Source: a virus. From it: a stretch of 64,000 nt of DNA. This document shows, piece by piece, positions 1 through 64,000 of this stretch. The stretch spans positions 1 to 64,000 of the IMG/VR virus record IMGVR_UViG_3300042453_004661; one strand, written 5' to 3'. Under the pieces are notes generated by a model. The model saw only the letters and a program-made list of their open reading frames with translations. It ran no database searches and had not been told where the DNA came from. The stretch's first letter is position 1. Every line of letters starts with the position of its first letter. The position numbers and the translations under genes are program-made.

Positions 1-1
1 C

Positions 2-214
2 AATAAAGATAATGGGGCTCTGTCCACTTCTACTACTTCTTATCCCACTTCCGGAGCTGTTAAAACCTATGTAGATAATGGATTGGCAACCAAACAAGAC
101 TCTCTTGGCTTTACTCCAGAAGATGTATCTAATAAAGACAACGGGGCGCTATCTACTTCATCAACTAGCTATCCAACCTCTGGAGCTGTTAAAACCTATG
201 TAGATAATGGATTG
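2..214 (+). repeat. 129-bp tandem repeat in tail fibre shaft
   Basis: The segment starting at 2 recurs starting at 131, a period of 129 bp or 43 residues, and the similarity of the second copy runs to about 214. More copies probably lie upstream of the window. The differences are mostly synonymous or T/S swaps, consistent with an old in-frame duplication that sets fibre length. Confidence 0.85.
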
Positions 215-763
215 TCTGGGAAGTCAGATACTGGCCATACACATACTACCGCAACCACATCATCAAGCGGATTTATGTCTAGCTCTGACAAGAATAAGCT
301 AGATCAGCTAAGGGCAAGAATTATTGGGCCAGGAACTTTATTGCAGTTTAGCGGTACGCTGTTTCAGAATAGTGGCTATGTTCCTGGAATAGGCGTAAAT
401 AGCACTCCATCTGCATTTGGATTCTTTTCTGTGCAAAATACCAATTTTTTATTTAATCCAGTTGAATTATTTGGGCCCAACAGGCAATACAGGATCAGGG
501 CAATCAGGAGACAGGATGGGGCATTTAACGATGGGACCCATTGTATGATTCGAGTCGTTTCAGGATCTTCTCCTGAAGCAGGGGTCCCAGGCCTTTTAGA
601 TTTTGGGTCCGGCATAAACTCTTACGCTCAAGCAGTATCAGACATCATAACTGCTCCATCTTCTTCAACAAATATGTGGTTCAGGGTGTATTTTGCCTCG
701 TATAATGGAGGTAATGGAGCCACAGTACAGGATGTCACTCTTTATATCGAAGAGGTAATATAA
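2..763 (+). CDS. Tail fibre protein, 5'-truncated by window edge
   Basis: The reading frame is open from the first bases, so the true start lies outside the window. A start at the TTG near 83 would be artificial because the same repeat continues upstream of it. The visible N-terminal part is a 43-residue tandem repeat (unit begins NKDNGALST and contains YPTSGAVKTYVDNGL). It is followed by the tail-fibre linker GHTHTTATTSSSGFMSS and KNKLDQL, then a C-terminal domain of about 150 residues rich in aromatic residues and glycine. GHTHTT linkers and repeats of this kind are typical of phage fibre shafts. The fibre sits just upstream of another receptor-binding candidate. Which receptor it binds cannot be read from the sequence. 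Confidence 0.8.
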   Translation, partial: NKDNGALSTSTTSYPTSGAVKTYVDNGLATKQDSLGFTPEDVSNKDNGALSTSSTSYPTSGAVKTYVDNGLSGKSDTGHTHTTATTSSSGFMSSSDKNKLDQLRARIIGPGTLLQFSGTLFQNSGYVPGIGVNSTPSAFGFFSVQNTNFLFNPVELFGPNRQYRIRAIRRQDGAFNDGTHCMIRVVSGSSPEAGVPGLLDFGSGINSYAQAVSDIITAPSSSTNMWFRVYFASYNGGNGATVQDVTLYIEEVI

Positions 764-781
764 CAATAAGGGGAAATCAAA

Positions 782-3517
782 ATGGCTAATAAAAAGATCA
801 CAGAACTCAACGAACTTACAGCACCAGCAGGCGCAGATGCATTGCCAGTGGTTGATGTATCCTCTTCGGAAACCAAGAAGATTAAACTAGAAAATCTTCC
901 CGTTTCAATTCCCGCACAGGATGCTCTGAATTTAAAGGCAAATTCTGCCGATGTATATACAAAGGCTGAGCTAGATCAAAAAATTCGTAGAGCCAAAAAA
1001 ACCATAAGCATCCAGCTTGATACTCCAAGTCCAAATCCGTCCATAGCCCCTGGGGCATCTCATACTTATGTTATAGATCTTGGCGCCCAATATGAGCAAG
1101 TCGCCCTGACTAATTTCCAATGGGTAGCTCCCTCAAATATTTCCTCTGTTCCTGATGCAGTTGTTGCAAATGCATGTTTTCCAAAGCAATCTTATGGTGG
1201 CGTTTTGATCGTAAATAAAACCCCGGGAGGATGGGTTCGGTCTTTTGAGATGGCCGTTTCAGAATATCAAAGTGGAGACCCCTCTGATGTTGACGCACCC
1301 TGGTCTGCAGACTCTTCAGATATTGATGCTCCATTAGGATATGGAAGTAGCGCATTGCAAGTCCCAATCGACCATACCGCTGTTCAAACACTTCCCCCCA
1401 AAAAATTACAGATCGAAGACATCTACATTGATGGACAAAATCTAAAAGTAACAATTAAGAATTATGATTCTGTATCTATTGATCTGAGTCCATATGTAGG
1501 CGTTACCGGATTGTTTGACGAAGAAAGAAATGCTAACATTGGAGCAGTTTCAGAAAATGGGACCATTGCATATAGTGCATGGTGGAGCCCAGAGGTTAGG
1601 GTGTCCGAAGATGGTGGGAAAACTTTCTTTCATGTATTCCCAACTAAAAATCAACCCTCAGATTCTTCTAGCGTGCCCCAAAGATTGTCTTCAATGGCCT
1701 TAACAAACAATTCTACAAATACATTTTTGGGATTGTTTAATTATTCATTTGTAAAAGTTGCCCAGTCTCCAGGATATATTTTTGAAAATAGATATAATGT
1801 TAAAACAAATCTTGGAAACAACTTTAATCCAACATTAGTAGCCCCACTGAATGCCTCAAGGCCAGCCGGAGGTAAAACATTTGATTGGAAAAAAACAGAT
1901 TCAGAATCATGCTCATTATTTGCCGGATTCATGAATTATTATTCAATAGCTGTATACAAGTCTGTCGATGACTGCTATAGCTATGGCAATAATGCCCCTG
2001 ACTTTGACAACAACCAACCTATTTTTAATTCAGATGGATTTGTTTCAAGCGACCTTCCTGATTTTAGGAATGCCTCAACTCAATATGAATCTTATGGAAA
2101 TGTTGAACTGACAAAAGCTGAAGTTAAAGTAATCAATAATGATGTTCACTATTTGTCTCTTTCTTATTGGTCAAAAGATGAAACCTTCAATAACGGACTT
2201 CCATCAACTGATGTAATTATTGGACCCCAAACGATCATTGGACAATCTAGTGTCCCATTTGAATTACGCTCATGCGAAGTCGCATTCGTAGTCCCTTATT
2301 ATTTTAATTCTGCATTTGGAAAATTCAAGATAGAAGGATCAACTTTAGGAAACGATTCTTTGAATACGACCTACAGCACAGGCTTTAATGCGCCAATGGA
2401 AGTCTATTACGCTGGAGGAGGCATATTCGGTGCGGAAGCTGTAACGATGGAGTCAAGCGAGATTGCCATTCCAGAAGCCCAATGGAATGCCAATACAACG
2501 CATTCAATCAACTCTGTCACATATGGCCCTGCAGTAGGGGATGAAATAGAAACTTTCTACAACGCATCTGGAAACGCAAGAATTCTTGGAATTAGAACTG
2601 CGACTATTGATGGGCAACCGTATGTCATTATAAAGCAAGGAACAGTATTCCAGGGCGATTCAGTGCAATTCTTTACTTATTCAATAGAAGATGGCGGAGG
2701 AAGTCCATTACCATTTTGGTATGTAAGACACAAGATTTCTTCAGGTCGCTATTACAACATGAATGGAAAACAGTATTGGGTATTCGTCAGCTCAGGCACT
2801 ACTTTCAATTCGGAGTCATCGCCTACCGCCGACCCATCGTCCACAAGTCCAAATCTTAAACATACTTTCGTTTTAGATTGCGGAACCATGAAGCAGAAGC
2901 TGCTTAAGACGACAGATGGCGGAGATACCTGGGACAGCATTATGGAGCATGATGATTTTAGGTATGCAAATTATCACACTTTTTACTCATCAAATGATGG
3001 CCAAACACTAATGCTTGCGATCATGAAATATTGGAGTTCTATTGGATATGAAAAATTTCCATATCCAATGAACCCTTCTGAAATGGGTGGATATGCTCGT
3101 TTTAATATCTCTACCGATGGCGGAGCGACATGGAGAAATGCTCCCGGATCTTGGGATTACTTGGGTAAAAATCTTGTCAATACATCCGTAAGCTCAACTA
3201 ATAAGGCAATTTCAGGAAGATCTCCAGTCGGTCAAGTGATGGGAAAAATTGATAATGAAGTTTTAGCTATCATGATAAATGATGACCGAATTCCTGTTCT
3301 TTATCGGTCAACCGATAATGGCATAACTTGGTCTGCTCCGGTTCAGCTAAAAAATGTATCAAATACCCAAGGGGTATTTGAAGGATACTCACCAGATTCA
3401 AAAGATCAATTCCTGGCCTTTTTTGGACATCATTACAGCCTCAACTCAGATCAGTATATTTACTATGGAGCTAAAGTTGAAAGCTATACTCAATGGAAAG
3501 GTTTTGGCGTTAAATAA
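782..3517 (+). CDS. Receptor-binding / tail spike protein with Asp-box (BNR) repeats
   Basis: 911 residues. The N-terminus (MANKKITELNELTAPAGAD, then ALPVVDVSSSETKKI) is the short attachment motif seen at the start of many phage fibre proteins. Asp-box motifs of the S/T-x-D-x-G-x-T-W type lie near residues 274 (SEDGGKTF), 709 (TTDGGDTW), 777 (STDGGATW) and 843 (STDNGITW), marking a sialidase-like beta-propeller. In phages such propellers bind or cleave surface glycans. Without the sialidase arginine triad identified I cannot say it is catalytic. A good Shine-Dalgarno (AAGGGGAAA) precedes the ATG. The stop shares one base with the next gene's ATG, so it is translationally coupled to the glycosyltransferase. 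Confidence 0.75.
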   Translation: MANKKITELNELTAPAGADALPVVDVSSSETKKIKLENLPVSIPAQDALNLKANSADVYTKAELDQKIRRAKKTISIQLDTPSPNPSIAPGASHTYVIDLGAQYEQVALTNFQWVAPSNISSVPDAVVANACFPKQSYGGVLIVNKTPGGWVRSFEMAVSEYQSGDPSDVDAPWSADSSDIDAPLGYGSSALQVPIDHTAVQTLPPKKLQIEDIYIDGQNLKVTIKNYDSVSIDLSPYVGVTGLFDEERNANIGAVSENGTIAYSAWWSPEVRVSEDGGKTFFHVFPTKNQPSDSSSVPQRLSSMALTNNSTNTFLGLFNYSFVKVAQSPGYIFENRYNVKTNLGNNFNPTLVAPLNASRPAGGKTFDWKKTDSESCSLFAGFMNYYSIAVYKSVDDCYSYGNNAPDFDNNQPIFNSDGFVSSDLPDFRNASTQYESYGNVELTKAEVKVINNDVHYLSLSYWSKDETFNNGLPSTDVIIGPQTIIGQSSVPFELRSCEVAFVVPYYFNSAFGKFKIEGSTLGNDSLNTTYSTGFNAPMEVYYAGGGIFGAEAVTMESSEIAIPEAQWNANTTHSINSVTYGPAVGDEIETFYNASGNARILGIRTATIDGQPYVIIKQGTVFQGDSVQFFTYSIEDGGGSPLPFWYVRHKISSGRYYNMNGKQYWVFVSSGTTFNSESSPTADPSSTSPNLKHTFVLDCGTMKQKLLKTTDGGDTWDSIMEHDDFRYANYHTFYSSNDGQTLMLAIMKYWSSIGYEKFPYPMNPSEMGGYARFNISTDGGATWRNAPGSWDYLGKNLVNTSVSSTNKAISGRSPVGQVMGKIDNEVLAIMINDDRIPVLYRSTDNGITWSAPVQLKNVSNTQGVFEGYSPDSKDQFLAFFGHHYSLNSDQYIYYGAKVESYTQWKGFGVK

Positions 3518-4692
3518 TGCTTAATGTTGTCTATGTCCTCAGTGATTCTCCGGTAAAGCCATGCGGAGGCCTTGGTGAGCGTGTGTCGAAGATGATTCCA
3601 TTTCTTGAAAAAGAAATGAATATCTTTATATATTGTGCTGGCCAAGGCGGAAAAGTTTCAAATACTGAGTGCAAAGATCTACAAATAGAAGTACCTGATT
3701 ACGGAAACCCATATCCCCTTTTCTTTGCTAATTTTGTCATGGATAATCCCCCACCATTTAAGCCCGATGTGGTAATTGCAACAGACTATGGAACGATCAT
3801 GGCTGCAAAAACATTGGCAAAAATATATGGAGCAAAATTAGTAACAGAATTCCATTTAGCTTATTATTCTCTAAGAAAAGTAATAAATGAGTCTGAATTA
3901 GTTGGCGACATGAAGCTTGATCAGGCAGCTAAGATGGTTAGTTTAATTGAAGAGACTGGCGCAACATCTTCAGACTTGGTTATAGGGTGTTCTTCGTCTT
4001 ATGCAAAAGACTTGCCATGGCCCGCTAAAAAAGTCGTTGCCATACAGAACGGAATAGACTTTGATAAGTATCAAGTCCCGAGTGAGCCATATCAATTTAA
4101 GGGTGGCAAAAAGAAGAATATTGTTTTTATTGGGCGCATCAATACTCAAAAAGGCGTTAAGCATCTTCTTGATTACTATCATGTATTTGATGGCCACAAA
4201 AAAGCTCTTGTTTATATTCCGGATGAGCATAGACTTAAGCTTCCCGAAGATACAGCCCTACATTTTGTCGGGGGCCCGGTAGGAAGCGATCAGTTTCATG
4301 CCCTTATTGAAACTGTTAAAAATAGTGATCAAAAATTTCATATTCCATTTGTTAGCGGTCAAGAAAAGATCAATCTTCTTAAGTCAGCCGATGCCATAGT
4401 ATTTCCATCGATTCATGAGCCCTTCGGGATTGTTGGGCTAGAAGCTTTTGCTTCTGGCGTACCCCTTATCACCACGGGCGTCGATGGAATTGCAGACTAT
4501 GCAAATGAATCTAATTCCATTCTATGTTCTCCGTCAGCCCGGTCCGTTCGAGAGGCCATAGATAAGCTACTCTCTATGGATAAAGAAGACATTAAAAAGA
4601 TGACCGAGAATGGCAAGAAAGTGGCCAAAAAATTCCGGTGGGATGAAATAGCGAATCAAATGATCGCAGAGATTAAAAGCATAATGGATTAA
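3517..4692 (+). CDS. Family 4 (GT-B) glycosyltransferase
   Basis: 391 residues. The N-terminal Rossmann half opens with MLNVVYVLSDSP and a glycine-rich CGGLGERV segment. The C-terminal half carries the retaining GT4 signature E-x7-E in HEPFGIVGLEAF (E301 and E309), followed by ASGVPLI. This is the classic glycogen/starch synthase and GT4 arrangement with a nucleotide-sugar donor. Its ATG overlaps the stop of the receptor-binding gene by one base. Likely roles are glycosylation of the fibre, of phage DNA or of a host surface component; the position favours a virion or surface target, which is inference. Confidence 0.85.
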   Translation: MLNVVYVLSDSPVKPCGGLGERVSKMIPFLEKEMNIFIYCAGQGGKVSNTECKDLQIEVPDYGNPYPLFFANFVMDNPPPFKPDVVIATDYGTIMAAKTLAKIYGAKLVTEFHLAYYSLRKVINESELVGDMKLDQAAKMVSLIEETGATSSDLVIGCSSSYAKDLPWPAKKVVAIQNGIDFDKYQVPSEPYQFKGGKKKNIVFIGRINTQKGVKHLLDYYHVFDGHKKALVYIPDEHRLKLPEDTALHFVGGPVGSDQFHALIETVKNSDQKFHIPFVSGQEKINLLKSADAIVFPSIHEPFGIVGLEAFASGVPLITTGVDGIADYANESNSILCSPSARSVREAIDKLLSMDKEDIKKMTENGKKVAKKFRWDEIANQMIAEIKSIMD

Positions 4693-4695
4693 GCC

Positions 4696-5178
4696 ATGGA
4701 CGACAAAAAGGATCTAAAAAATCAGCTTTCAGAAATTGAGACATCACTAACGATGATGGATCATAAGATTGAAAATCACATTGAAAGCTCAAATAGATCC
4801 CATGAAATGGTTCGTTCAGATATTGAATCAATAGATCGTAGACAGGAGCGTCTTGAGGCTAAGATGGATTCATTTTTTGAATCGATATCTACGCTAAAGG
4901 AAGAGATGTCTAAGATGAATATCAACATGGCTACCTACAATGCCCAGCTTGCAGAGCATATGAGGCGCACAGCCCTAAACGAAGCCAGGCTAGATAAGAT
5001 GGAAGAGATAGCAGAGCTTCTGTCACAAAAGGACGCCGGGCATGAAAAAGAGCTTTCTAAGCTTAAAATTGTTAGCAGTACAGTGGTAAAAGTTTTTGTG
5101 GCAATCGCTGGTACAATAGGTATTGTTTGGACTCTAATGCAAATTTTGGATTTCATGTATAAAAGGATTTGGTCATGA
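4696..5178 (+). CDS. Coiled-coil protein with C-terminal membrane anchor
   Basis: 160 residues. Residues 1-120 are charged heptad-like helix (KKDLKNQLSEIETSL and onwards). Residues about 131-155 form one hydrophobic segment (FVAIAGTIGIVWTLMQIL) ending in a short basic tail, giving a C-tail-anchored coiled coil. It precedes and overlaps (ATGA) a small two-helix membrane protein. A lysis role (holin or spanin accessory) or a tail-associated role are both possible; no family is recognised with certainty. Confidence 0.6.
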   Translation: MDDKKDLKNQLSEIETSLTMMDHKIENHIESSNRSHEMVRSDIESIDRRQERLEAKMDSFFESISTLKEEMSKMNINMATYNAQLAEHMRRTALNEARLDKMEEIAELLSQKDAGHEKELSKLKIVSSTVVKVFVAIAGTIGIVWTLMQILDFMYKRIWS

Positions 5179-5471
5179 ATGAAAAGCTAAAAGAGTTCAT
5201 TCAGAAATTAAACAAAAAAGGAATCCCGCTTCCGATGGTGCGAGATCCCAAAACTGGCGAAAGCTCAGTTACTTTGACTCTAGTGTTTATTAGCTTTAAT
5301 ACGGCACTGGTCGGACAGGTAGGTAAGATCGCCGGGATTCTTGGCGGTATAGACCTTACCCAAGCAAACTACTTGTTTTTAATGTGTCTGGGGGCATACC
5401 TTGGGCGCAAAATGCAAGGTGACAGTAGAAATTTAGAAATGGATGGAGATAAAGATGGCAAAAAAGAATAA
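5175..5471 (+). CDS. Small membrane protein, holin candidate
   Basis: 98 residues from the ATG at 5175, chosen because it forms an ATGA overlap with the previous stop; the in-frame TTG at 5169 is less likely. Two hydrophobic segments (SVTLTLVFISFNTALVGQV and YLFLMCLGAYLGRKM) are separated by a short glycine-rich turn. The C-terminus is highly charged (DGDKDGKKE). Size, topology and charged tail fit class II holins, and it lies next to the fibre module where lysis genes often sit. No endolysin is seen beside it, so the assignment is tentative. Confidence 0.5.
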   Translation: MNEKLKEFIQKLNKKGIPLPMVRDPKTGESSVTLTLVFISFNTALVGQVGKIAGILGGIDLTQANYLFLMCLGAYLGRKMQGDSRNLEMDGDKDGKKE

Positions 5472-5808
5472 ATCGATAGACCCGGCCAAGATTGGCATTT
5501 CAAGCTATGATGCAAGGGCCCAAGTTCAGAAGAATTCTGATGCTGGACTCTCATGGAAGCCATTGGGATCAATCTCTACTGCTGTAAGGGTAGGAAAGAG
5601 TACCCCGGTTATGGTATTCAATAATTCAGGATCGGTCAATCTAGTGGCCTTTGGCGACGCTTCTGTTGCAGCCCCTACTGATCCATCCAATGGATTGCCA
5701 GTAAATGAATATGAGCGAGTCGTTTTCAATTCTGGCGAAAACGAATATATTAGATCCAATAGTGCATTGGTATTCGTTTACACCTCCGATCCAGAAATAA
5801 ATCAGTAA
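5455..5808 (+). CDS. Hypothetical protein, possible virion decoration
   Basis: 117 residues from ATG 5455, which has GGAG about 7 bases upstream inside the preceding gene (17-base overlap). An ATG at 5443 would lack this spacing. The N-terminus is basic (MAKKNKSIDPAK). The rest looks beta-rich, with VFNNSGSVNLVAFGDASVAAP and a tail of YIRSNSALVFVYTSD. No family is recognised. Position after the fibre genes suggests a small structural protein. Confidence 0.6.
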   Translation: MAKKNKSIDPAKIGISSYDARAQVQKNSDAGLSWKPLGSISTAVRVGKSTPVMVFNNSGSVNLVAFGDASVAAPTDPSNGLPVNEYERVVFNSGENEYIRSNSALVFVYTSDPEINQ

Positions 5809-5817
5809 AAAAAGATA

Positions 5818-5847
5818 TTGACCCTGACCCCTATAGGGTGGTAATAT
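5818..5847 (+). promoter_or_regulatory. Sigma70-type promoter with palindrome in spacer, leaderless start
   Basis: TTGACC (5818-5823), an 18-base spacer and TAATAT (5842-5847). The spacer holds a perfect 10-bp palindrome CCCTATAGGG (5829-5838). Only six bases separate the -10 box from the ATG at 5854, so transcription should begin at or next to the start codon. No Shine-Dalgarno is present. Confidence 0.7.
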
Positions 5848-5853
5848 GTTCTT

Positions 5854-6573
5854 ATGAATAAGACTTTTGCCATCCTGATGTCAGCACTTTTGGTTTCTAC
5901 TCCTTGCTACTCCAAGCCTAAAACTATCAAGGTAGCAGTAATTGATACAGGTTTGGATCGTAATGACCACAGATTTAAAAATGTTCTCTGCAAAGATGGC
6001 CACTTTAACTTTGTCAATAACTCTACTGACACCACTGATAACAATGGTCATGGAACCCACATTGCTGGCTTGATTAAACAGCATGCCGGAGTAAAGGGTT
6101 ATTGCCTTGTAATTCTTAAGTATTTTGACAACAGCTCAAAAGATACCTTGCCTGCATTCATCAAAGCTGTTAAGCACGCCAATTCTATCGGCGCAAATAT
6201 TGTAAACTTTTCTGGTGGAGGAAGTATGTTTGAAATTGCTGAGTTTGAAGCAATCAAACAGGCTAGTAAGGTAAAGTTCATTGTCGCTGCAGGCAATAAT
6301 GGTAGCGATATTTCGTCCTCTTTTTCTAAATTTTATCCGGCTTCATATGATCTTCCAAATGTAATGCCAGTAGGCAATCTTGACCAATCCATGCAAAGAG
6401 CCCCCTCCTCTAATTTTGGAGACTCTAGAATTATCTGGGAGGTTGGAACCGACCTCAATTCCACAGCTCCATGCAAAATTGTTCAAAAGTGTGAAGCCAA
6501 AGCTACTGGCACAAGCCAGGCTACGGCTGTGTATACAGGGAAAATGATCAGGGGGATGATGCATGGATACTAA
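5854..6573 (+). CDS. Subtilisin-like (S8) serine protease with signal peptide
   Basis: 239 residues. Residues 1-20 are a Sec signal peptide (MNKTFAILMSALLVSTPCYS), so the protein should leave the cytoplasm. The complete S8 triad is present: D31 in VIDTGLD, H66 in NGHGTH and S221 in GTSQA, with oxyanion N148 in AAGNNG. It is short for a subtilase, with no obvious propeptide between signal and catalytic domain. It is transcribed from its own promoter and has no ribosome-binding site. The next gene overlaps its last 11 bases. Possible roles are degradation of envelope proteins at lysis or of competing surface proteins; an exported protease is unusual for a tailed phage. Confidence 0.9.
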   Translation: MNKTFAILMSALLVSTPCYSKPKTIKVAVIDTGLDRNDHRFKNVLCKDGHFNFVNNSTDTTDNNGHGTHIAGLIKQHAGVKGYCLVILKYFDNSSKDTLPAFIKAVKHANSIGANIVNFSGGGSMFEIAEFEAIKQASKVKFIVAAGNNGSDISSSFSKFYPASYDLPNVMPVGNLDQSMQRAPSSNFGDSRIIWEVGTDLNSTAPCKIVQKCEAKATGTSQATAVYTGKMIRGMMHGY

Positions 6574-7318
6574 TTTCAGAAGAATTTATGCTATCCCAGA
6601 CATCCATGGGATGCTTACCGTCCTTGAGCGTGGGTTCGAGATGATGGAAAAGGATGGATATGATCCACAAAAAGATGCCCTTGTATTCACAGGGGACCTG
6701 ATTGACCGTGGCCCGAATAGCTATGGGGTCGTTGAAAAAGTCATTTCTTTGGTTAGAAAAAATCCAAAGAGCGTTTTTGCTATCCGAGGCAATCATGAGG
6801 ACCTCCCCCTTAATTTTTATATTAAAAAAACCAATTCAGCATTTCAGACATGGCGATGGAATGGAATGGCATCTACTTTAAAATCTTATCCAAAACAGTC
6901 TGGTTTAGAGCCTATAATGACCAGGGAGCATCTGGCTTTTTTCCAAAGCAGACCTTATTATATCGAAATTCAAGGCTTTTTCTTTAGCCATGCCCCGGTT
7001 CCTATGGAGAGCGAGAGGCTCTTATCTAATACAGAATACACAGTAGAAGAATTGACCTGGAATTATCTTCATTTTCATGAAGAAATCTTTACCATGCCAC
7101 AACACCCGGGCCCCCTATCTAATGGAGGGGCTGGGGCTAAGCACCTTATTGGAATCTGTGGCCATATCCATAGGGGTCGGACTATGAATGATATAAGGCA
7201 ATACCCACAATATCGCCTGCTTGATTGCGGTTGCGGTAGCGTCCCGGGCTTCGGTAGGCTGGCTATCCATGAATGTATTTCTGGTAAAACCATGTATGTT
7301 GATACGGAAAAAGTTTGA
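6563..7318 (+). CDS. PPP-family metallophosphatase (lambda PPase-like)
   Basis: 251 residues. It carries the calcineurin-like metal motifs in order: D-x-H in IPDIHG (D13, H15), GDLIDRG (44-50) and GNHED (76-80), plus a late GHIHRGR segment. This matches bacteriophage lambda-type serine/threonine protein phosphatases and diadenosine tetraphosphatases. It overlaps the protease gene by 11 bases and probably shares its promoter. Substrate (phosphoprotein or nucleotide) is not decided by the sequence. Confidence 0.88.
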   Translation: MDTNFRRIYAIPDIHGMLTVLERGFEMMEKDGYDPQKDALVFTGDLIDRGPNSYGVVEKVISLVRKNPKSVFAIRGNHEDLPLNFYIKKTNSAFQTWRWNGMASTLKSYPKQSGLEPIMTREHLAFFQSRPYYIEIQGFFFSHAPVPMESERLLSNTEYTVEELTWNYLHFHEEIFTMPQHPGPLSNGGAGAKHLIGICGHIHRGRTMNDIRQYPQYRLLDCGCGSVPGFGRLAIHECISGKTMYVDTEKV

Positions 7319-7349
7319 TCCCTGTTCTGCCCTGTAGGCCTGATAATAT
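7315..7349 (+). promoter_or_regulatory. Putative promoter, leaderless start of next gene
   Basis: TTGATC (7315-7320), then CCCTGTAGG (7330-7338), then TAATAT (7344-7349), with the ATG at 7355. The -35/-10 spacing (23 bases) is too long for a standard promoter, but the layout resembles 5818-5847: a CCCTRTAGG block just before the -10 and the ATG 5 bases after it. Confidence 0.5.
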
Positions 7350-7354
7350 AGTCT

Positions 7355-8227
7355 ATGGGCAAGAAAAACCCCGTCAAATCAAATCCCGGCGTCCTTAATA
7401 TGGGCCAAGTTCAACCCGGCTTCGAGCGGGTTGAGCCGATCATTAGCGTGGACAAGCTTAAGCGACAGTTTTTGTTCGGGATTCCACTCGTAAGTCAACT
7501 GACTGGCGAAGAGATGACTGACGATACGATCAAAGAAATTATCGGCCAAGCTATATCTGATTTTGAGACAGCAACCAGGGTTCCAGTTAGCCCTGTTAGG
7601 ATTAAAGATAGGTTTGACTTCAAGCGCCCTGATGACTTGGCTTTTTCTACTCGTCAGCTTACTCGCTGGCCAGTGATCGAGGTAGAAGCACTCCATGCCT
7701 TATTTCCGGGTCGCATGGACGGTCGCACAATGCCAAATGGTGATCCAATCAATGATCCAGAAAATCAAGCCAACAGCCAGGAGATTGAATATCCCTCAAG
7801 CTGGATTGAGATCGAGGGCGATTCCGGGCTCATGCGTATCATTCCCAAGTCCGGCTCTCTTGTAAATGCTGATATATCATTCATCGCAACCACAGGATAT
7901 CGCTCTATTCTCATGGGGGGCCTAAAGGAATGGCCATCTCTCTGGCGTATAACTTATAGAGCGGGGTTTGATCAGGATAAGATCCCCGGAGTCGTAAATA
8001 AGCTTATTGGTACTTTTGCAGCTATACAGGTAATCAGCAATTGCTACCCAGCTCTTGCCCCTACAAATTCTTTTGGGATTGGGCTAGATGGGATGTCACA
8101 ATCTGTAGGGATTCAGCTTGCCCAGCTTTTGATGGCCCGCATAAACGATCTCATTCAGGATCGAGATCGTCTAATCAATCAAATCAAAATGTATTACGGA
8201 ACTGACATGCAGTTCTCGATATTTTAA
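7355..8227 (+). CDS. Putative head-tail connector / neck protein
   Basis: 290 residues. The middle resembles gp6-like head-tail connector proteins: an acidic helix (DTIKEIIGQAISDFE), then TRWPVIEVEAL, then LWRITYRAGFDQDKIP followed by a helical segment that closes the domain. The first 25 residues are a proline-rich extension, and a C-terminal helix runs to the end (LLMARINDLIQDRDRL). It opens the neck/tail block from its own leaderless-type promoter. The assignment rests on this pattern and on position ahead of tail-completion genes. Confidence 0.5.
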   Translation: MGKKNPVKSNPGVLNMGQVQPGFERVEPIISVDKLKRQFLFGIPLVSQLTGEEMTDDTIKEIIGQAISDFETATRVPVSPVRIKDRFDFKRPDDLAFSTRQLTRWPVIEVEALHALFPGRMDGRTMPNGDPINDPENQANSQEIEYPSSWIEIEGDSGLMRIIPKSGSLVNADISFIATTGYRSILMGGLKEWPSLWRITYRAGFDQDKIPGVVNKLIGTFAAIQVISNCYPALAPTNSFGIGLDGMSQSVGIQLAQLLMARINDLIQDRDRLINQIKMYYGTDMQFSIF

Positions 8228-8235
8228 GGAGACAT

Positions 8236-8649
8236 ATGAGGCTACAAGTAAAGATGCTTTCCAGAAGCTCAAGCCTAAACTGCCTAAAGCATGTTTCAAC
8301 CGTAGAGTTTGCTAGGGGAGAAACTCTTAACTTAATGTTTCAGCTTTTTGATGCAGACACAGGACTTCGATATGTACCAGCATCGGGTGCAACTGTCCAG
8401 GTTCAAATACCACGGTATCTTGAGTACATTCCTACAATGCAGGATGAGCCAATCCCTACCGATTATTCTGTAAACCAACCAGCAACACAGCCTTATGCTG
8501 GAGATGCATCCATATGGTCTACCCCCCTTGTGGCTTCACAGACCTCCAAGATGACATCTCAAAATGTAAAATTCATCCTTACAGAAGGCACGAATGTAAC
8601 AATATCCTCAGTAAAGTTTGCTATCACAGTTTCTGGTGATCAGGAGTAA
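8236..8649 (+). CDS. Hypothetical structural protein
   Basis: 137 residues, predicted beta-rich (VEFARGETLNLMFQLFDAD, VKFAITVSGDQE). AAGGAGA precedes the ATG at good spacing. FARGETLNLMFQL resembles immunoglobulin-like or decoration domains, but no family is claimed. It sits between the connector candidate and the next gene with two-base spacing, so it is part of the neck operon. Confidence 0.55.
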   Translation: MRLQVKMLSRSSSLNCLKHVSTVEFARGETLNLMFQLFDADTGLRYVPASGATVQVQIPRYLEYIPTMQDEPIPTDYSVNQPATQPYAGDASIWSTPLVASQTSKMTSQNVKFILTEGTNVTISSVKFAITVSGDQE

Positions 8650-8651
8650 GT

Positions 8652-9452
8652 ATGGCCCACATTAAGACAAAGCACTCAGAATTTGCTGTCGAGAGCCTGA
8701 TTAACGCCTCAAGAGCAATGAGAGAAGGAAGCCACGAAGAGGCCGAAAAGCATTTTGAAGCTGCAGACGCAGCCATCGGAAGGCATGTAGAGTACCTTAA
8801 CAGCATTGGTGAGACTGCAGAAGCAAATCATTCTAAGAACATGTATGAAGGCCAAAAAAGGGTAATGCGTAGTGCCCACAAGCTAAAAATTAAAGATGCA
8901 AAAAAGTCAGAGGCAAGCGTCAACCAAGTAGGTAAGGGCATATTCTTAAAGTCAGAATTTTCTAAACCAAAATCAACCCCATCAGGAAATCCACGGTACT
9001 CCTATAAGGGATTGCATGAACTTCATCCCGAGGACAGGCAGAAAGTTTTGGGAATGAGCGGAAGCCCATCCATGTATCCCGGGGCCGACCATCACAAATT
9101 TGTTTATCCTACCGATTCATCTGGTCGATTAGTTCATTCTCAAAGAATTTCAGCTCCAGCAGGACACGATTTCGAGGCTGCAAAAGCTTCTATGCAAGAA
9201 TCATCTGGTGGTATTAAGTATTCTGAAGGGCAAGGAGTTAGGGTTCATGATCCAGCCCATGAGCTTCACGGAAAACTAGGCCTAGTTCAATTGCCAAATC
9301 CATCATACCCCAATAAGGTTCAAGTCATGTTTGCTGGTGGCAGAAGAGAATTCCTGGACCAATCGAAGATTCAGCCGAGCGGATCAAAGATGGCAAAGGC
9401 TCTTGCCACAGTAATCAACATCAAATCGTACCTAGGTAAGAAAAAGATTTAA
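8652..9452 (+). CDS. Hypothetical protein with KOW/SH3-like C-terminal segment
   Basis: 266 residues. The N-terminal third is helical (INASRAMREGSHEEAEKHFE). A KSE-containing linker near residues 78-100 (AKKSEASV, LKSEFSKP) is followed by a basic, proline-rich region. Residues about 190-240 (GQGVRVHDPAHELHGKLG, then KVQVMFAGGRREFL) have the V-x-V/G-x-x-G pattern of small SH3-like barrels. No recognised function. KSE linkers recur in other large proteins of this window. Confidence 0.55.
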   Translation: MAHIKTKHSEFAVESLINASRAMREGSHEEAEKHFEAADAAIGRHVEYLNSIGETAEANHSKNMYEGQKRVMRSAHKLKIKDAKKSEASVNQVGKGIFLKSEFSKPKSTPSGNPRYSYKGLHELHPEDRQKVLGMSGSPSMYPGADHHKFVYPTDSSGRLVHSQRISAPAGHDFEAAKASMQESSGGIKYSEGQGVRVHDPAHELHGKLGLVQLPNPSYPNKVQVMFAGGRREFLDQSKIQPSGSKMAKALATVINIKSYLGKKKI

Positions 9453-9454
9453 CT

Positions 9455-10306
9455 ATGTCACGAAAGGGGATGCCAAAACTACCTCAAATTCCAATGAAGG
9501 GGATATCGCAGATCCAAATGCCCAGCAATATACCGCTAGGCACTTTTAATCCCCAGTCTTTTGAAAAGCTTATTGGCGAAATGGGCATTCGCCTTGTCCA
9601 TGCGAGGCCGATACCCAGCCCTCGAGTTAAGGATGTCCGTGGCGATGATATAGATCCATCAGACAACGAGGCTGAAAATGGATTTTTCTATTATGGCCAC
9701 AAAGACTTTACAGGCACATTCATGTCCAATAGTCTTGATCGTCGCTTTAATATAAATGGTACTTTTGATGGCGATCAGGCCGTAATAGTAATCCCAACAA
9801 AATATGCCGATGGGTCCGAAATGGACATTCAGATATTTGATCGCATCATAGCTCCAGATCTTACTGTCCGATACTATCAACGAGTAGAGCATGATCAGAC
9901 AGGAATCGATAGACTTCATTTCCCAGCCGTTAAAGTTGACTTTATTATGGATGCCCATGACCGTCAGTATGCAGAAGGCATCGACTTTCAAATAGACCCA
10001 AGAGGCAGAATCGAATGGCTTCCTGGAGGCAACAGGCCAGGATATGATCCGGTGATGAATTCTGGTGTTATTTACTCAGTAAACTATTATTGTAGACCAG
10101 TTTTTACCGTTATATCTCTACCTCACCAGCTTCGTGCTACACAGACTAGGGGCCCATCCGGTCCCGGGACTCCAAATGTTCAGCATAGATATCCACAACT
10201 TGCCGTTGTAAGGAAAGATTTTGTGCCATTTGATCCAAATGATCAAGTAGGGCCAAGAACTGGCGATGAGCCTGATTATGGATCTGTAAGGGGTCCAAGA
10301 AGATAG
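9455..10306 (+). CDS. Hypothetical structural protein
   Basis: 283 residues. The N-terminus is proline- and methionine-rich (MPKLPQIPMKGISQIQMP) and the core looks beta-rich, with FYYGHKDFTGTFMSNS and DRIIAPDLTVRYYQRVEHD. It contains IDFQIDPRGRIEWLPG, a motif layout seen in phage neck and tail-attachment proteins that describe offsets, though I do not claim a family. The C-terminus is an unstructured charged tail (PRTGDEPDYGSVRGPRR). Start two bases after the preceding stop. Confidence 0.55.
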   Translation: MSRKGMPKLPQIPMKGISQIQMPSNIPLGTFNPQSFEKLIGEMGIRLVHARPIPSPRVKDVRGDDIDPSDNEAENGFFYYGHKDFTGTFMSNSLDRRFNINGTFDGDQAVIVIPTKYADGSEMDIQIFDRIIAPDLTVRYYQRVEHDQTGIDRLHFPAVKVDFIMDAHDRQYAEGIDFQIDPRGRIEWLPGGNRPGYDPVMNSGVIYSVNYYCRPVFTVISLPHQLRATQTRGPSGPGTPNVQHRYPQLAVVRKDFVPFDPNDQVGPRTGDEPDYGSVRGPRR

Positions 10307-10309
10307 TAG

Positions 10310-10338
10310 TAGACATTCTGCCAGATTTAGGGGATAAT
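10310..10338 (+). promoter_or_regulatory. Promoter before the 10347 gene
   Basis: TAGACA (10310-10315), 17-base spacer and GATAAT (10333-10338). The ATG at 10347 follows only 8 bases after the -10, and no Shine-Dalgarno is visible, again predicting a leaderless or near-leaderless message. Confidence 0.6.
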
Positions 10339-10346
10339 TAAATCGT

Positions 10347-11735
10347 ATGTTACCTAAGAATTTCACCATGATGTCGGCCCAAACAGGAAAAGATCATGAC
10401 CATCAGGCTCATGCTGGCCTTATGGCTGATATACATGCTTTAGGCTTAAAACATAAAGTTACTGAAATCAATGGAAAGTATGGATACCCAGAAAAGTCTT
10501 TGATGATAGAGCATAAGGGTCGTCCTCAAGACATTTCTGCATTAGACAATCTTGCCAGAAAATACAAGCAAGAGTCTGTTCTTCATTCTTCATGGGAACA
10601 AGGATCTAATGGCAAAGGCTCCCATAAGAATGAATTACGCTATACAGATGGCCGTCCTTCTGTATTTGGTAAAGGCTACAGAGTCAATCCAGAGGCTGAT
10701 GACTACTATAGTGACCACCCCAAGTTTGGTCGTATTCAAATGCATTTAGACTTTGACTCAAAAGAAGCTACAAAAGCAATTACTAGCCAGGGAAATTTGT
10801 CTATTCAAACTGCAGCCCCGGGCCCGGAAGTTCGCCCTGCCCCGCCAGCAATAGCGAAACCAGAAAAAACAGACAACCCTCCTAGGAAAAAGTTCAAAAA
10901 AGTTCCAGCAAATGCGCCGGAGACATCTCCTGAATCAAATGAGTCCCCAGCAAAGCCAGTAAAAGATCTTAACAAGACTATTCTCCATCAAGATGGCGAA
11001 ACCATGATTGACACTAAGTCTCAAGGGATAGCTATTTCTGCCTTGCCAAAATCAATGATTGCATGGGGAGTGACGCATATGGTCCCCATGAAATTAAATG
11101 AAGTAAAAGACTTGTCTATTGGGGATGCTCGTATTAAAATAGTTAAGAAGAGCCCGGATTTATATGCGGGATGGATTGAAAAAGAAGCCAATATTGGACA
11201 TAAGTTTGAGCGCCTTACCCTTCCACAGCTACTCATCCATCTTCAGAGCGCTCTTGAGACTTATGGCAGAGAAGATCAAGTTTTTGCAGTCCCTAGCAAA
11301 ACCGAGTCAGATTCTATTGAAGAAAAAATTCAACCAAAACTTCAAAAAAAGAACCTGACCGAAATAGGCAAAGCCATCTCTGATGCAATTGATGAAACAC
11401 CTGAATCTTCTGAGGCAGATCGTCAGGCTAAGATCTTAGAAAAGCTTGAAACTCTTAGGGCAAAGATACAGTCTGAAATTATCCCTTCTAAAGACCTTGC
11501 ACAAGGAATAGATGAGCCAGAAGAGTTTTGCTCTGCATGCGAAGCCGAAGCCGAAGAATGTTCATGCTACGAAGGATTAAGCGCACCAAGGCTAGAATTT
11601 GATGGCAAAAAGATCAAAATTTTCTTTAAGTCAGACTGGAGCCCCGAAGACAAAGACAATTTTAAGGATGACTTAAAGAAAAGAGCTGGTATAATCCTTA
11701 AGAAGAGGGAAGGCGCCAGGAAGACAAGAAAATGA
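10347..11735 (+). CDS. Hypothetical protein, DUF3293-like N-terminus and Cys-rich C-terminal segment
   Basis: 462 residues. Residues about 15-140 (DHQAHAGLMADIHALGLKH, GKYGYPEKSLMI, ARKYKQESVLHS) follow the pattern of small DUF3293-type domains, in which a short protein distinguishes old from new entries and ends in a glutamine-glutamate-serine motif. That match is from memory and weak. The centre (160-215) is proline/lysine-rich and disordered. Residues about 390-410 hold a cluster CSACEAEAEECSC that could bind metal. The last 15 residues are very basic. The gene overlaps the mCpol-like gene by ATGA, so the two are probably co-translated. Confidence 0.5.
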   Translation: MLPKNFTMMSAQTGKDHDHQAHAGLMADIHALGLKHKVTEINGKYGYPEKSLMIEHKGRPQDISALDNLARKYKQESVLHSSWEQGSNGKGSHKNELRYTDGRPSVFGKGYRVNPEADDYYSDHPKFGRIQMHLDFDSKEATKAITSQGNLSIQTAAPGPEVRPAPPAIAKPEKTDNPPRKKFKKVPANAPETSPESNESPAKPVKDLNKTILHQDGETMIDTKSQGIAISALPKSMIAWGVTHMVPMKLNEVKDLSIGDARIKIVKKSPDLYAGWIEKEANIGHKFERLTLPQLLIHLQSALETYGREDQVFAVPSKTESDSIEEKIQPKLQKKNLTEIGKAISDAIDETPESSEADRQAKILEKLETLRAKIQSEIIPSKDLAQGIDEPEEFCSACEAEAEECSCYEGLSAPRLEFDGKKIKIFFKSDWSPEDKDNFKDDLKKRAGIILKKREGARKTRK

Positions 11736-12919
11736 AAAAACCATTAAATCCAGTAGAAGTGCTTCGGGAGTTGCTCGGTAGAGTACAGGCCCGAAGGGCT
11801 CTTGAACAAGATCCAGAAACCCAAGAATCAATCGACCAAGTCCATGCGGCTGGCGGTGAAATGATGCCCGACTATAAGGGTAAAAGCGTATACATTTCAT
11901 TTGATGGCGATAATATTGGGAATGCAGTCGCTCGAGCCGAGAATATGGACGATGAGCAAACCCTTGCCCAGGTATCGCAAAAGATTCAGGCAGGGCAAGA
12001 TCTGTTTGTTAATTTTCTCACCCAACATCAGGGCAGGCTGATTCAGGCAGGGGGAGATGAAGGATTAGGAATTTGTAACTCAAACTGCCTTGTAGACCTT
12101 GAAGAATTCAGACAACAATACAAGGAATTAGTTGGAGCTACAGTTACCGTAGGGGTAGGCACAAAAATATCAGAAGCTACCAAGGCCAGGATGCTAGGCA
12201 AGCTTCGTGGAAAAGATCAAGTTTGCCATTTTGACGGATCAACAGAAAAAGAAATTGAGCTTAGAAGCCAAACAGAAGACCCAGAAGCCAAGAAGCTTGG
12301 CCAGGCTGGTCTGATTGGCGGTGTGCCTAAATTTGGGATTGATCAAGATCAGTCACAAGATCAGGACTGGCAACAAGACTATGACGCACCAGAGCAAGAA
12401 GAGTCGTCAGGCATTTCCGATCATGCAAGTCGATTTGGCGAAGCAGAAGACCCAGGCGTAGAAGACGAATACGATATGCCTTCAGGGCAAGAGCCAGAGG
12501 CCGAACAGCAGGCTCCTGACTCCCAAGATGAATTTGAAGACCCATGGGACCAGGCCAAGCATGAGCGAGAAGGCAGTAAGCCCCAATCCAAAGAAAGAAG
12601 GATTGTAGATAAAGAAACTGGAAGAGAATTTGTTCTTCATGGTCTAGACCACGGAGAGTCAGAAGAAGATTTCCAGCCAGAAATGCAACAGCCGGAGGAA
12701 GAAGAGCAAGAGCCTCAACAGGCCCAAGAGTCAGAAGAGCCCCAGCAAGAAGAGCAAGAGCTTTCTGATGAAGAAAAAGGATATGGGGACTACACTGATC
12801 TTCCTTTTGAAGAGCGTGATGATTTACAAAATCGATTGATTGCAGAAAAAATCGCCAAAGAAGAGGGTGTTAATCCAAATTTTCTTTATCTCGCCTCTAA
12901 AAAATTATCGAGGGATTAA
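11732..12919 (+). CDS. mCpol/GGDEF-like nucleotide polymerase domain protein
   Basis: 395 residues. Residues about 50-168 form a minimal palm domain: beta strand VYISFDGDNIG (D58, D60) and the catalytic hairpin QAGGDEGLGI (GGDE 107-110), then ATVTVGVGTKIS and a KLRGKDQV segment. This order matches mCpol (minimal CRISPR polymerase) and GGDEF-like cyclases, which make cyclic di- or oligonucleotides. All expected acidic residues are present. Residues 200-380 are acidic, Gln/Glu-rich and disordered, and include FEDPWDQAK at about 268-276, shared exactly with the LRV-repeat protein at 53426. It sits between neck proteins, overlaps the upstream gene by ATGA, and abuts the 835-residue gene. Function in a phage is unknown: signal production, signal decoy or structural use are all open. 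Confidence 0.75.
   Translation: MKKPLNPVEVLRELLGRVQARRALEQDPETQESIDQVHAAGGEMMPDYKGKSVYISFDGDNIGNAVARAENMDDEQTLAQVSQKIQAGQDLFVNFLTQHQGRLIQAGGDEGLGICNSNCLVDLEEFRQQYKELVGATVTVGVGTKISEATKARMLGKLRGKDQVCHFDGSTEKEIELRSQTEDPEAKKLGQAGLIGGVPKFGIDQDQSQDQDWQQDYDAPEQEESSGISDHASRFGEAEDPGVEDEYDMPSGQEPEAEQQAPDSQDEFEDPWDQAKHEREGSKPQSKERRIVDKETGREFVLHGLDHGESEEDFQPEMQQPEEEEQEPQQAQESEEPQQEEQELSDEEKGYGDYTDLPFEERDDLQNRLIAEKIAKEEGVNPNFLYLASKKLSRD
12533..12555 (+). repeat. Copy 1 of a shared coding segment (FEDPWDQAK)
   Basis: This 23-base stretch encoding FEDPWDQA is identical to 56390-56412 in a different gene 44 kb away, and both copies continue with the sequence K-H/Y-E/D-R-E. Shared exact coding between otherwise unrelated proteins points to recent exchange or to a functional tag. 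Confidence 0.8.
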
Positions 12920-15427
12920 ATGGACTTTCGGGAGGCTGTTCGCAGACATCATGAGCATCTTAAAGATCCCACTAAAGAAAGTGGCAATGAATCTGCAGAA
13001 AATTTCATCAATATCCTACAAAGAGCAGAAGATCGCACACACCATGCATCCTCTCTTAGCTGGCTAAACGATCTTTTTCAAGATGGTCATCTATCTCAAG
13101 ATCAGCAAGATAGGATCATTAACCTTAAGCATATTCCTAAGACCAATCAATCCTCACAGCTCGTAGACGGCATAATGGAAAATATGCCTGATGAAAAAAG
13201 AAAACAAATACTTAACGACAAGTTAGGAATTACGGGCGGTAAAAAGATTCGTGATGTAGAAAAAGATCACGACTGGAATAACTGGGAATCCCCTCCAACA
13301 GGTGATGAATCCGATCCCTACGCAAGATTTTATAAAGGCATTGATTGGGAATCGTCAAAGCATCTTACGGATGATCAGGCCGAGCATATCAAGAGACATG
13401 GAAGCGTTGAGCAAAAGCTAAATCTATTTTCAAATCCACATATAGATCCAAGACATGGAATTGAAATGTGGAATAAATGGAGCGACAACGATACTCACCA
13501 CGGATACCATAGGCATCATTTATCAGATTATTTGATGCGCCATCAGGAAGATAACATAGAGGATGACATAGAAGATAGGGCTTATACAATAGCTCAAAAT
13601 CGTCTTCCAATTGATAAGTGGGCCAAAGAGACTTTGGCAAAAAATGGCTTAAAATATTTTAGACATAAAGATGAGCTTTTAAATCATATCAATGACAATC
13701 TAGACCTTTACGATACTGTAGGCCCAAATCCTGGATTCAATAAAGATGCCCCCGTAGACCCGGCTAATAATCCAGAAACAATAGATTACGCAGACCCCAA
13801 CAATCCTCAATCCAAGACTATTAACGATCACCCAAATCTTCCCCAGCTTCTCCAGCAGGCCGATAATCAGCTCATCAACACAAAAGGCTATCCTAGCGTC
13901 ATAGGGCAAAGAAGTGAAGGAATCCCAAAACTTCATGAGGGCGAATGGCATCATGATGCCGTAAGGGAAATGTCAAAAAATATTGCCGAAGACCTCCGTG
14001 AAGAAGCCATTTCTTCAGCTTATAAAAATGAAGACTATCTTCCAAAGCATCTCAGGGGCAAGATCTCTTCAATTAAAAATGAATTAACATCAAAATCTCA
14101 AATAGATACAAAAAACGCATTTGCCAACAACGGCTTAGATATTTCTAAATTTTCTTCAGATCATGAATACGCCCCTGGCTTGTACCATCTAAACATGCTC
14201 AAGGACCATACTGAAAATAATAAAGGCAAAATAGATCTAGGATCTATGGTCAAAAAATATCCGGACATGAAAGATGCCCTAAAGAGTGCATTCGGAGACA
14301 AGCAGTCATTGTCCTCAAAAGATATTGATTCAAAAATAAAATCTTTGCCAAAAACAAAATATTCAATTTCTGCAAGGAGCTGGGAGCCACAAAATCCTCA
14401 AAATCTTAACAGAAGAAATCAGCTTGTTTTAAGGCTAGAGCATACTCCCGAATCCATGGCCCAAATCAAATCAGATCCATCACTAGAAAATATATTCAAT
14501 AAGGTGCATAAGTCGTCAAAAGCTTCAGATCATCCTGTAGGGACAAACACGATAGGATGGGCAAGAATAGATACTTCCGACCCTTCTCATTGGGTAATAG
14601 ATGAGACTCAATCTGATTTTAGCGAATCATTGATTAGAACAATATCTGAAAATGAATACAATCCATCAAAGAGGCAGTCTATAGTAGATGGGATTCAAAA
14701 AATTAGAGACATTCATGGAAACTGGCAAGAAAATCTAATGAGCCATATTGTTGATTTGGCTAAAAAGCATGGGGTTGAAAAGCTTTCTATTCATACCCCG
14801 GAATCAAAAGCAAGTCAGCTTGGCGCCAGCAGAATCCATAGTGCGTATAGGGAAAACTATCAGAAAACCCCCAAGAGCATGGGATTCTCAAAAACAGAAG
14901 GCCTATCTTTGCCATTGACCGACCTTGGGAGAATAGCTTTTACTAAAAAAATCCCATACGATGATAAAGTAAGACAAGATACTCATTATTTTGCTATGGG
15001 CCATCATAGACAGCGATACCATGTACATAAAGCAATTGCAGATAGGATTAGATCAGAAAGCCCTGAAATTGCTGCCGAACACGATGAGACCGCAAAAAAG
15101 CATAAGATGCTTTTTTTCTCGCACCGAAGAAAAGGCCTACGAGTAAAGGCTCCGATTTTTATTGATAACCCACCAAACGATCTCAACGATAGAAGAAGAA
15201 GCGTATCATTTCATGAGCCTCCTCTTAACATGGAAGGGTTGTTAGCGTCAAAAAAAGATTTAAAAGAAGAACCTTCTGGTTTTGTAGGATATCATTCAGA
15301 CTCTATTGTTGATGGAAGCATGAAGCCCGAGTCTTTGCCAGCCCACACCCTAGAGATTGGGCAAAAAATGAAGAAATCAGTAAGGCTAGGGAAAATTCTA
15401 GCTCGTAAAATTATGGAGGCATTATGA
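12920..15427 (+). CDS. Large polyvalent-type protein with EIQSD-like domain
   Basis: 835 residues, helical and charged. The N-terminal half (1-470) shows no known domain and has many His/Asp/Asn. Around residues 546-570 it has GWARID followed by WVIDETQSDFSESL, matching the h-h-R-x-D...EIQSDW motif of a domain found in phage large polyvalent proteins. About 60 residues later comes VDLAKKHGVEKLSIHTPES (starting near 612), in the place where those proteins have an AAE-x-G-x-x-x-hAWTT segment. The C-terminus is basic (KKSVRLGKILARKIMEAL). Polyvalent proteins are large phage and element proteins thought to be delivered with DNA. Whether this one is packaged is inference from its place in the neck operon. 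Confidence 0.55.
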   Translation: MDFREAVRRHHEHLKDPTKESGNESAENFINILQRAEDRTHHASSLSWLNDLFQDGHLSQDQQDRIINLKHIPKTNQSSQLVDGIMENMPDEKRKQILNDKLGITGGKKIRDVEKDHDWNNWESPPTGDESDPYARFYKGIDWESSKHLTDDQAEHIKRHGSVEQKLNLFSNPHIDPRHGIEMWNKWSDNDTHHGYHRHHLSDYLMRHQEDNIEDDIEDRAYTIAQNRLPIDKWAKETLAKNGLKYFRHKDELLNHINDNLDLYDTVGPNPGFNKDAPVDPANNPETIDYADPNNPQSKTINDHPNLPQLLQQADNQLINTKGYPSVIGQRSEGIPKLHEGEWHHDAVREMSKNIAEDLREEAISSAYKNEDYLPKHLRGKISSIKNELTSKSQIDTKNAFANNGLDISKFSSDHEYAPGLYHLNMLKDHTENNKGKIDLGSMVKKYPDMKDALKSAFGDKQSLSSKDIDSKIKSLPKTKYSISARSWEPQNPQNLNRRNQLVLRLEHTPESMAQIKSDPSLENIFNKVHKSSKASDHPVGTNTIGWARIDTSDPSHWVIDETQSDFSESLIRTISENEYNPSKRQSIVDGIQKIRDIHGNWQENLMSHIVDLAKKHGVEKLSIHTPESKASQLGASRIHSAYRENYQKTPKSMGFSKTEGLSLPLTDLGRIAFTKKIPYDDKVRQDTHYFAMGHHRQRYHVHKAIADRIRSESPEIAAEHDETAKKHKMLFFSHRRKGLRVKAPIFIDNPPNDLNDRRRSVSFHEPPLNMEGLLASKKDLKEEPSGFVGYHSDSIVDGSMKPESLPAHTLEIGQKMKKSVRLGKILARKIMEAL

Positions 15428-15648
15428 GAATTGGAAGATTAGAAATCGGAATTAGCAGAAAGCCAAGAACCAAAGCCATTGCATGGAGCCTAGATGTTTC
15501 ACTTACCAGGCCATCCTGCGGGTGCATCATGCTCGAGCTTGGGCCTATTCATATTACCTGGCTTTCTAGCGGTGAAAATGGATGCTATTCTTTTTCAATT
15601 TTTCACATTAAGAGAAAGAAGAAAGCCAAGAAGGGTAAGAAAAAATGA
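15424..15648 (+). CDS. Small hypothetical protein with basic tail
   Basis: 74 residues, ATGA overlap with the preceding gene and ATGA overlap with the next. It looks beta-rich (IAWSLDVSLTRPSCGCIMLE, then LGPIHITWLSSG), ending in a lysine-rich tail (KRKKKAKKGKKK). The double overlap makes it a genuine operon member. An alternative frame at 15494-15697 has no start context and is a shadow. Confidence 0.65.
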   Translation: MRIGRLEIGISRKPRTKAIAWSLDVSLTRPSCGCIMLELGPIHITWLSSGENGCYSFSIFHIKRKKKAKKGKKK

Positions 15649-16133
15649 AAAGCTTAAAAGGACAGCTTTTGTCGGATTTAACCCAGGTTGCTCATGATCT
15701 ATTTAAAAGCATCGATGAAAAAGGATGCGAATGCTCTCATTCTCAGGGCGATCTTCCGGATGATGAATACGAAGTATCTCTCTGGGATGATGGAACAGTA
15801 GAGGTCCTCCAATCTGACGATGAGGATCTCGATACCGCTCCTGTGTTCGAGGCTCTTTCTGATATGGGCTTTGAAGAAGATGAAGACGAGCCTCTCGAGA
15901 AGTTTAATTTCAAGTCTAAACATAAATCTAAAAAAGGTGGGCTAACAGAGGCTGGCCGTAAGGCATATAACAAGGCTACTGGCAGTAACCTTAAGCGCCC
16001 CCAGCCAGAAGGTGGGAAGCGTAAAAAGTCATTTTGCGCCAGGTCTGCTGGACAGATGAAGATGCATGGCATCAACTGTTCTAAGACCCCAGACAAAAGG
16101 GTATGCTTGGCTCGTCGTAGGTGGAAGTGCTAA
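15645..16133 (+). CDS. DUF6321-type protein
   Basis: 162 residues. The first 95 are acidic (DDEYEVSLWDDGTVEVLQ, then EEDEDEPLEKF). Residues about 97-162 are the DUF6321 pattern: KGGLTEAGRKAYNKATGSNL, then a basic stretch with KRKKSFCARSAGQMK, ending in RRRWKC. That family is common in large phages and of unknown function; the three spaced cysteines (SFCAR, INCSK, RVCLA and final KC) may bind metal. Family name is recalled, not searched. Confidence 0.7.
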   Translation: MKSLKGQLLSDLTQVAHDLFKSIDEKGCECSHSQGDLPDDEYEVSLWDDGTVEVLQSDDEDLDTAPVFEALSDMGFEEDEDEPLEKFNFKSKHKSKKGGLTEAGRKAYNKATGSNLKRPQPEGGKRKKSFCARSAGQMKMHGINCSKTPDKRVCLARRRWKC

Positions 16134-16925
16134 ATGAAATTTGTTGTGGGCGTAGATCGCACCCTGGCCATGGCTATTGCGGAAGCTGCAAATCAGATCA
16201 ATGAACAGACCCAGGCTGCCGTCAATGAGATAGTGGCCCAGACTGCTATTGATGCTTTTGAGCAAGCAAAAGTCTACGCCATGAGCCGACTAGACACGAC
16301 AGCGAGGCAATATACGGATGCTCTCGAGTTTTCTCAAGTTGCTCCAGGTATTTTTTCGGTGGGCCTCCGGGAAGAAGCCAAGCATCTAGAGGAAGGCTAC
16401 GGCGGTTTTGATATGAAGCCTGGCCTGCTCAAAAATGCCAAGAAAGTATCCAAGTTAGGATTTAGGTACAGGTCTATCCCAATGGAGCAAAAAGGCAAGG
16501 GTAAACCTGGCACTACTCGAGGCGACATGCTTAGGGATTTAAGGACTTTGAGAAAAGCATTTGGTGATAAAGGAATTACCAAAAATGCATCGGGTAAGGC
16601 AATTTTGGGCAAGGCACTTACATTTAACAGGAACTCACTTGGAAGATGGTCAGCATCGGGGGCTGGGGCAGGCGCTCTGCCAAAGCAAGAGCTAGGCCAA
16701 ATGCCTATCCATGAAAATCTATCTGGAGTAGTTAAGTATCAATTCCAGTACAAAAGCGGAAAAGTCGGAAGTCAATTTGTTGTCTTTAGGACTGTATCTG
16801 AAAATCCAAACGCCAAAGGTAAATGGAAGCATCCAGGATTCGGCGGGATTAGGGCCTTTAATGATCTTGAAAACTGGGTAATTAGACAGCTAGAAACCAA
16901 GCTTAGAGAGCTTTTTGGCCAGTAG
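16134..16925 (+). CDS. Tail-completion / neck protein, HK97 gp10-like
   Basis: 263 residues. A helical N-terminus (AMAIAEAANQINEQTQAA) is followed by a beta domain and, near the C-terminus, KGKWKHPGFGGIRAF, the W-x-H-P-G signature of HK97 gp10-like tail-completion proteins, with a terminal amphipathic helix (LENWVIRQLETKLREL). Such proteins sit at the tail-capsid interface or tail end. It starts right after the preceding stop with a TAAATG junction. Confidence 0.7.
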   Translation: MKFVVGVDRTLAMAIAEAANQINEQTQAAVNEIVAQTAIDAFEQAKVYAMSRLDTTARQYTDALEFSQVAPGIFSVGLREEAKHLEEGYGGFDMKPGLLKNAKKVSKLGFRYRSIPMEQKGKGKPGTTRGDMLRDLRTLRKAFGDKGITKNASGKAILGKALTFNRNSLGRWSASGAGAGALPKQELGQMPIHENLSGVVKYQFQYKSGKVGSQFVVFRTVSENPNAKGKWKHPGFGGIRAFNDLENWVIRQLETKLRELFGQ

Positions 16926-16926
16926 A

Positions 16927-16934
16927 GTATAATA
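16927..16934 (+). promoter_or_regulatory. -10-only promoter (GTATAATA)
   Basis: TATAAT at 16928-16933 followed by 6 bases and the ATG at 16940. No convincing -35. The same spacing as the promoter before 5854, and no Shine-Dalgarno, point to a leaderless start for the next gene. Confidence 0.55.
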
Positions 16935-16939
16935 ATCCT

Positions 16940-17857
16940 ATGAGCATACCTCTTTTAGATATTCATATCAAGTACCTAGTAGAGTACACTATAAAGGTCG
17001 TTCGCTCTAATCCGGACAAATATCTAAAAGAAATTTTTGGGGATGCCAGGCTGGCTCCTCATGACAATCTGTACGGAAACAGAATGCTTGATTCGGTCAA
17101 AAAATGGATCGAAACAACTAAAATAAATGTGGTGTTAGGTTATGACTTATCTCAAATGGAGCTTCCGGCTGTCACGGTTAATCTTGCGTCGTCTTCGCCA
17201 TCTTTGCCGTTTTTAGGCGATGTGGGAGACATATTGGAGGAAGAAGTTGTCCAATATGATCAGGAAATAGTAGTGGATGATTTTCAGGCCGAGTCTCTCG
17301 AGTATTCTGAAGACAAGCTTTTTAGATACCTTGAACTGAAAGATAGTATGGACCCAGCCAAGGCCGAGCTGGTACTCCCTGGCCTGCACTTAAAAGACGC
17401 AAAAGATCAGGAATTCCTTATTGGGTTTGATGATTACAAAAATAAGCTAACAGTTTCTGAGCTTTCCATACCAGTTGCAGACATAGACGCATCTACCCTA
17501 AAAGTCGTAAGTCCTTTAAAACAAAGGCGTTATCGTGGTGGGGTCATGCAATTCCAGGATACGGTTTCCGTCACTATCCATACCCATCAAAACAGGAATG
17601 AAGGAACTTATCTTTGGGCTATAGTGATTTGGGGATTACTCAAGTTTAGGCCACTTTTGATTGAGACTTTTGGCTATGATCTTGCCATGCCCAGCTCTTC
17701 TGATTTATCCATAGATCCCAGCTACATGGGAAATGCTGTCTGGGTTCGTCAGGTTACACTTACAGGTAAGACAGTATGGAGCTGGGAAGGTCCTAAGATG
17801 CAGGATATTATCGGTATGCTTTTGACAATAAATGTTGGACGGCGAGAAGATAAATGA
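16940..17857 (+). CDS. Putative tail terminator / tail-completion protein
   Basis: 305 residues. It has a mostly alpha/beta pattern with TINVVLGYDLSQMELPAVTV early and VTIHTHQNRNEGTYLWAIV, LKFRPLLIETFGYDLAMP and WVRQVTLTGKTVWSW late. The late part resembles phage tail-terminator and neck proteins that end in a strand-helix-strand W-R-x-V-T-L-T segment. It lies two genes upstream of the sheath, where such proteins sit in myophages. Starts from a leaderless-type promoter. Confidence 0.5.
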   Translation: MSIPLLDIHIKYLVEYTIKVVRSNPDKYLKEIFGDARLAPHDNLYGNRMLDSVKKWIETTKINVVLGYDLSQMELPAVTVNLASSSPSLPFLGDVGDILEEEVVQYDQEIVVDDFQAESLEYSEDKLFRYLELKDSMDPAKAELVLPGLHLKDAKDQEFLIGFDDYKNKLTVSELSIPVADIDASTLKVVSPLKQRRYRGGVMQFQDTVSVTIHTHQNRNEGTYLWAIVIWGLLKFRPLLIETFGYDLAMPSSSDLSIDPSYMGNAVWVRQVTLTGKTVWSWEGPKMQDIIGMLLTINVGRREDK

Positions 17858-18120
17858 GCGTCTACACTAATAATGGGAGAATAAACTGTATGGCAAAGGA
17901 TGTTCAAAAAGACTCCGAAAGTAAAAAAGAGCAAGTAAAAGCCAATAAGGAAAGTAGCTTGCTTAGTTTCAATGTCTGGTTCAGCGATGTAATCAATCGC
18001 CGGAAAGATGTTAAGGCGCATCACATGTCAGCTATCAAGGCTCATTTCAAGTCTATTGGCTTGGGAGAAATAGAGCGTCCTGAAGATTTTAACGAAGGCC
18101 TAAAGCATTACGGGCTATAA
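17854..18120 (+). CDS. Small hypothetical protein upstream of sheath
   Basis: 88 residues from the ATGA overlap at 17854, or 76 residues from ATG 17890, which has GGGAG about 10 bases upstream. The N-terminal 30 residues are highly charged. The C-terminal part (LLSFNVWFSDVINRRKDV, then YGL end) resembles small proteins found just before tail sheath genes in several myophages, possibly a gate or chaperone. Function unknown. Confidence 0.55.
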   Translation: MSVYTNNGRINCMAKDVQKDSESKKEQVKANKESSLLSFNVWFSDVINRRKDVKAHHMSAIKAHFKSIGLGEIERPEDFNEGLKHYGL

Positions 18121-18132
18121 GGGGGAAAACAA

Positions 18133-19920
18133 ATGGCTATTATCGTAAACTTTGCTGGTGCTTCACTTCGTAAGCCCGGTGCATATTCTAGGACCAAAAT
18201 CGCATCCAGCGGTGCGGCTGAAGCCCAGTTGGGTGTTGTCGCCCTTATCGGTGAGGCAGATGAAGGTCCTGCATTTAACGCTTCCGATGTAGAGGCTTCT
18301 GCATACGGCCCAGATCAATTTTCTGATATTCAGAATCAATTTGGATCTGGAGAGCTTGTCGATATGGCTAAGCTTGCTTTGGCTCCTTCTGTAGATCCCC
18401 AGATTGCTGGTGGCGCACAAAAGCTTTATCTCTTGAAGACAAATGTCGGCTCCAAGGCAACTCTCGCCCTTCCTACTAGCTACGGCAGTCTATCTGCTAA
18501 GCTTGCCGGAAAGAATGGAAATAAGATCAGCGCACAAGTTCAAGTTACTGGATCAACCGTCGTGATTACAGTAGCCCGCTCCGATCTCGGAGTATCTGAG
18601 ATTTCTGAGCCACTCGGAAATAAAGTTGTAATGACCCTTCAGTGTACTGATGGCGTAGCTAGCGTTGCGACTGTCACTATCGCTGGCGGAGTATTGACCA
18701 CCTCTGTAACCGGAGGCTCAGCATCTCCTCTTAATATTAAGCTTTCTGACTTCGCCACTATTGGCCAGGTAGTAGAGTACATCAACTCTATCCCCCTCTA
18801 CTCTGCAGCCGTTGGCTCTGCTCCAGGCGCAGTCAATATGCCTACATCTGTTCTTGATTCTAAAACCGCAGTAGATATTCTTGCTGTCGCTAGTTGCAAA
18901 AGAGATCTTCAAGATGTTAAAGACTTTTTCGCTTCCAGCGGTCTAGTAGATTTCTCCCCAACCGCTACTGCCGGATTGCCTACCACCCTCGTCAAGTCTT
19001 TTTTGACTGGTGGAGCTAAAGGATCAACTACTGCTTCTCAAGTTACTGCTGCAATTGATGCTCTTGCAAAAGTTCGTGTGAACTTTATTGTTCCACTCTT
19101 TAGCCAAGACGCTACAGCAGACATTGCTTCAGGACATACCGAGGCAGGATCTACCTACACTATTGCAGGCGCAATCGCAGCTCTTAAGTCCCACTGTGCC
19201 CAGATGAGTACAGTTCGTGGTCGTAAAGAGCGCCAAGGATTTGCTGGTATCAAGGCTTCTTACGACGATGCAAAGCAAGCATCCTCAGATAATGCATTCA
19301 ATCGCCTTCAGTTGGTATTCCAAGAAGTTCAAGTTTTGGCTTCTGACGGATCTACTCCGTTTAAACAGCCTCACGCTCTAGCTGTAATTTCTGCAGCCAT
19401 GAAAGCGGCAGCTGTTGTTGGTCTTCCTAATACCTTTAAGGCTCCTAACATTCTAGCATTCAAGGCTCCTTCTGGAGACTTTGATCCAGAAACCCAAGCA
19501 GATGATGCAATCGATGCAAACCTTTGCTTCGTTGAAAGGGCTCCAGGCGGTGGATTCCGTTTCGTACTCGACAACTCAACCTACGCCCAGACAAAAGATG
19601 CATGGTTCAATGCTCGTCCGTCTGTAATCTATGCAGCAGATACCGCTGCATTGTCTATCCGATTGAACACCGAGACTCTCGTAGGGCTTCGCAATAGCGA
19701 TGTATCTGTAGAGAGCATCAAGAACCTTTTGATTGGTGTAATGGATAGCCTCAGAGCTTCAGGAATCATCGTTCCTGACGCATCCTCTGGCGGTCGTGGA
19801 TTTAAAGATTTGTCCGTTCGAATTGAAGGCAGTATTGTTCGCATTAGCGTAACTCTAATCCTTGTAGAAGGTCTCGAGTTTGTACTCAGCGACATTACCG
19901 TACAACGAGCTTCATCTTAA
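18133..19920 (+). CDS. Tail sheath protein
   Basis: 595 residues. It begins with the conserved sheath opening (MAIIVNFAGASLRKPGAY, then VALIGEADEGP). The C-terminal third has NAFNRLQLVFQEVQVL, CFVERAPGGGFRFVLDNST and a final strand-rich region with RISVTLILVEGLEFVLSDI, the pattern of gp18-type contractile sheaths. It is the strongest evidence that this is a myovirus. The reading frame is intact, GGGGGA precedes the ATG and the next gene is 13 bases downstream. Confidence 0.92.
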   Translation: MAIIVNFAGASLRKPGAYSRTKIASSGAAEAQLGVVALIGEADEGPAFNASDVEASAYGPDQFSDIQNQFGSGELVDMAKLALAPSVDPQIAGGAQKLYLLKTNVGSKATLALPTSYGSLSAKLAGKNGNKISAQVQVTGSTVVITVARSDLGVSEISEPLGNKVVMTLQCTDGVASVATVTIAGGVLTTSVTGGSASPLNIKLSDFATIGQVVEYINSIPLYSAAVGSAPGAVNMPTSVLDSKTAVDILAVASCKRDLQDVKDFFASSGLVDFSPTATAGLPTTLVKSFLTGGAKGSTTASQVTAAIDALAKVRVNFIVPLFSQDATADIASGHTEAGSTYTIAGAIAALKSHCAQMSTVRGRKERQGFAGIKASYDDAKQASSDNAFNRLQLVFQEVQVLASDGSTPFKQPHALAVISAAMKAAAVVGLPNTFKAPNILAFKAPSGDFDPETQADDAIDANLCFVERAPGGGFRFVLDNSTYAQTKDAWFNARPSVIYAADTAALSIRLNTETLVGLRNSDVSVESIKNLLIGVMDSLRASGIIVPDASSGGRGFKDLSVRIEGSIVRISVTLILVEGLEFVLSDITVQRASS

Positions 19921-19933
19921 TTGAGAGGTAAAT

Positions 19934-20224
19934 ATGGCTCTAAGTAAACGCACTAAAGAAATCATGTTGATTGCCCTAGTAGACAAGGGCGTTAGAGATG
20001 AGATTGCTGACGCAATTGACGCAAATGTCCCAGTTGCTCTTTCTAAAAAAGCAAAGCAACATCTTGAAATTGCCTTACCTGACCGTAAGGTATATCAAGA
20101 AGTTCTTTCTAAAATAGAAGCAGGCGGTCCTTCTGTTTTGTCCAAAAATGCTAAAGCAGTATTGAACCAGGCCATGCCTGATCGTGAAGCTTTTGCAGAA
20201 ATCGTATCGGCTATAGAGGCTTAA
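19934..20224 (+). CDS. Small three-repeat protein next to sheath
   Basis: 96 residues made of three copies of a 31-33-residue unit: LSKRTKEIMLIALVDK, LSKKAKQHLEIALPDRK and LSKNAKAVLNQAMPDRE, each ending in an acidic helix (ADAIDAN, LSKIEAG, VSAIEA). Similar LSK...AL units occur in virion proteins of other large phages. It may bind the sheath or tube in a periodic way. The start follows a GAGAGG site. Confidence 0.65.
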   Translation: MALSKRTKEIMLIALVDKGVRDEIADAIDANVPVALSKKAKQHLEIALPDRKVYQEVLSKIEAGGPSVLSKNAKAVLNQAMPDREAFAEIVSAIEA

Positions 20225-20225
20225 T

Positions 20226-20444
20226 ATGAAGAAGCAAACCCCAGAACCTATGATGCCCGGTGCTGGAGATCATAATCATAGTAATCCAAAAAGTAAAAAA
20301 CCTACTATGCCACAAAAGATTGACCATGGTATTAAAATACCAGTCAAGGCCCCAAAATCAGATGGCGCTGTAGACCATAAGCCTAAAATGGTTCCAGGAA
20401 TGAGCTACAACAAGCTCAAGAAAATGGAATCTGAAAAAAAGTAA
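20226..20444 (+). CDS. Small lysine/proline-rich protein
   Basis: 72 residues, no predicted fold. Lys/Pro/Met-rich (MPGAGDHNHSNPKSKKPTMP, then IKIPVKAPKSDG). Last gene of the sheath operon, one base after the preceding stop. Likely a disordered linker or DNA-/tail-binding peptide; no family recognised. Confidence 0.5.
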   Translation: MKKQTPEPMMPGAGDHNHSNPKSKKPTMPQKIDHGIKIPVKAPKSDGAVDHKPKMVPGMSYNKLKKMESEKK

Positions 20445-20464
20445 TCGCATCCACAAAATGCAAC

Positions 20465-20494
20465 AAAAAGCCACTCCAAAAGGGTGGCTTTTTT
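20465..20494 (+). terminator. Rho-independent terminator
   Basis: A-tract, then stem GCCAC(T)CC with loop AAAA and GGGTGGC, then a run of six T. Base pairing is GCCAC with GTGGC and CC with GG, with a bulged T. It closes the neck-sheath operon and separates it from the accessory region. Confidence 0.85.
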
Positions 20495-20499
20495 ATTTA

Positions 20500-20528
20500 T
20501 TGACACATAGACACGATTTTGGTAGAAT
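20500..20528 (+). promoter_or_regulatory. Strong sigma70-type promoter
   Basis: TTGACA (20500-20505), 17-base spacer, TAGAAT (20523-20528), then AGGAGA at 20534-20539 and ATG at 20547. It directly follows the terminator and starts the accessory block. Confidence 0.85.
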
Positions 20529-20546
20529 AGTAGCAGGAGATAAATT

Positions 20547-20888
20547 ATGTCTATGATTACAAGAGAAGATGAAGAAAAAATCAAGCAAGCATGGTCTCAG
20601 GGCCTGACCCGGGCTTCTTTCGGCGGAGGTAAGGGTACATGCCAGATTACCGGGTCTAAAAATGGATCGGTAGTTCTGTATGTTTTTAACGAAAAGAAGT
20701 CGTTTGCATCTAATGCTAAAGACGACGCTGTTCCTTATCTCCTAAGCGTGAATGCTTACCGGAGCCTAAAAAAGCGCATGGACAAGCAGTTCCCTCAAGC
20801 TACCCAGGTTCGTGAATCTAATGTCAAGAAGCCAGCCACAAAGACAAAGTCAGGCAAGGCTTTTAGCATCCTTAAGGTTGCCCAATAA
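20547..20888 (+). CDS. Small hypothetical accessory protein
   Basis: 113 residues. Acidic helical N-terminus (REDEEKIKQAWSQ), glycine-rich centre (SFGGGKGTCQITGSKNG), basic C-terminus. No family is recognised. First gene behind the 20500 promoter with a good Shine-Dalgarno. Confidence 0.6.
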   Translation: MSMITREDEEKIKQAWSQGLTRASFGGGKGTCQITGSKNGSVVLYVFNEKKSFASNAKDDAVPYLLSVNAYRSLKKRMDKQFPQATQVRESNVKKPATKTKSGKAFSILKVAQ

Positions 20889-20934
20889 ACATTCTGGTAT
20901 CCCATAAAGCACCAAGATAAGGGTAAAGAATAGA

Positions 20935-21201
20935 ATGAAAAAATATACTATACCAGAATCAGGATATTATCTAGTATCCGCACAAGTGCGACACGCTACT
21001 CCAGTGGGAGAGGCTAGAGTTATTCCGAATCCAGATAAGAAATGGTGGCAATTCTGGAAGCCGGATCATATTATTCATCAAGAATGGTCACACCATACTA
21101 CATATGACGGATCGAAAATCCTGCTTTGCTCGCAGGGTGAAGTCATCGATTCTGAAGTATTACCTGTCAGATTGTCGGCCATAGCAAAAGGAACAGATTG
21201 A
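20935..21201 (+). CDS. Small hypothetical protein
   Basis: 88 residues, aromatic-rich core (KKWWQFWKPDHIIHQEWSHH). Starts with a short beta strand (YYLVSAQVRHATPVG). No motif recognised. It sits one base upstream of the next gene. Confidence 0.55.
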   Translation: MKKYTIPESGYYLVSAQVRHATPVGEARVIPNPDKKWWQFWKPDHIIHQEWSHHTTYDGSKILLCSQGEVIDSEVLPVRLSAIAKGTD

Positions 21202-21202
21202 T

Positions 21203-21490
21203 ATGGACATGACTATTGAGGAATTAGCTCGTTTCTATTTTCAGGATAAATTGTCCAAGTTTTGTCCAGCAGACAAAAGCGAAAGACCAAATGGTTTTGA
21301 AAAGGAAATGTTTCGGTATGGATTGCAACACGCTCAAGCTGATACTGAAAAGCTCGAAGCCGAAAACGCAAGACTTAGAGAGGCGTTGGAGTTTTATGCA
21401 AAACTCGGAGACGAAACTTATCCGAATACTACAATTATCTACGATGAATGGGGTAAGTGCGCCCGTAAAGCGTTGAGGGGCGGGGAGTAA
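21203..21490 (+). CDS. Small coiled-coil hypothetical protein
   Basis: 95 residues, with a leucine-zipper-like segment (KLEAENARLREALEFYAKL, about 51-69). This is a common pattern in phage accessory proteins. Its stop overlaps the next start (TAATG). Confidence 0.6.
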   Translation: MDMTIEELARFYFQDKLSKFCPADKSERPNGFEKEMFRYGLQHAQADTEKLEAENARLREALEFYAKLGDETYPNTTIIYDEWGKCARKALRGGE

Positions 21491-21855
21491 TGTTTAGCTG
21501 TGCCAATCATGGGTGGACGCACCATCTTTATATGTGTCCAGTCTGCAACTCAACATATGTTCGATTCGATACAACATCCTCAAATACAGGCGTAGTATCT
21601 CAATGGAATATTACAGATGATAAGAAAATCGAAAGTCTTCAGCATAAGCTAGATGTAGCTGTTAAGGCCCTAGAGCTGTGTTCTGCCCAGGCTGGGACCG
21701 CTGATCCTGGCGATGGATGTCGTTTGGTAATCCAGACCGTAAAAGACGCATTAGCCCATATCAAATCTGACTCTAGCCCAGAAGTTCTCGAGGCTTATGC
21801 AAGAATAATTGAGCGATTTGGTCAGATGTTTAGGAATTTAGCGAAAGTAGATTGA
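21490..21855 (+). CDS. Zinc-ribbon-like hypothetical protein
   Basis: 121 residues. The N-terminus has C4 and H7 (SCANHGW), then CPVCNSTYV (16-24), forming a putative Cys/His zinc site. The rest is helical (ESLQHKLDVAVKALEL). Possibly a small DNA- or RNA-binding protein; unassigned. Confidence 0.55.
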   Translation: MFSCANHGWTHHLYMCPVCNSTYVRFDTTSSNTGVVSQWNITDDKKIESLQHKLDVAVKALELCSAQAGTADPGDGCRLVIQTVKDALAHIKSDSSPEVLEAYARIIERFGQMFRNLAKVD

Positions 21856-21863
21856 TTTTCGTA

Positions 21864-22019
21864 ATGAAGGCTATATTTCAAAAGCTAACCGCATACTTCT
21901 TCTTGATGTCCACTATTTTGGGGTTTTTGAGCAAGCAATCCTTGGCGTCCCTTTTGGGGCTCATGGCCGGGGCATGTTTTTTTATAGATGTTGTTTTAAT
22001 TAAAGAAATTAGAAAATAA
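21864..22019 (+). CDS. 51-residue two-helix membrane protein
   Basis: Short frame of 51 codons from ATG 21864 to TAA 22017-22019. The peptide has two hydrophobic segments (LTAYFFLMSTILGFLS and SLLGLMAGACFFIDVVLI) joined by KQ and ends with KEIRK, so it is a hairpin membrane protein with the N- and C-termini on one side. No Shine-Dalgarno is obvious. Its stop codon lies inside the duplicated promoter segment. Composition strongly favours a real small protein; role unknown. Confidence 0.55.
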   Translation: MKAIFQKLTAYFFLMSTILGFLSKQSLASLLGLMAGACFFIDVVLIKEIRK

Positions 22020-22062
22020 TTGTTGATGCAAACAGTGCATTTTGATATTCTTATTTCAGGAG
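22013..22062 (+). repeat. Copy 1 of a 50-bp promoter cassette
   Basis: Bases 22013-22062 match 25160-25209 at 49 of 50 positions (C22033 against T25180). The cassette holds the -35, the -10 and the start of the Shine-Dalgarno site. It therefore looks like a mobile regulatory unit that has been copied once. Confidence 0.85.
22023..22051 (+). promoter_or_regulatory. Promoter in duplicated cassette (copy 1)
   Basis: TTGATG (22023-22028), 17-base spacer, TATTCT (22046-22051); the Shine-Dalgarno CAGGAG and ATG 22069 follow. Confidence 0.7.
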
Positions 22063-22068
22063 CAGATT

Positions 22069-22275
22069 ATGGCTACAAAAAAAGTAAAAGAACTGGAAGA
22101 AAAACTTGCTATTGCAACTGAATTTCTTGATAATATAGTAGGGATGGAGAATCTTTCTAAAATGGAAGAGACCAAATTTTGGACAAAACAAAAAAAACAA
22201 ACATTGATTGATATCATTGTTGCTGACACACTTGAGGCTCAGGCTGTACTGAAGAAGATTAGGGGAATTAAATGA
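22069..22275 (+). CDS. Small helical hypothetical protein
   Basis: 68 residues from ATG 22069, which has CAGGAG upstream; a TTG 27 bases earlier would run through the promoter. Highly helical (KVKELEEKLAIATEFL). Four-base overlap with the next gene. No function assigned. Confidence 0.6.
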   Translation: MATKKVKELEEKLAIATEFLDNIVGMENLSKMEETKFWTKQKKQTLIDIIVADTLEAQAVLKKIRGIK

Positions 22276-22475
22276 ATTTTTGGCTAAAGCTATCTGATGA
22301 TCTTTTTCTATTTGGCGCTGGGGGGATTACCTCTGTAAAGCAAATTGATTTACGAGATAAACCAAGCTCATATGCTTATAAGACTGAATTGTTTGCTGGC
22401 CCAACAAGGATAGCTTTGGTCATGGAGACAGTAGAAGAAATTAACGCTTGCATAAAAGAAAAAACTGTACGATAA
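22272..22475 (+). CDS. Small hypothetical protein
   Basis: 67 residues in an ATGA overlap with the preceding gene. N-terminus FWLKLSDDLFLFGAGGI, then an acidic helix (METVEEINACIKEKT). No recognised motif. Confidence 0.5.
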   Translation: MNFWLKLSDDLFLFGAGGITSVKQIDLRDKPSSYAYKTELFAGPTRIALVMETVEEINACIKEKTVR

Positions 22476-22492
22476 TGGAGGAGGAGGAAATT

Positions 22493-22726
22493 ATGGATAA
22501 AATTGAAAAAATGGCTCATCAAATTCTTTCTGTTGACCCTTCTGAACTCAGTGGGTCTGAATTTAGAAATCTGCAAAGGAATGCCAGCATTGCAATGAAC
22601 CGGATTGAGTCCGAGATTGAGGACATCTGTTGCTTTGACAAATATCAAAATCTCTCTGAAGAAGACCAAGAGAAAGTAGATCGCCTGCTTGAGCTTAAGC
22701 ATGCATTGCACTATATTGCAGGATAA
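22493..22726 (+). CDS. Small helical hypothetical protein
   Basis: 77 residues from ATG 22493, preceded by a very strong GGAGGAGGAGG (22477-22487). Helical and acidic (MDKIEKMAHQILSVD, then EEDQEKVDRLLELKHALHY). No family claimed. Confidence 0.6.
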   Translation: MDKIEKMAHQILSVDPSELSGSEFRNLQRNASIAMNRIESEIEDICCFDKYQNLSEEDQEKVDRLLELKHALHYIAG

Positions 22727-22728
22727 TA

Positions 22729-22974
22729 ATGAACACTAACATCAATGAGGAGCTGTATTGGAATATGCCAGAGTATAACAATGTTGATTTGCCAGATCCT
22801 GTAGTTGAAGTTGTTTTTAAGTTTAGATCCCAAGAAGACTATGAAAAATTCCATGCCCTGGTAAAAGAGCATGTTTATGAGGGCAAGCGAGTCTTTGACG
22901 GGATGCAAAGAAAAGAGCGCAAGAGCGCCTGGTATCCTCTTCTAGAAAAGCCTTCCAACTATAAGTATGAATAA
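22729..22974 (+). CDS. Small protein coupled to the DNA glycosyltransferase
   Basis: 81 residues, two bases after the preceding stop, overlapping the next start by 8 bases. Its centre (VVEVVFKFRSQEDYEKFHAL) and the C-terminal RKSAWYPLLEKPSNYKYE resemble a short protein often placed immediately before, or fused to, phage TET/JBP-associated glycosyltransferases. A partner role is likely, not proven. Confidence 0.55.
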   Translation: MNTNINEELYWNMPEYNNVDLPDPVVEVVFKFRSQEDYEKFHALVKEHVYEGKRVFDGMQRKERKSAWYPLLEKPSNYKYE

Positions 22975-23833
22975 GCCTAGATTCCCGGTATACATCGTCA
23001 GCAAGGGACGATACCAAAGAAGGCCAACCTCAAAATACTTAGAAAGTATTGGCGTCCATTATTACATCATAGTTGAAGAGAGCGAAGAGGAAGAGTATCG
23101 CAAAGTGGTCCAGGGCGAGGTTTTGGTACTGCCAGAGTCCTACAAGAAGCAGTACGATTGTTTCTGGAATGACGGCAACCCCAAAACTGGCCCAGGCCCG
23201 GCCCGAAACTTTGCCTGGGATCATGCAGTAGCTAATGGCCATGCGTGGCACTGGGTTCTGGACGACAATATTGAAGCATTCCAGAGATTCAATAACAACA
23301 TGAAAATCAAATGCGTAACCGGAAAGCCATTCTGGATTATGGAGGATTATGTCCTCAGATTTGAGAATATTGCATTAGCTAGTCCGGGATATTCCATTTT
23401 TTGCCCGTACTACGAAAGAAGACCGCCATTGCGCTGGAATACAAGAATATACTCTTGTCTTTTAATCAGGAATGATATCCCCTATCGCTGGCGTGGTCGA
23501 TACAATGAAGATACGGACTTATCTCTTCGAGTCCTCAAGGATGGGTGGTGTACTGTTGAATTCAATTGTTTTCTTCAAGAGAAAAGAGCTACCCAGACCG
23601 TCAAGGGTGGAAATGACAAAGAGTTCTACGCAGAAGAAGGCACATTAAATAAGTCTAAAATGCTTGTAGAGATGCACCCAGATGTGACCAGACTTACTCA
23701 AAAGTTTAATCGCTGGCATCATCATGTGGATTATGAAAGCTTTAGGCAAAACAATAAACCTATTTTGAAGCCAGGGATTGTTGTAGAGCCAAAGGTTAAT
23801 GATTTTGGAATGAAGCTCATAAAACTAAAGTGA
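22967..23833 (+). CDS. TET/JBP-associated-type DNA-base glycosyltransferase
   Basis: 288 residues. It has the opening FPVYIVSKGRYQ, the DD-x pair HWVLDDNIEAF (D99, D100) and the C-terminal NEDTDLSLRVLK (E181, D182, D184), in that order. This is the pattern of the GREB1/JBP/TET-associated glycosyltransferase family in phages and kinetoplastids, which adds sugars to hydroxymethyl-pyrimidines in DNA. The frame is intact and of usual length. No hydroxymethylating enzyme (TET/JBP or hydroxymethylase) is in the window, so the base substrate must be made elsewhere or by the host. Neighbours include a deaminase and an HNH protein. The enzyme should glycosylate phage DNA; substrate and sugar are inference. 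Confidence 0.8.
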   Translation: MNKPRFPVYIVSKGRYQRRPTSKYLESIGVHYYIIVEESEEEEYRKVVQGEVLVLPESYKKQYDCFWNDGNPKTGPGPARNFAWDHAVANGHAWHWVLDDNIEAFQRFNNNMKIKCVTGKPFWIMEDYVLRFENIALASPGYSIFCPYYERRPPLRWNTRIYSCLLIRNDIPYRWRGRYNEDTDLSLRVLKDGWCTVEFNCFLQEKRATQTVKGGNDKEFYAEEGTLNKSKMLVEMHPDVTRLTQKFNRWHHHVDYESFRQNNKPILKPGIVVEPKVNDFGMKLIKLK

Positions 23834-23834
23834 C

Positions 23835-24266
23835 ATGGAAGACAAGAAACAACTAACGCCAGAACAGCTCAAAGAAATCGCTATCAAAAAGCGACAAAGA
23901 AAGATTGGATTTCGTGAACACAGAAAGAAAAAGAAAAGAGAACTTTGTGCCTACTGCAAGAAACGCCGGGCCACAACTACAGAGCATTTCATTCCCCAAT
24001 CAAGCGCCCTGGATATAGCGTTTAGAAAGATAAATCTTATCCCGGCATGCAGGCCATGCAACATGCATAAGGGAGGAAGATGGCCCAGCCAGAAAGAGAT
24101 CGACTGGTTTTTTGAATACTGGAAAAAAGAGTTAGAAGAAATTGAAAAGCACTTAAAAATAGCTCATGCAATCAAAAGAAACAAGCATGGGCATGTACCG
24201 GAGGAAGGCAATGATAAACGCAGAAGACCTAGGAATAAAAGAAGACACCGCAGAAATCCAGTTTAA
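23835..24266 (+). CDS. HNH endonuclease
   Basis: 143 residues. Cys pairs C38/C41 (LCAYCKK) and C72/C75 (PACRPCN) form a zinc site around the catalytic block TTTEHFIPQS (E50, H51) and LIPACRPCNMHKGG. This is the CxxC-HNH-CxxC arrangement. The C-terminal tail is strongly basic (KRRRPRNKRRHRRNP). Its last 56 bases overlap the next gene. Could be a DNA nuclease for homing, packaging or host DNA; no intron is visible nearby. Confidence 0.85.
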   Translation: MEDKKQLTPEQLKEIAIKKRQRKIGFREHRKKKKRELCAYCKKRRATTTEHFIPQSSALDIAFRKINLIPACRPCNMHKGGRWPSQKEIDWFFEYWKKELEEIEKHLKIAHAIKRNKHGHVPEEGNDKRRRPRNKRRHRRNPV

Positions 24267-24525
24267 TATTAAGGTATTTGACAACCGATTGCCAAATGTC
24301 TATGTGTCAAACGATGGAGGGCCAGTCTTCGGGGTCTTCTACTTGAAGGCCTCTGGCATAACGGGCAAGCCTAGTGAGTATCTTCTCGATCATTTTAGTA
24401 TATCCGGTGGGTCTACTCCTCTTCAGTACCAGGATGCCGTATCAATAGCCAAAGACTTTTTTGAAAAGTATCTTAGAAGTAAAATCCTTCAAAGGGCGTA
24501 TACCGCTAAAATTACTAGGATTTAA
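24211..24525 (+). CDS. Hypothetical protein overlapping the HNH gene
   Basis: 104 residues from ATG 24211, which has GGAGGA at 24200-24205; upstream ATGs lack it. N-terminus AEDLGIKEDTAEIQF, then a beta-rich domain (FGVFYLKASGITG) and a C-terminal helix. No family recognised. The overlap is unusual in length for this window (56 bases). Confidence 0.55.
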   Translation: MINAEDLGIKEDTAEIQFNIKVFDNRLPNVYVSNDGGPVFGVFYLKASGITGKPSEYLLDHFSISGGSTPLQYQDAVSIAKDFFEKYLRSKILQRAYTAKITRI

Positions 24526-24540
24526 TTTTTACAAAAAAAG

Positions 24541-24569
24541 TTGACCGCAGTATTGGATTTTGTTATTCT
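24541..24569 (+). promoter_or_regulatory. Sigma70-type promoter
   Basis: TTGACC (24541-24546), 17-base spacer, TATTCT (24564-24569), followed by CAGGAGG (24575-24581) and ATG 24586. Confidence 0.8.
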
Positions 24570-24585
24570 ATTCTCAGGAGGCAAT

Positions 24586-25173
24586 ATGATTGCACTGAGA
24601 AACAACCAAGAACAACAAAACCAAGAAGTATTCCAATGGCTTGAAAATTATACCGGGACCTTTGAGTTCCTTTTGAGCCTGAAGACCCAGCTCCTTGTCA
24701 AGGGATATCTTTCAGACAAGCAGATCTCTGCTGCAGAGCGTTGCATGCAAAATGCAAGCAAGCCCAAGCTTGAAGTGGTCAAGCCTGAATTCTCTGTCAA
24801 GAATGGCCAAGTATTGGAAGTCAAAAAGTCTTTTGCCCAAAAGATTGCTGAATCCCATGACTCTTCTGTGACTTTCTTTAATTTTGAAGTCCTGGAAGTC
24901 AAAGCTGAAACTCATAGGGCCGTCCTGGTCAAGACCAGGGCCTCTGCCAAAGTTACCAGCCATTGCACTGTCTGTGGCAGGACCCTGACTGACCCGGCCT
25001 CTATCATGTCTGGGATTGGCCCAGTCTGTGCTGAAAAGCATGGAATCCCCTATGGTTCACTTGAAGCTACCAAGACCCACATGGAGCGTCTTGCAATTAA
25101 ACAGGCTGAATTTGAAACCTGGATTCCCAAGTCAGTAATTAAAAATTTTGAAGAATTGAAAAATAATTGTTGA
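24586..25173 (+). CDS. DUF6011 zinc-ribbon protein
   Basis: 195 residues from ATG 24586, chosen for the CAGGAGG site; an upstream TTG at 24541 is the promoter. Residues about 126-152 have CTVCGRTLTDPAS, then IGPVCAEKHGI, the C-x2-C...C signature of DUF6011, a small metal-binding module found in many phage proteins. The N-terminal part is helical (EVFQWLENYTGTFEFLL). The last codons (NNC, stop) lie inside the second copy of the promoter cassette. Function unknown; nucleic-acid binding is plausible. Confidence 0.75.
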   Translation: MIALRNNQEQQNQEVFQWLENYTGTFEFLLSLKTQLLVKGYLSDKQISAAERCMQNASKPKLEVVKPEFSVKNGQVLEVKKSFAQKIAESHDSSVTFFNFEVLEVKAETHRAVLVKTRASAKVTSHCTVCGRTLTDPASIMSGIGPVCAEKHGIPYGSLEATKTHMERLAIKQAEFETWIPKSVIKNFEELKNNC

Positions 25174-25209
25174 TGCAAATAGTGCATTTTGATATTCTTA
25201 TTTCAGGAG
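25160..25209 (+). repeat. Copy 2 of the 50-bp promoter cassette
   Basis: Second copy, 49 of 50 bases identical to 22013-22062. Here the cassette start also encodes the C-terminus of the DUF6011 protein. Confidence 0.85.
25170..25198 (+). promoter_or_regulatory. Promoter in duplicated cassette (copy 2)
   Basis: TTGATG (25170-25175), 17-base spacer, TATTCT (25193-25198), Shine-Dalgarno CAGGAGGAA, ATG 25216. Confidence 0.7.
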
Positions 25210-25215
25210 GAAGTT

Positions 25216-25533
25216 ATGATTAAGAAGGTTAAAGGTAGCATGGGCATTGAGTCAGAAGTTCGGTTCCAGAATGGAGTCTGGGTTTGGATCTCCAATGGCA
25301 GAGTTCCCCCTGCTGATGCCATCAAAGACTATGGCATTGACAAGCTTCCAAACTTTGACAAGGCCCGCCATGACCAAGTCAGAGACCAGCAAACTGCTGA
25401 ATTCCTTGACTCTTACAGAAAGAAGATGGAGTCCTGGGAGCCCTCTGCAGAAGAGATGTATGAGATGAGGGCTGCATATGGCAAAGGAGCCACTGTGATC
25501 AACTTGATCACTGGCAGAAAGTACAAGGTATGA
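25216..25533 (+). CDS. Hypothetical accessory protein
   Basis: 105 residues from ATG 25216 with a strong CAGGAGGAA. N-terminal beta-rich part (SEVRFQNGVWVWISNGRVP), a helical middle (QTAEFLDSYRKKMESWEP), and GATVINLITGRKY at the end. ATGA overlap with the next gene. No family recognised. Confidence 0.6.
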   Translation: MIKKVKGSMGIESEVRFQNGVWVWISNGRVPPADAIKDYGIDKLPNFDKARHDQVRDQQTAEFLDSYRKKMESWEPSAEEMYEMRAAYGKGATVINLITGRKYKV

Positions 25534-25790
25534 CCTGTAAAAAATTAGCAGAGTTCTTGGCCTCGATGGGGGTGGAAACATCCCCATCGGAGCTAAGGCG
25601 AAGCTGTAGAAAACACAAGACCTGGACCAGGGAAGGCGTATTCTGCTTTGTCCCGGTTTTAGACATTGAAACCAGAAATGACCTGGAAGCATTCTTGATG
25701 CATAAGGGGTGGGTCGTAGATCGATCCTATATGATGGAGACCCCCCAAGTAGTTGTTAAAGTAAACTACAGATTAAAGGACAAAAAATGA
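25530..25790 (+). CDS. Small hypothetical protein
   Basis: 86 residues, four-base overlaps (ATGA) with both neighbours, so it is firmly in the operon. The N-terminal part resembles a small helix-turn-helix-like segment (KLAEFLASMGVETSPSELRR), and the rest is beta-rich. DNA binding is only a guess. Confidence 0.5.
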   Translation: MTCKKLAEFLASMGVETSPSELRRSCRKHKTWTREGVFCFVPVLDIETRNDLEAFLMHKGWVVDRSYMMETPQVVVKVNYRLKDKK

Positions 25791-26239
25791 AAAGACTCTT
25801 TATGTTGCTGGCCCTGGCCTGCTCCTGTGGCCCGAAGCCTCCTGTTATTGTTGACGATGCTTTGGCTCCATATGTTCATAAGTTTGAGAAAGACATCGAT
25901 GTTAAGGTATCGAATGTCAGCGTAGGATTTGGAGCCACCAGTGGCAATGTCGTTGGGAAATGCCTCATGTATGGGGGCCATCGGAAGATTATCATCAAAA
26001 AAGATTATTGGGATAGTGTATCTGAAGTGCAAAAGGAACAGTTAATGTACCATGAGCTAGGGCATTGCGCTCTGGGCCTGGGCCACGAAGATGGATTGCT
26101 TTCTGATTATTGCCCAGCTTCAATCATGTATCCGTTTGCTTTCGAGTATTGCTACAAAAACTTTCCCGAATATTACAAAAAAGAACTGAAGTTAAGAATC
26201 TTGAACCCCAGAAATGCATACAAAGTTGATAAGCTTTAA
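25787..26239 (+). CDS. Metzincin-like zinc protease, putative lipoprotein
   Basis: 150 residues. An N-terminal signal (MKRLFMLLALACSCG) ends near C12/C14. The lipobox is non-canonical (A-L-A-C), so lipidation is probable but not certain. The active-site motif HELGHCALGLGH (H89, E90, H93, H100) has one residue more than the classic metzincin spacing but is the common HELGHC variant, and a Met-turn-like SIMYP follows (about 112-116), so it is a matrixin-type fold. It is exported. Together with the subtilisin-like protease at 5854 the phage carries two secreted proteases. Confidence 0.82.
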   Translation: MKRLFMLLALACSCGPKPPVIVDDALAPYVHKFEKDIDVKVSNVSVGFGATSGNVVGKCLMYGGHRKIIIKKDYWDSVSEVQKEQLMYHELGHCALGLGHEDGLLSDYCPASIMYPFAFEYCYKNFPEYYKKELKLRILNPRNAYKVDKL

Positions 26240-26255
26240 CAAACAGGAGGTATCT

Positions 26256-26519
26256 ATGGACAACAGAGTAGACAAAACAGTTCTCATTAACCTTTTGATC
26301 AACAATGAAATCAATAAGCTGATGGACAATGGAGAATGGAGAGAAACGATAGCCTCCCTGATGCATAATGGGCACAAAGGGTATCAAAATTATTCTTTCC
26401 TCGAATTGTTCGAAGAGGCCCTTGATGTTTATGAGTTTGAAACCCTAGAAAATCCAGAAGAAAACATGGAAGCTTTCTTTGCCTGGTGCATCAATAACTC
26501 TTCTGCAAGCTGGACTTAA
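26256..26519 (+). CDS. Small hypothetical acidic protein
   Basis: 87 residues from ATG 26256 with ACAGGAGGTA upstream; an ATG at 26214 lies in the preceding gene and lacks a site. Mostly helical and acidic (EALDVYEFETLENPEEN), ends FFAWCINNSSASWT. No family recognised. Confidence 0.6.
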   Translation: MDNRVDKTVLINLLINNEINKLMDNGEWRETIASLMHNGHKGYQNYSFLELFEEALDVYEFETLENPEENMEAFFAWCINNSSASWT

Positions 26520-26533
26520 TCTCTAAAAAGATG

Positions 26534-26562
26534 TTGACCATTGCGATACATTTTGATAAAAT
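26534..26562 (+). promoter_or_regulatory. Sigma70-type promoter
   Basis: TTGACC (26534-26539), 17-base spacer, TAAAAT (26557-26562), then AGGGAGGAA (26571-26579) and ATG 26582. Confidence 0.8.
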
Positions 26563-26581
26563 TTAAGTGTAGGGAGGAATT

Positions 26582-26770
26582 ATGGAAAACAAAGGACCTA
26601 GCTTTGAAGATGTAATGAAGTATGAAGATGGAGACATGACTGAGGAAGAAGTTGTAGAGTTCTTCCAAAAGCTGATTGACTCTGGAATGGCCTGGAGCCT
26701 TCAGGGGCACTACGGCAGGACTGCTCAGTATTTGATCAAATCTGGCCGTTGTGTCAGGAAAGAGGGATAA
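26582..26770 (+). CDS. Small phage protein, DUF7417-like
   Basis: 62 residues: FEDVMKYEDGDMTEEEVVEF, FQKLIDSGMAWSLQGHYGR, TAQYLIKSGRC. The lQGhYGRtA segment is a widely conserved short phage family of unknown function (family name recalled, unverified). The gene has its own strong promoter and Shine-Dalgarno, so it is probably made in quantity. Confidence 0.7.
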   Translation: MENKGPSFEDVMKYEDGDMTEEEVVEFFQKLIDSGMAWSLQGHYGRTAQYLIKSGRCVRKEG

Positions 26771-26773
26771 TAT

Positions 26774-27049
26774 ATGGAAAAGATTGATGTCACCAATGCA
26801 GTTAAGTTAATTAAGAGTACCAAAGGCAAGATCTTTACAGTTTCTTTTATCAAGAAGGATGGGAGCCTTCGCAGGATGAACTGCAGGCTCGGAGTTAAAA
26901 AGCACCTGAAGGGTGGGGAAATGGCCTATGACCCTTCCGAGTATGACTTGCTCCCTGTATTTGATCTCCAGAATGAAGCATACAGGATGATCAATTTGGA
27001 GACCCTTAAAGAGATCACTGTTGATGGAGAGACCTTCTCCATTATCTAA
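26774..27049 (+). CDS. SH3-like beta-barrel phage protein
   Basis: 91 residues. The pattern GKIFTVSFIKKDGSLRRMN, CRLGVKKHLKGGEMAYDP is that of a small SH3 beta-barrel family present in many phages. No catalytic residues. Three bases after the preceding stop, one base before the deaminase gene. Confidence 0.7.
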   Translation: MEKIDVTNAVKLIKSTKGKIFTVSFIKKDGSLRRMNCRLGVKKHLKGGEMAYDPSEYDLLPVFDLQNEAYRMINLETLKEITVDGETFSII

Positions 27050-27050
27050 C

Positions 27051-27401
27051 ATGAGGACAGCTAGAAGACAGGCCGAAAAAGCATCGGTCAAAGGAGAGCA
27101 TAAGATACATAGACTTGGGGCTGTGATTGCTTTTGGCAATGATATTGTTTCCGTAGGATGGAACAAATCAAAAACACACCCCAAGTCTACTCATCCTTGG
27201 AAGCATATCCATGCTGAAATGGACGCAATTATGAAGGCCGGACAGTGCGACGGGGCTGAATTGTATGTGGCTAGGATCGGTAATGACGGCCTGCTCCGGA
27301 ATGCCAAACCTTGCCCGGCATGTATGTCTTTGATTATTGCTAGTGGGATACGCAAGATCCACTTTACAGAAAACAATGACTGGTGTACTATAGAGCTATG
27401 A
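27051..27401 (+). CDS. Deoxycytidylate/cytidine deaminase-like protein
   Basis: 116 residues from ATG 27051, just after the preceding stop. The active-site motifs are HAEMD (H54, E56) and PCPAC (C88, C91), the H-x-E...P-C-x-x-C signature of the zinc-dependent deaminase superfamily. It is shorter than typical T4 dCMP deaminase, and the N-terminus is basic (RTARRQAEKASVK). Likely substrate is dCMP or a free base/nucleoside. Its product could feed phage thymidylate or modified-base synthesis together with the glycosyltransferase. Its last 4 bases overlap the next gene (ATGA). Confidence 0.78.
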   Translation: MRTARRQAEKASVKGEHKIHRLGAVIAFGNDIVSVGWNKSKTHPKSTHPWKHIHAEMDAIMKAGQCDGAELYVARIGNDGLLRNAKPCPACMSLIIASGIRKIHFTENNDWCTIEL

Positions 27402-27886
27402 ATATTTTTGTTACAGATCCATGCCCCAAGAAGTCAGCCCAGGCCCTCGATGACAAGAGGGTCATCAAGATGATCCTGGAGACTGCCCAGATTTTATCTA
27501 CAGTGATCCGTGGCCGTGATGTGGTCTATGCCGATGCTAATTCATTATATCGCCCTACCCACACTGGCCATCCCTGCGTCAAGTGGGCAGGCCAAAGCAA
27601 GGGCAATTATGTTTGGCTTTTGGACCACATGAAGGCCTTGCTTGATGAGTACACCGCCAGGTTCGGTAAAGAACATAAGTCTGGCTCTCTCTTGCAGGCT
27701 CTTGATAACTATGCAGACAGCATGCCTTCCCCAGAGATGACTCATTTTGTCAATTGCACAGACTTTAAACATATCCCAAATGTCTATGAGGCATACAAAC
27801 AAGCTTTGTCTAGTAAATGGGTAAAAGACAAAATCGTCCCCCGGTGGACTAAATCTAACCAGCCAGAATGGAGGTCTTATGGTTGA
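27398..27886 (+). CDS. Conserved phage protein of unknown function
   Basis: 162 residues from ATG 27398 (ATGA overlap). It begins MNIFVTDPCPKKSAQALDDK, then VIKMILETAQILST, a widely conserved phage/cyanophage family also annotated loosely as a pyrimidine-dimer glycosylase-like protein. I do not see catalytic residues of that enzyme here. It includes HPCVKWAGQSKGNY and DHMKALLDEYTARFGKEHK. Role unknown. Confidence 0.6.
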   Translation: MNIFVTDPCPKKSAQALDDKRVIKMILETAQILSTVIRGRDVVYADANSLYRPTHTGHPCVKWAGQSKGNYVWLLDHMKALLDEYTARFGKEHKSGSLLQALDNYADSMPSPEMTHFVNCTDFKHIPNVYEAYKQALSSKWVKDKIVPRWTKSNQPEWRSYG

Positions 27887-28064
27887 CATTGAAAATCTAT
27901 TGGAAAAAATTCACAAAGAACTGTATCATGGTGATGGAGAGGTGGTTCTCGAGGGAGAGAATGCCAGCATTCAAGTCGAGAATGAGCTTCTCGAGGCGGG
28001 ACTTGATGTCGTCCGATATCGGTGTCCGGTCCTTCTCCGCTCAAAACTAAGGGTTACTCTGTAA
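27879..28064 (+). CDS. Small hypothetical protein
   Basis: 61 residues with a GGAGG site, overlapping the previous gene by 8 bases. Short acidic helix (VDIENLLEKIHKELYHG) then beta-rich stretch. Not recognised. Confidence 0.55.
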   Translation: MVDIENLLEKIHKELYHGDGEVVLEGENASIQVENELLEAGLDVVRYRCPVLLRSKLRVTL

Positions 28065-28076
28065 TCTGGAGGCATT

Positions 28077-28274
28077 GTGTTCGGCAAAATCAGATGGATA
28101 GATGAAAGAAAAGGCTATGGCTTCATCATCAGTGAATCATACAAAGATATCTTCTTTCATTATTCACAGGTCCTGGGTGGCAATTTCAGATCCCTCAAGC
28201 TTGGTCAAGAAGTTGAATTTGACCTGTATGAAGTCAAGAAGGGATATGAAGCAAAGTCAGTAAGAGGTCTCTAA
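28077..28274 (+). CDS. Cold-shock domain protein
   Basis: 65 residues. GTG start with CTGGAGG upstream. RNP-1-like KGYGFI and RNP-2-like DIFFHYS motifs are both present, in the normal order, and the length is that of CspA-type proteins. It would bind single-stranded RNA or DNA. Its TAATG overlaps the next start. Confidence 0.88.
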   Translation: MFGKIRWIDERKGYGFIISESYKDIFFHYSQVLGGNFRSLKLGQEVEFDLYEVKKGYEAKSVRGL

Positions 28275-29056
28275 TGAATCTAAGTGATTGTATTACTCAT
28301 TGTAAAGCTATGGTTGGCCAGAACAATGGCAATTATATGCTACCTATTACTGAGGAAGACGAAGTCATAGAGAATTCTAGTACAACTCGATCATTTAAAA
28401 AATATGATGTATGGGTCGGTCCTCATGGAGAACAACAGATTTGGTCAGTATGTTTTGCCGATGTTAATAATCACTCAACTTATTCGATATGGACCGGAGG
28501 TTACTCTACCCCAAGCGGTCCCGCAAAAGAAATAGGCGTAGTCTTCATGGATAAGAACGGAGTCTGTCGAGCCATGTCTGCTATGTCTATAGATTACTCC
28601 TGGCGCAAGGTGAATAATCCAGATATTTATTGGACTAATCATTGGGCCAAGGTCATGCATGATATTAGGAATGGCGTATCCAGGACGAAGCCGGATACTA
28701 TTCTTGAAAGCTACGGACTGCTCCAGGCTGGCCAAACAGTATTGATCAGTGACCCAGGTACACTTAGCAATGGGGCCAGGGGGAAAATATTGTCATTCAT
28801 TACATACAAGAATACATACGGATTCCATACCGATGCCCTTGTTGTAGTGGGTGATCTGAATAGAAAAGATCATGGGCATTTTGTTCCCACAAAAGCCGTT
28901 AGCGTCGTTCCTGATGGATCTTTTTCAAAAAATGTTGACAAAAAAGATAAAGATGGAGATAATGATAGTGACTTGATGCTAAAGTTTTTTGCATCGAGCC
29001 AACACGACCCAAGTAATCCTTGGTACAAAGACTACAAAGATAAAGGAAGGAAATAG
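28274..29056 (+). CDS. Hypothetical protein
   Basis: 260 residues, TAATG overlap with the cold-shock gene. It looks beta-rich around VWVGPHGEQQIWSVCFADV and IGVVFMDKNGVC, with KILSFITYKNTYGFHTDA later, ending in an acidic linker and a polar tail. No domain recognised. Confidence 0.5.
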   Translation: MNLSDCITHCKAMVGQNNGNYMLPITEEDEVIENSSTTRSFKKYDVWVGPHGEQQIWSVCFADVNNHSTYSIWTGGYSTPSGPAKEIGVVFMDKNGVCRAMSAMSIDYSWRKVNNPDIYWTNHWAKVMHDIRNGVSRTKPDTILESYGLLQAGQTVLISDPGTLSNGARGKILSFITYKNTYGFHTDALVVVGDLNRKDHGHFVPTKAVSVVPDGSFSKNVDKKDKDGDNDSDLMLKFFASSQHDPSNPWYKDYKDKGRK

Positions 29057-29058
29057 CC

Positions 29059-29451
29059 ATGTCAGTTACTAGAATCGATTCTCATCCGAAGTTCAGCCGG
29101 AATAAACCGTCTACCCCAGTCGAGCATGATCCTATCGTTACTCTTGATGGGCATCTTTCTGCCAATGAGTTCATGAAAGAGACTTTTGAATGGCTTGCCG
29201 TAAAGAAATTCCTTTGCGACATGGGCTTTGCTATTGTGGATAACAAGGCCGAATTCATCTCAGAAAAAGCCTGTTTTAGCATCGAGCTTCCTCCAACATT
29301 TAATTCCCTCTCTTTTGCATGTGGATTTCATGGATTCCATCGGCATGGCGGGCTGTCCAAAGATGTCAAGGTAATGATTGGAAAGCTTGGAGTAGCATCT
29401 AATCTTGCCGGAGCAATGTGGAAATCTTTGGTTAAGCAGTCTGTCGCATAA
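29059..29451 (+). CDS. Hypothetical protein
   Basis: 130 residues, two bases after the preceding stop. Contains LDGHLSANEFMKETFEWL and FACGFHGFHRHGGLSKDV; the HGF-HRHGG cluster might bind a metal, but no family is recognised. Confidence 0.5.
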   Translation: MSVTRIDSHPKFSRNKPSTPVEHDPIVTLDGHLSANEFMKETFEWLAVKKFLCDMGFAIVDNKAEFISEKACFSIELPPTFNSLSFACGFHGFHRHGGLSKDVKVMIGKLGVASNLAGAMWKSLVKQSVA

Positions 29452-29454
29452 GAG

Positions 29455-29460
29455 TATAAT
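29455..29460 (+). promoter_or_regulatory. -10-like box (GTATAAT) before ClpX gene
   Basis: GTATAAT (29454-29460) follows the preceding stop, and the ClpX-like ATG is 31 bases on, preceded by AAAGGGGGC. No good -35. A transcript from here would carry a normal leader. Confidence 0.5.
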
Positions 29461-29491
29461 AAAAATAGGACCTTCTATGTAAAGGGGGCAA

Positions 29492-30649
29492 ATGTCTACT
29501 TTGAAATCTACCAAATCAATCCCTATTTGCAGTTTTTGTGGAGCAGACGCAGGCGACTCTCTTCTAGTGAGAGGGCAGGACCTGTCTCATATTTGCGAGA
29601 GCTGTATTGATGAATGTACGGAAATAGTTAAAGAACAGCGCAATAAGAAAGAGATGAAATCCAGCAGGCCTTCATTGACTCCTGCTACGATCAAAAAGCA
29701 TCTAGATCAGTATGTTGTTGGTCAAGACGATGCAAAGCGGGTTATCTCTATTGCCATATATTCTCACTACAAAAGAATCAACAAATATGACACAGGGGGA
29801 GTCGAGATCCAGAAATCCAATATCCTTATGTTGGGGCCTACCGGATCTGGCAAAACCCATATGGTCAAACAGCTTGCTCGACTCCTCAAGGTCCCCGTAG
29901 CGATATCTGATGCGACCTCTATTACCCAGGCCGGATATGTAGGAGATGATGTTGAATCGATCCTATCCAGGCTTGTAATGGCCGCAAACGGAAATATCGA
30001 GCTAGCCCAAAAAGGCATCGTATATGTTGACGAAATTGATAAGATAGCAAAGGTCGTAAGCGATAGAGGCCGGGATGTATCTGGGGAAGGCGTACAGCAA
30101 GGCCTTCTAAAGATCCTTGAGGGTAGTGAGGTATTCATTAACCCAGAAGGTGGCAAAAAGAACTCTACTAGCAGAGAAGTTTCATTTAAGACCGATGATG
30201 TCTTGTTTATTTGCGGAGGAGCCTTCGGTGGCATCTCTGAGACTAGAAAGAAAAAGAAACTTGGGATTGGCTCTACTGAAGAAGAAGACCCGCATGCCCC
30301 GGTCGAGTCAAAAGACTTGGTTAAGTTTGGTCTAATTCCTGAGTTTGTTGGTCGTCTTCCGGTCATCGCCCAGCTCAAGCCTCTATCTGTAGAGGATTTG
30401 GTAAAGATCCTTACAGAAACCAAGAACAATTTGACAGAGCAGTATAAAGCACTATTAAAGATAGATGGTGTAAATGTTGATTTCTCAAAGGATTTCCTTC
30501 ATAAGGTGGCTGAAAAAGCCCAAAGGGAAGGAACCGGGGCTCGAGGCCTGAGAACTATTATGGAAAAGAACATGGAAGACATCCTGTTCAGCGGTCCAGA
30601 TCTTAAGGATAAAGAGATCAGCATAACAGATAAGGATTTCAAGGAGTAA
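29492..30649 (+). CDS. clpX-like: ClpX-like AAA+ unfoldase with altered loops
   Basis: 385 residues against about 424 in Escherichia coli. The N-terminal zinc domain (C13, C16, C35, C38), Walker A GPTGSGKT (115-122), Walker B VYVDEID (D180, E181), pore loop GYVG (148-151) and the LIPEFVGRLPV segment are all present, so it should be an ATP-driven unfoldase. Two substrate/partner loops are changed: the IGF tripeptide that docks ClpP is GIGS (residues 258-261) in a loop about 10 residues shorter, and the RKH loop is KKN (222-224). A ClpP-independent or host-redirecting role is plausible. The gene has a Shine-Dalgarno and is followed by small unknown genes. Confidence 0.9.
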   Translation: MSTLKSTKSIPICSFCGADAGDSLLVRGQDLSHICESCIDECTEIVKEQRNKKEMKSSRPSLTPATIKKHLDQYVVGQDDAKRVISIAIYSHYKRINKYDTGGVEIQKSNILMLGPTGSGKTHMVKQLARLLKVPVAISDATSITQAGYVGDDVESILSRLVMAANGNIELAQKGIVYVDEIDKIAKVVSDRGRDVSGEGVQQGLLKILEGSEVFINPEGGKKNSTSREVSFKTDDVLFICGGAFGGISETRKKKKLGIGSTEEEDPHAPVESKDLVKFGLIPEFVGRLPVIAQLKPLSVEDLVKILTETKNNLTEQYKALLKIDGVNVDFSKDFLHKVAEKAQREGTGARGLRTIMEKNMEDILFSGPDLKDKEISITDKDFKE

Positions 30650-30651
30650 TA

Positions 30652-30933
30652 ATGTCCGACGAAAACAGTACGGTTATCGAGGCTCCTGCAATTGGGGTCC
30701 GTAGAGAATTTGAAAAATTAAAAGAACGCTTCTACGAAATGGAGCTATTAAATCAACAACATGCAGCGACCATGGTTGATTTTACAAAGGCGCACAATGG
30801 GCATGTTATTTCTAGCCAGAAAACTATTACTTTACTGGCTAAAACTCTCGACGAACAATCAAAGGAAATAAAATCTCTTAGAGATCAAATAGATACGATC
30901 ATATCTAAATTGCAGGAAAAGGAGATTATTTAA
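30652..30933 (+). CDS. Small coiled-coil hypothetical protein
   Basis: 93 residues, two bases after clpX-like stop. Helical, charged (FEKLKERFYEMELLNQQH, then LRDQIDTIISKLQEKEII). Likely an accessory coiled coil; could be an adaptor for the unfoldase, which is speculation from position. Confidence 0.5.
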   Translation: MSDENSTVIEAPAIGVRREFEKLKERFYEMELLNQQHAATMVDFTKAHNGHVISSQKTITLLAKTLDEQSKEIKSLRDQIDTIISKLQEKEII

Positions 30934-30936
30934 ACA

Positions 30937-31365
30937 ATGGAAAACAAAGAGAAAAAAGAAGACTCATACCCATACAAGAGATTTAGCCAGCCCGCATATT
31001 TTGTCCATATGCCAGAATACCGCAGGACCATAGCGATGCATGCCGTAGAGGTATCTGACCTTAACTTTGCCGTAAATGAATTTGTAGATGGGACTATTGG
31101 TCCTGACAAGAAGCCAGAATACCGGACCCCAGGCCGTTTTGTGTTATGTGTAGGCCAGTCCAAGGTACACCCGGACGACAACTACGATAGGTCTATAGGC
31201 CGGGAGATGTCCATGAACAAGATGGAAATCACCCATGCCACCATCCTAAATACCTTTATTGACAGAAAAGGTATCCTATACCAAGTTAAGCCGGATAATA
31301 TTGATTTTTATATCTATCTGTATGCCAGACATGGAGACAAGTTAGCCTACCCTGTAAATGCGTAG
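30937..31365 (+). CDS. Hypothetical protein
   Basis: 142 residues. Acidic N-terminus (ENKEKKEDSYPYKRF), then VHMPEYRRTIAMHAVEVSD and FVLCVGQSKVHPDDNYDR. No family recognised. Last gene of the accessory block before the tail-tube promoter. Confidence 0.5.
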   Translation: MENKEKKEDSYPYKRFSQPAYFVHMPEYRRTIAMHAVEVSDLNFAVNEFVDGTIGPDKKPEYRTPGRFVLCVGQSKVHPDDNYDRSIGREMSMNKMEITHATILNTFIDRKGILYQVKPDNIDFYIYLYARHGDKLAYPVNA

Positions 31366-31369
31366 TAAA

Positions 31370-31399
31370 TTGCTATCGTCTACGCTGGGCGGGTAATAA
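31370..31399 (+). promoter_or_regulatory. Putative promoter for the tail-tube block
   Basis: TTGCTA (31370-31375), 18-base spacer, TAATAA (31394-31399) inside GGGTAATAATAT. The leader runs to AAGGAG (31436-31441) and ATG 31451. The intergenic region 31366-31450 has no gene. Confidence 0.55.
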
Positions 31400-31450
31400 T
31401 ATCCCTATAAGCTTGTAACAGCTCAGGCGACAGGCAAGGAGATTAAATTC

Positions 31451-31915
31451 ATGGCTATGAAACCGCAATTATTTTCGGGTGCGAGAGGCAAACTAATTAT
31501 CAACGGCACTACCACGATTGCCTATGTAACCGAAGTATCAGTTACTGTTAATTCAAATGTAAGAGCAGTTCATACCTTCGGGGCCCCAAACGCCCGTAGC
31601 GTAGAGCCACTCTCGACTTCATGCTCGGTTTCAATCGGGCGAGTCGTCCCTGTTAATAAGCCGACCGGAGAAGCTGCAAATACTTCTGCGATCAATAACG
31701 GGATTGAACCAATCATCAATCAGATGCTTTACGCCGAAGATATCAGCGTAGAACTTCAGGACAGCATCACTGGAGCAACTATCGCTAGCGTTAAGAATTG
31801 TCGATTCACTGGCAGGACCTTGAGCGTAGGCGCAGGCAATATTGCTTCTGAGCGTATTACCCTTATGGGAATCTACGATTCCGCAAATGGCAATACTGCC
31901 CAAACAGGCGTTTAA
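31451..31915 (+). CDS. Tail tube protein, paralogue 1
   Basis: 154 residues. Opens MKPQLFSGARGKLIINGTT (from residue 3) with the beta-rich pattern of gp19-type tube proteins (FGAPNARSVEPLS, SVSIGRVVPVN, then DSITGATIASVKN). It matches the next gene along its whole length, so they are tandem copies. Strong Shine-Dalgarno and an own promoter fit a major protein. Confidence 0.65.
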   Translation: MAMKPQLFSGARGKLIINGTTTIAYVTEVSVTVNSNVRAVHTFGAPNARSVEPLSTSCSVSIGRVVPVNKPTGEAANTSAINNGIEPIINQMLYAEDISVELQDSITGATIASVKNCRFTGRTLSVGAGNIASERITLMGIYDSANGNTAQTGV

Positions 31916-31928
31916 TTAGGAGACATAT

Positions 31929-32507
31929 ATGGCAATTCAACCACAATTACTTTCTGGTGCAAGAGGAATCATCAAAACAGGCAAGTCATCTGGCGTTTCA
32001 GAAACTCTTGCTATCGCTATGGATATCAGCGTTAGTGTTCGCAGTTCAGTAAGAGAGACTTATGTGATGGGCGAACTAAATCCAGTCGCACTAGATCCTG
32101 TTGCAATTGATGTTGATTGCTCAATCGGTCGAGTAATTCCTGTTAATGCATCAACTCCAACAAGCGGTCCAAATTCTGAGCCCCCTGCCAAGAGGCCAGA
32201 AGGAACTGCTGCAGAACCTTCAACTGGTAAAGACAGTGCCAGGGGTGGAAGTACAGCGACTTCAGCTATCCAGTTAGGCCTTGAAGATCAAATCAATAAA
32301 ATCCTTACCGCAGACACTATCCAGATTGAAATAGTCGATAAGATAAGCGGAGCAACTATCGCTGTTGTCAAAGAGGCTCGCTTTGCTGGTCGTTCGATCT
32401 CTACTGGAGCTGGCGATGTCGCTTCTGAGCGTCTTAATTTTGTTGGAATTTACGATGCCGGATACGGCGGAAATGAAAATCCAACCACAACTGGTTACGG
32501 ACTATAA
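31929..32507 (+). CDS. Tail tube protein, paralogue 2
   Basis: 192 residues. Shares the opening (QPQLLSGARGIIKTGKS), the SIGRVIPVN motif and ISGATIAVVKEARFAGRS with the preceding gene, but holds an extra 40-residue proline/Ser-rich loop (SGPNSEPPAKRPEGTAAEP). One copy is probably the major tube subunit and the other a specialised one; which is which is not decided by the sequence. Confidence 0.65.
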   Translation: MAIQPQLLSGARGIIKTGKSSGVSETLAIAMDISVSVRSSVRETYVMGELNPVALDPVAIDVDCSIGRVIPVNASTPTSGPNSEPPAKRPEGTAAEPSTGKDSARGGSTATSAIQLGLEDQINKILTADTIQIEIVDKISGATIAVVKEARFAGRSISTGAGDVASERLNFVGIYDAGYGGNENPTTTGYGL

Positions 32508-32517
32508 GAGGTAGTTT

Positions 32518-33483
32518 ATGAAACGCTTTGGCGATTTTATTTTGATTGGTGATCAAGATCTAAAGAAGGGCGAAAAGCAAGAGAGCCCTAAAACAGATCG
32601 CATTGCCAAGGCAAAAGATATCTTGGAAAAAGCCAAGATCAAAAAAGAAAAATTGGCTGGGCCAAATGACTTCATGAATGACCCAAAGAACGAGGCATCA
32701 AATGTTAAAAAGTATGATGAACTCGTTTCTGCATCTACCAGCCCGGGCGGTGGTGGAGCTACTGGCAAGTCTATGGATCAGTCCAAGAAGAAAATAGACG
32801 CACAAAAAGCTGGTTATACCATGAAAGACGACAAGCCTCACCCAAAAGACTCTCCTGAAGATAAGGCCCACGATGTCGTAGAAGGTGGCGAAAAAGTTTC
32901 TGATGCTGTTGACGAAGTAAAAGGCGACCCAAAAGAAATGTTTGGACACCTTCGTTCTTATCGTGAGATGAAGCAACAAGGCAAAGGCGATGAATGGAAA
33001 AGATCTCCAGACAATGCTGAAGTTGGCAAATCTGGCGTATCAGATCCTATGCTTATGTCTCTTAAGCAACAGAAAGAAGAGATGGACAAGCGTTGCTGGG
33101 AAGGCTACGAGCCTACCCCAGGCAAGAAAGCTTATGAAAAAGGATCTTGCCAGCCTGCCAAGAAAGCAATGGACAAGAATGATCCTGCTGTCTCCGGAAC
33201 TAAAGTAGAGTCTCAGCAGTCTGGTGAAATTGGTAATCATGCCAAGGCAAAAGAAGACTCACTCAGTCCTCTTATGCATGAGCCTAAGCAGATGATTGCT
33301 GAACCAGTAGGCGACAAGTACGCAAAAGGTTCGATGAAGAAATCAATGAAAGAAGGCGGAGGTATTGAATGGACCGATGCAGACCTCAAGCTCGGGCTTG
33401 CCTTCTCTGCAGGAGCTAAAGTAGGGGCAACCGAAGGCCCTAACCTTTCTGCTCAGCCATTGGGGAATAAAGATAAAAAGTAA
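32518..33483 (+). CDS. Hypothetical lysine-rich protein
   Basis: 321 residues, very polar and lysine-rich (KAKDILEKAKIKKEKLAG, then KKSMKEGGGI). Residues about 188-208 (RCWEGYEPTPGKKAYEKG then SCQP) match a short C-W-x-G-Y...C motif seen in phage proteins of unknown function. No catalytic domain. The gene lies between tail-tube paralogues, so a virion or scaffold role is likely. Confidence 0.55.
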   Translation: MKRFGDFILIGDQDLKKGEKQESPKTDRIAKAKDILEKAKIKKEKLAGPNDFMNDPKNEASNVKKYDELVSASTSPGGGGATGKSMDQSKKKIDAQKAGYTMKDDKPHPKDSPEDKAHDVVEGGEKVSDAVDEVKGDPKEMFGHLRSYREMKQQGKGDEWKRSPDNAEVGKSGVSDPMLMSLKQQKEEMDKRCWEGYEPTPGKKAYEKGSCQPAKKAMDKNDPAVSGTKVESQQSGEIGNHAKAKEDSLSPLMHEPKQMIAEPVGDKYAKGSMKKSMKEGGGIEWTDADLKLGLAFSAGAKVGATEGPNLSAQPLGNKDKK

Positions 33484-33491
33484 TCAAGCTT

Positions 33492-33563
33492 CGTCCCCGG
33501 GCGGGGGCGCTGTTGAGCGACGCTCCAAAACGCAACTTGCCTTGTCTCTGGTTGCGACCGCCC
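33492..33563 (+). ncRNA. GC-rich structured intergenic element
   Basis: A 90-base gap (33484-33573) that is much richer in G+C than its surroundings and has several nested inverted repeats: GGGCGG (33499-33504) with CCGCCC (33558-33563), CGCT-GTTG-AGCG (33508-33519) and CGCAAC (33531-33536) with GTTGCG (33551-33556). An alternative hairpin GGGGCG with CGCTCC (33521-33526) is also possible. There is no T-run, so it is not a standard terminator. It may be a folded 5'-UTR or a processing/packaging element. The ATG of the next gene is 10 bases on. RNA nature is inference. Confidence 0.4.
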
Positions 33564-33573
33564 AAGATTCAAT

Positions 33574-34062
33574 ATGAGACCATTAGTAATATCAGGACAA
33601 AGAGTAGTGGTTTCGCTAGACGCAGAGCCTTATGCTTTTGGCGCTGTATTAGATTATACAATCGATACCCAGGTTTCTGAGTTCGGCGGTATAGATTCTA
33701 TGCTTCCAATTGAATTATCTCCAGAAAGACTCCGGGTCACAATGTCCATGAGAATCTTCAGGACAATTGATAATGATCCATCTGCCACTGGCGTATACTT
33801 CCAAAAAAGCACCAAGGCAGAAAAAGATCAAGAAGACTTTGCCTCCAAAAAGTACATCACTATTGAGATTAGAGACAGGCAAACAGACCAGACGATCATG
33901 TTTATCCCTAGGGCTCTCGTATCTGCCCGTAGCGCCTCTGTCGATGCAGAAGGCCTTATGACCGAGAACTGGTCTATTGTAGGGATTGGATTCATAGGTT
34001 CAGAATCGTCTGCCCAGGGCATCCTGGATAGGGCAATCAACACCTTCAAGAATCCTGTATAA
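33574..34062 (+). CDS. Tail-tube-family protein, divergent paralogue 3
   Basis: 162 residues. It shares the beta-rich tube pattern (ISGQRVVVSLDAEPYAFGAV, ITIEIRDRQTDQTIMFIPR, then SARSASVDAEGLMTENWSIV) with the genes at 31451 and 31929, but is more diverged. Such an extra copy often is the baseplate-end tube or tube initiator. No good Shine-Dalgarno; a structured leader precedes it. Confidence 0.5.
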   Translation: MRPLVISGQRVVVSLDAEPYAFGAVLDYTIDTQVSEFGGIDSMLPIELSPERLRVTMSMRIFRTIDNDPSATGVYFQKSTKAEKDQEDFASKKYITIEIRDRQTDQTIMFIPRALVSARSASVDAEGLMTENWSIVGIGFIGSESSAQGILDRAINTFKNPV

Positions 34063-34069
34063 ACTTCTG

Positions 34070-34098
34070 TTGACATATCAGATCTCCTTTGGTATCAT
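34070..34098 (+). promoter_or_regulatory. Sigma70-type promoter
   Basis: TTGACA (34070-34075), 17-base spacer, TATCAT (34093-34098), then TTAAGGAGA (34103-34111) and ATG 34117. A clean consensus-type promoter inside the tail block. Confidence 0.85.
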
Positions 34099-34116
34099 AT
34101 TCCTTAAGGAGACCCT

Positions 34117-34623
34117 ATGTATAACCCATCCCCCAAACTCGTTAGTGAAGCAAGAGACCATGAGCTTTCGGCTGTTCAAGAAGTCGTAGCTAAGCTTGAC
34201 CCCCAACCCAACAAAGAAGTCGATACCGACATGCTTTTCAAAGAGTCAGAAAATGCTATGGTCAAGTATGGATTCATTGAAAAAGGTGATGGCACAGTCG
34301 GGATTACAGAGAAAGGCCAGATCCTTCTCTCTATCTTGTTCGCCCGGACCCAGGCTCTCTCCGAGTTTGTACTGCATGTAGATATGCCTCCCCAGGACAT
34401 GAAAAAGATCATTTCCTCCTTGTCTGATAAGGAATTGTCAGAAGAAGGCATTGCCACAGCAGTCATGACTTTGCTCAAGCATAGCAAGTCAGGACAGCCT
34501 GGTCTCTTGCTTAACTTCTTCAGCTTCTTGGTCTATAGGGCTATTGCAAGAGTCTCTGAAGTCTATGGCGACGACGATGGGACTACCCCTACCGGAGCCC
34601 CAAGTGGCACGACTCTCCATTAA
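34117..34623 (+). CDS. Hypothetical tail-block protein
   Basis: 168 residues, mostly helical (ESENAMVKYGFIEKGDG, then EGIATAVMTLLKHS), ends in an unstructured TTPTGAPSGTTLH. Position ahead of the chaperone-like genes and the tape measure suggests a tail-assembly role; no family recognised. Confidence 0.5.
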   Translation: MYNPSPKLVSEARDHELSAVQEVVAKLDPQPNKEVDTDMLFKESENAMVKYGFIEKGDGTVGITEKGQILLSILFARTQALSEFVLHVDMPPQDMKKIISSLSDKELSEEGIATAVMTLLKHSKSGQPGLLLNFFSFLVYRAIARVSEVYGDDDGTTPTGAPSGTTLH

Positions 34624-34625
34624 GG

Positions 34626-34631
34626 TATAAT
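34626..34631 (+). promoter_or_regulatory. -10-like box (GGTATAATA)
   Basis: TATAAT (34626-34631) in GGTATAATA, followed by AAGGAG and ATG 34651. No good -35 box. Confidence 0.5.
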
Positions 34632-34650
34632 AGAACTAAGGAGAATCATT

Positions 34651-35070
34651 ATGCTTTTGCCACAGATTGAAACCCAGATCGAGTTTGAATGTACTGGAGA
34701 AACGACCAGTAAAAGGTATTCAGGCTCGTTCACAGTAAAGAGTGTCTTAAATAATTTTGAGGCAACAGAAGTAGCTCTACGCACAGATCGTTACAATGGA
34801 GGTAGTCAGACGATTCCTGTTCAGATTGCACTCTTCAACAGAGCAGTAGCTGAGCTTGAACTTCGAGTCAAATCTTCTCCTGAGTGGTGGTCCAAGTCCG
34901 ACTCGGGAAGGCTGATCTTTGACCAAAATGTGGTCTTTGAACTTTTCAACAAAGTTCTCGAAGCTCAAAAAGAATGGAAAGATCGCCTCAATCAAGAAGC
35001 GGTAAAGTCTGAGTCTGCAAGCAAATCCAAGAAAAACAAAAAAGAATCAGATCAAGAAGGCCAAGGCTGA
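34651..35070 (+). CDS. Putative tail-assembly chaperone, first subunit
   Basis: 139 residues. Early beta-rich part (ETQIEFECTGETTSKRYSG), then helical (LFNRAVAELELRVKSS) with a long Lys/Ser/Glu tail. Its size and location two genes before the tape measure match the tail-assembly chaperone slot of myophages. The A-rich end was checked for a programmed frameshift, and none of the alternative frames extend into the next gene. Confidence 0.45.
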   Translation: MLLPQIETQIEFECTGETTSKRYSGSFTVKSVLNNFEATEVALRTDRYNGGSQTIPVQIALFNRAVAELELRVKSSPEWWSKSDSGRLIFDQNVVFELFNKVLEAQKEWKDRLNQEAVKSESASKSKKNKKESDQEGQG

Positions 35071-35132
35071 GCCTTTCTTGGATTAGCTCATCGCAGTTAT
35101 AAAGCAGACCGTTATGCTCTGCTATCCTACAA

Positions 35133-35591
35133 ATGAGCAAGACAGTACACTGGGCAGAGATAGATAGATTAGTTCTAGCGCATCACAGGGAGGACCCCAC
35201 CTCTTCTCTGGATGCGCTTGAGCGTTATTTGCGTAAGTGGTGGTGCATCACTTATGAGCGCCCGTTTAAAGATCCCCTACTCGACCAGTACACCCTTGAC
35301 GAGCTGGTCTATGAATTCCTGAGTAAACACTACCTAAAGCCTGAGAACGACCCTGACAAGATCGAGGCCGAGCGTAAAAAGGCTAGCGAAGACGAAGAGT
35401 GGGCGTCTAGGATGGTAGAGCAAGAGCTTAAAAAGATGCAGGCCAATGTAAATCAATTAGCCGAAGTAGCATCTGATAAAACCCCCAAAAAATCAAGGGC
35501 TAAGAAGAAGAAGCAAGATATTGCGGAAGAGTTGCCGGATATCATCTCTACCAAATTTGACTTGCCCGATCCAGGCGATAATAAGACTTGA
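35133..35591 (+). CDS. Putative tail-assembly chaperone, second subunit
   Basis: 152 residues. RYLRKWWCITYERPFKDPLL, DQYTLDELVYEFLSKHY resembles the W-W...R-P-x-x-x-P-L-L pattern of proteins that precede tape measures. The C-terminal part is charged (KKSRAKKKKQDIAEELP). The 62-base gap before it contains a hairpin (AGCAGA 35103-35108 with TCTGCT 35118-35123) and a poor -10; the ATG is without a Shine-Dalgarno. Confidence 0.5.
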   Translation: MSKTVHWAEIDRLVLAHHREDPTSSLDALERYLRKWWCITYERPFKDPLLDQYTLDELVYEFLSKHYLKPENDPDKIEAERKKASEDEEWASRMVEQELKKMQANVNQLAEVASDKTPKKSRAKKKKQDIAEELPDIISTKFDLPDPGDNKT

Positions 35592-35598
35592 GGTCTAA

Positions 35599-38292
35599 AT
35601 GGCAGGCAATAAATATAGCTCAGAATTATTACTACAAGGCAAGTTTGAGTTCGACCAGAACTCTTTGTCGGTCGCTGCACAGTTTACCCAGGAGCTAGTA
35701 AAAGTCATCGAAGGCCCTCTCCAGGAGATGAGCCAGAGGATTGTTAATAATCTATTTGGCCGTCAAGGCATCGGCGGTGGGATGCCTTCCGGGATGCTCC
35801 AGCACCAGAGCGGATTGGCAGTTCCTAGCCATATGGTCCCAGGCGCAGGCGCATCAGGCCCTACCCCGCCCCCTCCTCCGATACAGCAATTAGGGGTTCA
35901 TGGCATAGTAGGCGGGCCCATGGCTCAGCTTCCTCCTCAATTGCAGTCCTACATGGAAAGGTTTGCAAGTCCTCACGATGTCGGATTGCAAGAGCGATTA
36001 TTATCACAGAGTCCTTATACTGGGCAAAGAAATATCGCCATGATGATGCAAAAGGCCCAAAGGTCCGGGCTTGATGTCTATAGCAATCTAAGCGAAGAGC
36101 AAAAGAAAAGCTTTGCAAAAGAGGCAGAATCTGTTCAGGGCGATATTGCCACATTGATAAAGCAGGGGACCGATTTACAGAAACAATATACAACCAGCAT
36201 TCAAAAGGCCCAGTCTGAAGTCGGCACACTACGAAGCTATAGTGAGGCACTCCAAAAAGATCCGAATATGGCTCAGGAAATGTATAAGGGCATGTCGGAG
36301 AATCTTAAAAAAGTAATTGACGAATACAATACAGCAGATCCTAAGACCAGGAGAGATCCTGTGGTAGCTGTCCTCGAGAGAATAGAAAGACTACAACAAG
36401 AGAGCGTAGAGTCTGAAAGACAAACTTCTGCTGGCATTCAAAAGCTAAAAGGCGAAAGAGAAGCCCTACTTGCTCCGACCGAAGCAGACGAGGAGACGAG
36501 GGGCGCAAGAAGAGCCAGAAGAATACAGACTATGGCAAATGTCGCCGGACTCGTTGGGTCTGCAGTTGCTTTTGGCGCACAAGTTCCATACATGATGGAA
36601 GAAAGAGAAGCTTCTGCAGCAGAGCTTGAAAGAGGATCAGCAAGGGCCCTACAATCTGGGAATATCAATAGATATATGGCCATGCAAGAGCTTGGTGGGG
36701 ATACTGCCTTGACCGAAAGATCTAGAAGATCCGCACTTCTAAGCGGTGTTGGGCAAATCCTTGGAGGTGTCGGTATAGGTGCAGCTGGGATTATGTCCGG
36801 GATTGGTGCTGTTCCAGCCGTTATTGCTGGTGGAGGCATGGCGATCAGTGGGGCCCACACTCTAATGAACATGGAGTCCCAAGCCGTATCGTTTAGAGAA
36901 AGAGAAATAGAATCCAGGCTTGGTCAAACAAGAGAATTTCGAGATGCTTCGTCCCGGGCCAGAGCCCAAGCCATACAGTCTTTTGAGACAGCAAGAGGTA
37001 TGGGCGATCAATCTCTTGAAGATTTATTGTACGGCGGAGTCAGTATTGGATCTGCTCGAAGTCAATTGAGGGCCGGGATCGCAGGGGCCGGGACCAGGGA
37101 GCAAGAGGCTGAAGCCATAAGAAGATTTCGTGACGCATCTGCGGGCGGAACAAGAGCCTTGAGCGGGCAGTCATTAAGAGAATACGCTGCAGAGAGGGGC
37201 ATAGATTATGGACAGCTTGCCCCAGTGATTGGCGAAATGGGAGGCAGGGCGAGGACAGCAGGCGGATACTCTCCCATGCAGGAATCTATCAATCTAGCTA
37301 CTCTTGGGATCGGGGCCGGGACTCAAGCTGAACTATTGTATGGCCAAGGCCGTGGCGCAGATGGCGCTCGGATGGACCCAAGGCAAGCATTTGCTCAGAT
37401 TAAAGATATGTATGCCGAGACTTTTGCCACTGGAATTGAAAAGAGCCAGCTCCCCAGGGCCATGGAAAGATTTGGCCAGATGGCTGCATCGATTGGGTAT
37501 GGCGGTACTGCAGTAGCTCAAGAACAGATGCGTCGAGCCACGACTATGGCTGGCGGTATGTTTGGTGAAGGATACGGTGGGGCCCAGCTTGATTTTGCAA
37601 ATAGGATGCAAAGGTTTCAATTTGGCGGTGGGCCACTAGGCTCTGGCGGTCTCGGAAATGCCATGGCGATGTCTGCAATGGGTAATATTCTTCAGGGGAC
37701 CCAAGTCGGCGGAAAAAGTTTGCAAGATACACTCGGAGGAAATGCTGGCGTTGTATCTATGATGCTTGCTCAGCAGGGCCAAACCGATGAGAGCATGAAA
37801 ACCATCTTAATGAAAGCGGGCGGGATGAGCGAGCAAGATGCGGCCGCCGCAGTTAAGCAGTTGGGTGGAGCAAAAGGCCTTGAATCCATGCGAACAAAAG
37901 GCATGGTTGGGGCATATGGCGGTATAGGTGAAGGACCTCTTGGTTTCCTAACTGCCATGATGACAGGGGCAGAAGGTGGAGCGCAAATGGAAGCCGCACT
38001 AAAATCCCCTTCCGCAATGCAGAAACTAACTCAGCCCAAAACTGCCGAAGAGATGGCAAAAGAAGCAGACGCCAGGAAGCTCGCAGATGCTGGTATAATT
38101 CCAGACTCTCTTGGTGGCAAAGCTAGGGCGCAAGAGCTTGGCGTTGAGTCAGCAGAATTATCTGCAGCATTCTCTACACTTAAAGCAGAGCTTCCTACTT
38201 TTGCAAACTCAATAAGAATAGTCAATGAAGCAATTGAGAATGCGGTAAAGACGATGCAAGAAAAGAAAGCATCTAATTCGTTCGGGAATTGA
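35599..38292 (+). CDS. Tail tape measure protein
   Basis: 897 residues. A short N-terminal domain, a proline patch (PTPPPPPIQQ near 89), long helical/coiled-coil stretches (about 150-300), two glycine/alanine-rich hydrophobic segments (near 315-332 and 388-415, GVGQILGGVGIGAAGIMSG), and long G/A/Q-rich helices to the end. This length and composition, after the chaperone-like pair and before hub and spike genes, fit a tape measure. If length is set at about 1.5 angstrom per residue, the tail would be about 135 nm, a rule-of-thumb estimate. Confidence 0.75.
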   Translation: MAGNKYSSELLLQGKFEFDQNSLSVAAQFTQELVKVIEGPLQEMSQRIVNNLFGRQGIGGGMPSGMLQHQSGLAVPSHMVPGAGASGPTPPPPPIQQLGVHGIVGGPMAQLPPQLQSYMERFASPHDVGLQERLLSQSPYTGQRNIAMMMQKAQRSGLDVYSNLSEEQKKSFAKEAESVQGDIATLIKQGTDLQKQYTTSIQKAQSEVGTLRSYSEALQKDPNMAQEMYKGMSENLKKVIDEYNTADPKTRRDPVVAVLERIERLQQESVESERQTSAGIQKLKGEREALLAPTEADEETRGARRARRIQTMANVAGLVGSAVAFGAQVPYMMEEREASAAELERGSARALQSGNINRYMAMQELGGDTALTERSRRSALLSGVGQILGGVGIGAAGIMSGIGAVPAVIAGGGMAISGAHTLMNMESQAVSFREREIESRLGQTREFRDASSRARAQAIQSFETARGMGDQSLEDLLYGGVSIGSARSQLRAGIAGAGTREQEAEAIRRFRDASAGGTRALSGQSLREYAAERGIDYGQLAPVIGEMGGRARTAGGYSPMQESINLATLGIGAGTQAELLYGQGRGADGARMDPRQAFAQIKDMYAETFATGIEKSQLPRAMERFGQMAASIGYGGTAVAQEQMRRATTMAGGMFGEGYGGAQLDFANRMQRFQFGGGPLGSGGLGNAMAMSAMGNILQGTQVGGKSLQDTLGGNAGVVSMMLAQQGQTDESMKTILMKAGGMSEQDAAAAVKQLGGAKGLESMRTKGMVGAYGGIGEGPLGFLTAMMTGAEGGAQMEAALKSPSAMQKLTQPKTAEEMAKEADARKLADAGIIPDSLGGKARAQELGVESAELSAAFSTLKAELPTFANSIRIVNEAIENAVKTMQEKKASNSFGN

Positions 38293-38294
38293 TT

Positions 38295-39971
38295 ATGAGC
38301 GGAAGTATACATTCAACAGCACCTGACGCATTTGTTCAGTTTTGGTCATTCAATATGGAGAAGCTTACTGACAAAGACGGGAATGCTGTTCCAAACAACT
38401 CCGCAGTCATGGGTGTATCTGAAGTAATCGCCCAAAAAGAAATTATCAGCATCAATACATCTAAGTCCAAATCGTCTGGTGGGACATTTCAAATTGTCCT
38501 CGCTTCTGATGTCAATTGGAAGAAAGCAGTACCAGTAGGATCTTGGTGCTTTATTCACATTAGCGATAATCAACTCACAGGGAAAGAAGGCGTCGAGCCT
38601 TACGGCGGGCTAAAGATGATTGGCATTGTAAAGTCCGTGAGAAGAAAAGAAACGATCATGCCAGAGATTGGGACTAGGACAGTCAGGTATGTAATATCTG
38701 GCGAAGACTTTCAGTCCATGTTTTCGGCAAAAGTATTCATCAGTCCCGAGATTACAGAAGGTAACGGCCAAAATGCAGTTACATCTCTTGCTGTGCTTGG
38801 CAAGCTTTTTACGGACACGATAGCAAAGTCCCCAGATGTTATCGTGAATAGCTTAATCGATGCAATCCTGGGCGATGCCGGGACCACTTTTGATGTCAAG
38901 GATACAGACGGTAAAGTCAGTAAAAAGAAGAGCATTGTATCTTCATTCAGGGCCGGGTTTGGTATAGAAGTACCGCAAGAGGTATTCAAGAAGATTAGAG
39001 GAGAAAATGGTGTGCTTTTCTCCAAGATGATAAATAGATATATCTTCAAGCCACTACTTGGAAAGATATCGTCTTTTATTCCCAGCTTTTCTGATCAAAC
39101 AGAGCTATGGAGTGCAATTCACACATACTCTAATCCGGTATTGAACGAAGTCTACACCGAGCTACTTCCTGCGAATGTAAACGGAAAGACCAGGCTTATG
39201 CCCAGTTTTATCATGAGGCCAGTTCCATTCTCCATGAACCCCCCAAAAGGGACGGAGGCTTCTACGATAAAATTCTTGTCATCAGTCAAGAGGGCCAAGC
39301 CAATCGATCCGAATAAGTTAGGTAGGAACAAGGCAGAAGAGCAAAGAAAGAAATCGACTGAAGTGACACAAAATGTCGGGAATCATTTCTATGTCTCGAG
39401 GCAAATATTTGAGGACGAGATCTTATCGTTCGACGACGGCAAATCAGATACAGAGCGTTTGAATTTCTTTTTGGTGTCATCGACTATTGCAGGATCTGCG
39501 GATGCTATTATCCAAATCAATAATGCCAAAGGCATATCCAACATGGCCAACCCCGCCTCGGCTAAGCGCCATGGCTTGAGGCCTTTCATCTTCACAACCA
39601 ACTACGATACTCTACAGCAAGGCGATACGACTTTTGCAATCATGACTAATATAGTCAAAGATATGTATCAAAATGGCCATCTATATGAAAATGGGTTCAT
39701 GACTATTGTTGGAACGCCTAGCCATATCCCCGTGGGGACAAACATCTTGTTGCCAGAGCGTGGATGGATTGCCCATGTCGAAGCCGTCACGCATGAGTTC
39801 AATGTAGAGCCCAGCGTCGGCCATAAAAGCTATTACACCAATATTGCCTTTACCCGCCTGATGAGAACTGACGGAAATCCAATCGATAATTCTAATGGCG
39901 CAGTCACCGAGGGTAAATTAGGAGAATGGGACCGGGGAGTTACCGCAGTACCTAAAAGGAAGGGCACATGA
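38295..39971 (+). CDS. Baseplate hub protein (gp27-like candidate)
   Basis: 559 residues from ATG 38295; an in-frame TTG at 38289 is an alternative. The N-terminal half has repeated barrel-like strands (FQIVLASDVNWKKAVPVG, VRYVISGEDFQSMFSAKV), as in hub proteins. The C-terminal half has TIAGSADAIIQINNAKGI and GFMTIVGTPSHIPVGTNI, a layout typical of phage hub/late-control proteins. It overlaps the spike gene (ATGA). Role inferred from fold pattern and position. Confidence 0.65.
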   Translation: MSGSIHSTAPDAFVQFWSFNMEKLTDKDGNAVPNNSAVMGVSEVIAQKEIISINTSKSKSSGGTFQIVLASDVNWKKAVPVGSWCFIHISDNQLTGKEGVEPYGGLKMIGIVKSVRRKETIMPEIGTRTVRYVISGEDFQSMFSAKVFISPEITEGNGQNAVTSLAVLGKLFTDTIAKSPDVIVNSLIDAILGDAGTTFDVKDTDGKVSKKKSIVSSFRAGFGIEVPQEVFKKIRGENGVLFSKMINRYIFKPLLGKISSFIPSFSDQTELWSAIHTYSNPVLNEVYTELLPANVNGKTRLMPSFIMRPVPFSMNPPKGTEASTIKFLSSVKRAKPIDPNKLGRNKAEEQRKKSTEVTQNVGNHFYVSRQIFEDEILSFDDGKSDTERLNFFLVSSTIAGSADAIIQINNAKGISNMANPASAKRHGLRPFIFTTNYDTLQQGDTTFAIMTNIVKDMYQNGHLYENGFMTIVGTPSHIPVGTNILLPERGWIAHVEAVTHEFNVEPSVGHKSYYTNIAFTRLMRTDGNPIDNSNGAVTEGKLGEWDRGVTAVPKRKGT

Positions 39972-40984
39972 TTAAACGAGATGGCCATGGTGGCGTATTG
40001 CCGACTTCTATACCCTCATTTGAATCAAAGTCTGTTGAGCAAGAGTTCATGGCCAACAATACCATATACGAGGCCGAGATCGAAAAGGTATATGCGGTAG
40101 ACGACCCCGACAATAAATTCCAAAGTGCAAACTTTACAGTATGCGACATCATCCTTCGCAAGGCCAATGGATCTTCCGAGCCAGTTAAGAATTGCAGGCT
40201 AATGCAGCCAGCATGGGGCGGGACTCCCAACAACTTTCTCGAAACTCTCCAGGTAGATCCGGGCCCAAGCGCATCGTCGGCCAAGAACCCCAGATCCCAA
40301 AAAAGATCCAACTATGTTCTCGTCGCCTTTATCAACGGACGCAAAGACTATGGCGTTATCCTGGGCGGGCTTCCTCATGCCAATCCGGTAGCCAGGAAAA
40401 GGCGTCCGTCCAAGAAGAAAGGCGTATACCTCGAGGCAGAGTTCCAGGGCCTGAATTGGAAGATTAACAATGACGGCTCTATGGAAATGATATTCAATGG
40501 GCCCAGGAACGACAAAGGCGAGATCGTTGGCAAAGATGGCCCCACCACAGTAAAGATCGACCCAAAAGGTAACTTCCAGATCAGCACCAATAATCAACAG
40601 ACATTCAGTATTGATAGAGAAAAACAGACCGTATCGGTCGATTGTGGCCCTACCAAGTTTGTCATGGACGGCAAGGCCGACAAGATCACGGCCAAGTCAA
40701 AGACTGTAGAAACATTAGGGTCTGCGACCAACAGAGTCCATGGCGATAAGGTTAAGATATCCAAGTCTCCAACATCAGAACCTACCGAGCCTTTTGTCCT
40801 TGGCAATGTATTTGTCCAGATGATGCAGAAGCTCATCACGGCTATATCTAATCATCAGCATATCGGAAACCTAGGCGTCCCAACTCCTCCGCCTATTAAC
40901 AAGGCCGAATTCGAGAGCCTAAAGTCCTCGCCTATTGCAGACAAGAAGATCCTGTCAGACTTCATTACGGGTGAAAAAGGGTAA
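39968..40984 (+). CDS. Baseplate spike / assembly protein V-like
   Basis: 338 residues, ATGA overlap with hub gene. The N-terminal part (EKVYAVDDPDNKFQSANFTV) looks like an OB-type barrel, then a repetitive beta-helix-like region (SMEMIFNGPRNDKGEIVG, GNFQISTNNQQTFSIDRE). The C-terminus has FVLGNVFVQMMQKLITAISN then HQHIGNLG, seen at the end of phage gpV-like assembly proteins. Fits the membrane-puncturing spike at the tail tip. Confidence 0.7.
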   Translation: MIKRDGHGGVLPTSIPSFESKSVEQEFMANNTIYEAEIEKVYAVDDPDNKFQSANFTVCDIILRKANGSSEPVKNCRLMQPAWGGTPNNFLETLQVDPGPSASSAKNPRSQKRSNYVLVAFINGRKDYGVILGGLPHANPVARKRRPSKKKGVYLEAEFQGLNWKINNDGSMEMIFNGPRNDKGEIVGKDGPTTVKIDPKGNFQISTNNQQTFSIDREKQTVSVDCGPTKFVMDGKADKITAKSKTVETLGSATNRVHGDKVKISKSPTSEPTEPFVLGNVFVQMMQKLITAISNHQHIGNLGVPTPPPINKAEFESLKSSPIADKKILSDFITGEKG

Positions 40985-40987
40985 TGT

Positions 40988-41680
40988 ATGCCAGTGCCCC
41001 AGGGATCAGCCTTGTATTCTGGTGTAGTGTCTAGATTGCCAAAGGAATTCGATACTTCTCACGGTCCCTTGAAGGATTTTATCCAAAATCTATGCCAAGA
41101 CATAGCATTGGCCTGGACTCTTTGGCATGCTGGTCTGCTCGGGGGAAGTAATAATGTAAGTGGATTAGGCATAGGTGGATGGGTTGGTAGTGGCGGTGGG
41201 GGAAAGTTGACCCAAACAGTACCATTCAATATCATCCATACCTGGCCAAAATCCGATCCAGATGGCTATTGGAATATTTTTAAGTCTGCAATAACGGCTG
41301 ACTACAAAGAAAAGTTTTCCAAATACGCCGACAGCTTTTCGTTTTCATCAGTACCATATGTTGGAGTTTGTGCAGCGACACCGTTAAGCCCGGGGCCGTT
41401 TTTCGCAACCAATATCCCTGGTCCTCTTGTGGCGTACAAAGCATCAGCAAGCGATCCCAAACAAATAGCAGAAGGAATAAGAGGCAAATTGCCGTCTAAG
41501 TGGTCAGAAAATAAAGATCCATTACAGAAATGGCTCGTTGCCCTCGAGGGGGCGACCGTAGAGCAGTTCGCCATATGGGAAAGCACTTCCCAGTTTGTTG
41601 GCGATACTGTGGCAGGGACAGGATCTCCAGGAGCAGGGGCAGGGTCCGGAACATCTAACGGAACAGGAAAGATAGTATAA
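40988..41680 (+). CDS. Hypothetical baseplate-block protein
   Basis: 230 residues. N-terminal helical region with LKDFIQNLCQDIALAWTLW, a glycine-rich linker (GIGGWVGSGGGGKLTQT), a globular middle, and a glycine/serine-rich tail. Position between spike and baseplate wedge genes suggests a baseplate component. No family recognised. Confidence 0.55.
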   Translation: MPVPQGSALYSGVVSRLPKEFDTSHGPLKDFIQNLCQDIALAWTLWHAGLLGGSNNVSGLGIGGWVGSGGGGKLTQTVPFNIIHTWPKSDPDGYWNIFKSAITADYKEKFSKYADSFSFSSVPYVGVCAATPLSPGPFFATNIPGPLVAYKASASDPKQIAEGIRGKLPSKWSENKDPLQKWLVALEGATVEQFAIWESTSQFVGDTVAGTGSPGAGAGSGTSNGTGKIV

Positions 41681-44217
41681 TGTCGAGCAAAAAATCAAAA
41701 AAAACATCATTGACAAGAGGGATCAGGTACGACAATGCATTGAAGTCTGCTGGATTTCAAGATAATTATCGTTACTATTTTAGAATAAAAGAAGCGAGAG
41801 CAGATGGGACTACCGAGCAGAGCGACCCCACCAATGCTTCGCAAACCTCATCCTTTAAGAAAGAAGACAATACTGGAGCGATAATTATTAAAGAGGTTCA
41901 GGCCTGGGCAGATCCTGGGACAGAGTCTATTATCGCATTAGACATTCCTCCTTCCGCAGTAACAATTACCTCGCCATTTGCCATTTCTGTTATCGCAACA
42001 AACAAAGGCATTCTCGAGGAGCATAACGGTCTTGTATTTAAGACAATCGTAATATCAGGTAATACTGGCATACTCCCAAGAGACCGACAAGGTGCGCTTT
42101 CCGGCAAGGCTAAAAACACCTGGCTCAGCAACTATCTTCCAGAAACTGGAGCATCAGTCAATAAGCTTGTGGGGTCAATAAAGAAACTGGTCAATCCATC
42201 GAATAGCGATATACCCAGTGAAGCAGACTACAATCGGTTTGCAACAAACCCCAGCACCGGATATGCAAAATTTTGGAGATTACACAATTTCTTAGTTTCT
42301 TATGCAGACGCAAAAAAGAGTGGGCGATGGAAGAATGCTCGCTTAGTTTTTGGATGCCCTAAAGACAACATTGAATATGTTTGCACTCCTATTCAATTTG
42401 AGATGAAGAGAGATGCATCGAGGCCTCTTACATACAATTACATGATTGTATTGAAGGCCTGGGAGCTGACAAAGCCATTCTTCCCGGCGATTAAAGATCT
42501 ACAGATTCCTAGTCCCCGAAACCCTGGAGCCATAAAGGATCTTGCCAATTCTGTTATGTCTGCAAGAGATGTTATACAGAATGGCCGAAATGTATTGCTT
42601 GGTGTCAATAATGATATTCAATCAGTCCTAAATGTAGCTTCACAAGTTATTTTCTTTACCAAGGACCTGGCTGGGCTTGCGACTGATATTCTTGATTTTC
42701 CTACATTATTTCTCAATAATATAGATCAAATGATCGTAGGATCTTGGGAGCAAATGGCTGCGGCCATGGAGACTGCATTTCAGAGCGGTGACGAGAGGCT
42801 AAAAAGGGTTCTTGGTGGGGTCAGGCCGTTTGATAATTCAGCGTCGGAAGCTGTTGGCGCCGGGTCGTCTGTAGCCTCTGCTCAATCAAACTCCCCAACA
42901 GGAACATCTTTTGACCCAAAGACTTCCCAAAGCACTCCCGCAAAATTATCTGCAGAAAGTTTTGCTCGATATGCCCTTCAGAATTCGGCAATCGGGTCAA
43001 GCATCAATTTGGACTCAATCGCTCTTCCTGACAATCTTAAACAGGATTTAGAATCACAAAAAGAAGAAGCCAGGAATATAACAACTGGTGACATTCGGGA
43101 TCTGCAGGCTGATTTGCAGAATACATCGGATAATCTTGCCCAGTCTATCGGGCTAATGGATGAAGCCTATGCGACTACCTATGGATTGCCCCCACCAGAC
43201 CTTGGTCGGGCTCCAACAGAGGATGACATCATATTGATGGCTTCATTGCAAGAGCAGAAAGACGGATTTGGATCTCTTCTTTCTACCGGAGAGCTATTGA
43301 AAGAAGCCTCTGCAGATCCTTTTGTGTCGGCCAATAATAATCTTCCAGAAGATGATGCAATAAATGCTCCTCCTTCAGCCTTCTTGACAAGGATCAATAA
43401 CGGGGAAAACTTACAAGATGTTGCAGGAAGGACCTTGGGGGATTCCTCTAGGTGGAGAGAGATCGCAATCCTCAATGACCTAAAGCCCCCATATGTTACA
43501 TCTCAGCTTCTGTCTAAGACTTTTACAGCTCCGTTTGGCCGGACGGTATTGGTATCAGATGCCAGCGATTTAGCCATTGGGGAATATGTGACTATATTTG
43601 CCACATCATCAACTCGGCGTAAGATTTTAAATATAGAAAATTTTGACTCATCATTCAGGATTACTTTTGACGGCCCAGATAATCTTTCGGCTTTTGTGTC
43701 CTCACCTGTCAAGAATCTATTGTATGCCCAGGCTGGCACTGTTGTTTCTGGAGATCCTATCCTAATTCCATCAGCAGGAGAAGCAGAAGATCTATCTACA
43801 CTTAGGCCAACTCCTCTTAATTCCCGACTCAGTAACGCTGAAAAGATCTTTAAAATCGATCTAGCGGTTAATGATTCTGGCGACTTTATCCTAAGTGGAG
43901 ATGGAGACATCAAGAGAAGTTATGGATATGACAATGCTATTCAGGCCATAAAGCTTGCCTTATCGGTTGAAAAAGGCGAACTTGAAAGGCATCCAAGCTA
44001 TGGCGTAGGCATTCCAATTGGATCTAGAAACAGCGACTTAGGCGTAAATCAGCTTGATAATCTTGTAAGGGAGCAAATCACATCAGATCCTAGATTTACC
44101 GATGTTGATACTCAGGTTAAGGTAAATGGATCTGAGGTCAGGATTGAAGTATTAGCTAGAGGGGCAGAAAGCACTGGACTTATCCCGATTGAATTCAGGG
44201 TTGGAGATCCAGAGTAG
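41680..44217 (+). CDS. Baseplate protein with LysM-like and gp25-like domains
   Basis: 845 residues, TAATG overlap with the preceding gene. The N-terminal 280 residues are a globular tail-type domain (YRYYFRIKEARADGTTEQ, then EYVCTPIQFEMKRDASRP). Helical centre (300-560). A LysM-like segment at about 568-607 (RINNGENLQDVAGRTLGD, then WREIAILNDLKPP). The C-terminus (727-843) is gp25-like: DIKRSYGYDNAIQAIKLALS, VEKGELERHPSYGVGIP, then EVRIEVLAR. gp25-type proteins form the baseplate wedge that starts sheath assembly. The fusion with a LysM-like domain and a large N-terminus is larger than usual. Confidence 0.75.
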   Translation: MSSKKSKKTSLTRGIRYDNALKSAGFQDNYRYYFRIKEARADGTTEQSDPTNASQTSSFKKEDNTGAIIIKEVQAWADPGTESIIALDIPPSAVTITSPFAISVIATNKGILEEHNGLVFKTIVISGNTGILPRDRQGALSGKAKNTWLSNYLPETGASVNKLVGSIKKLVNPSNSDIPSEADYNRFATNPSTGYAKFWRLHNFLVSYADAKKSGRWKNARLVFGCPKDNIEYVCTPIQFEMKRDASRPLTYNYMIVLKAWELTKPFFPAIKDLQIPSPRNPGAIKDLANSVMSARDVIQNGRNVLLGVNNDIQSVLNVASQVIFFTKDLAGLATDILDFPTLFLNNIDQMIVGSWEQMAAAMETAFQSGDERLKRVLGGVRPFDNSASEAVGAGSSVASAQSNSPTGTSFDPKTSQSTPAKLSAESFARYALQNSAIGSSINLDSIALPDNLKQDLESQKEEARNITTGDIRDLQADLQNTSDNLAQSIGLMDEAYATTYGLPPPDLGRAPTEDDIILMASLQEQKDGFGSLLSTGELLKEASADPFVSANNNLPEDDAINAPPSAFLTRINNGENLQDVAGRTLGDSSRWREIAILNDLKPPYVTSQLLSKTFTAPFGRTVLVSDASDLAIGEYVTIFATSSTRRKILNIENFDSSFRITFDGPDNLSAFVSSPVKNLLYAQAGTVVSGDPILIPSAGEAEDLSTLRPTPLNSRLSNAEKIFKIDLAVNDSGDFILSGDGDIKRSYGYDNAIQAIKLALSVEKGELERHPSYGVGIPIGSRNSDLGVNQLDNLVREQITSDPRFTDVDTQVKVNGSEVRIEVLARGAESTGLIPIEFRVGDPE

Positions 44218-44228
44218 CCTAGATAAGG

Positions 44229-44234
44229 TAAAAT
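44229..44234 (+). promoter_or_regulatory. -10-like box (GGTAAAAT) before J-protein gene
   Basis: TAAAAT (44229-44234) within GGTAAAATA, ATG 9 bases downstream (44244), no Shine-Dalgarno, no good -35. Confidence 0.45.
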
Positions 44235-44243
44235 AGTAATAAT

Positions 44244-47200
44244 ATGGCAGATATAGTTCTAAGAAGTCTACAGCAAATTGAGGGCCGGATGATTGCCAAG
44301 CTATTGGCTGAAACCGACCTAAACGATCTATCTCCCGGGTCTGTATGGCTCACCATGATCGAGGCAGCTGCCGGGTCAGACTTTCAGACTGAAGGCAAGC
44401 TTCTTCAGTTGATGAATATCAGAAACCTTGACAAGACCACGGGGACAGACCTTGAGAAGCTGGCCCTAGAGCTTGGCGTAACGCCCAGCCGGATTGGGGC
44501 TAGTCCAGCTCGAGCCAAGGTTACTATAGGCGATTCTGCGTTTACCAAAGTTTTTTCAAATATCTACTCAGGCCTATCGAGCCCCGTCGCTGGCGATACA
44601 TCTATTGCGATTGTCGATGGATCAGGATTCTCGGCATCTGGCACTATCTACATCGCCCGTGGCTTTGCTTCTTACGAAGCCGTATCTTATATTTCTGCCG
44701 TTGACAGTGGCCCGTACTGGACCCTCACTCTATCAAGTCCTCTCGGCAAAGATCACTTGGTAGGCGAAGAGGTTGTTTTGGCCCAGGGAGGCAATCGCCT
44801 TATCCCTGCCGGGACAACAGTCAGTGCAGGATCTGGGGTCGATTTTAACACCATTGTTGACTACACGATTCTTGATGGAGAAGATTCTCTTCCTAATATT
44901 GATGTAACAGCAAGTACACCAGGAGAATCTGGCAATGTAGGCCGTAACAAGATTACGCAGTTTAGCGGATCTCCATTCTCGACGGCCACAGTCACTAACC
45001 CAGATCCCGCTAACGGCGGTAAAGAATCTGAAACCGATGCTGAACTTAGGCAACGGGTAAAAGATCATGTCCACAATCTTGGCCGTGGTACAAAGAAAGC
45101 TATTTATCGTGCCGTAATCGGCGTGTCTGATCCAGACGAAGGCAAGAGGGTTATCTCTGCATTCCTTCGTGAGCCAGCCGAGGCAGGACAGATTGGTGTA
45201 TTGTTTATCGATGACGGCACAGGATTCGCACCAACATTCTCCGGAATAGGCGAAGAAGTCCTCGTCACCTCTGCAGCTGGAACCGAGCAATTCCTTCAGC
45301 TCCAGAAATGGCCAGTCGTTAAGGCCCAGGCAGCTTCTATCTCTCTCGAGCCCTTTAAGTTGGTAGGCGGGGAGCAATTCTTGTTCGAGGTAGATGGCAC
45401 TACTGAGACCCAAACAATTCCATCTTCTTATTTCCGCTCTCCAGGTGTCGTAACTGCTCAGGAAATAGCCGAAGCTATCAATACTATCTATACAACAGTC
45501 GAGGCCCGGGCCAAAGACGGTAGGCTATTTGTTACCCCCACCGCAAGCGACCCTGACTATATCCGAGTCGGCGTTGCAACAAACGATGCAAATGCATCAG
45601 TTCGATTCCCTACCAATCGCCAATACACTATCCGCCTCTATAAGAACGATGTCCTTCTAGAGAAGTCTGGTCGTGCAGGAAGCCTTCAGTCCAAGCCTAA
45701 CAGCCAGTGGCCAGTATTTGCTAGCTCCGAAACTATCCAGCTCCAGGTAGACGGGATTGCATTCGGCATGTTGATTACTTTTACCGATGCAGACTTTGCG
45801 GCCAATACATCCTCGCTCACTATCAATGGCGCAAGTGCCAGCGATTGGGTCAAGATCTTCAATCTTAGAATCCCTGGCATCCAGGCAAAAGCTAATGACG
45901 ATGGATCTTTCACCCTCACATCAAACCTTGGGAATAACGACAAGTCCGAAGTCAAGATAATCGGTGGGTCGCTAAACGGGACCTTATTCGAGCCATTTGC
46001 AGGAACTACTGGTAAAGGATCTGACTTCAAACTCAATAGATTGCTTGGCCAGATCGAACTAGCTGAAAGGCTTGTGGAAGGCGATGAGTTAAAAGCTGGG
46101 ACAGTAAATACTCGAGCATTCTTTGACACAACAGAAAATGCCAGCTTCAATCTTCCTCTTACTCTCGGGTCTCCCGGGCGCATGGTTATCGTAGCTAATG
46201 CGACTACCGCAAGCGTTGCCGTGGCTCAGACCGGAGTCATTACTTTTACAATTCCGACCGCAGGAGTCCAGAGAATCGCTGGATCTGCAGGCCAATTCTC
46301 GTCTGTGCGTAAAGACGATTATGCATTCCTATACAATACTCCAAGGAATGCATTGCTCAAGGTTAAAGATGTCGATCCTGCTGGGGCATATGTAGACTTT
46401 TTTGATCCTGCCCCTACCGGAGGATCTGCAACTATTAACGGAGCAAGTATCCGTATTAGTTTCTTTAGGACATCTGGCATTCCACAGGTATTTGAGCTTC
46501 CAGTTGGCCCAGAAGTGACTGGGTCTGATCTAGCTACTGCATTTAATGCTCAGATTACTGGAGCAAAAGCAAGCATCACAAATGGTGGAGCCGTCAGGTT
46601 CCAGACTCTTAGGTTTTCTTCTGAAGGAGGCCTAGGTCTTCCAGTCATTGCCGGGTCTGCATTCAATCTTGGAATTGATGAAGGAAGCTTGCAGTCAAAC
46701 GATCCGCATGTCGCATCTATTGAGTCTGCAGATTTGGCCGGATATCCGACTGGTCGATTCACAATAGCAACAGCCGACAATACTTTGCCATATACCCAAC
46801 TAAACGCAAGCGGAACCCCATTCCCTGATGTCTCATTTGCCAATAGGCCAGTATTGACCTATATCGGATCGGCCCAGGCGATTATCCGTCAGCCACAAGA
46901 AAAGCTTAGCTCGAGCCAGCTATTGCTCAGAAACTATACCCCATTCCAGAATATCGGCTTAGGTGCTGACATGAGAGGCACAACCTCTGACGGTCTCGAG
47001 CTTGGCGAAAAAGACAATATCGTATTCTTGATTGACGACGATGCGACCCAAAAGACTTTTGATATCCCGATGAACCTCCAGGGTCAAGTGGCTGGCCCAT
47101 CTGTACCAAACCTTTTCCAGTTTGATGCCAATGATTCGTCTGGCGCTAATCTAGGAACTTCTAGCCGTTGGCTTGGATATGAGTTTGCAGACTATAAGCT

Positions 47201-50033
47201 TCTATTGAGGGCTAGAAAAGACCTCGTCACACAAGGTCCAAATACCGGAATTAGGATCAGGTCTGTCGGATATGGCGATAATGGCAAAAAGATTCGGGCA
47301 GGATTGGTTTATCCATCGGCTCCTCTTACTGCCCCATCTGCAAGTTATGAGTTTGATGCAGTCAATGAAACAATCAGCATCAATTCTGTTATGGGATCTG
47401 GCGCCGAAAGAATCATCGGCATGGGCCCAAATGCCCCTATCTATGTTTCGTATACGGGCTCTGGCCCATATACCTACAGAGTCCAGATGATTCCTCCTGT
47501 CGATCTTTCTAGCGTATTAGTCAATGACATGTGCGCCTTGGCTGATCAGACATTCAGCTCTGCCAACAGAGCAACCATGAGAGTGACAGCAATCACTAAC
47601 TTGGTAGACTCGGCAAAGACTTTCCAGCATTTGGTTGAGGAAGCCAAGGGCGATATCGTTGGCGGTACAAGCTTGTCGCTTACGACCTCTACTACTCAGA
47701 CTATTCGTCCAGGCGATAAGATTGTTAAAAAGTCATTGTATGCCCAGGCGTCAGTGATCGGGGCATCTACGGTCGATGTTCCTGTAGCTTCTAACTTCTC
47801 TGCTGGCCCATCAACTTTTACAGCAAATGCTATTACATTCAACTATACTTCATACACCAGTGCGACTGGTCAGTTTGCCGGGGTCACTCCTGCGCCTACA
47901 GGCTTGATTAACCCGGGCGATGATATTGTTCAGAGTGTAGCAAATGAAACTTCTTATGTAGTTTCTGGATCTGGGCCCTACACTATCTCCCCATCAATTG
48001 GAAGTGGTTCCAATTTCATTTACGAGATTACCCACGCTTCTTTGACCGCAAATGCTCCGATCTCTTTTTCTCCTGCTGTCAATGACAAGCTCCAGGTTCT
48101 TTCAAATATCTACAACATAAATACCATATTCTCTGCTACAGAATTTGGTGTTAATAATCCATTCCAGTTCACTGGATCTCAGGCGGGTGTATTTAGCAGG
48201 GTCATCCTTACCCTTAGCAGGCAACAGCCTGGGGTCAACGAGAGCGTCAATGCATTGAGTGCCCAATCTTTAAGGGTATTTGAGCTAGATGCAACGGTTA
48301 ATAATGCCCAGGCCATGATCGACGCTATCAACAATACTGCAGGAGTAAATCTTCTTGTAGAAGCCCTTAGCTCTAGTGGCTCAGATGGTACGGGAGTATT
48401 GACTCAGTCTACCGAAGATGTATTAGGCTCTGCATACGAATCACTCCTCAATGGGTCAGGAGTCATCTCTAGTTCGGCAAACTCTAGTCCCAATATGACA
48501 CTTAAGTATGCTCTAGATATGCCTCTTGAAATCGGGGAATTATTTAAAATTCAGCCAATCACGCCGAAGAACGCTGCAGACCATCTTGCAAAGAAGCAGA
48601 TTTCTGGTCTCTCTGTTGCAGCTGATGTCGCACTCGTCAATGTAGGCCGTAGCGTCCAGGTCAGCTCCAAGGTTCCTGGGGGATTTGGTCAGGTTTATGC
48701 GGTTGGCGGAAGAGCATCAAGCTCAACATTCCTTGATGTCAAGAATAATATCCAGGAAATCAGTGCCACCAAAGCAATTATCGAGCTAGATGCTTCTGCT
48801 CGAGAAGTCGTCCAGCCAGGCCATTTGGTGAAAGTTAGCCAGACTGGTCTTGCCAAGAAAGAATGGACCGCTGGAAGCCCGACCCCTACTGACACTATTG
48901 AGATCACGATCCCGTCTACAGGCGTAGGTCAGATTACTTGCTCAAAACCTTTTGCTTCTATTTATTCTTACACCCACACCGGAACAGTAGTATGGGCGGT
49001 AAGAAAACTGTCAAGGAATAGATACAGGTATGAGGCAATCTCTGGCACAGCAACTCTTCCTGCAGGCTATCAGTCTGGCGACTGGGTGCTTGTCGGGAAC
49101 GGATCAGCATATGCAGGGATTACACCTCCTAGCCTCTTCGCAAGTGCCAACCAAGGACTATTCCAGATAGTAGAAGCAGGATCTGTCTATTTTGATGTCG
49201 ATAATTCTTCTGGTGTAGAAGAGTATGTTTCTGCAAGTGCTAGCCCATTCTTGTTTGCGCCTTACCATTCTGCCCAGGTAGGCGACAAGATCGTACTCGA
49301 TGCCGAGGCCCCGGTTGCTACAGCCAACAAGGGCACATTCACTATTACTGAAGTAGTTGATGCGAATACAGTTAAGTATACTAATCCATCAGTTGAAATC
49401 CAGGCCCCAGTTGCGTTTGGGCCAATAACATCTTCTGTATATCTTTTGGACAGGGGATATTCAACTTATCGTCGAGTCGTTATGGTTCTACCGAAACCTT
49501 CCGATCCTTCTACACGATCTCTCATGGTCGTTACACCAGGGTACGATATGGCATTATTCAGCGAGTCTGCTAGTGCCCGAATTGAATTGCCAAACCGCCT
49601 CGGGTTCTCTTCCCAGCCAGTCCCGGGCATGAACGGGTATTCCTACTGGATCGGCCTCAAGCAAAGGGTTCAATACACCCTGGACGGATATGCTCCAGAC
49701 TCTGCTACATTCCCAGGTGTACGAGCTGCAGGGGTAGCGATTGAAGCAAGGGAGCCCCAGATCCAACGGGTTAGCTTGTCTATCAGGATCAAGACCAAAG
49801 AAGGGGTAGCCCTAAGTAGCATCTCTGACAGCATCAAGAATGCCGTAGTCGGATATGTCAACTCACTTGGTCTTGGCCAAGATGTTGTAATCTCAGAGAT
49901 TATTTCTTTGATTCAACAGACATCCGGGGTCGATGCGGTAGTATTTTTAATTCCAGCACCCGGCACTGAGCGTATTACAATAGCAGATAAGGCTATTGCA
50001 AGAACTAGCTCTAATGATGTGGTGTTGTCATGA
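44244..50033 (+). CDS. Giant baseplate J-like protein
   Basis: 1929 residues, several times the usual 300-400 for gpJ. The N-terminal 310 residues are a complete J-like half: ELGVTPSRIGASPAR, LIPAGTTVSAGSGVDF, STPGESGNVGRNKITQF and GGKESETDAELRQRVKDHV (259-277), then RGTKKAIYRAVIGV. The C-terminal 85 residues (SISDSIKNAVVGYVNSLGLG, QDVVISEIISLIQQTSGVDA) are the usual J C-terminus. Between lie about 1500 residues of repetitive beta-rich sequence (strands, Gly/Ser/Thr-rich), probably a chain of small domains or arms. The frame is intact. It should assemble the baseplate wedge; the insertion may carry receptor-facing arms. Confidence 0.8.
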   Translation: MADIVLRSLQQIEGRMIAKLLAETDLNDLSPGSVWLTMIEAAAGSDFQTEGKLLQLMNIRNLDKTTGTDLEKLALELGVTPSRIGASPARAKVTIGDSAFTKVFSNIYSGLSSPVAGDTSIAIVDGSGFSASGTIYIARGFASYEAVSYISAVDSGPYWTLTLSSPLGKDHLVGEEVVLAQGGNRLIPAGTTVSAGSGVDFNTIVDYTILDGEDSLPNIDVTASTPGESGNVGRNKITQFSGSPFSTATVTNPDPANGGKESETDAELRQRVKDHVHNLGRGTKKAIYRAVIGVSDPDEGKRVISAFLREPAEAGQIGVLFIDDGTGFAPTFSGIGEEVLVTSAAGTEQFLQLQKWPVVKAQAASISLEPFKLVGGEQFLFEVDGTTETQTIPSSYFRSPGVVTAQEIAEAINTIYTTVEARAKDGRLFVTPTASDPDYIRVGVATNDANASVRFPTNRQYTIRLYKNDVLLEKSGRAGSLQSKPNSQWPVFASSETIQLQVDGIAFGMLITFTDADFAANTSSLTINGASASDWVKIFNLRIPGIQAKANDDGSFTLTSNLGNNDKSEVKIIGGSLNGTLFEPFAGTTGKGSDFKLNRLLGQIELAERLVEGDELKAGTVNTRAFFDTTENASFNLPLTLGSPGRMVIVANATTASVAVAQTGVITFTIPTAGVQRIAGSAGQFSSVRKDDYAFLYNTPRNALLKVKDVDPAGAYVDFFDPAPTGGSATINGASIRISFFRTSGIPQVFELPVGPEVTGSDLATAFNAQITGAKASITNGGAVRFQTLRFSSEGGLGLPVIAGSAFNLGIDEGSLQSNDPHVASIESADLAGYPTGRFTIATADNTLPYTQLNASGTPFPDVSFANRPVLTYIGSAQAIIRQPQEKLSSSQLLLRNYTPFQNIGLGADMRGTTSDGLELGEKDNIVFLIDDDATQKTFDIPMNLQGQVAGPSVPNLFQFDANDSSGANLGTSSRWLGYEFADYKLLLRARKDLVTQGPNTGIRIRSVGYGDNGKKIRAGLVYPSAPLTAPSASYEFDAVNETISINSVMGSGAERIIGMGPNAPIYVSYTGSGPYTYRVQMIPPVDLSSVLVNDMCALADQTFSSANRATMRVTAITNLVDSAKTFQHLVEEAKGDIVGGTSLSLTTSTTQTIRPGDKIVKKSLYAQASVIGASTVDVPVASNFSAGPSTFTANAITFNYTSYTSATGQFAGVTPAPTGLINPGDDIVQSVANETSYVVSGSGPYTISPSIGSGSNFIYEITHASLTANAPISFSPAVNDKLQVLSNIYNINTIFSATEFGVNNPFQFTGSQAGVFSRVILTLSRQQPGVNESVNALSAQSLRVFELDATVNNAQAMIDAINNTAGVNLLVEALSSSGSDGTGVLTQSTEDVLGSAYESLLNGSGVISSSANSSPNMTLKYALDMPLEIGELFKIQPITPKNAADHLAKKQISGLSVAADVALVNVGRSVQVSSKVPGGFGQVYAVGGRASSSTFLDVKNNIQEISATKAIIELDASAREVVQPGHLVKVSQTGLAKKEWTAGSPTPTDTIEITIPSTGVGQITCSKPFASIYSYTHTGTVVWAVRKLSRNRYRYEAISGTATLPAGYQSGDWVLVGNGSAYAGITPPSLFASANQGLFQIVEAGSVYFDVDNSSGVEEYVSASASPFLFAPYHSAQVGDKIVLDAEAPVATANKGTFTITEVVDANTVKYTNPSVEIQAPVAFGPITSSVYLLDRGYSTYRRVVMVLPKPSDPSTRSLMVVTPGYDMALFSESASARIELPNRLGFSSQPVPGMNGYSYWIGLKQRVQYTLDGYAPDSATFPGVRAAGVAIEAREPQIQRVSLSIRIKTKEGVALSSISDSIKNAVVGYVNSLGLGQDVVISEIISLIQQTSGVDAVVFLIPAPGTERITIADKAIARTSSNDVVLS

Positions 50034-50233
50034 AAGAATTTAAAAAACTACTCGATTGTCTTAACCGTCAAGTTTCTGAGCTAGAGCTATCTTGTAAAGC
50101 CAAAGATGCTAAGATAGCGGAACTTGAAAAGAAGTTGACAGAAGTCAATAAAAAAGGTATAAAAGATAAGTGGGACAAGCCACAGGAAGACCAGGCGGAG
50201 ACTGCCCACGCAAAAGCTAGCAAAAGTCAATAG
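50030..50233 (+). CDS. Small coiled-coil protein
   Basis: 67 residues, ATGA overlap with the J gene. Helical heptads (LLDCLNRQVSELELSCKAKD, then KIAELEKKLTEV) and a polar tail. Likely a virion or chaperone coiled coil; unassigned. Confidence 0.5.
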   Translation: MKEFKKLLDCLNRQVSELELSCKAKDAKIAELEKKLTEVNKKGIKDKWDKPQEDQAETAHAKASKSQ

Positions 50234-50242
50234 AAATAGTTT

Positions 50243-51562
50243 ATGAGCAAACTACCTCCATTTTTTTCTAAGACCCAAGACCTTCAAAAAGCCGAGGATG
50301 AGACTATCAATCCTACGCTTGGCCTTGAGACTCCAAAGAAAATCATCAAGCTTAAAGAAGGACACAATAAAGGCCGTCAGGCTAAGGTAGTAGCTGAAAA
50401 CTCCCAAGAATTTAAGATCGTCCCCAGGACCAATCAAAAACCATTTAAGGTAGCTGGGGGGCCAGCCGATACTGCTGGTCAAATTCTTGATGAAGCAAAT
50501 AGTCCAATTGTATGGGAAAAGAATCGTAAACATGATATTTTGGCCCCAGGTGGGATTCACAAGAAAGAACACGAAGAAAAAGTAAAGAATATCTACCAAC
50601 CTAAAAAGGCCGAGCCTAATTTTGTATTTACAAAAGACAATCACCACCAAGGCATCCCTCATGATGAAGATCAAAAGAATCTAATTCATGGCATTGATCT
50701 TCGTGAGATTAAAAAGCTTGGCGATGCGGGAGGCGACTCAGATGACCTTGGATGGACCGCCGAGTGGGCAGCTTGTGGTGTTGGCAAGAATAAAGCCGGG
50801 AAAAGCTGTCTCGTCAAGGGTAGGATGCCGGATGAATTTCTAGATAAAAATTCTGGCATTGGTCGAGAGATGGCGTCAGATTATAAGTTATTCAGTACGG
50901 CACAGAGAGAAGCCGTTTATTACAATATAGCAAAAGCATTAGGGCTTCATAAATACATTCCTGTTACATCTGTTGTCCACGATCAAACCAAGGCCCCTGT
51001 AAAAAACTTTAAGAGGGCCCCACAGGATCATGGCCAGGCTGGCAATCATTACTCTGTCATGGAAATGATTCCAAATGCCAAGCATTACTCGGGCCTCCCC
51101 TCACAACTCGGCACAATGAAGAGAGCCCATGACAGTGGGGACCTACACAAGCTTGGCCTTATGAATGCTTTTTTGTATAATACAGATAGACATGGCAAGA
51201 ACTTCATGTTTAGTGAAAATAACAATAATTTTCACCTGATTGACCATGGCCTTACTTTTGGATATCGTGGAAGGCCATTTGTTATGCCTGCCTATCTTAG
51301 GATCGCCCATCTCGAGCATCGGCTTCCTGATGAAATACATCCGGAAGCCAGAAACTGGATCAATAATCTCAATATTGATGACATAAAAAAAGAGCTAGAC
51401 TCCCACGACATACCTATTCAGCACAAAAGAGCTACATTGGCTGCAATTCGAAAAGCAAAAGAATCGATTGGTGGAGATCCAGAGAATAAAAGAGCGTTTA
51501 GCTCACATCTAAGAGAGATAAGTAATGCAGGATTAAGATCATTCCTTAGAGGAGATGATTAA
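50243..51562 (+). CDS. PI3/4-kinase- or HipA-like kinase-fold protein
   Basis: 439 residues. Residues 1-130 are polar and basic, with LQKAEDE at 15-21. The kinase part runs from about 165. REAVYYNIAKALGLHKYIPV (222-241) is the alpha-C-like helix with E223; YSVMEMIP is a hinge-like segment; N-T-D-R-H-G-K-N (313-320, catalytic D315, N320) and HLIDHGLTF (331-339, metal D334) match PI3/PI4-kinase and HipA-type active sites (D-R-H...N ... I-D-H-G). Missing canonical glycine loop is usual for this group. Phosphate target unknown (lipid, protein or nucleotide). It starts the large effector-like block, 9 bases after the coiled-coil gene. Confidence 0.7.
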   Translation: MSKLPPFFSKTQDLQKAEDETINPTLGLETPKKIIKLKEGHNKGRQAKVVAENSQEFKIVPRTNQKPFKVAGGPADTAGQILDEANSPIVWEKNRKHDILAPGGIHKKEHEEKVKNIYQPKKAEPNFVFTKDNHHQGIPHDEDQKNLIHGIDLREIKKLGDAGGDSDDLGWTAEWAACGVGKNKAGKSCLVKGRMPDEFLDKNSGIGREMASDYKLFSTAQREAVYYNIAKALGLHKYIPVTSVVHDQTKAPVKNFKRAPQDHGQAGNHYSVMEMIPNAKHYSGLPSQLGTMKRAHDSGDLHKLGLMNAFLYNTDRHGKNFMFSENNNNFHLIDHGLTFGYRGRPFVMPAYLRIAHLEHRLPDEIHPEARNWINNLNIDDIKKELDSHDIPIQHKRATLAAIRKAKESIGGDPENKRAFSSHLREISNAGLRSFLRGDD

Positions 51563-53401
51563 ATGATCAAATTAGGGTATTACAAATTTGGACATATTGA
51601 TCATGAATCTGGAGCCATGGCCGATGAAGGTATCGTGCATGTTGATGGAGAACATGTATCTGTAGTAGACGACCATGCGGGATACTTGGCGACTATTATC
51701 CCAGACGGATCTGTTGGTATGGAAGAAGGTGAGCATATTATGCGAAGCATCAATATGAATCAGTATTCCAGGTTTGTCTACATAGGCGATAAAGAAGAAG
51801 ATATTGCCGAGCATTATAATCCAGTTAATGCCAGTCCCGAACTCGAGAAGGGCATCAAGGACATGATGGCAGGAGCCATGATGGGTATTGCAGGCGCAGG
51901 CGGGATGCTGTATGCGCCTAGCGCAACAAACCAATCTGCAGTATCTAGCCCATCAGTTCCTGTTAGCCGGGCCAGCTCTGACTCTGAAATTGTTGACAAC
52001 CTTGCAAGGATCGAGTCTAGCGGTGGAAAGAATGTAGTCCACGGCATGACCGGAGACTCTGTCCATACAGATATTCAAAGAGCAGTTGGGCATACCGGAA
52101 ACCTCCCGTCTTCTGTAATTGAAGAGTCTGCAAAGAATCCGTATTTAAAAAATACCGATATCGGTCAAGGCGTTAGAAGAATTGCTGGGCTTGAGGGCTT
52201 TGCAACAGGAAACACATACAACACCAGATCCTATATTGAAAAGACTCCGGCAAAAGAAAAGTCAAAACATTACGCCAAGATCAACAAAATTACTCAGAAT
52301 CCTGAAAATGACCGAAAGATTACTGAGGCTCGAATCAAAAACCACCGAGACATATTTTCCGAACTCACCAAAGACCCGCATGAGCTAGAACTTTTGATTG
52401 CTCATGCTCATCATAATTATTACCTAAATACCAAGAAAATCTTCAGAAAGCATGGCATTAAAGGGATTATCAATCATGCCGGGGCAGAAGGTAATTATGT
52501 GAAAAAGTATGCCGAGACACTTCCTGATGGACATCCTACTAAAAACCTTTTTAATAAGCATTACAAGAAGAAATTCTTCAAGAAAAGCATTGCCGAAGAT
52601 TATGAGCTAGAGGATCTTCAAAAGTCTACCAAGCAATATAAAGAAATGCTTGGCGATGTAACCCAACACAAAGAAGCTTTTGATGTTGCAAAGAAAATGC
52701 CCAATTCAAACTGGGGAACTTGGGTCATTAGAAACTACAAGCAAAATCCAGAAAAATTTCATAGCTTAAAAGAAGAAATTGTAAATCATGCCGGACTTCA
52801 TGAGAATCTCGAATATTCTGGCGTTAGATTTGATAAAGAGCATGACTTTGATCATGGCATAGGCATGCTTAGGGATGCAAATAAGAAATTTGAAGAAAGA
52901 TTCTCTAAAGATACGCACATCATAATCCCGCAAGGTGAAAAAAAGGTCATGGATGCTGGAGATGGAATGGCTTGGTTTTCGGCTGGGAAATCATGGTGTC
53001 CCAGGGAAGCCAAAGCTATGGGCCATTGTGGGAATCAGCCTTCCGCAAGGCCTTTTCATGACTTATTTTCATTAAGAACTGTCCACAAGGTAAATGGCAA
53101 GGAATACCATGAGCCTCATGTCACTTTTATTCTTGATAAAGAAAATAACACTTTTGGAGAAATGAAGGGCCGGACAAACAAAAAACCAACTAAGCAATAT
53201 CATAATGCAATTGCCCAATTGTTGGCTAGGGGATATGTTCCGTTTGGTGGAGTCCATGCCCCAGACCAAGATTTTCATATTGACGATTTGAGTCCGGAAT
53301 TGAAGAAATTTGTTGCCGAAAAAAATATACGAGCCTTTATCAACTCTTCTGATCCAGAGTTGTCAGCAAAAGCTCTAGAGGCATCTATGGGGCGTTCTTA
53401 A
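51563..53401 (+). CDS. Large multidomain protein with PcfJ-like C-terminal domain
   Basis: 612 residues. N-terminal 105 residues look beta-rich (HVDGEHVSVVDDHAGYLATI). LEKGIKDMMAGAMMGIAGAG near 97-116 is a hydrophobic, small-residue segment that could insert in membranes. Residues about 141-156 (IVDNLARIESSGGKN) resemble a degenerate transglycosylase active site, weak. The C-terminus (about 470-590) has AGKSWCPREAKAMGHCGN, then FSLRTVHKVNGKEYHEPHVT and GEMKGRTNKKPTKQYHNAI, which resembles PcfJ-like domains of unknown function on plasmids and phages. Probably a virion or injected protein. TAAATG junction with the kinase gene. Confidence 0.55.
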   Translation: MIKLGYYKFGHIDHESGAMADEGIVHVDGEHVSVVDDHAGYLATIIPDGSVGMEEGEHIMRSINMNQYSRFVYIGDKEEDIAEHYNPVNASPELEKGIKDMMAGAMMGIAGAGGMLYAPSATNQSAVSSPSVPVSRASSDSEIVDNLARIESSGGKNVVHGMTGDSVHTDIQRAVGHTGNLPSSVIEESAKNPYLKNTDIGQGVRRIAGLEGFATGNTYNTRSYIEKTPAKEKSKHYAKINKITQNPENDRKITEARIKNHRDIFSELTKDPHELELLIAHAHHNYYLNTKKIFRKHGIKGIINHAGAEGNYVKKYAETLPDGHPTKNLFNKHYKKKFFKKSIAEDYELEDLQKSTKQYKEMLGDVTQHKEAFDVAKKMPNSNWGTWVIRNYKQNPEKFHSLKEEIVNHAGLHENLEYSGVRFDKEHDFDHGIGMLRDANKKFEERFSKDTHIIIPQGEKKVMDAGDGMAWFSAGKSWCPREAKAMGHCGNQPSARPFHDLFSLRTVHKVNGKEYHEPHVTFILDKENNTFGEMKGRTNKKPTKQYHNAIAQLLARGYVPFGGVHAPDQDFHIDDLSPELKKFVAEKNIRAFINSSDPELSAKALEASMGRS

Positions 53402-53412
53402 TATTAGATTGG

Positions 53413-53418
53413 TAATAT
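53413..53418 (+). promoter_or_regulatory. -10-only promoter (GGTAATAT) before LRV gene
   Basis: GGTAATAT (53411-53418), identical to the -10 before the 5854 protease. The ATG at 53426 follows after 7 bases without a Shine-Dalgarno. No convincing -35. Confidence 0.5.
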
Positions 53419-53425
53419 AAGGTGT

Positions 53426-56400
53426 ATGGCTATCCCGCCCAAAAAAATCTATACCCAGATGCAAAAGTCTGATTCAGATGGCCAGGCTCCTATCTCTTTT
53501 AATTTTAAAAGCCTTAAGCCGGAGCAGAAAGCAAAATTCCTTCAAAATCCTAATCTTCATCCAGATATACTTCATAAGTTAAGTGAGGATGATAATTTAA
53601 AGTTGTCAATAGCAGAGAATCCTAATACTCGCTCAGACACACTTCATAGGCTAAGCGATAGTGAGTATGGGATTGTAAGGGGTGCAGTAGCAGAGCATCC
53701 AAATACCCACCCAGACACGCTTCATAAGTTAAGTGAAGATAGGGATGATGATGTGAGGAGGATGGTAGCAGAGAATCCCAATGCCCATCCGGATACAATT
53801 CATAAGCTGAGTGGGGATAAGAATTCGCGTGTAAGGGAGGCAGTAGCAAAGCATCCTAACACCCATCCAGATATACTTCATAAGTTAAGTGGGGATAATT
53901 CTTTTATTGTAAAAGGAGCAGTAGCGAGAAATCCTAATGCCCATCCAGACACGCTTCGTAAGTTGAGTGAAGATGAGGGGGATTGGTCTGTAAGGGAGGC
54001 GGTAGCAAAGCATCCTAATATTCATCCGGACACGCTTCATAGGCTAAGTGAGAGTGAGTATGAGACTGTAAGGGAGGCAGTAGCAAGGAATCCAAATGCC
54101 CACCCAGATATACTTCATAAGTTGTGGAAAGACAAGTGGCCAAGAGTAAGATCTGCAGTAGCAGAGCATCCTAATACCCGCTCAGATATACTTTTTGGAT
54201 TATGTTACGATAGGGATTTTGAAGTAAGGGCTGGGGCAGCAAGAAATCCAAATATTCGTCCAGCTCTACTTGATAAGTTAAGTAGGGATACTCATTGGCC
54301 TGTAAGACAGGCAGCAGCAGAGCATCCTAATAACCATCCGGATATGCTTGATAAGTTAAGTAGGGATGTGGAGTGGGATGTAAGAGAAGCAGCCCGTAAA
54401 AACCCTAACCATCCAAATAACCAGATGAAAAAGTCTGATTCAGATAGCCAGACCCCTATCTCTTTTAATTTTGCAAACCTTAAGCCGGAGCAGAAAGCAA
54501 AATTCCTTCAAAACCCCAATGTTCATCCTAATGCGCTTCATGCTTTAAGCGGGGATGAGAATCATGAAGTAAGATTTGCAGTAGCAAAGCATCCTAATGC
54601 CCATCCAGATACACTTCATGGACTAAGTGAAAGAGAAGATGAGAATGAAAGTATAAGGCAGGCAGTAGCAAAACATCCAAATACCCATCCAGACACGCTT
54701 CATAAATTGAGTAAGGATGACGATTTAAAGCGGTTTGTGGCAATTCACCCAAATACCCATCCAGACACGCTTAATAGGTTAAGTAAAGACAAGTGGTCAG
54801 GAGTAAGAAGGGAGGTAGCAAGGAATCCAAATGCCCATCCAGATCTACTTCATAAGCTGAGCGAGGACAGGGATGTGTATGTAAGGGAAGGGGCAGCAAG
54901 GAATCCAAATGCCCATCCAGATCTACTTCATAAGTTAAGCGGGGATGAGAATCATGAAGTAAGATTTGCAGTAGCAAAGCATCCTAATGCCCATCCAGAT
55001 ACACTCCATAAGTTGAGTGGGGATAGCTTCGACTACAGCATAAGGGAGGCGGTAGCAATTCATCCCAATACCCATCCAGACATACTTCATAATTTAAGCG
55101 AGGATGAACATCTTTATGTAAGAGATGCAGTAGCAAAGAATCCAAATACCCGTCCAGATACTCTTCATAAATTGAGCGGGGATGAGGATGTAGATATAAG
55201 ACAGATAGTGGCCAGGAGTGCTAATGCTGGTCCAGAAACACTTCATAAGCTGAGTGGGGATAGGTCTTTTATTGTAAAAATGGAAGTGGCAAGGAATCCT
55301 AATACTCACCCAGATACACTTCATAAGCTGAATGGGGATGAGTCTTTTACTATAAGAGAGGCGGCCCGTAAAAACCCTAACCATCCAAATAACCAGATGA
55401 AAAAGTCTGATTCAGATAGCCAGACCCCTATCTCTTTTAATTTTGCAAGCCTTAAGCCGGAGCAGAAAATAAAATTCCTTCGAAACCCCAATGTTCGGCT
55501 TGATCTACTTCAGCAGTTAAGTGAGGATGAGGATGGAGATGTAAGGCAGGCAGTAGCGAAACATCCTAATACCCATCTAGATATAATTCATAAGTTGAGT
55601 GGGGATGAGCATAGCGGTACAAGGGCTATAGTAGCAAGGAATCCCAATATCCGTCCAAATATACTTCATGCATTAAGTCACGATAGGGATTTTGAAGTAA
55701 TGGCTGGGGCAGCAAGGAATCCAAATGCACATCCAGAAATACTTCAGAGGTTGAGTGAACATGAACATCCGTATGTAAGAATAGCGGTAGCAGAGAATCC
55801 TAATACCCATCCAGATATACTTCATAAGCTTAGTCAGGATGCGTATCAGCCTGTAAGAATGGCGGTAGCAAACCATAAAAATACCCACCCAGATATACTT
55901 AATGTGCTGAGTGATGATAAGGACGAGCTTATAAGAGAGGGGGTAGCAAAGAATCGCAATACCCATCCAGATACAATTCATAAGCTGAGTGGCGATAAGG
56001 ATGAGGATGTAAGATATGCGGTAGCAAGGAATCCAAATGCCCACCCAGATATACTTCATAGGCTGAGTCAAGACGATAATAGGTATGTAAGACAGGCGGT
56101 AGCACGACATCCCAGCACCCATCCAGACACGCTTCATAAATTAAGTGGGGATGAATTTTCTAGCGTAAGACAGGGATTGGCAATGAATCCTAATACTCAT
56201 CCGGATATGCTCAATAAGTTGGGCGGGGACAGAGATGGAGATGTAAGAGAAGCAGTAGCAAAACATCCAAATACCCATCCAGACACGCTTCGTAGGTTAG
56301 GTGGAGATTTAGATGTAGATGTAAGATATGCAGCCCTTCAACATCCTAACCATCCAAATAACCAGATGAAAAAGTCCGGTTCTACTCAGTTTGAAGACCC

Positions 56401-58762
56401 ATGGGACCAGGCTAAATACGATAGGGAAGAAGAGCAGTCTCTTGATAAAGCAGAATTCCTCACCGATGAAGATATTGCTTCAGATGACAAGGCTGATGGC
56501 ATTTATTTAATACCCCATAGCCATGAAAAAGATAGGATTGCTTCTTCAAGCAAATTTCATGGCACAGAGCTTAAGAGCGCATCAACACTATACAGGCATT
56601 ACAAGCATACTCCCCACCATCCTGTATCTCTTGGTCTCAAGTATTTGATTCATAGAATAGAAAATGCAAAAGACTATGACGAGGGGAATGCAGAAGAGCT
56701 AGATAATGATTTCTTGCAATTACATCAAGCGGGTAAGGCTTCAGAGAAAAACGGGTGGGTTAAATCTAGAGATTTGCAAGAATTTTATGAGAATCATGGC
56801 AAAAGACTAATTCCCCAGCTTATTGGTCACAAAAATAAGCTAGCAGAAGTCATCATGAAGCATCATCCGGAGTCAGTTGTCTATATTGATGGAAAACCGC
56901 ATGTAGCATTGACCAGGGGTCTAAATACTAAGATGCCAACCCAAGACCATGCATTGGCTAGCTATGCAGATAAAGACAATACTGGATTTGGCAGTCATAT
57001 GCATCATAGGTTTGTACCTCTTGATAATCTTTGGTATTCATATGCGTACGGCCCATACCCAGCTACAAGCCCAAGTTTTGGAAACGAACACGAATATCTT
57101 GTTTCTCCCCATAAGATCGTACCAGCAAAAAAAGAAGATATTAAAGAGATAGCCGGGAATAGAACTCTGTCACATGGATATATGCCTAATCTGGAAAGTG
57201 ACATAATAAATAACAAATTGTCTTTGGAAGATTTGCGTAAGGTTCATCCAGCATTGCTAGGAAGGGTCGTAATGAATTCTCTGGGCAATCGAGACCAGGA
57301 AACTCATGAGAAAGTTATTGATCATGTTTTGGACAAATTAGATCAACAAATTAAGTCTCCCAACATGAATAGCGACCTGGTCGGTTCCTTGCTCAATTCT
57401 TTGAAAAATGGCACTCTCAATACCTCAAAAGACATGACACATAGGGTTATACAAAAGATATCTGAAATTAACCATCGAGATCATGGGCATGTCTTGGCAA
57501 ATGATGCAACTTCCAAAATGAATGAAATAATAAGTAGGGAAGCGGGCGGCCTTCACGAAAAGACCTACAGAACTGCATTCGATCATGCGAAGTCGGCTTT
57601 TACATTAGAGGCTCAGAATTTAATGTTTGGCCTTGCTCAAAATCCATTCAGTCCTCAAGATGTGCTTCATGAATTATCCAATAGCGAAGTGCCTGGCATG
57701 AAAGAAAAAGTGGCAAGCAATTCAAATACTCATTCCGACACGCTCCATATCCTGTCTAATTTAGAAGACAATAGAGTTAAGCTTGCTGTTGCAGATAATC
57801 GATCTACTCACCCCAATACACTTCATGATATGGTAAAAAAGACAAAAACTCCAAAATCAATACACGGAACTTTGCCTCTTCCGGAAGATCATGATAATCT
57901 TAAGTTGCATAAAGTAATTGCTACCAATCCAAATACAATGGATGAAACTCATCATTTATTGATGGATAAATACCCATACTCAAGCCTTCCCGCACAAGCG
58001 ACTGATATCGGCATGCGTATTGCTTCTAATCCAAATATTTCAGATTCAATGATGAATAAGTTAAGCGTGAGTAGTTCGCCTGGAGTAAGGCGGAATATTG
58101 CCAGTAACTTAAAAACTAATGCAGATCTACTCCATAAACTAAGTGAAGATAATGATGATCATGTTAAATTCGCAGTAGCAAGCAATGAGAATACCCGCTC
58201 AGACACACTTCATAAACTAAGTGAAGATAGATATAATTTTGTAAGAACTGCAGTAGCAGAGCATCCCAATACCCATCCAGATACTCTTCATGCGATGAGT
58301 GAAGATCCAGTTGATGGAGTAAGGCGATCAGTAGCGGGAAGGTTAAATACTCGTCAAGATACGCTTCATAAAATGAGTGAGGATAAGTGGGCAGGAGTAA
58401 GGCAAGAGGTAGCAAGGAATCGCAATGCCCATCCAGACACACTTCATAAATTGAGCAATGATGAATATCTTGGCGTAAGAGAAGTGTTAGCAAGAAATCC
58501 AAGTATCCGCCAGGACACGCTTCATGTTTTAAGTAAGGATAAGGAAGATATGATAAGGCGGTCGGTAGCAAATCATCCTAATACCCATCCAGATACACTT
58601 CATGAGCTTAGTCAGGATTATAATGAGTTTGTAAGGGGGTCGGTGGCAAAAAATCCAAATACTCACCCAGACCTACTGGATAAGCTAAGTAAAGATGAAA
58701 GTCATGATGTAAGATGGGCAGTAGTAAATAATCCTAACTATAAGCCTAAGAATATGGGATAA
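53426..58762 (+). CDS. Giant LRV-repeat protein with internal ADP-ribosyltransferase-like domain
   Basis: 1778 residues. Residues 12-980 are three super-blocks of 322-324 residues; each starts with a KSDSD header and PISFNF...LKPEQK and holds 11 repeats of about 24-26 residues (HPDTLHKLSED...VREAVAKHPNT), the pattern of leucine-rich repeat variant (LRV) solenoids. After the third block comes MKKSGSTQFEDPWDQAK, shared with the mCpol-like protein. Residues about 1060-1240 resemble an R-S-E ADP-ribosyltransferase: R1164 in ALTRGLN, S1179 in LASYADK and E1221-x-E1223 in GNEHEYL. The C-terminus (about 1405-1778) has about 13 further LRV repeats. A protein-binding solenoid carrying a toxin-like enzyme is unlike any phage protein I recognise. 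Confidence 0.75.
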   Translation: MAIPPKKIYTQMQKSDSDGQAPISFNFKSLKPEQKAKFLQNPNLHPDILHKLSEDDNLKLSIAENPNTRSDTLHRLSDSEYGIVRGAVAEHPNTHPDTLHKLSEDRDDDVRRMVAENPNAHPDTIHKLSGDKNSRVREAVAKHPNTHPDILHKLSGDNSFIVKGAVARNPNAHPDTLRKLSEDEGDWSVREAVAKHPNIHPDTLHRLSESEYETVREAVARNPNAHPDILHKLWKDKWPRVRSAVAEHPNTRSDILFGLCYDRDFEVRAGAARNPNIRPALLDKLSRDTHWPVRQAAAEHPNNHPDMLDKLSRDVEWDVREAARKNPNHPNNQMKKSDSDSQTPISFNFANLKPEQKAKFLQNPNVHPNALHALSGDENHEVRFAVAKHPNAHPDTLHGLSEREDENESIRQAVAKHPNTHPDTLHKLSKDDDLKRFVAIHPNTHPDTLNRLSKDKWSGVRREVARNPNAHPDLLHKLSEDRDVYVREGAARNPNAHPDLLHKLSGDENHEVRFAVAKHPNAHPDTLHKLSGDSFDYSIREAVAIHPNTHPDILHNLSEDEHLYVRDAVAKNPNTRPDTLHKLSGDEDVDIRQIVARSANAGPETLHKLSGDRSFIVKMEVARNPNTHPDTLHKLNGDESFTIREAARKNPNHPNNQMKKSDSDSQTPISFNFASLKPEQKIKFLRNPNVRLDLLQQLSEDEDGDVRQAVAKHPNTHLDIIHKLSGDEHSGTRAIVARNPNIRPNILHALSHDRDFEVMAGAARNPNAHPEILQRLSEHEHPYVRIAVAENPNTHPDILHKLSQDAYQPVRMAVANHKNTHPDILNVLSDDKDELIREGVAKNRNTHPDTIHKLSGDKDEDVRYAVARNPNAHPDILHRLSQDDNRYVRQAVARHPSTHPDTLHKLSGDEFSSVRQGLAMNPNTHPDMLNKLGGDRDGDVREAVAKHPNTHPDTLRRLGGDLDVDVRYAALQHPNHPNNQMKKSGSTQFEDPWDQAKYDREEEQSLDKAEFLTDEDIASDDKADGIYLIPHSHEKDRIASSSKFHGTELKSASTLYRHYKHTPHHPVSLGLKYLIHRIENAKDYDEGNAEELDNDFLQLHQAGKASEKNGWVKSRDLQEFYENHGKRLIPQLIGHKNKLAEVIMKHHPESVVYIDGKPHVALTRGLNTKMPTQDHALASYADKDNTGFGSHMHHRFVPLDNLWYSYAYGPYPATSPSFGNEHEYLVSPHKIVPAKKEDIKEIAGNRTLSHGYMPNLESDIINNKLSLEDLRKVHPALLGRVVMNSLGNRDQETHEKVIDHVLDKLDQQIKSPNMNSDLVGSLLNSLKNGTLNTSKDMTHRVIQKISEINHRDHGHVLANDATSKMNEIISREAGGLHEKTYRTAFDHAKSAFTLEAQNLMFGLAQNPFSPQDVLHELSNSEVPGMKEKVASNSNTHSDTLHILSNLEDNRVKLAVADNRSTHPNTLHDMVKKTKTPKSIHGTLPLPEDHDNLKLHKVIATNPNTMDETHHLLMDKYPYSSLPAQATDIGMRIASNPNISDSMMNKLSVSSSPGVRRNIASNLKTNADLLHKLSEDNDDHVKFAVASNENTRSDTLHKLSEDRYNFVRTAVAEHPNTHPDTLHAMSEDPVDGVRRSVAGRLNTRQDTLHKMSEDKWAGVRQEVARNRNAHPDTLHKLSNDEYLGVREVLARNPSIRQDTLHVLSKDKEDMIRRSVANHPNTHPDTLHELSQDYNEFVRGSVAKNPNTHPDLLDKLSKDESHDVRWAVVNNPNYKPKNMG
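53459..56365 (+). repeat. Three tandem super-repeats, each 11 LRV units
   Basis: Super-blocks begin at 53459, 54425 and 55397 and the fourth header at 56366, giving lengths of 966, 972 and 969 bp. Each contains the same header and exactly 11 LRV units and ends in NPNHPNNQ or HPNHPNNQ. DNA similarity between units is high, so recombination and copy-number change are likely. Confidence 0.9.
56390..56412 (+). repeat. Copy 2 of the FEDPWDQAK coding segment
   Basis: Identical over 23 bases to 12533-12555 in the mCpol-like gene. It lies exactly at the junction between the third LRV super-block and the ADP-ribosyltransferase-like region. Confidence 0.8.
57640..58752 (+). repeat. C-terminal LRV repeat array
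   Basis: About 13 LRV units of 24-30 residues (for example HPNTHPDTLHKLSEDR type), less regular at the start and near-canonical from about 58120 on. It is separated from the triplicated array by the enzyme-like domain. Confidence 0.8.
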
Positions 58763-58783
58763 TTGCATTTACCCCCGTAAGGG

Positions 58784-58789
58784 TATAAT
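58784..58789 (+). promoter_or_regulatory. -10-like box (GGGTATAAT) before fusion protein gene
   Basis: TATAAT (58784-58789) directly follows CCCCCGTAAGGG (58772-58783), a GC block like those upstream of the -10 boxes at 5842 and 7344. TTGCAT at 58763-58768 is a weak -35 (15-base spacer). The ATG is 30 bases downstream at 58820, no Shine-Dalgarno. Confidence 0.55.
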
Positions 58790-58819
58790 GTTCTTGTCGG
58801 CACAAAATCAATAACCCAT

Positions 58820-61800
58820 ATGTCAAAATCCCATAAAAAACAAGATGTTAAGAATGCAAGCTCGGGAAATCCTAGTTCTGGTATGCCAGAAAAGGTCCCA
58901 GGCGGTCTCTCGTCCGGCAAAAGCCCCAAGGATTTTGATCAACAGAAGCTAGCTGACGGTATCAAGGTCGAAATGGAGCATACGACAGATAAGGACATAG
59001 CTCAAGAGATTGCTATGGACCATCTGAGCGAAGATCCTGACTACTACAAGAAGCTCAAGGCTATTGAGGCAAAAAAGTCCGAACCACTTTCAAAGCCATA
59101 CGCTTCCGAGGCTCAGCGTCGATGGGCTCATACCCCGGCTGGCAAAGAAGCCCTGGGTGGAGAAAAAGCTGTAGCTCATTGGAATAAGGAGTCAAAAGGT
59201 AAGAAATTGCCAGAGCGGGTAGAGAAGTCCGAGACCGCACCATCCGAAGCTCCTTCACAAGAAGATCTATCTCAGCAATATGAAAAGCTATTGCATAATC
59301 ATTATCCAAAAGACTTTGTCGATACCGTAATCCGTGGAGACAAAGCATCTGCCCAATTTCTGGGAGGTCCGATATCTCATGAAAAGCATGGCAATTTGAT
59401 TGTCCGATACGCCGAAGGCCCGAAGAGTCTTGGCATTATGGGGCTATTTTCTGCTACTGGTCGTATCCGCCCATCGGAAGCAGAAGGCATTAAGAGCTGG
59501 CTTGGCCGAGCAAGATCGTCGTTAGATCAGGGCAAAGATGTTTATGTCAGCTTAAATCATCATTCTGAGCCTATTTTTATGAGGGCTCTCAAGGGTGGCG
59601 ATTTTGACTCAGAAACATTGTCTTCTCACGATTTTCCCTGGGGTACTTGGAAAACAGTAAAAGTTAGTAAGAAAAACATGGCTAAATCTGAAGACTTTGA
59701 AAAAGGAGCTAAGGGCGATTGGCAAAAGGAAGGCTACACAATCCACTATACCACCCCCAAAACAAGGCGAGCTTTTGCAACAAAAATTGGCTCACCACTT
59801 GTGGAAGATGGGGCAGTAAATGGCGATCACACTATTTGGGCTGTAAGCCCATCTGGAAAGAAGGTTGGGCATTTAGATATCGATAACCACCAAGATAATA
59901 GCATGTTTGCTCTTGAGACAGAAGTTGATGAAGATCATCAGAGAAAAGGCCTAGCCTCGGCCATGTACCGATTGGCAGAAGAAAAAACGGGAAGAAAATT
60001 CTCACCAAGCCCTCATCAAACAGATGAAGGTGCAGCTATCTGGAACCAGCCTAACCGCCCATTTGGTAAATCTGAAGATTTTGAAAAGGCGAGAGAGCCA
60101 GAGCCGGACTTTGATGTTGGGGCTGTATCAACGAGTAGCGATACCGAAAAAAAGCCCAAAGCTTCTGAATTAAATATCACGGTCAAAGGCAAGCCTGTTG
60201 CTCCTAATCTAGACATCAAAAATGCCGTTAAGTCTGAATTTGATCACAAAAACGGAATACTCCATACACCCAGAGGAAGCTTTCAGTTAAGGTTTCCAGA
60301 AAAAGGTGACAAGAAATATAAGAAGATTTTGAATTCCCCAGAAATTCAAGAAGTCCATAGAAGAGCTATGAAGAATTGGTTTAGGCTCAACGAAGTAGTT
60401 AGAAATGGCGGGCATCTTCCTGACGAGGTTGTGGCTCATGCAAATTTATTTTCTATCTTGTCTGCCAATACACCAGTTCCACAAACTGAACTTCTTTACT
60501 CAAGATTAAAAGATGTAATGGGACAACAAGGGCTTGATCCTAGAACAAAGAAATTTGGAGAAGCATTTTTGCCTGGCGGTGAAGGCCGGGAAGGCTGGAG
60601 AGCATCCGATAGCCCAACAGAAATGCCAGAACACTCGAGGGAATACTGGGAAGGAAGAGCAAAACCCACTATCACACAAATGAGGGCCAGTAAAGGAACT
60701 GGAAGGCAGGCCGGAGATATTGTTAAGCTCGGGTCTCTTGATGCATTTAGTGACAGGATTCAAAAATACCCACAGGCCCATAGATATATTGCAGATCTAG
60801 TTGCTCAGCATGGTGGGGATACCCAAAAGATCGTATCCCAGATGATGGCCGATAGATCAAATGGAAAACTCCCCGATGATCATCCAATGCAAATTGGCGT
60901 AGGCCTTGGATCTAAGACTTCACGATTTGCCGTATCAATGATGGGCGGAGGCCAATCTGTTGTCCCTGATACCCATTTTGTAAGGCACATATTTGGACTT
61001 GATTCAAATACGGATTCAGATACAATCCACTATCTCAAGAATGTTTTGTGGAAATACAAAAATCATCATATTTTGAACTCATTGGATCAATTTTACAGAG
61101 AAAATCATCCTGCCGTAGATTTTGTCAAGAATGCATACTTTGGCGGTAAGGATGATCCTCATTCGGTATTTCCGGCATTCTGGCTACACTGGCTAGGCAT
61201 TTCTCCGCACGAAAGAGAACAAGGGATTGGCAAGCCAGAAGGGGCCAAAAACATTAGCGATCATACTCCTTACTTCGACACCGCAAACGAGATCCTTGAT
61301 AGGCATGGGCTTGGAAATATTATTACCAAGTCCGAAGACGAGGAAAGACCACTGGTTCATAGAACTGCAAGTGCAGTTCATGAAATTGCCGAGAAGCTCG
61401 GAACATCTTTTGCTTCTATGATTTACTACTCCCATATCGTTCCTAAGCTTTTGGGAGAAACAACAGAAGATCATCATACGCATGCGATAGATGTAAATAA
61501 AGCCAAAAAAGTTCTTAAGCTTGCTAAGAGCCTGCTTATGGAAAAAATTGGTCAAATGACTCACAATACCCAGCCACTCTCTGTTGGGCATGATGTTTTT
61601 CAAAAAGAACTAGAATCTATCATGGGCGGATTCTCTGTTGACAACGGAGGACTTAGGTCAATGAATGACAAGAAAAAGTCTGAAGATCGTTCAAATTCAT
61701 TGAGTCAAGTTCCCAAAAAACACAGAAAGAAATTTGAAAAAGCGATGGACGAGGCCAAAAAGAAAGACAGCGTGTATGGCAGGCTCGTAATGCTTAAGTC

Positions 61801-61822
61801 CAAGATTAAGGATAAAAAGTAA
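58820..61822 (+). CDS. DUF5661 / GNAT / HhH-GPD-like fusion protein
   Basis: 1000 residues. Residues 40-83 are DUF5661-like (LADGIKVEMEHTTDKDIAQE...DPDYYKKL). Residues 94-132 have a YASEAQRRWAHTPAGKEAL module that recurs in phage proteins. Residues about 305-410 resemble a GNAT acetyltransferase (KKVGHLDIDNH, then Q374-R-K-G-L-A acetyl-CoA loop). Residues about 500-800 resemble a HhH-GPD DNA glycosylase: LFSILSANTPVPQTE (543-557), hairpin GVGLGSKTSRF (693-703, K699) and VVPDTHFVRHIFGLD (D717 as catalytic aspartate). K-S-E/D motifs occur at 86, 136, 289, 417, 471, 837 and 953, close to domain borders. Possible DNA- or protein-modifying injected protein; each assignment is by motif only. Confidence 0.65.
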   Translation: MSKSHKKQDVKNASSGNPSSGMPEKVPGGLSSGKSPKDFDQQKLADGIKVEMEHTTDKDIAQEIAMDHLSEDPDYYKKLKAIEAKKSEPLSKPYASEAQRRWAHTPAGKEALGGEKAVAHWNKESKGKKLPERVEKSETAPSEAPSQEDLSQQYEKLLHNHYPKDFVDTVIRGDKASAQFLGGPISHEKHGNLIVRYAEGPKSLGIMGLFSATGRIRPSEAEGIKSWLGRARSSLDQGKDVYVSLNHHSEPIFMRALKGGDFDSETLSSHDFPWGTWKTVKVSKKNMAKSEDFEKGAKGDWQKEGYTIHYTTPKTRRAFATKIGSPLVEDGAVNGDHTIWAVSPSGKKVGHLDIDNHQDNSMFALETEVDEDHQRKGLASAMYRLAEEKTGRKFSPSPHQTDEGAAIWNQPNRPFGKSEDFEKAREPEPDFDVGAVSTSSDTEKKPKASELNITVKGKPVAPNLDIKNAVKSEFDHKNGILHTPRGSFQLRFPEKGDKKYKKILNSPEIQEVHRRAMKNWFRLNEVVRNGGHLPDEVVAHANLFSILSANTPVPQTELLYSRLKDVMGQQGLDPRTKKFGEAFLPGGEGREGWRASDSPTEMPEHSREYWEGRAKPTITQMRASKGTGRQAGDIVKLGSLDAFSDRIQKYPQAHRYIADLVAQHGGDTQKIVSQMMADRSNGKLPDDHPMQIGVGLGSKTSRFAVSMMGGGQSVVPDTHFVRHIFGLDSNTDSDTIHYLKNVLWKYKNHHILNSLDQFYRENHPAVDFVKNAYFGGKDDPHSVFPAFWLHWLGISPHEREQGIGKPEGAKNISDHTPYFDTANEILDRHGLGNIITKSEDEERPLVHRTASAVHEIAEKLGTSFASMIYYSHIVPKLLGETTEDHHTHAIDVNKAKKVLKLAKSLLMEKIGQMTHNTQPLSVGHDVFQKELESIMGGFSVDNGGLRSMNDKKKSEDRSNSLSQVPKKHRKKFEKAMDEAKKKDSVYGRLVMLKSKIKDKK

Positions 61823-61824
61823 AT

Positions 61825-64000
61825 ATGCCAGTAATCACGGTTGCATCAGTAACGCCAGCCACGATAACAGTTCCAGCTACTTCTCCATTTGCTGTAGGGC
61901 CAGATGCTATTGTGATTAAAGATCAATTCATGACTTACGAGTCGTATAATTCAGCCACTGGCTTATTTGTTGGCGTAGTGCCAAATCCAATTAGCCTTGG
62001 CGTAACTGTTGGCGATGTGATTGAGCAGGCTACCCAGGAGCAAAAAAGAGTCAATTCAGCCTATGAAAGACTGCTATCAAAGTTTCCTAAGAGATACCAA
62101 GTCAAGGGCACAAAGTATCTAAAAGCTTTATTGCAGGCATTGGCTAAGGGCGACGGGTTTATCGATTATGAGGTTGAGGCCGTCAGGGATAATCTTCTTG
62201 TGATGTCAGCAATCGGTAAATATCTAGATCGATTGGCTGGGCAATACGGCGTAGTCCGTGGCCAAGGTAGTGGCGTTCAAGATCCTGACTTCAGAAAGCT
62301 TGTTCCATTGGTCGGGATGAGCCCAAAGCAGATCACAAATATCCTAAATAAAGTTATCGATGTTGTATATGGTCCTTTTGCTTCTCATGCAAATGTTACC
62401 TGTTCTTTACCGGAGCCATACAATTTTCAAAACGGATGGAGCTTGCTACTTGTCGTTGACGGCAGAGAGACCCAGGTTAAGTTTCAGTCTTCAGACTTTG
62501 CTTCTATATCAAATGCATCTGCCGAAGAAGTCGCCAATATCATTACCCAAAGAACAGATGGAAAAGTTACGGGCCAAGTTATTACGAATGTAAGGACTGG
62601 GGAAAAGTTTGTCAACATCAGGACATCAACGGTAGGCGCCCAGGGCTTTATCCGGGTGTTGGGTGGGGAATGCCAAAGCAAGATGAGGTTTCCAATAATT
62701 CGCCCCACCATCATGAGTAGTGCGGTATGGAATGTCGTCCGGGTTGGTGGAACAGACGAAGTCGAATTCCAGCTAGTTTCTGGTCTTTCTCCTGCCATGA
62801 AAAATGCTGGTGTTCAAGCTGGAGACTATGTCACGATCAGGCCTGATTCCGGATTCAATGTTGCAAACGCAGGAAGCTTTGAAGTAACCTACGCCGACAA
62901 CAATGTATTCAGAGTCAAAAACCCTACCGGAGTTCCAGAGTCTGGGATCACGAATGTAAATATGGATGATTTTACATTCTTCCAGTCTAGAACAGCCAAT
63001 ATTCTCCTTTCAAGCAGGCCTGCCACAGTTATCGAGACTGCTCCGAATGAGCTAACTGTTATCTTGCCAGTGACTTCGCCTCTCGTTAAAAGGACGCTGA
63101 AGGGATCTCACCATTTGCGTGGCGGTCTAACAAATTGCATCTCAGTCACATCCAATACTGTTGAGCTTGGATCTTCTGCAGAGTTTCCTGCAGACGGAGG
63201 TTGCGTCCAGCCTACATCTTCCAGGAATACGGCAAGAGGTATTGTTTCAGCAAAAACATCTACCACGATTAGCCTTATTTCAGCAGAAGGGTGGCCGACC
63301 CGTGGCGCTGTGTGGTCCCAGGTAACTGGTGATTTTTATTACTATTCTGGAATATCTGGCAACACACTTACTGGCGTATCTCCATCTCCGCCTAACTCAA
63401 TCATCAGCGGAGAGTGCAAGTATTCGGAAAGATATTCTTTTACAGCGATTTCAGGCAACACTTTGACAGGCGTCTATCCTGATCCTGTTAATCTACTTAA
63501 TAGAGAGGTAACACAAGGATCGTCCCAGCTCGTAGATGAATACGAGGGATCTTTCTTGTATGATCTTTCTGCTCCTTTTATCGGCGCCTCAGAAAACACA
63601 ACAATATCAGAACAAATTGATCAGGGATCTGCCAGGACCGTAATCCAGGTAGGAAATGTATCTGACTTCCCGGACAAAGGATATATTGTGTTCCGCTTTG
63701 GTGAAGACGGGCAAGAAGGCCCGGTTCGGTATCAGGCAAAAGTAGGAACAGAAGCTTTAGTTATTGACCCTGGTCATGTGTTCAAAAATACACACCGATC
63801 TGGGGCAGGAATAAGACTCGTAAGGAAAATCGGGTCATACATACCTAGAGCAACGGGAGATGATCTAGCTGTCTATCTGACATCTACATCCCCTGCTAGG
63901 GATCTAATCGCAAATTACCTAAGAAGCATCGCTGCATCCGGAGTAAAAGTAAAGTTTGAAATTAGAATTCCTGACCAAAAATGGGAAGTATTGCCTAATC
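61825..64000 (+). CDS. Baseplate or tail wedge protein, 3'-truncated
   Basis: At least 725 codons, open to the window end; start ATG 61825, two bases after the preceding stop. Helical N-terminal part (YERLLSKFPKRYQVKGTKYL, ALLQALAKGDGFIDYEVEAV) resembles the wedge/tail-collar proteins of large myophages, then a chain of beta-rich domains with GWSLLLVVDGRETQVKF, like small domains in the giant J protein. Likely a baseplate wedge or fibre attachment component. The C-terminus is unknown. Confidence 0.6.
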   Translation, partial: MPVITVASVTPATITVPATSPFAVGPDAIVIKDQFMTYESYNSATGLFVGVVPNPISLGVTVGDVIEQATQEQKRVNSAYERLLSKFPKRYQVKGTKYLKALLQALAKGDGFIDYEVEAVRDNLLVMSAIGKYLDRLAGQYGVVRGQGSGVQDPDFRKLVPLVGMSPKQITNILNKVIDVVYGPFASHANVTCSLPEPYNFQNGWSLLLVVDGRETQVKFQSSDFASISNASAEEVANIITQRTDGKVTGQVITNVRTGEKFVNIRTSTVGAQGFIRVLGGECQSKMRFPIIRPTIMSSAVWNVVRVGGTDEVEFQLVSGLSPAMKNAGVQAGDYVTIRPDSGFNVANAGSFEVTYADNNVFRVKNPTGVPESGITNVNMDDFTFFQSRTANILLSSRPATVIETAPNELTVILPVTSPLVKRTLKGSHHLRGGLTNCISVTSNTVELGSSAEFPADGGCVQPTSSRNTARGIVSAKTSTTISLISAEGWPTRGAVWSQVTGDFYYYSGISGNTLTGVSPSPPNSIISGECKYSERYSFTAISGNTLTGVYPDPVNLLNREVTQGSSQLVDEYEGSFLYDLSAPFIGASENTTISEQIDQGSARTVIQVGNVSDFPDKGYIVFRFGEDGQEGPVRYQAKVGTEALVIDPGHVFKNTHRSGAGIRLVRKIGSYIPRATGDDLAVYLTSTSPARDLIANYLRSIAASGVKVKFEIRIPDQKWEVLPN

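What the first reader, a model, noticed from the sequence alone, without database searches (positions are those of the whole stretch)
11732..12919. mCpol/GGDEF-like nucleotide polymerase inside a phage virion operon
The gene encodes an intact palm domain: VYISFDGDNIG (D58, D60) and QAGGDEGLGI (D109, E110). Known: mCpol and related cyclases make cyclic nucleotide signals, and mCpol is known from host anti-phage settings. Seen: here it lies between neck genes and is translationally coupled to its neighbours, with no visible effector partner. Inference: the phage may make or mimic a nucleotide signal, either to blunt host signalling defences or for its own use.
Basis: partly seen in the sequence, partly recalled or inferred. 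Interest (0 to 1): 0.85.

Follow-up and report, generated by a model that had tools for sequence, protein, structure and literature searches.

The report
Phage-encoded mini-Cas10 cyclase in virion operon
A large contractile-tailed phage carries, among its head and neck genes, an apparently intact relative of the small Cas10-type enzymes that bacteria use to make immune signalling nucleotides, and it belongs to an apparently undescribed, widespread phage family whose place in the genome suggests it is built into or injected with the virus.

Summary
Window 11732-12919 (+) encodes a true mCpol: Pfam PF18182 at 51 bits (cut-off 26), and a confident AlphaFold palm whose best PDB match is Panoptes OptS (TM 0.82-0.88 on OptS length). 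D58, D60, D109 and E110 are present; D58 and D109 align with OptS catalytic D6 and D57.

It is not a stray gene. Relatives sit at the same locus in many SPO1-like phages (neck gene 6.4 / zinc-ribbon gene / mCpol / 7.1 / 7.2 / sheath): 22 of 45 sheath-selected records, plus Myxococcus phage Mx1. SPO1 lacks it. Some relatives are fused to GNAT, HExxH or HEAT domains, like polyvalent injected proteins, and 8 of 22 of these phages also encode a GGDEF domain, mostly by the prohead protease.

Catalysis is not universal. D58 is kept in 23 of 34 relatives and lost at least four times; Mx1, L045 and L093 look dead. The window's own clade is intact and has lost the family's tail module, which favours activity here.

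Best reading: a virion-associated cyclic-dinucleotide synthase acting on host nucleotide signalling. Product, packaging and target are untested. No effector partner was found. New variant of a known kind.

The parts
11732..12919 (+). mCpol gene (P0001, 395 aa)
11885..12241 (+). mCpol palm domain, residues 52-170
   Evidence: PF18182 54-165; AF2 pLDDT ~98; OptS top PDB match
11903..11911 (+). Motif 1 D58-G59-D60 (D58 = OptS D6)
   Evidence: D60 34/34 and D58 23/34 in the family
12050..12061 (+). Motif 2 G107-G108-D109-E110 (D109 = OptS D57)
   Evidence: D109 31/35, E/D110 33/35
11750..11851 (+). N-terminal helices, residues 7-40; similar stretch read by eye in L010 and L009
   Evidence: secondary structure; sequences
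12242..12916 (+). Acidic low-complexity tail, residues 171-395; lacks the helical module and C-terminal motif of other family members
11732..11735 (+). ATGA overlap coupling the gene to the upstream gene
10347..11735 (+). Conserved upstream partner: C-terminal zinc-ribbon-like region (read by eye), N-terminal weak SAM-lyase/DUF3293-like domain; homologue precedes mCpol in most loci
12920..15427 (+). Downstream 835-aa protein without Pfam family; homologue in L045 next to a dead mCpol
7355..8227 (+). SPO1 gp6.3 homologue (phrog_772)
9455..10306 (+). SPO1 gp6.4 homologue, virion structural protein
16134..16925 (+). SPO1 gp7.1 homologue; directly follows mCpol in many relatives
16940..17857 (+). 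SPO1 gp7.2 homologue
18133..19920 (+). Tail sheath (SPO1 gp9.1 homologue)

Best explanation
The gene encodes an active nucleotidyl cyclase of the mCpol family, related by fold to Cas10 and GGDEF, that forms a homodimer and turns NTPs (most likely ATP, possibly with GTP) into a cyclic dinucleotide without needing a trigger. It is produced as part of the head-neck operon, is probably carried in or on the virion, and acts early in the infected cell by adding a nucleotide signal that misleads host effectors, rather than by destroying or soaking up host signals. Shown: fold, family, intact site, conserved locus, purifying selection in relatives, polyvalent fusions in relatives. Inferred: activity, product, dimer, packaging, host target.
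For: Family and fold. Catalytic residues present, aligned to OptS D6/D57 whose chemistry is published (PMC12657218, PMC12657230). All of the window's clade (window, L009, L010) and 23 of 35 phage sequences keep D58, D60, D109 and an acidic residue 110. dN/dS of the domain 0.06-0.41 in close pairs. The window clade has lost the tail modules but kept the complete palm, so there the palm is what selection preserved. Position in the virion operon and fusion to GNAT, HExxH and HEAT in relatives match polyvalent proteins (PMC5512222). Eight of 22 of these phages also carry GGDEF; in the seven inspected it has the GGDEF signature and lies in or beside the prohead protease. No relative found in bacterial and archaeal genomes by two pattern scans.
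Against: Repeated loss of D58 (at least 4 changes) and loss of most of the site in Mx1, L045 and L093 while the domain stays recognisable. No effector, sensor, CBASS or Panoptes component was found near it, and no Acb2/Acb4 in the record. No proteomics or enzyme data. The window protein itself has a single recognised domain and is not a multi-domain polyvalent protein. The host is unknown.
Confidence: 0.5

Rival explanations
1. The palm is mainly a structural or nucleotide-binding module of a neck/head protein. Catalysis is an ancestral trait kept in some lineages; the conserved job is done by the fold, the 3-helix module and the C-terminal motif.
For: Fixed synteny over deep divergence; degenerate versions in Mx1, L045, L093, L109/L110; L109/L110 keep dN/dS 0.14 after losing D58; L032 keeps the tail module at this locus without any mCpol; N58 clade of six.
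Against: Window clade keeps the complete site while losing the tail module; D109 31/35 and E/D110 33/35 kept, hard to explain for a purely structural domain; SPO1 and four other loci do without the gene.
Confidence: 0.27
2. The enzyme works for the phage's own life cycle or for host physiology, for example a c-di-NMP signal that adjusts host behaviour or times assembly, not counter-defence.
For: Parallel GGDEF cyclases in the same phages; a c-di-GMP-dependent polysaccharide sensitises E. coli to phage N4 (PMC8669472, title and abstract).
Against: No phage-encoded receptor seen; recurrent loss suggests a dispensable, host-dependent benefit.
Confidence: 0.14
3. It is a phage-carried defence module (Panoptes-like guard or superinfection exclusion).
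For: mCpol is otherwise known from defence loci (PMC12657218, PMC12657230).
Against: Virion operon, no adjacent S-2TM-beta, CARF or SAVED effector.
Confidence: 0.05

Closest known systems
Panoptes OptS (mCpol), Klebsiella pneumoniae, PDB 9mnr/9pd0/9nwn
   Same: Palm fold (TM 0.82-0.88), D6 and D57 equivalents, S30 equivalent (S82), GVG and C-terminal GK motifs
   Different: About 20% identity; OptS N34 position is Q86 here; GGDE instead of AAD-G; phage virion operon, no OptE partner; N-terminal helices and acidic tail
GGDEF domains of polyvalent phage proteins (Iyer et al. 2017, PMC5512222)
   Same: Palm cyclase in virion-linked phage proteins, proposed to make cyclic nucleotide signals on entry
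   Different: P0001 is mCpol, not GGDEF (PF00990 does not match the record); that paper's text does not contain the word mCpol
Cas10 palm 2 (type III CRISPR)
   Same: PF22335 matches at 31.8 bits, cut-off 27; GGD-acidic hairpin
   Different: Single palm, no HD domain, no crRNA complex genes found
Myxococcus phage Mx1 WNM70340.1 (hypothetical protein)
   Same: Corresponding locus and homologous domain (E=1e-5 to 3e-7), keeps D60
   Different: D58 to S, D109 to A, E110 to V: predicted inactive; has helical tail and C-terminal motif
Acb1/Acb2/Acb4 anti-CBASS proteins
   Same: Phage proteins acting on immune nucleotides (functional analogy only)
   Different: They destroy or bind signals; this would make one; not homologous as far as known

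Membership tests
mCpol (PF18182) | Score above curated cut-off | tested here: met
   51.4 bits vs 26.4; NCBIfam NF033576 39.4 vs 40, just under
mCpol (PF18182) | Single minimal palm fold like OptS | tested here: met
mCpol (PF18182) | Catalytic Asp pair (OptS D6, D57) | tested here: met
   D58 and D109
mCpol (PF18182) | Dimer that makes cyclic dinucleotides | not testable with these tools
   needs biochemistry
Panoptes system | Adjacent S-2TM-beta, CARF- or SAVED-2TM effector | tested here: not met
   no such family in Pfam/PADLOC scans of neighbours
GGDEF diguanylate cyclase (PF00990) | PF00990 match with GG[DE]EF signature | tested here: not met
   no PF00990 match in the window record; motif is GGDEG
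Cas10 | Two palms, HD domain, Csm/Cmr partners | tested here: not met
   one 120-aa palm only; no CRISPR families seen among neighbours
Polyvalent protein | Several enzymatic domains in one virion-operon protein | tested here: inconclusive
   window protein has one domain; relatives L089, L096, L104, L107 carry GNAT, L088 HEAT, L100 an HExxH stretch
Polyvalent protein | Packaged and injected with DNA | not testable with these tools
   virion proteomics needed; the Mx1 genome paper has none

The most novel reading that the evidence does not exclude
A virion-delivered cyclic-dinucleotide synthase used for counter-defence by supply: it floods the cell with a ligand that holds inhibitory-signal systems such as Panoptes in the off state, or competes at CBASS-type effectors. 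Phages of this group would carry a two-enzyme set (mCpol in the neck cassette, GGDEF with the prohead protease) for injecting nucleotide signals.
Probability: 0.2. Interest if true: 0.93.

Novelty: new variant of a known kind. Interest (0 to 1): 0.74.

Why it matters
In the papers I could read, mCpol is described only in bacterial and archaeal defence loci, as a guard that traps phages which remove signalling nucleotides. A conserved phage family of the same enzyme in the head-neck operon suggests that phages make, and perhaps inject, such signals themselves. Known phage counter-measures cut or soak up signals; supplying one would be a different strategy. The natural series of intact, N58 and dead relatives, one of them in a cultured phage (Mx1), makes the question of enzyme versus structural role directly testable.

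Tried and rejected
Single-protein scans of viral contigs and tblastn against 50,697 phage records found no relative of P0001; the family appeared through Mx1 synteny and the sheath alignment. The apparent swap of the catalytic core between L053 and L056 (97% identical flanks) first looked like diversifying selection; an HNH-like endonuclease gene (judged from its sequence) inserted just upstream in L053 (302-1228) explains it as homing co-conversion. The shared FEDPWDQAK motif between P0001 and the 1778-aa repeat protein was considered as a docking tag; it rests on a 23-nt identical DNA block and no other protein has it, so it is more likely a recombination trace. Co-occurrence with Acb sponges as support for an anti-Panoptes role: Acb4 in 0 of 12 records (this search had no positive control that rang), Acb2 in one, G028. 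Structure of the family tail: only a confident helical module, no useful fold for the rest. The sub-cut-off PF18182 hits in G019, G033 (second hit), G028 (second hit) and G044 were checked: the first three are GGDEF, the last a dead mCpol.

Full report
WHAT IS THERE. The ORF at 11732-12919 (+) encodes 395 residues. Residues 54-165 match Pfam mCpol at 51.4 bits, cut-off 26.4, and the related Cas10 palm at 31.8 bits, cut-off 27. The only solved relatives found by the family profile are the Panoptes OptS chains. AlphaFold2 with 17 relatives gives a confident palm (pLDDT about 98 over most of residues 51-160), and Foldseek puts OptS at ranks 1-6, TM 0.82-0.88 on the OptS length, before GGDEF domains and Cas10. 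D58 and D109 align with OptS D6 and D57, the published catalytic residues (PMC12657218). OptS S30, one of two residues tied to base choice, is S82 here; OptS N34 is Q86. The gene overlaps its upstream neighbour by ATGA and abuts the downstream one.

WHERE IT LIES. The record is a 124,585-base virus sequence without end repeats, perhaps a fragment. Its sheath resembles Myxococcus phage Mx1 and the SPO1 group, and neck genes 6.3, 6.4, 7.1 and 7.2 of SPO1 have homologues in order. In SPO1, 6.4 is followed directly by 7.1; in the window the stretch between them has taken up a zinc-ribbon-tailed gene, mCpol and two more genes.

IT IS A FAMILY. A scan with the sheath alignment returned 80 loci. PF18182 passes its cut-off in 22 of 45 of their records (many are fragments, so this is a lower bound), and two further scans added members. 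The order 6.4, zinc-ribbon gene, mCpol, 7.1, 7.2, sheath recurs. No relative was found in two pattern scans of bacterial and archaeal genomes, which would miss divergent mCpols such as OptS. The public viral structure library holds one close match, an unannotated protein of an uncultured phage (rmsd 1.1).

CATALYTIC STATE. Among 35 phage sequences 23 keep D58, D60, D109 and an acidic residue at 110. One group of six has N58 with the rest intact. L054 has A58 with GGEE; L109 and L110 have S or K at 58; Mx1 has S58, A109 and V110; L045 and L093 are largely erased. The tree needs at least four changes at position 58 (several branches are weakly supported, and the root is unsure). D60 is present in 34 of 34. 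dN/dS is 0.06-0.41, and 0.14 in the D58-less pair L109/L110. So the domain is under selection with or without the full site, and the site is kept in most.

THE REST OF THE PROTEIN. Most members carry a helical module and many a C-terminal motif LPVGS..GKVKV..DG..W..V.SG....P.SSR, found as a separate small ORF in the N58 group. L032 has the module and a similar C-terminus at this locus but no mCpol. The window, L009 and L010 have the reverse: intact palm, no module. Several members carry GNAT (L089, L096, L104, L107), HEAT (L088) or an HExxH stretch (L100) in the same protein. The upstream partner varies likewise: NUDIX in L011, L016 and L026, a weak SAM-lyase-like domain in the window and L009. 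I read these as carrier proteins with exchangeable enzymatic parts.

A SECOND CYCLASE. PF00990 (GGDEF) passes its cut-off in 8 of 22 records tested, including Mx1. In the seven inspected it lies at the end of, or beside, a protein homologous to the Mx1 prohead protease. Mx1 thus has a degenerate mCpol and a GGDEF with its signature. GGDEF in polyvalent proteins was reported before, with the suggestion that invaders use nucleotide signals (PMC5512222); mCpol is not mentioned there, nor did I find phage mCpol in the passages read of the two Panoptes papers; their supplements could not be read.

HOW IT MOST LIKELY WORKS. OptS is constitutively active, binds two ATP at a dimer pocket and makes 2',3'-c-di-AMP, which restrains its effector (PMC12657218, PMC12657230). 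An intact phage mCpol should be able to make a similar product. Origin in the virion operon and polyvalent kinship point to virion association and action at entry. Whether the signal restrains Panoptes-like effectors, competes at CBASS effectors, or steers host physiology cannot be told here; the phage carries no recognisable effector or Acb2/Acb4, though the Acb4 search had no ringing control.

VERDICT. Observation confirmed; interpretation partly supported. Identity as mCpol is nearly certain; enzymatic activity in this phage about 0.7; virion delivery about 0.55; counter-defence by supplied signal about 0.2-0.35. These last figures are judgements, not computed.

Noticed in passing
L091:3448-7866 (-), L123:7174-7905, L124:1902-6002, L125:3739-7536 (-), L126:3100-4266, L127:6146-7381, L128:3172-4419 (-): GGDEF domains fused to, or encoded next to, the prohead protease in seven related phages, including Mx1 (annotated 'nucleotide cyclase').
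   Followed up: partly
L053:302-1228: HNH-like endonuclease gene inserted directly upstream of mCpol; the adjacent N-terminal part of mCpol differs sharply from the otherwise 97% identical phage L056.
   Followed up: yes
L032:2489-3112: Protein at the mCpol locus with the helical module and a similar C-terminus but no mCpol.
   Followed up: partly
window 53426-58762: 1778-aa leucine-rich-variant repeat protein in the virion region; shares a 23-nt identical block (FEDPWDQA) with the mCpol gene.
   Followed up: partly
window 29492-30649 and record 103750-105465: Phage-encoded ClpX homologue, and a GroEL-like protein judged from its sequence.
   Followed up: no
window 50243-51562: HipA/PI-kinase-like protein, homologue of the Mx1 virion-operon kinase.
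   Followed up: no
window 5854-6573: Subtilase-family protease with a signal-like N-terminus between tail-fibre and neck genes.
   Followed up: no
window 10347-11735; L011, L016, L026, L009: Upstream partner gene carries a SAM-lyase/DUF3293-like domain (window, L009) or NUDIX (L011, L016, L026) together with a shared C-terminal region.
   Followed up: partly
G028:C1:40008-40175: Acb2/Tad1 hairpin protein in a phage that also has mCpol and GGDEF.
   Followed up: no
window 20465-20493: Strong intrinsic-terminator-like hairpin after the sheath region, the likely end of the neck-sheath transcription unit.
   Followed up: no

What the first reader, a model, noticed from the sequence alone, without database searches (positions are those of the whole stretch)
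53426..58762. ADP-ribosyltransferase-like domain embedded in a giant LRV repeat protein
Residues about 1060-1240 hold R1164, S1179 and E1221-x-E1223, the R-S-ExE order of arginine-type ADP-ribosyltransferases. It is flanked by three super-blocks of LRV repeats and a further LRV array. Known: LRV arrays form protein-binding solenoids. Seen: motifs and repeats. Inference: a large recognition scaffold carrying an effector enzyme that may be injected.
Basis: partly seen in the sequence, partly recalled or inferred. Interest (0 to 1): 0.85.

Follow-up and report, generated by a model that had tools for sequence, protein, structure and literature searches.

The report
Phage giant repeat protein, ADP-ribosyltransferase-like core
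A contractile-tailed virus of bacteria makes a 1,778-residue protein of dozens of leucine-rich-variant repeats wrapped around a small domain that carries, so far only at motif level, the catalytic pattern of ADP-ribosylating enzymes; it is probably packed in the virus head, cut into pieces there and delivered into the host cell.

Summary
ORF 53426-58762 (1,778 aa) has three LRV super-blocks (55-60% identical), a non-repeat region (983-1400) and a fourth LRV array; R1164, S1179, E1221 and E1223 are where stated. LRV is certain (Pfam E 9e-152). The ART call is not proven. R-S-ExE order alone is worthless (43-46% of background frames and shuffles have it). A fuller pattern, RG...S[FYW][TSA]...F[AGS]...ExE-hydrophobic, is shared with 6 of 7 phage T4-type Mod ARTs and absent from 596 background frames and 3,000 shuffles, but it was chosen post hoc. 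No family, sequence or genome search found a homologue carrying the motif; AlphaFold2 (one sequence) and hhalign gave nothing. Context is the best new evidence: the record is a myovirus distantly related to Myxococcus phage Mx1. In Mx1, homologues of the two outer genes of this cassette are fused to the head maturation protease, and a neighbouring head-module protein carries a Pfam ART-PolyVal domain. In another relative the LRV array is fused to the PcfJ-like protein encoded next door here, again in the head module. An [LMI]xK[SA] motif recurs at domain borders of head-module proteins. Best reading: a head-packaged, protease-cut, injected effector polyprotein. ART about 0.6.

The parts
53426..58762 (+). 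LRV / candidate-ART / LRV protein, 1778 aa
   Evidence: ORF; Pfam LRV E 9.4e-152; no phage or plasmid relative of the central domain
53465..54430 (+). LRV super-block 1 (residues 14-335)
54431..55402 (+). LRV super-block 2 (residues 336-659)
55403..56371 (+). LRV super-block 3 (residues 660-982)
56372..56485 (+). Linker 983-1020: MKKSGS...LDKAEF (two [LM]xK[SA] motifs) and FEDPWDQAKYDRE, a 14-residue stretch shared (11 of 14 identical) with ORF 11732-12919
56621..57145 (+). Candidate ADP-ribosyltransferase domain (residues about 1066-1240): helices, then strands carrying R1164-G, S1179-Y-A, F1188-G, E1221-H-E1223-Y-L-V
   Evidence: motif pattern shared with T4-type Mod ARTs; helices-then-strands order in low-confidence AF2 models; no homology hit
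56915..56917 (+). codon of R1164 (RG motif)
56960..56962 (+). codon of S1179 (ASYA motif; compare ModA ASYD)
57086..57094 (+). codons of E1221-H1222-E1223 (ExE)
57173..57625 (+). Probably helical region 1250-1400, no family hit (best weak hits E 0.004 or worse)
   Evidence: sequence
57635..58759 (+). Fourth LRV array (residues about 1404-1778)
50243..51562 (+). PI3/PI4-kinase / HipA-like kinase; homologous to the C-terminus of the Mx1 protease-effector fusion (26%) and to the Mx1 'kinase' (29%)
51563..53401 (+). PcfJ-like protein (name from memory; no Pfam hit); 30% identical to the LRV-fused protein of L015/L019
58820..61822 (+). DUF5661 + GNAT + large C-terminal domain homologous (33%, 1e-63) to part of the Mx1 'putative prohead protease'

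Best explanation
The gene encodes a late, virion-associated effector polyprotein of a myovirus. It is most likely packed into the phage head, cut at [LMI]xK[SA] linker sites by the head maturation protease into three LRV blocks and one enzyme-LRV piece, and injected with the DNA. The enzyme piece is most likely an R-S-E-type ADP-ribosyltransferase that modifies a host protein early in infection, as T4 Alt does; the LRV arrays would act as solenoid scaffolds that bind target or cargo. Shown here: the ORF, the LRV arrays, the motif residues, the cassette, and its homology to head-module proteins of Mx1 and of L015/L019. Inferred: the ART fold and activity, packaging, cleavage, injection, and the role of the LRV arrays.
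For: LRV. ART-type anatomy: TRG / ASYA / FG / EHEYLV.P aligns by eye with ModA WRG / ASYD / FA / EQEVMIP and relatives; pattern in 6 of 7 Mods, 0 of 596 background frames, 0 of 3000 shuffles. Helices-then-strands order in both low-confidence AF2 models. Context: myovirus (tail sheath; baseplate); TerL relative in the phage collection is Mx1 only. Mx1's head maturation protease (N-terminus hits phrog_1028, E 1e-4) continues into homologues of window ORFs 58820 and 50243 in one polypeptide, encoded between portal and major capsid protein. An Mx1 head-module protein next to its kinase carries ART-PolyVal (E 2.8e-16) with NUDIX and GNAT. In L015 a PcfJ-like + LRV ORF lies in the same module as the head protease (phrog_1028, 1e-15), the major head protein (phrog_752, 1e-58) and a homologue of window ORF 7355. 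[LMI]xK[SA]: 54 observed vs 22 expected in 18 selected head/effector proteins, permuted motifs 22, 34 and 31 vs 22-23, non-structural proteins 27 vs 24; in the LRV protein all five [LM]xK[SA] sites lie at block borders or in linkers. Literature: ARTs are enriched in myoviruses and often head-packaged (PMC9503650); T4 Alt is head-packaged and cut by gp21 after L/I-x-E (PMC9026906).
Against: No family, sequence, fold or profile hit to any ART. The R-to-S spacing (15 residues) is shorter than in the Mods (roughly 25-30 by eye). The pattern and the motif were chosen after looking at the sequences, and the 18 proteins were hand-picked; three of the five LRV-protein sites come from duplicated blocks. 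The ART in Mx1 is of another clade (ART-PolyVal, H-Y-D type per PMC5512222). In the window the cassette sits between baseplate/tail genes rather than capsid genes, and portal and capsid genes were not identified in this record. 51563 shows no motif enrichment.
Confidence: 0.5

Rival explanations
1. The central domain is not an ART: it is an unrelated orphan domain or a structural spacer, and the R-S-ExE residues are coincidental. The protein is then a non-enzymatic LRV scaffold in the virion.
For: Bare R-S-ExE is common by chance. No homology or fold support.
Against: The detailed residue context at all four sites matches Mod ARTs and is very rare in background. Gene context favours enzymatic effectors.
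Confidence: 0.35
2. The domain is related to SspB-type ClpXP adaptors and redirects host proteolysis.
For: Residues about 1153-1207 match six bacterial proteins at 27-36% identity, per-genome E 0.001-0.01. I recognise these as SspB from memory (C-terminal LRVVK).
Against: 399 genomes were searched, so about four hits at E<=0.01 are expected by chance, and orthologues are not independent. The match stops before the ExE strand. Pfam gave nothing for P0001. Not seen in 791 genomes of two other phyla at E<=0.005.
Confidence: 0.05
3. The protein is part of the baseplate/tail, not the head: the cassette lies between a baseplate wedge gene and a tail protein, and the LRV arrays are structural or receptor-related.
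For: Neighbours 41680 and 44244 are baseplate genes and 61825 onward look tail-like. T4-like Alt genes also sit next to baseplate genes (PMC5512222).
Against: Homologues of the flanking cassette genes are fused to the head protease in Mx1 and the LRV protein is in the head module in L015.
Confidence: 0.2

Closest known systems
Polyvalent proteins of phages (Iyer et al. 2017, PMC5512222)
   Same: Large multi-domain virion-linked proteins with ART, GNAT and other effector domains, thought to be packaged and injected; Mx1, the nearest named relative, has one with ART-PolyVal + NUDIX + GNAT
   Different: Here LRV solenoid arrays surround an R-S-E-type candidate instead of the H-Y-D ART typical of polyvalent proteins; a text search of that paper finds no mention of LRV
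Phage T4 Alt / ModA / ModB
   Same: Candidate R-S-ExE residues in the same order and with similar local sequence to the Mods; T4 Alt is a head-packaged ART processed by the prohead protease (PMC9026906)
   Different: No detectable sequence or profile similarity to the Mods (Alt itself was not compared); shorter R-S spacing; no LRV in the Mods; the suggested cleavage signal is LxK, not L/IxE
LRV repeat proteins (PF01816)
   Same: 26-residue LRV units, E 9.4e-152
   Different: Four arrays, three of them super-block duplications, flanking an extra domain, in a phage
PcfJ-like + LRV protein of IMG/VR contigs L015/L019
   Same: LRV arrays 40-54% identical and a domain 30% identical to the upstream gene 51563
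   Different: Single polypeptide, few LRV units, no match to the candidate ART domain in either record

Membership tests
ART superfamily, R-S-E clade | R in strand 1, S in strand 2, ExE (or E) in strand 5, in that order | tested here: inconclusive
   Residues and order present with ART-like local context, but strand positions rest on low-confidence models
ART superfamily, R-S-E clade | Detectable similarity to an ART family | tested here: not met
   Pfam, PHROGs, NCBIfam at E<=10, PDB, hhalign against seven Mod ARTs: none
ART superfamily, R-S-E clade | ART fold (two three-stranded units) | tested here: inconclusive
   AF2 pLDDT 42 and 48, pTM 0.27 and 0.43, no Foldseek hit
ART superfamily, R-S-E clade | Conservation of R1164/E1223 in homologues | not testable with these tools
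   No homologue found in viral contigs, genomes, phages or plasmids
ART superfamily, R-S-E clade | NAD-dependent transferase activity | not testable with these tools
   bench assay needed
LRV repeat family PF01816 | Tandem units of about 26 residues matching the profile above cut-off | tested here: met
Phage polyvalent / injected effector proteins | Multi-domain architecture with several effector-type domains in one polypeptide | tested here: inconclusive
   The cassette as a whole has kinase, GNAT and DUF5661 domains; in this protein the only candidate enzyme is the unproven ART
Phage polyvalent / injected effector proteins | Encoded with virion (head) genes or fused to head proteins | tested here: inconclusive
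   Met for homologues of neighbouring cassette genes and of the LRV array in Mx1 and L015; in the window itself the neighbours are baseplate/tail genes
Phage polyvalent / injected effector proteins | Present in virions and delivered to the host | not testable with these tools
   needs virion proteomics
Head maturation protease substrate | Short consensus cut site at domain borders, cleaved in the virion | tested here: inconclusive
   [LMI]xK[SA] enriched 54 vs 22 in selected proteins; cleavage itself untested

The most novel reading that the evidence does not exclude
A phage head-packaged polyprotein in which LRV solenoid blocks and an R-S-E ADP-ribosyltransferase are separated by sites for a head maturation protease of LxK specificity, so that one gene delivers several repeat scaffolds and an LRV-tethered ART of a new sequence family.
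Probability: 0.3. Interest if true: 0.75.

Novelty: new variant of a known kind. Interest (0 to 1): 0.5.

Why it matters
If the ART is real, it would be an ART family that none of the libraries searched here detects, in an architecture (LRV-enzyme-LRV) for which I found no report, in a phage lineage whose nearest named relative infects Myxococcus. The cassette also points to a testable rule: an LxK[SA] signal that would mark head-packaged, protease-cut effectors in this lineage, as L/I-x-E does in T4 and AxE in SPN3US.

Tried and rejected
Homologue searches: three exact-peptide viral scans and one genome scan with the domain, the whole ORF or a neighbour gene, and degenerate motif scans EHEY.V.PH, VP..N.WYSY and [ND]EHEY.V.P: no relatives, only chance matches. 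tblastn to phages and plasmids: none or E 0.5. Six-frame HMMER search of about 1200 genomes of three phyla: only SspB-like matches and stray short matches. Searching Mx1, L015, L019 and L022 with the domain: nothing. Two AF2 single-sequence jobs and three Foldseek searches: uninformative. hhalign to a Mod profile: about half of the shuffles scored at least as well. Searches of the own record with Pfam ART PF01129 and Peptidase_S77 rang nowhere, controls included, so they say nothing. Rejected: the R-S-ExE order as evidence by itself.

Full report
OBSERVATION. ORF 53426-58762 (+) is open and encodes 1778 aa. Pfam LRV matches with E 9.4e-152 and LRV_2 with 3.5e-87; a six-frame search of the record finds 25 LRV matches, all in this frame. 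Super-blocks 14-335, 336-659 and 660-982 each start with a K-S-D-S-D..ISFNF..LKPEQK segment and are 55-60% identical to each other; the C-terminal array is 42-43% identical to them.

IS THE ART MOTIF MORE THAN CHANCE? The bare order R, S, ExE is not: 35 of 110 windows of this phage's own proteins and 44% of shuffles contain it, and 256 of 596 background frames. I then compared the region with seven T4-type Mod ARTs taken from phage records. They show [YW]RG, then S-[FY]-x, then F[AS], then E-x-E-x-M-x-P. The window shows TRG, ASYA, FG, EHEYLVSP; ModA has ASYD at the S position. The pattern RG / S[FYW][TSA] / F[AGS] / ExE-hydrophobic-hydrophobic is in the window and 6 of 7 Mods but in 0 of 596 background frames and 0 of 3000 shuffles. 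This is supportive, but I set the residue classes after seeing the window, so the figures overstate the case. The R-to-S spacing, 15 residues, is shorter than in the Mods.

WHAT DID NOT WORK. No library has a family for the domain: Pfam, PHROGs and NCBIfam to E 10 (one NCBIfam hit, PRK02250, at E 0.048), PDB by sequence. No related sequence spanning the motif was found in viral contigs, genome contigs, phage or plasmid records, or some 1200 genomes of three phyla. The only coherent match was to bacterial proteins that I recognise as SspB adaptors, over about 55 residues that miss the ExE strand, at E values expected by chance for that many genomes. AlphaFold2 on single sequences gave pLDDT 42 and 48 and Foldseek nothing. 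hhalign against the Mod alignment scored like shuffles. The ART assignment therefore stands on motif anatomy and context.

THE VIRUS. The window belongs to a 124,585-base virus record with a contractile tail sheath and baseplate genes. Its terminase matches one phage in the collection, Myxococcus phage Mx1, at 28%, and a short viral contig at 87%. Portal and capsid genes were not identified in the record; homology to Mx1 and L015 genes of the head/connector region appears at 7355-10306.

THE CASSETTE. Between baseplate and tail-like genes lie four genes: a PI3/PI4-kinase/HipA-like kinase (50243), a PcfJ-like protein (51563; name by resemblance, no Pfam hit), the LRV/candidate-ART protein, and a DUF5661+GNAT protein with a large C-terminal domain (58820). 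In Mx1 the annotated 'putative prohead protease', encoded between portal and major capsid protein, is one polypeptide with a head-maturation-protease N-terminus (phrog_1028, E 1e-4), then a homologue of 58820 residues 450-878 (33%), then a homologue of kinase 50243 (26%). A second Mx1 protein, next to another kinase homologue, carries NUDIX, GNAT and ART-PolyVal (E 2.8e-16). In viral contigs L015 and L019 a PcfJ-like domain 30% identical to 51563 is fused to an LRV array. In L015 that gene lies about 6 kb after the major head protein (phrog_752, 1e-58), which follows the head protease (phrog_1028, 1e-15). These fusions and positions tie the cassette to the phage head.

A POSSIBLE PROCESSING SIGNAL. 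The three super-blocks and the enzyme part are joined by QM[QK]KS segments and LDKA. The motif [LM]xK[SA] also recurs in the L015 scaffold-like protein (7 seen, 0.5 expected), the Mx1 portal, scaffold-like protein and polyvalent protein, and near the N-terminus of the L015 and Mx1 capsid proteins (LNKALVAGYG, LRKAMEAGNF). Over 18 head or effector proteins [LMI]xK[SA] is seen 54 times against 22 expected, while permuted motifs are near or mildly above expectation (22, 34, 31), and non-structural proteins show 27 against 24. T4 gp21 cuts after L/I-x-E and also trims Alt (PMC9026906); SPN3US gp245 cuts after AxE (PMC10052503). I infer that the head protease of this lineage may cut after LxK. The protein set and motif were chosen by eye, so this is a hypothesis.

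MECHANISM. Most likely: made late, packed in the head, cut into three LRV blocks and an ART-LRV piece, injected, and the ART modifies a host protein. ARTs are enriched in myoviruses and often sit in head-packaging contexts (PMC9503650); polyvalent proteins are thought to be processed into functional units (PMC5512222). Shown: arrays, residues, gene homologies. Inferred: fold, activity, packaging, cleavage, delivery, LRV function.

NOVELTY. Injected phage ARTs and polyvalent proteins are known kinds. The LRV-enzyme-LRV arrangement, an R-S-E candidate without any detectable family, and the LxK processing idea would make it a new variant. No paper in the library held 'leucine rich repeat variant', 'LRV' and 'phage' together, which is weak evidence of absence.

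Noticed in passing
window 11732-12919 (+): Virion-module ORF with a minimal CRISPR polymerase (mCpol) palm domain (Pfam E 1.7e-13; PADLOC CARF_HEPN_mCpol 6e-5), a domain known from nucleotide-signalling defence, here in a phage; Mx1 has a GGDEF-domain protein in its head module.
   Followed up: partly
window 11732-12919 residues 267-280 and 53426-58762 residues 988-1001: Two otherwise unrelated proteins share FEDPWDQAK[HY][ED]RE (11 of 14 identical, E 4e-6); possibly a packaging, docking or processing signal. No other copy in the record.
   Followed up: partly
L005:12888-16604: Mx1 'putative prohead protease' is a protease fused to two effector-like domains that are separate genes in the window.
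   Followed up: yes
L005:24290-28729: Mx1 'NUDIX hydrolase' also has GNAT and ART-PolyVal domains, the ART not named in the record's annotation.
   Followed up: yes
L015:1288-4920 and L005:12888-20989: Capsid protein and head protease of this lineage share a stretch KA[LM].AG...A.P[ST].L..G...Q.E that probably marks the maturation site.
   Followed up: partly
window 5854-6573 (+): Phage-encoded subtilisin-like peptidase (S8, E 6e-23) beside a calcineurin-like phosphoesterase.
   Followed up: no
record G000 103750-105465 (L002/L003): Phage-encoded GroEL-like chaperonin (Cpn60, E 8e-23).
   Followed up: no
window 12920-15427 (+): 835-aa ORF with no family hit near the mCpol-like gene; looks like a multi-domain effector.
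   Followed up: no
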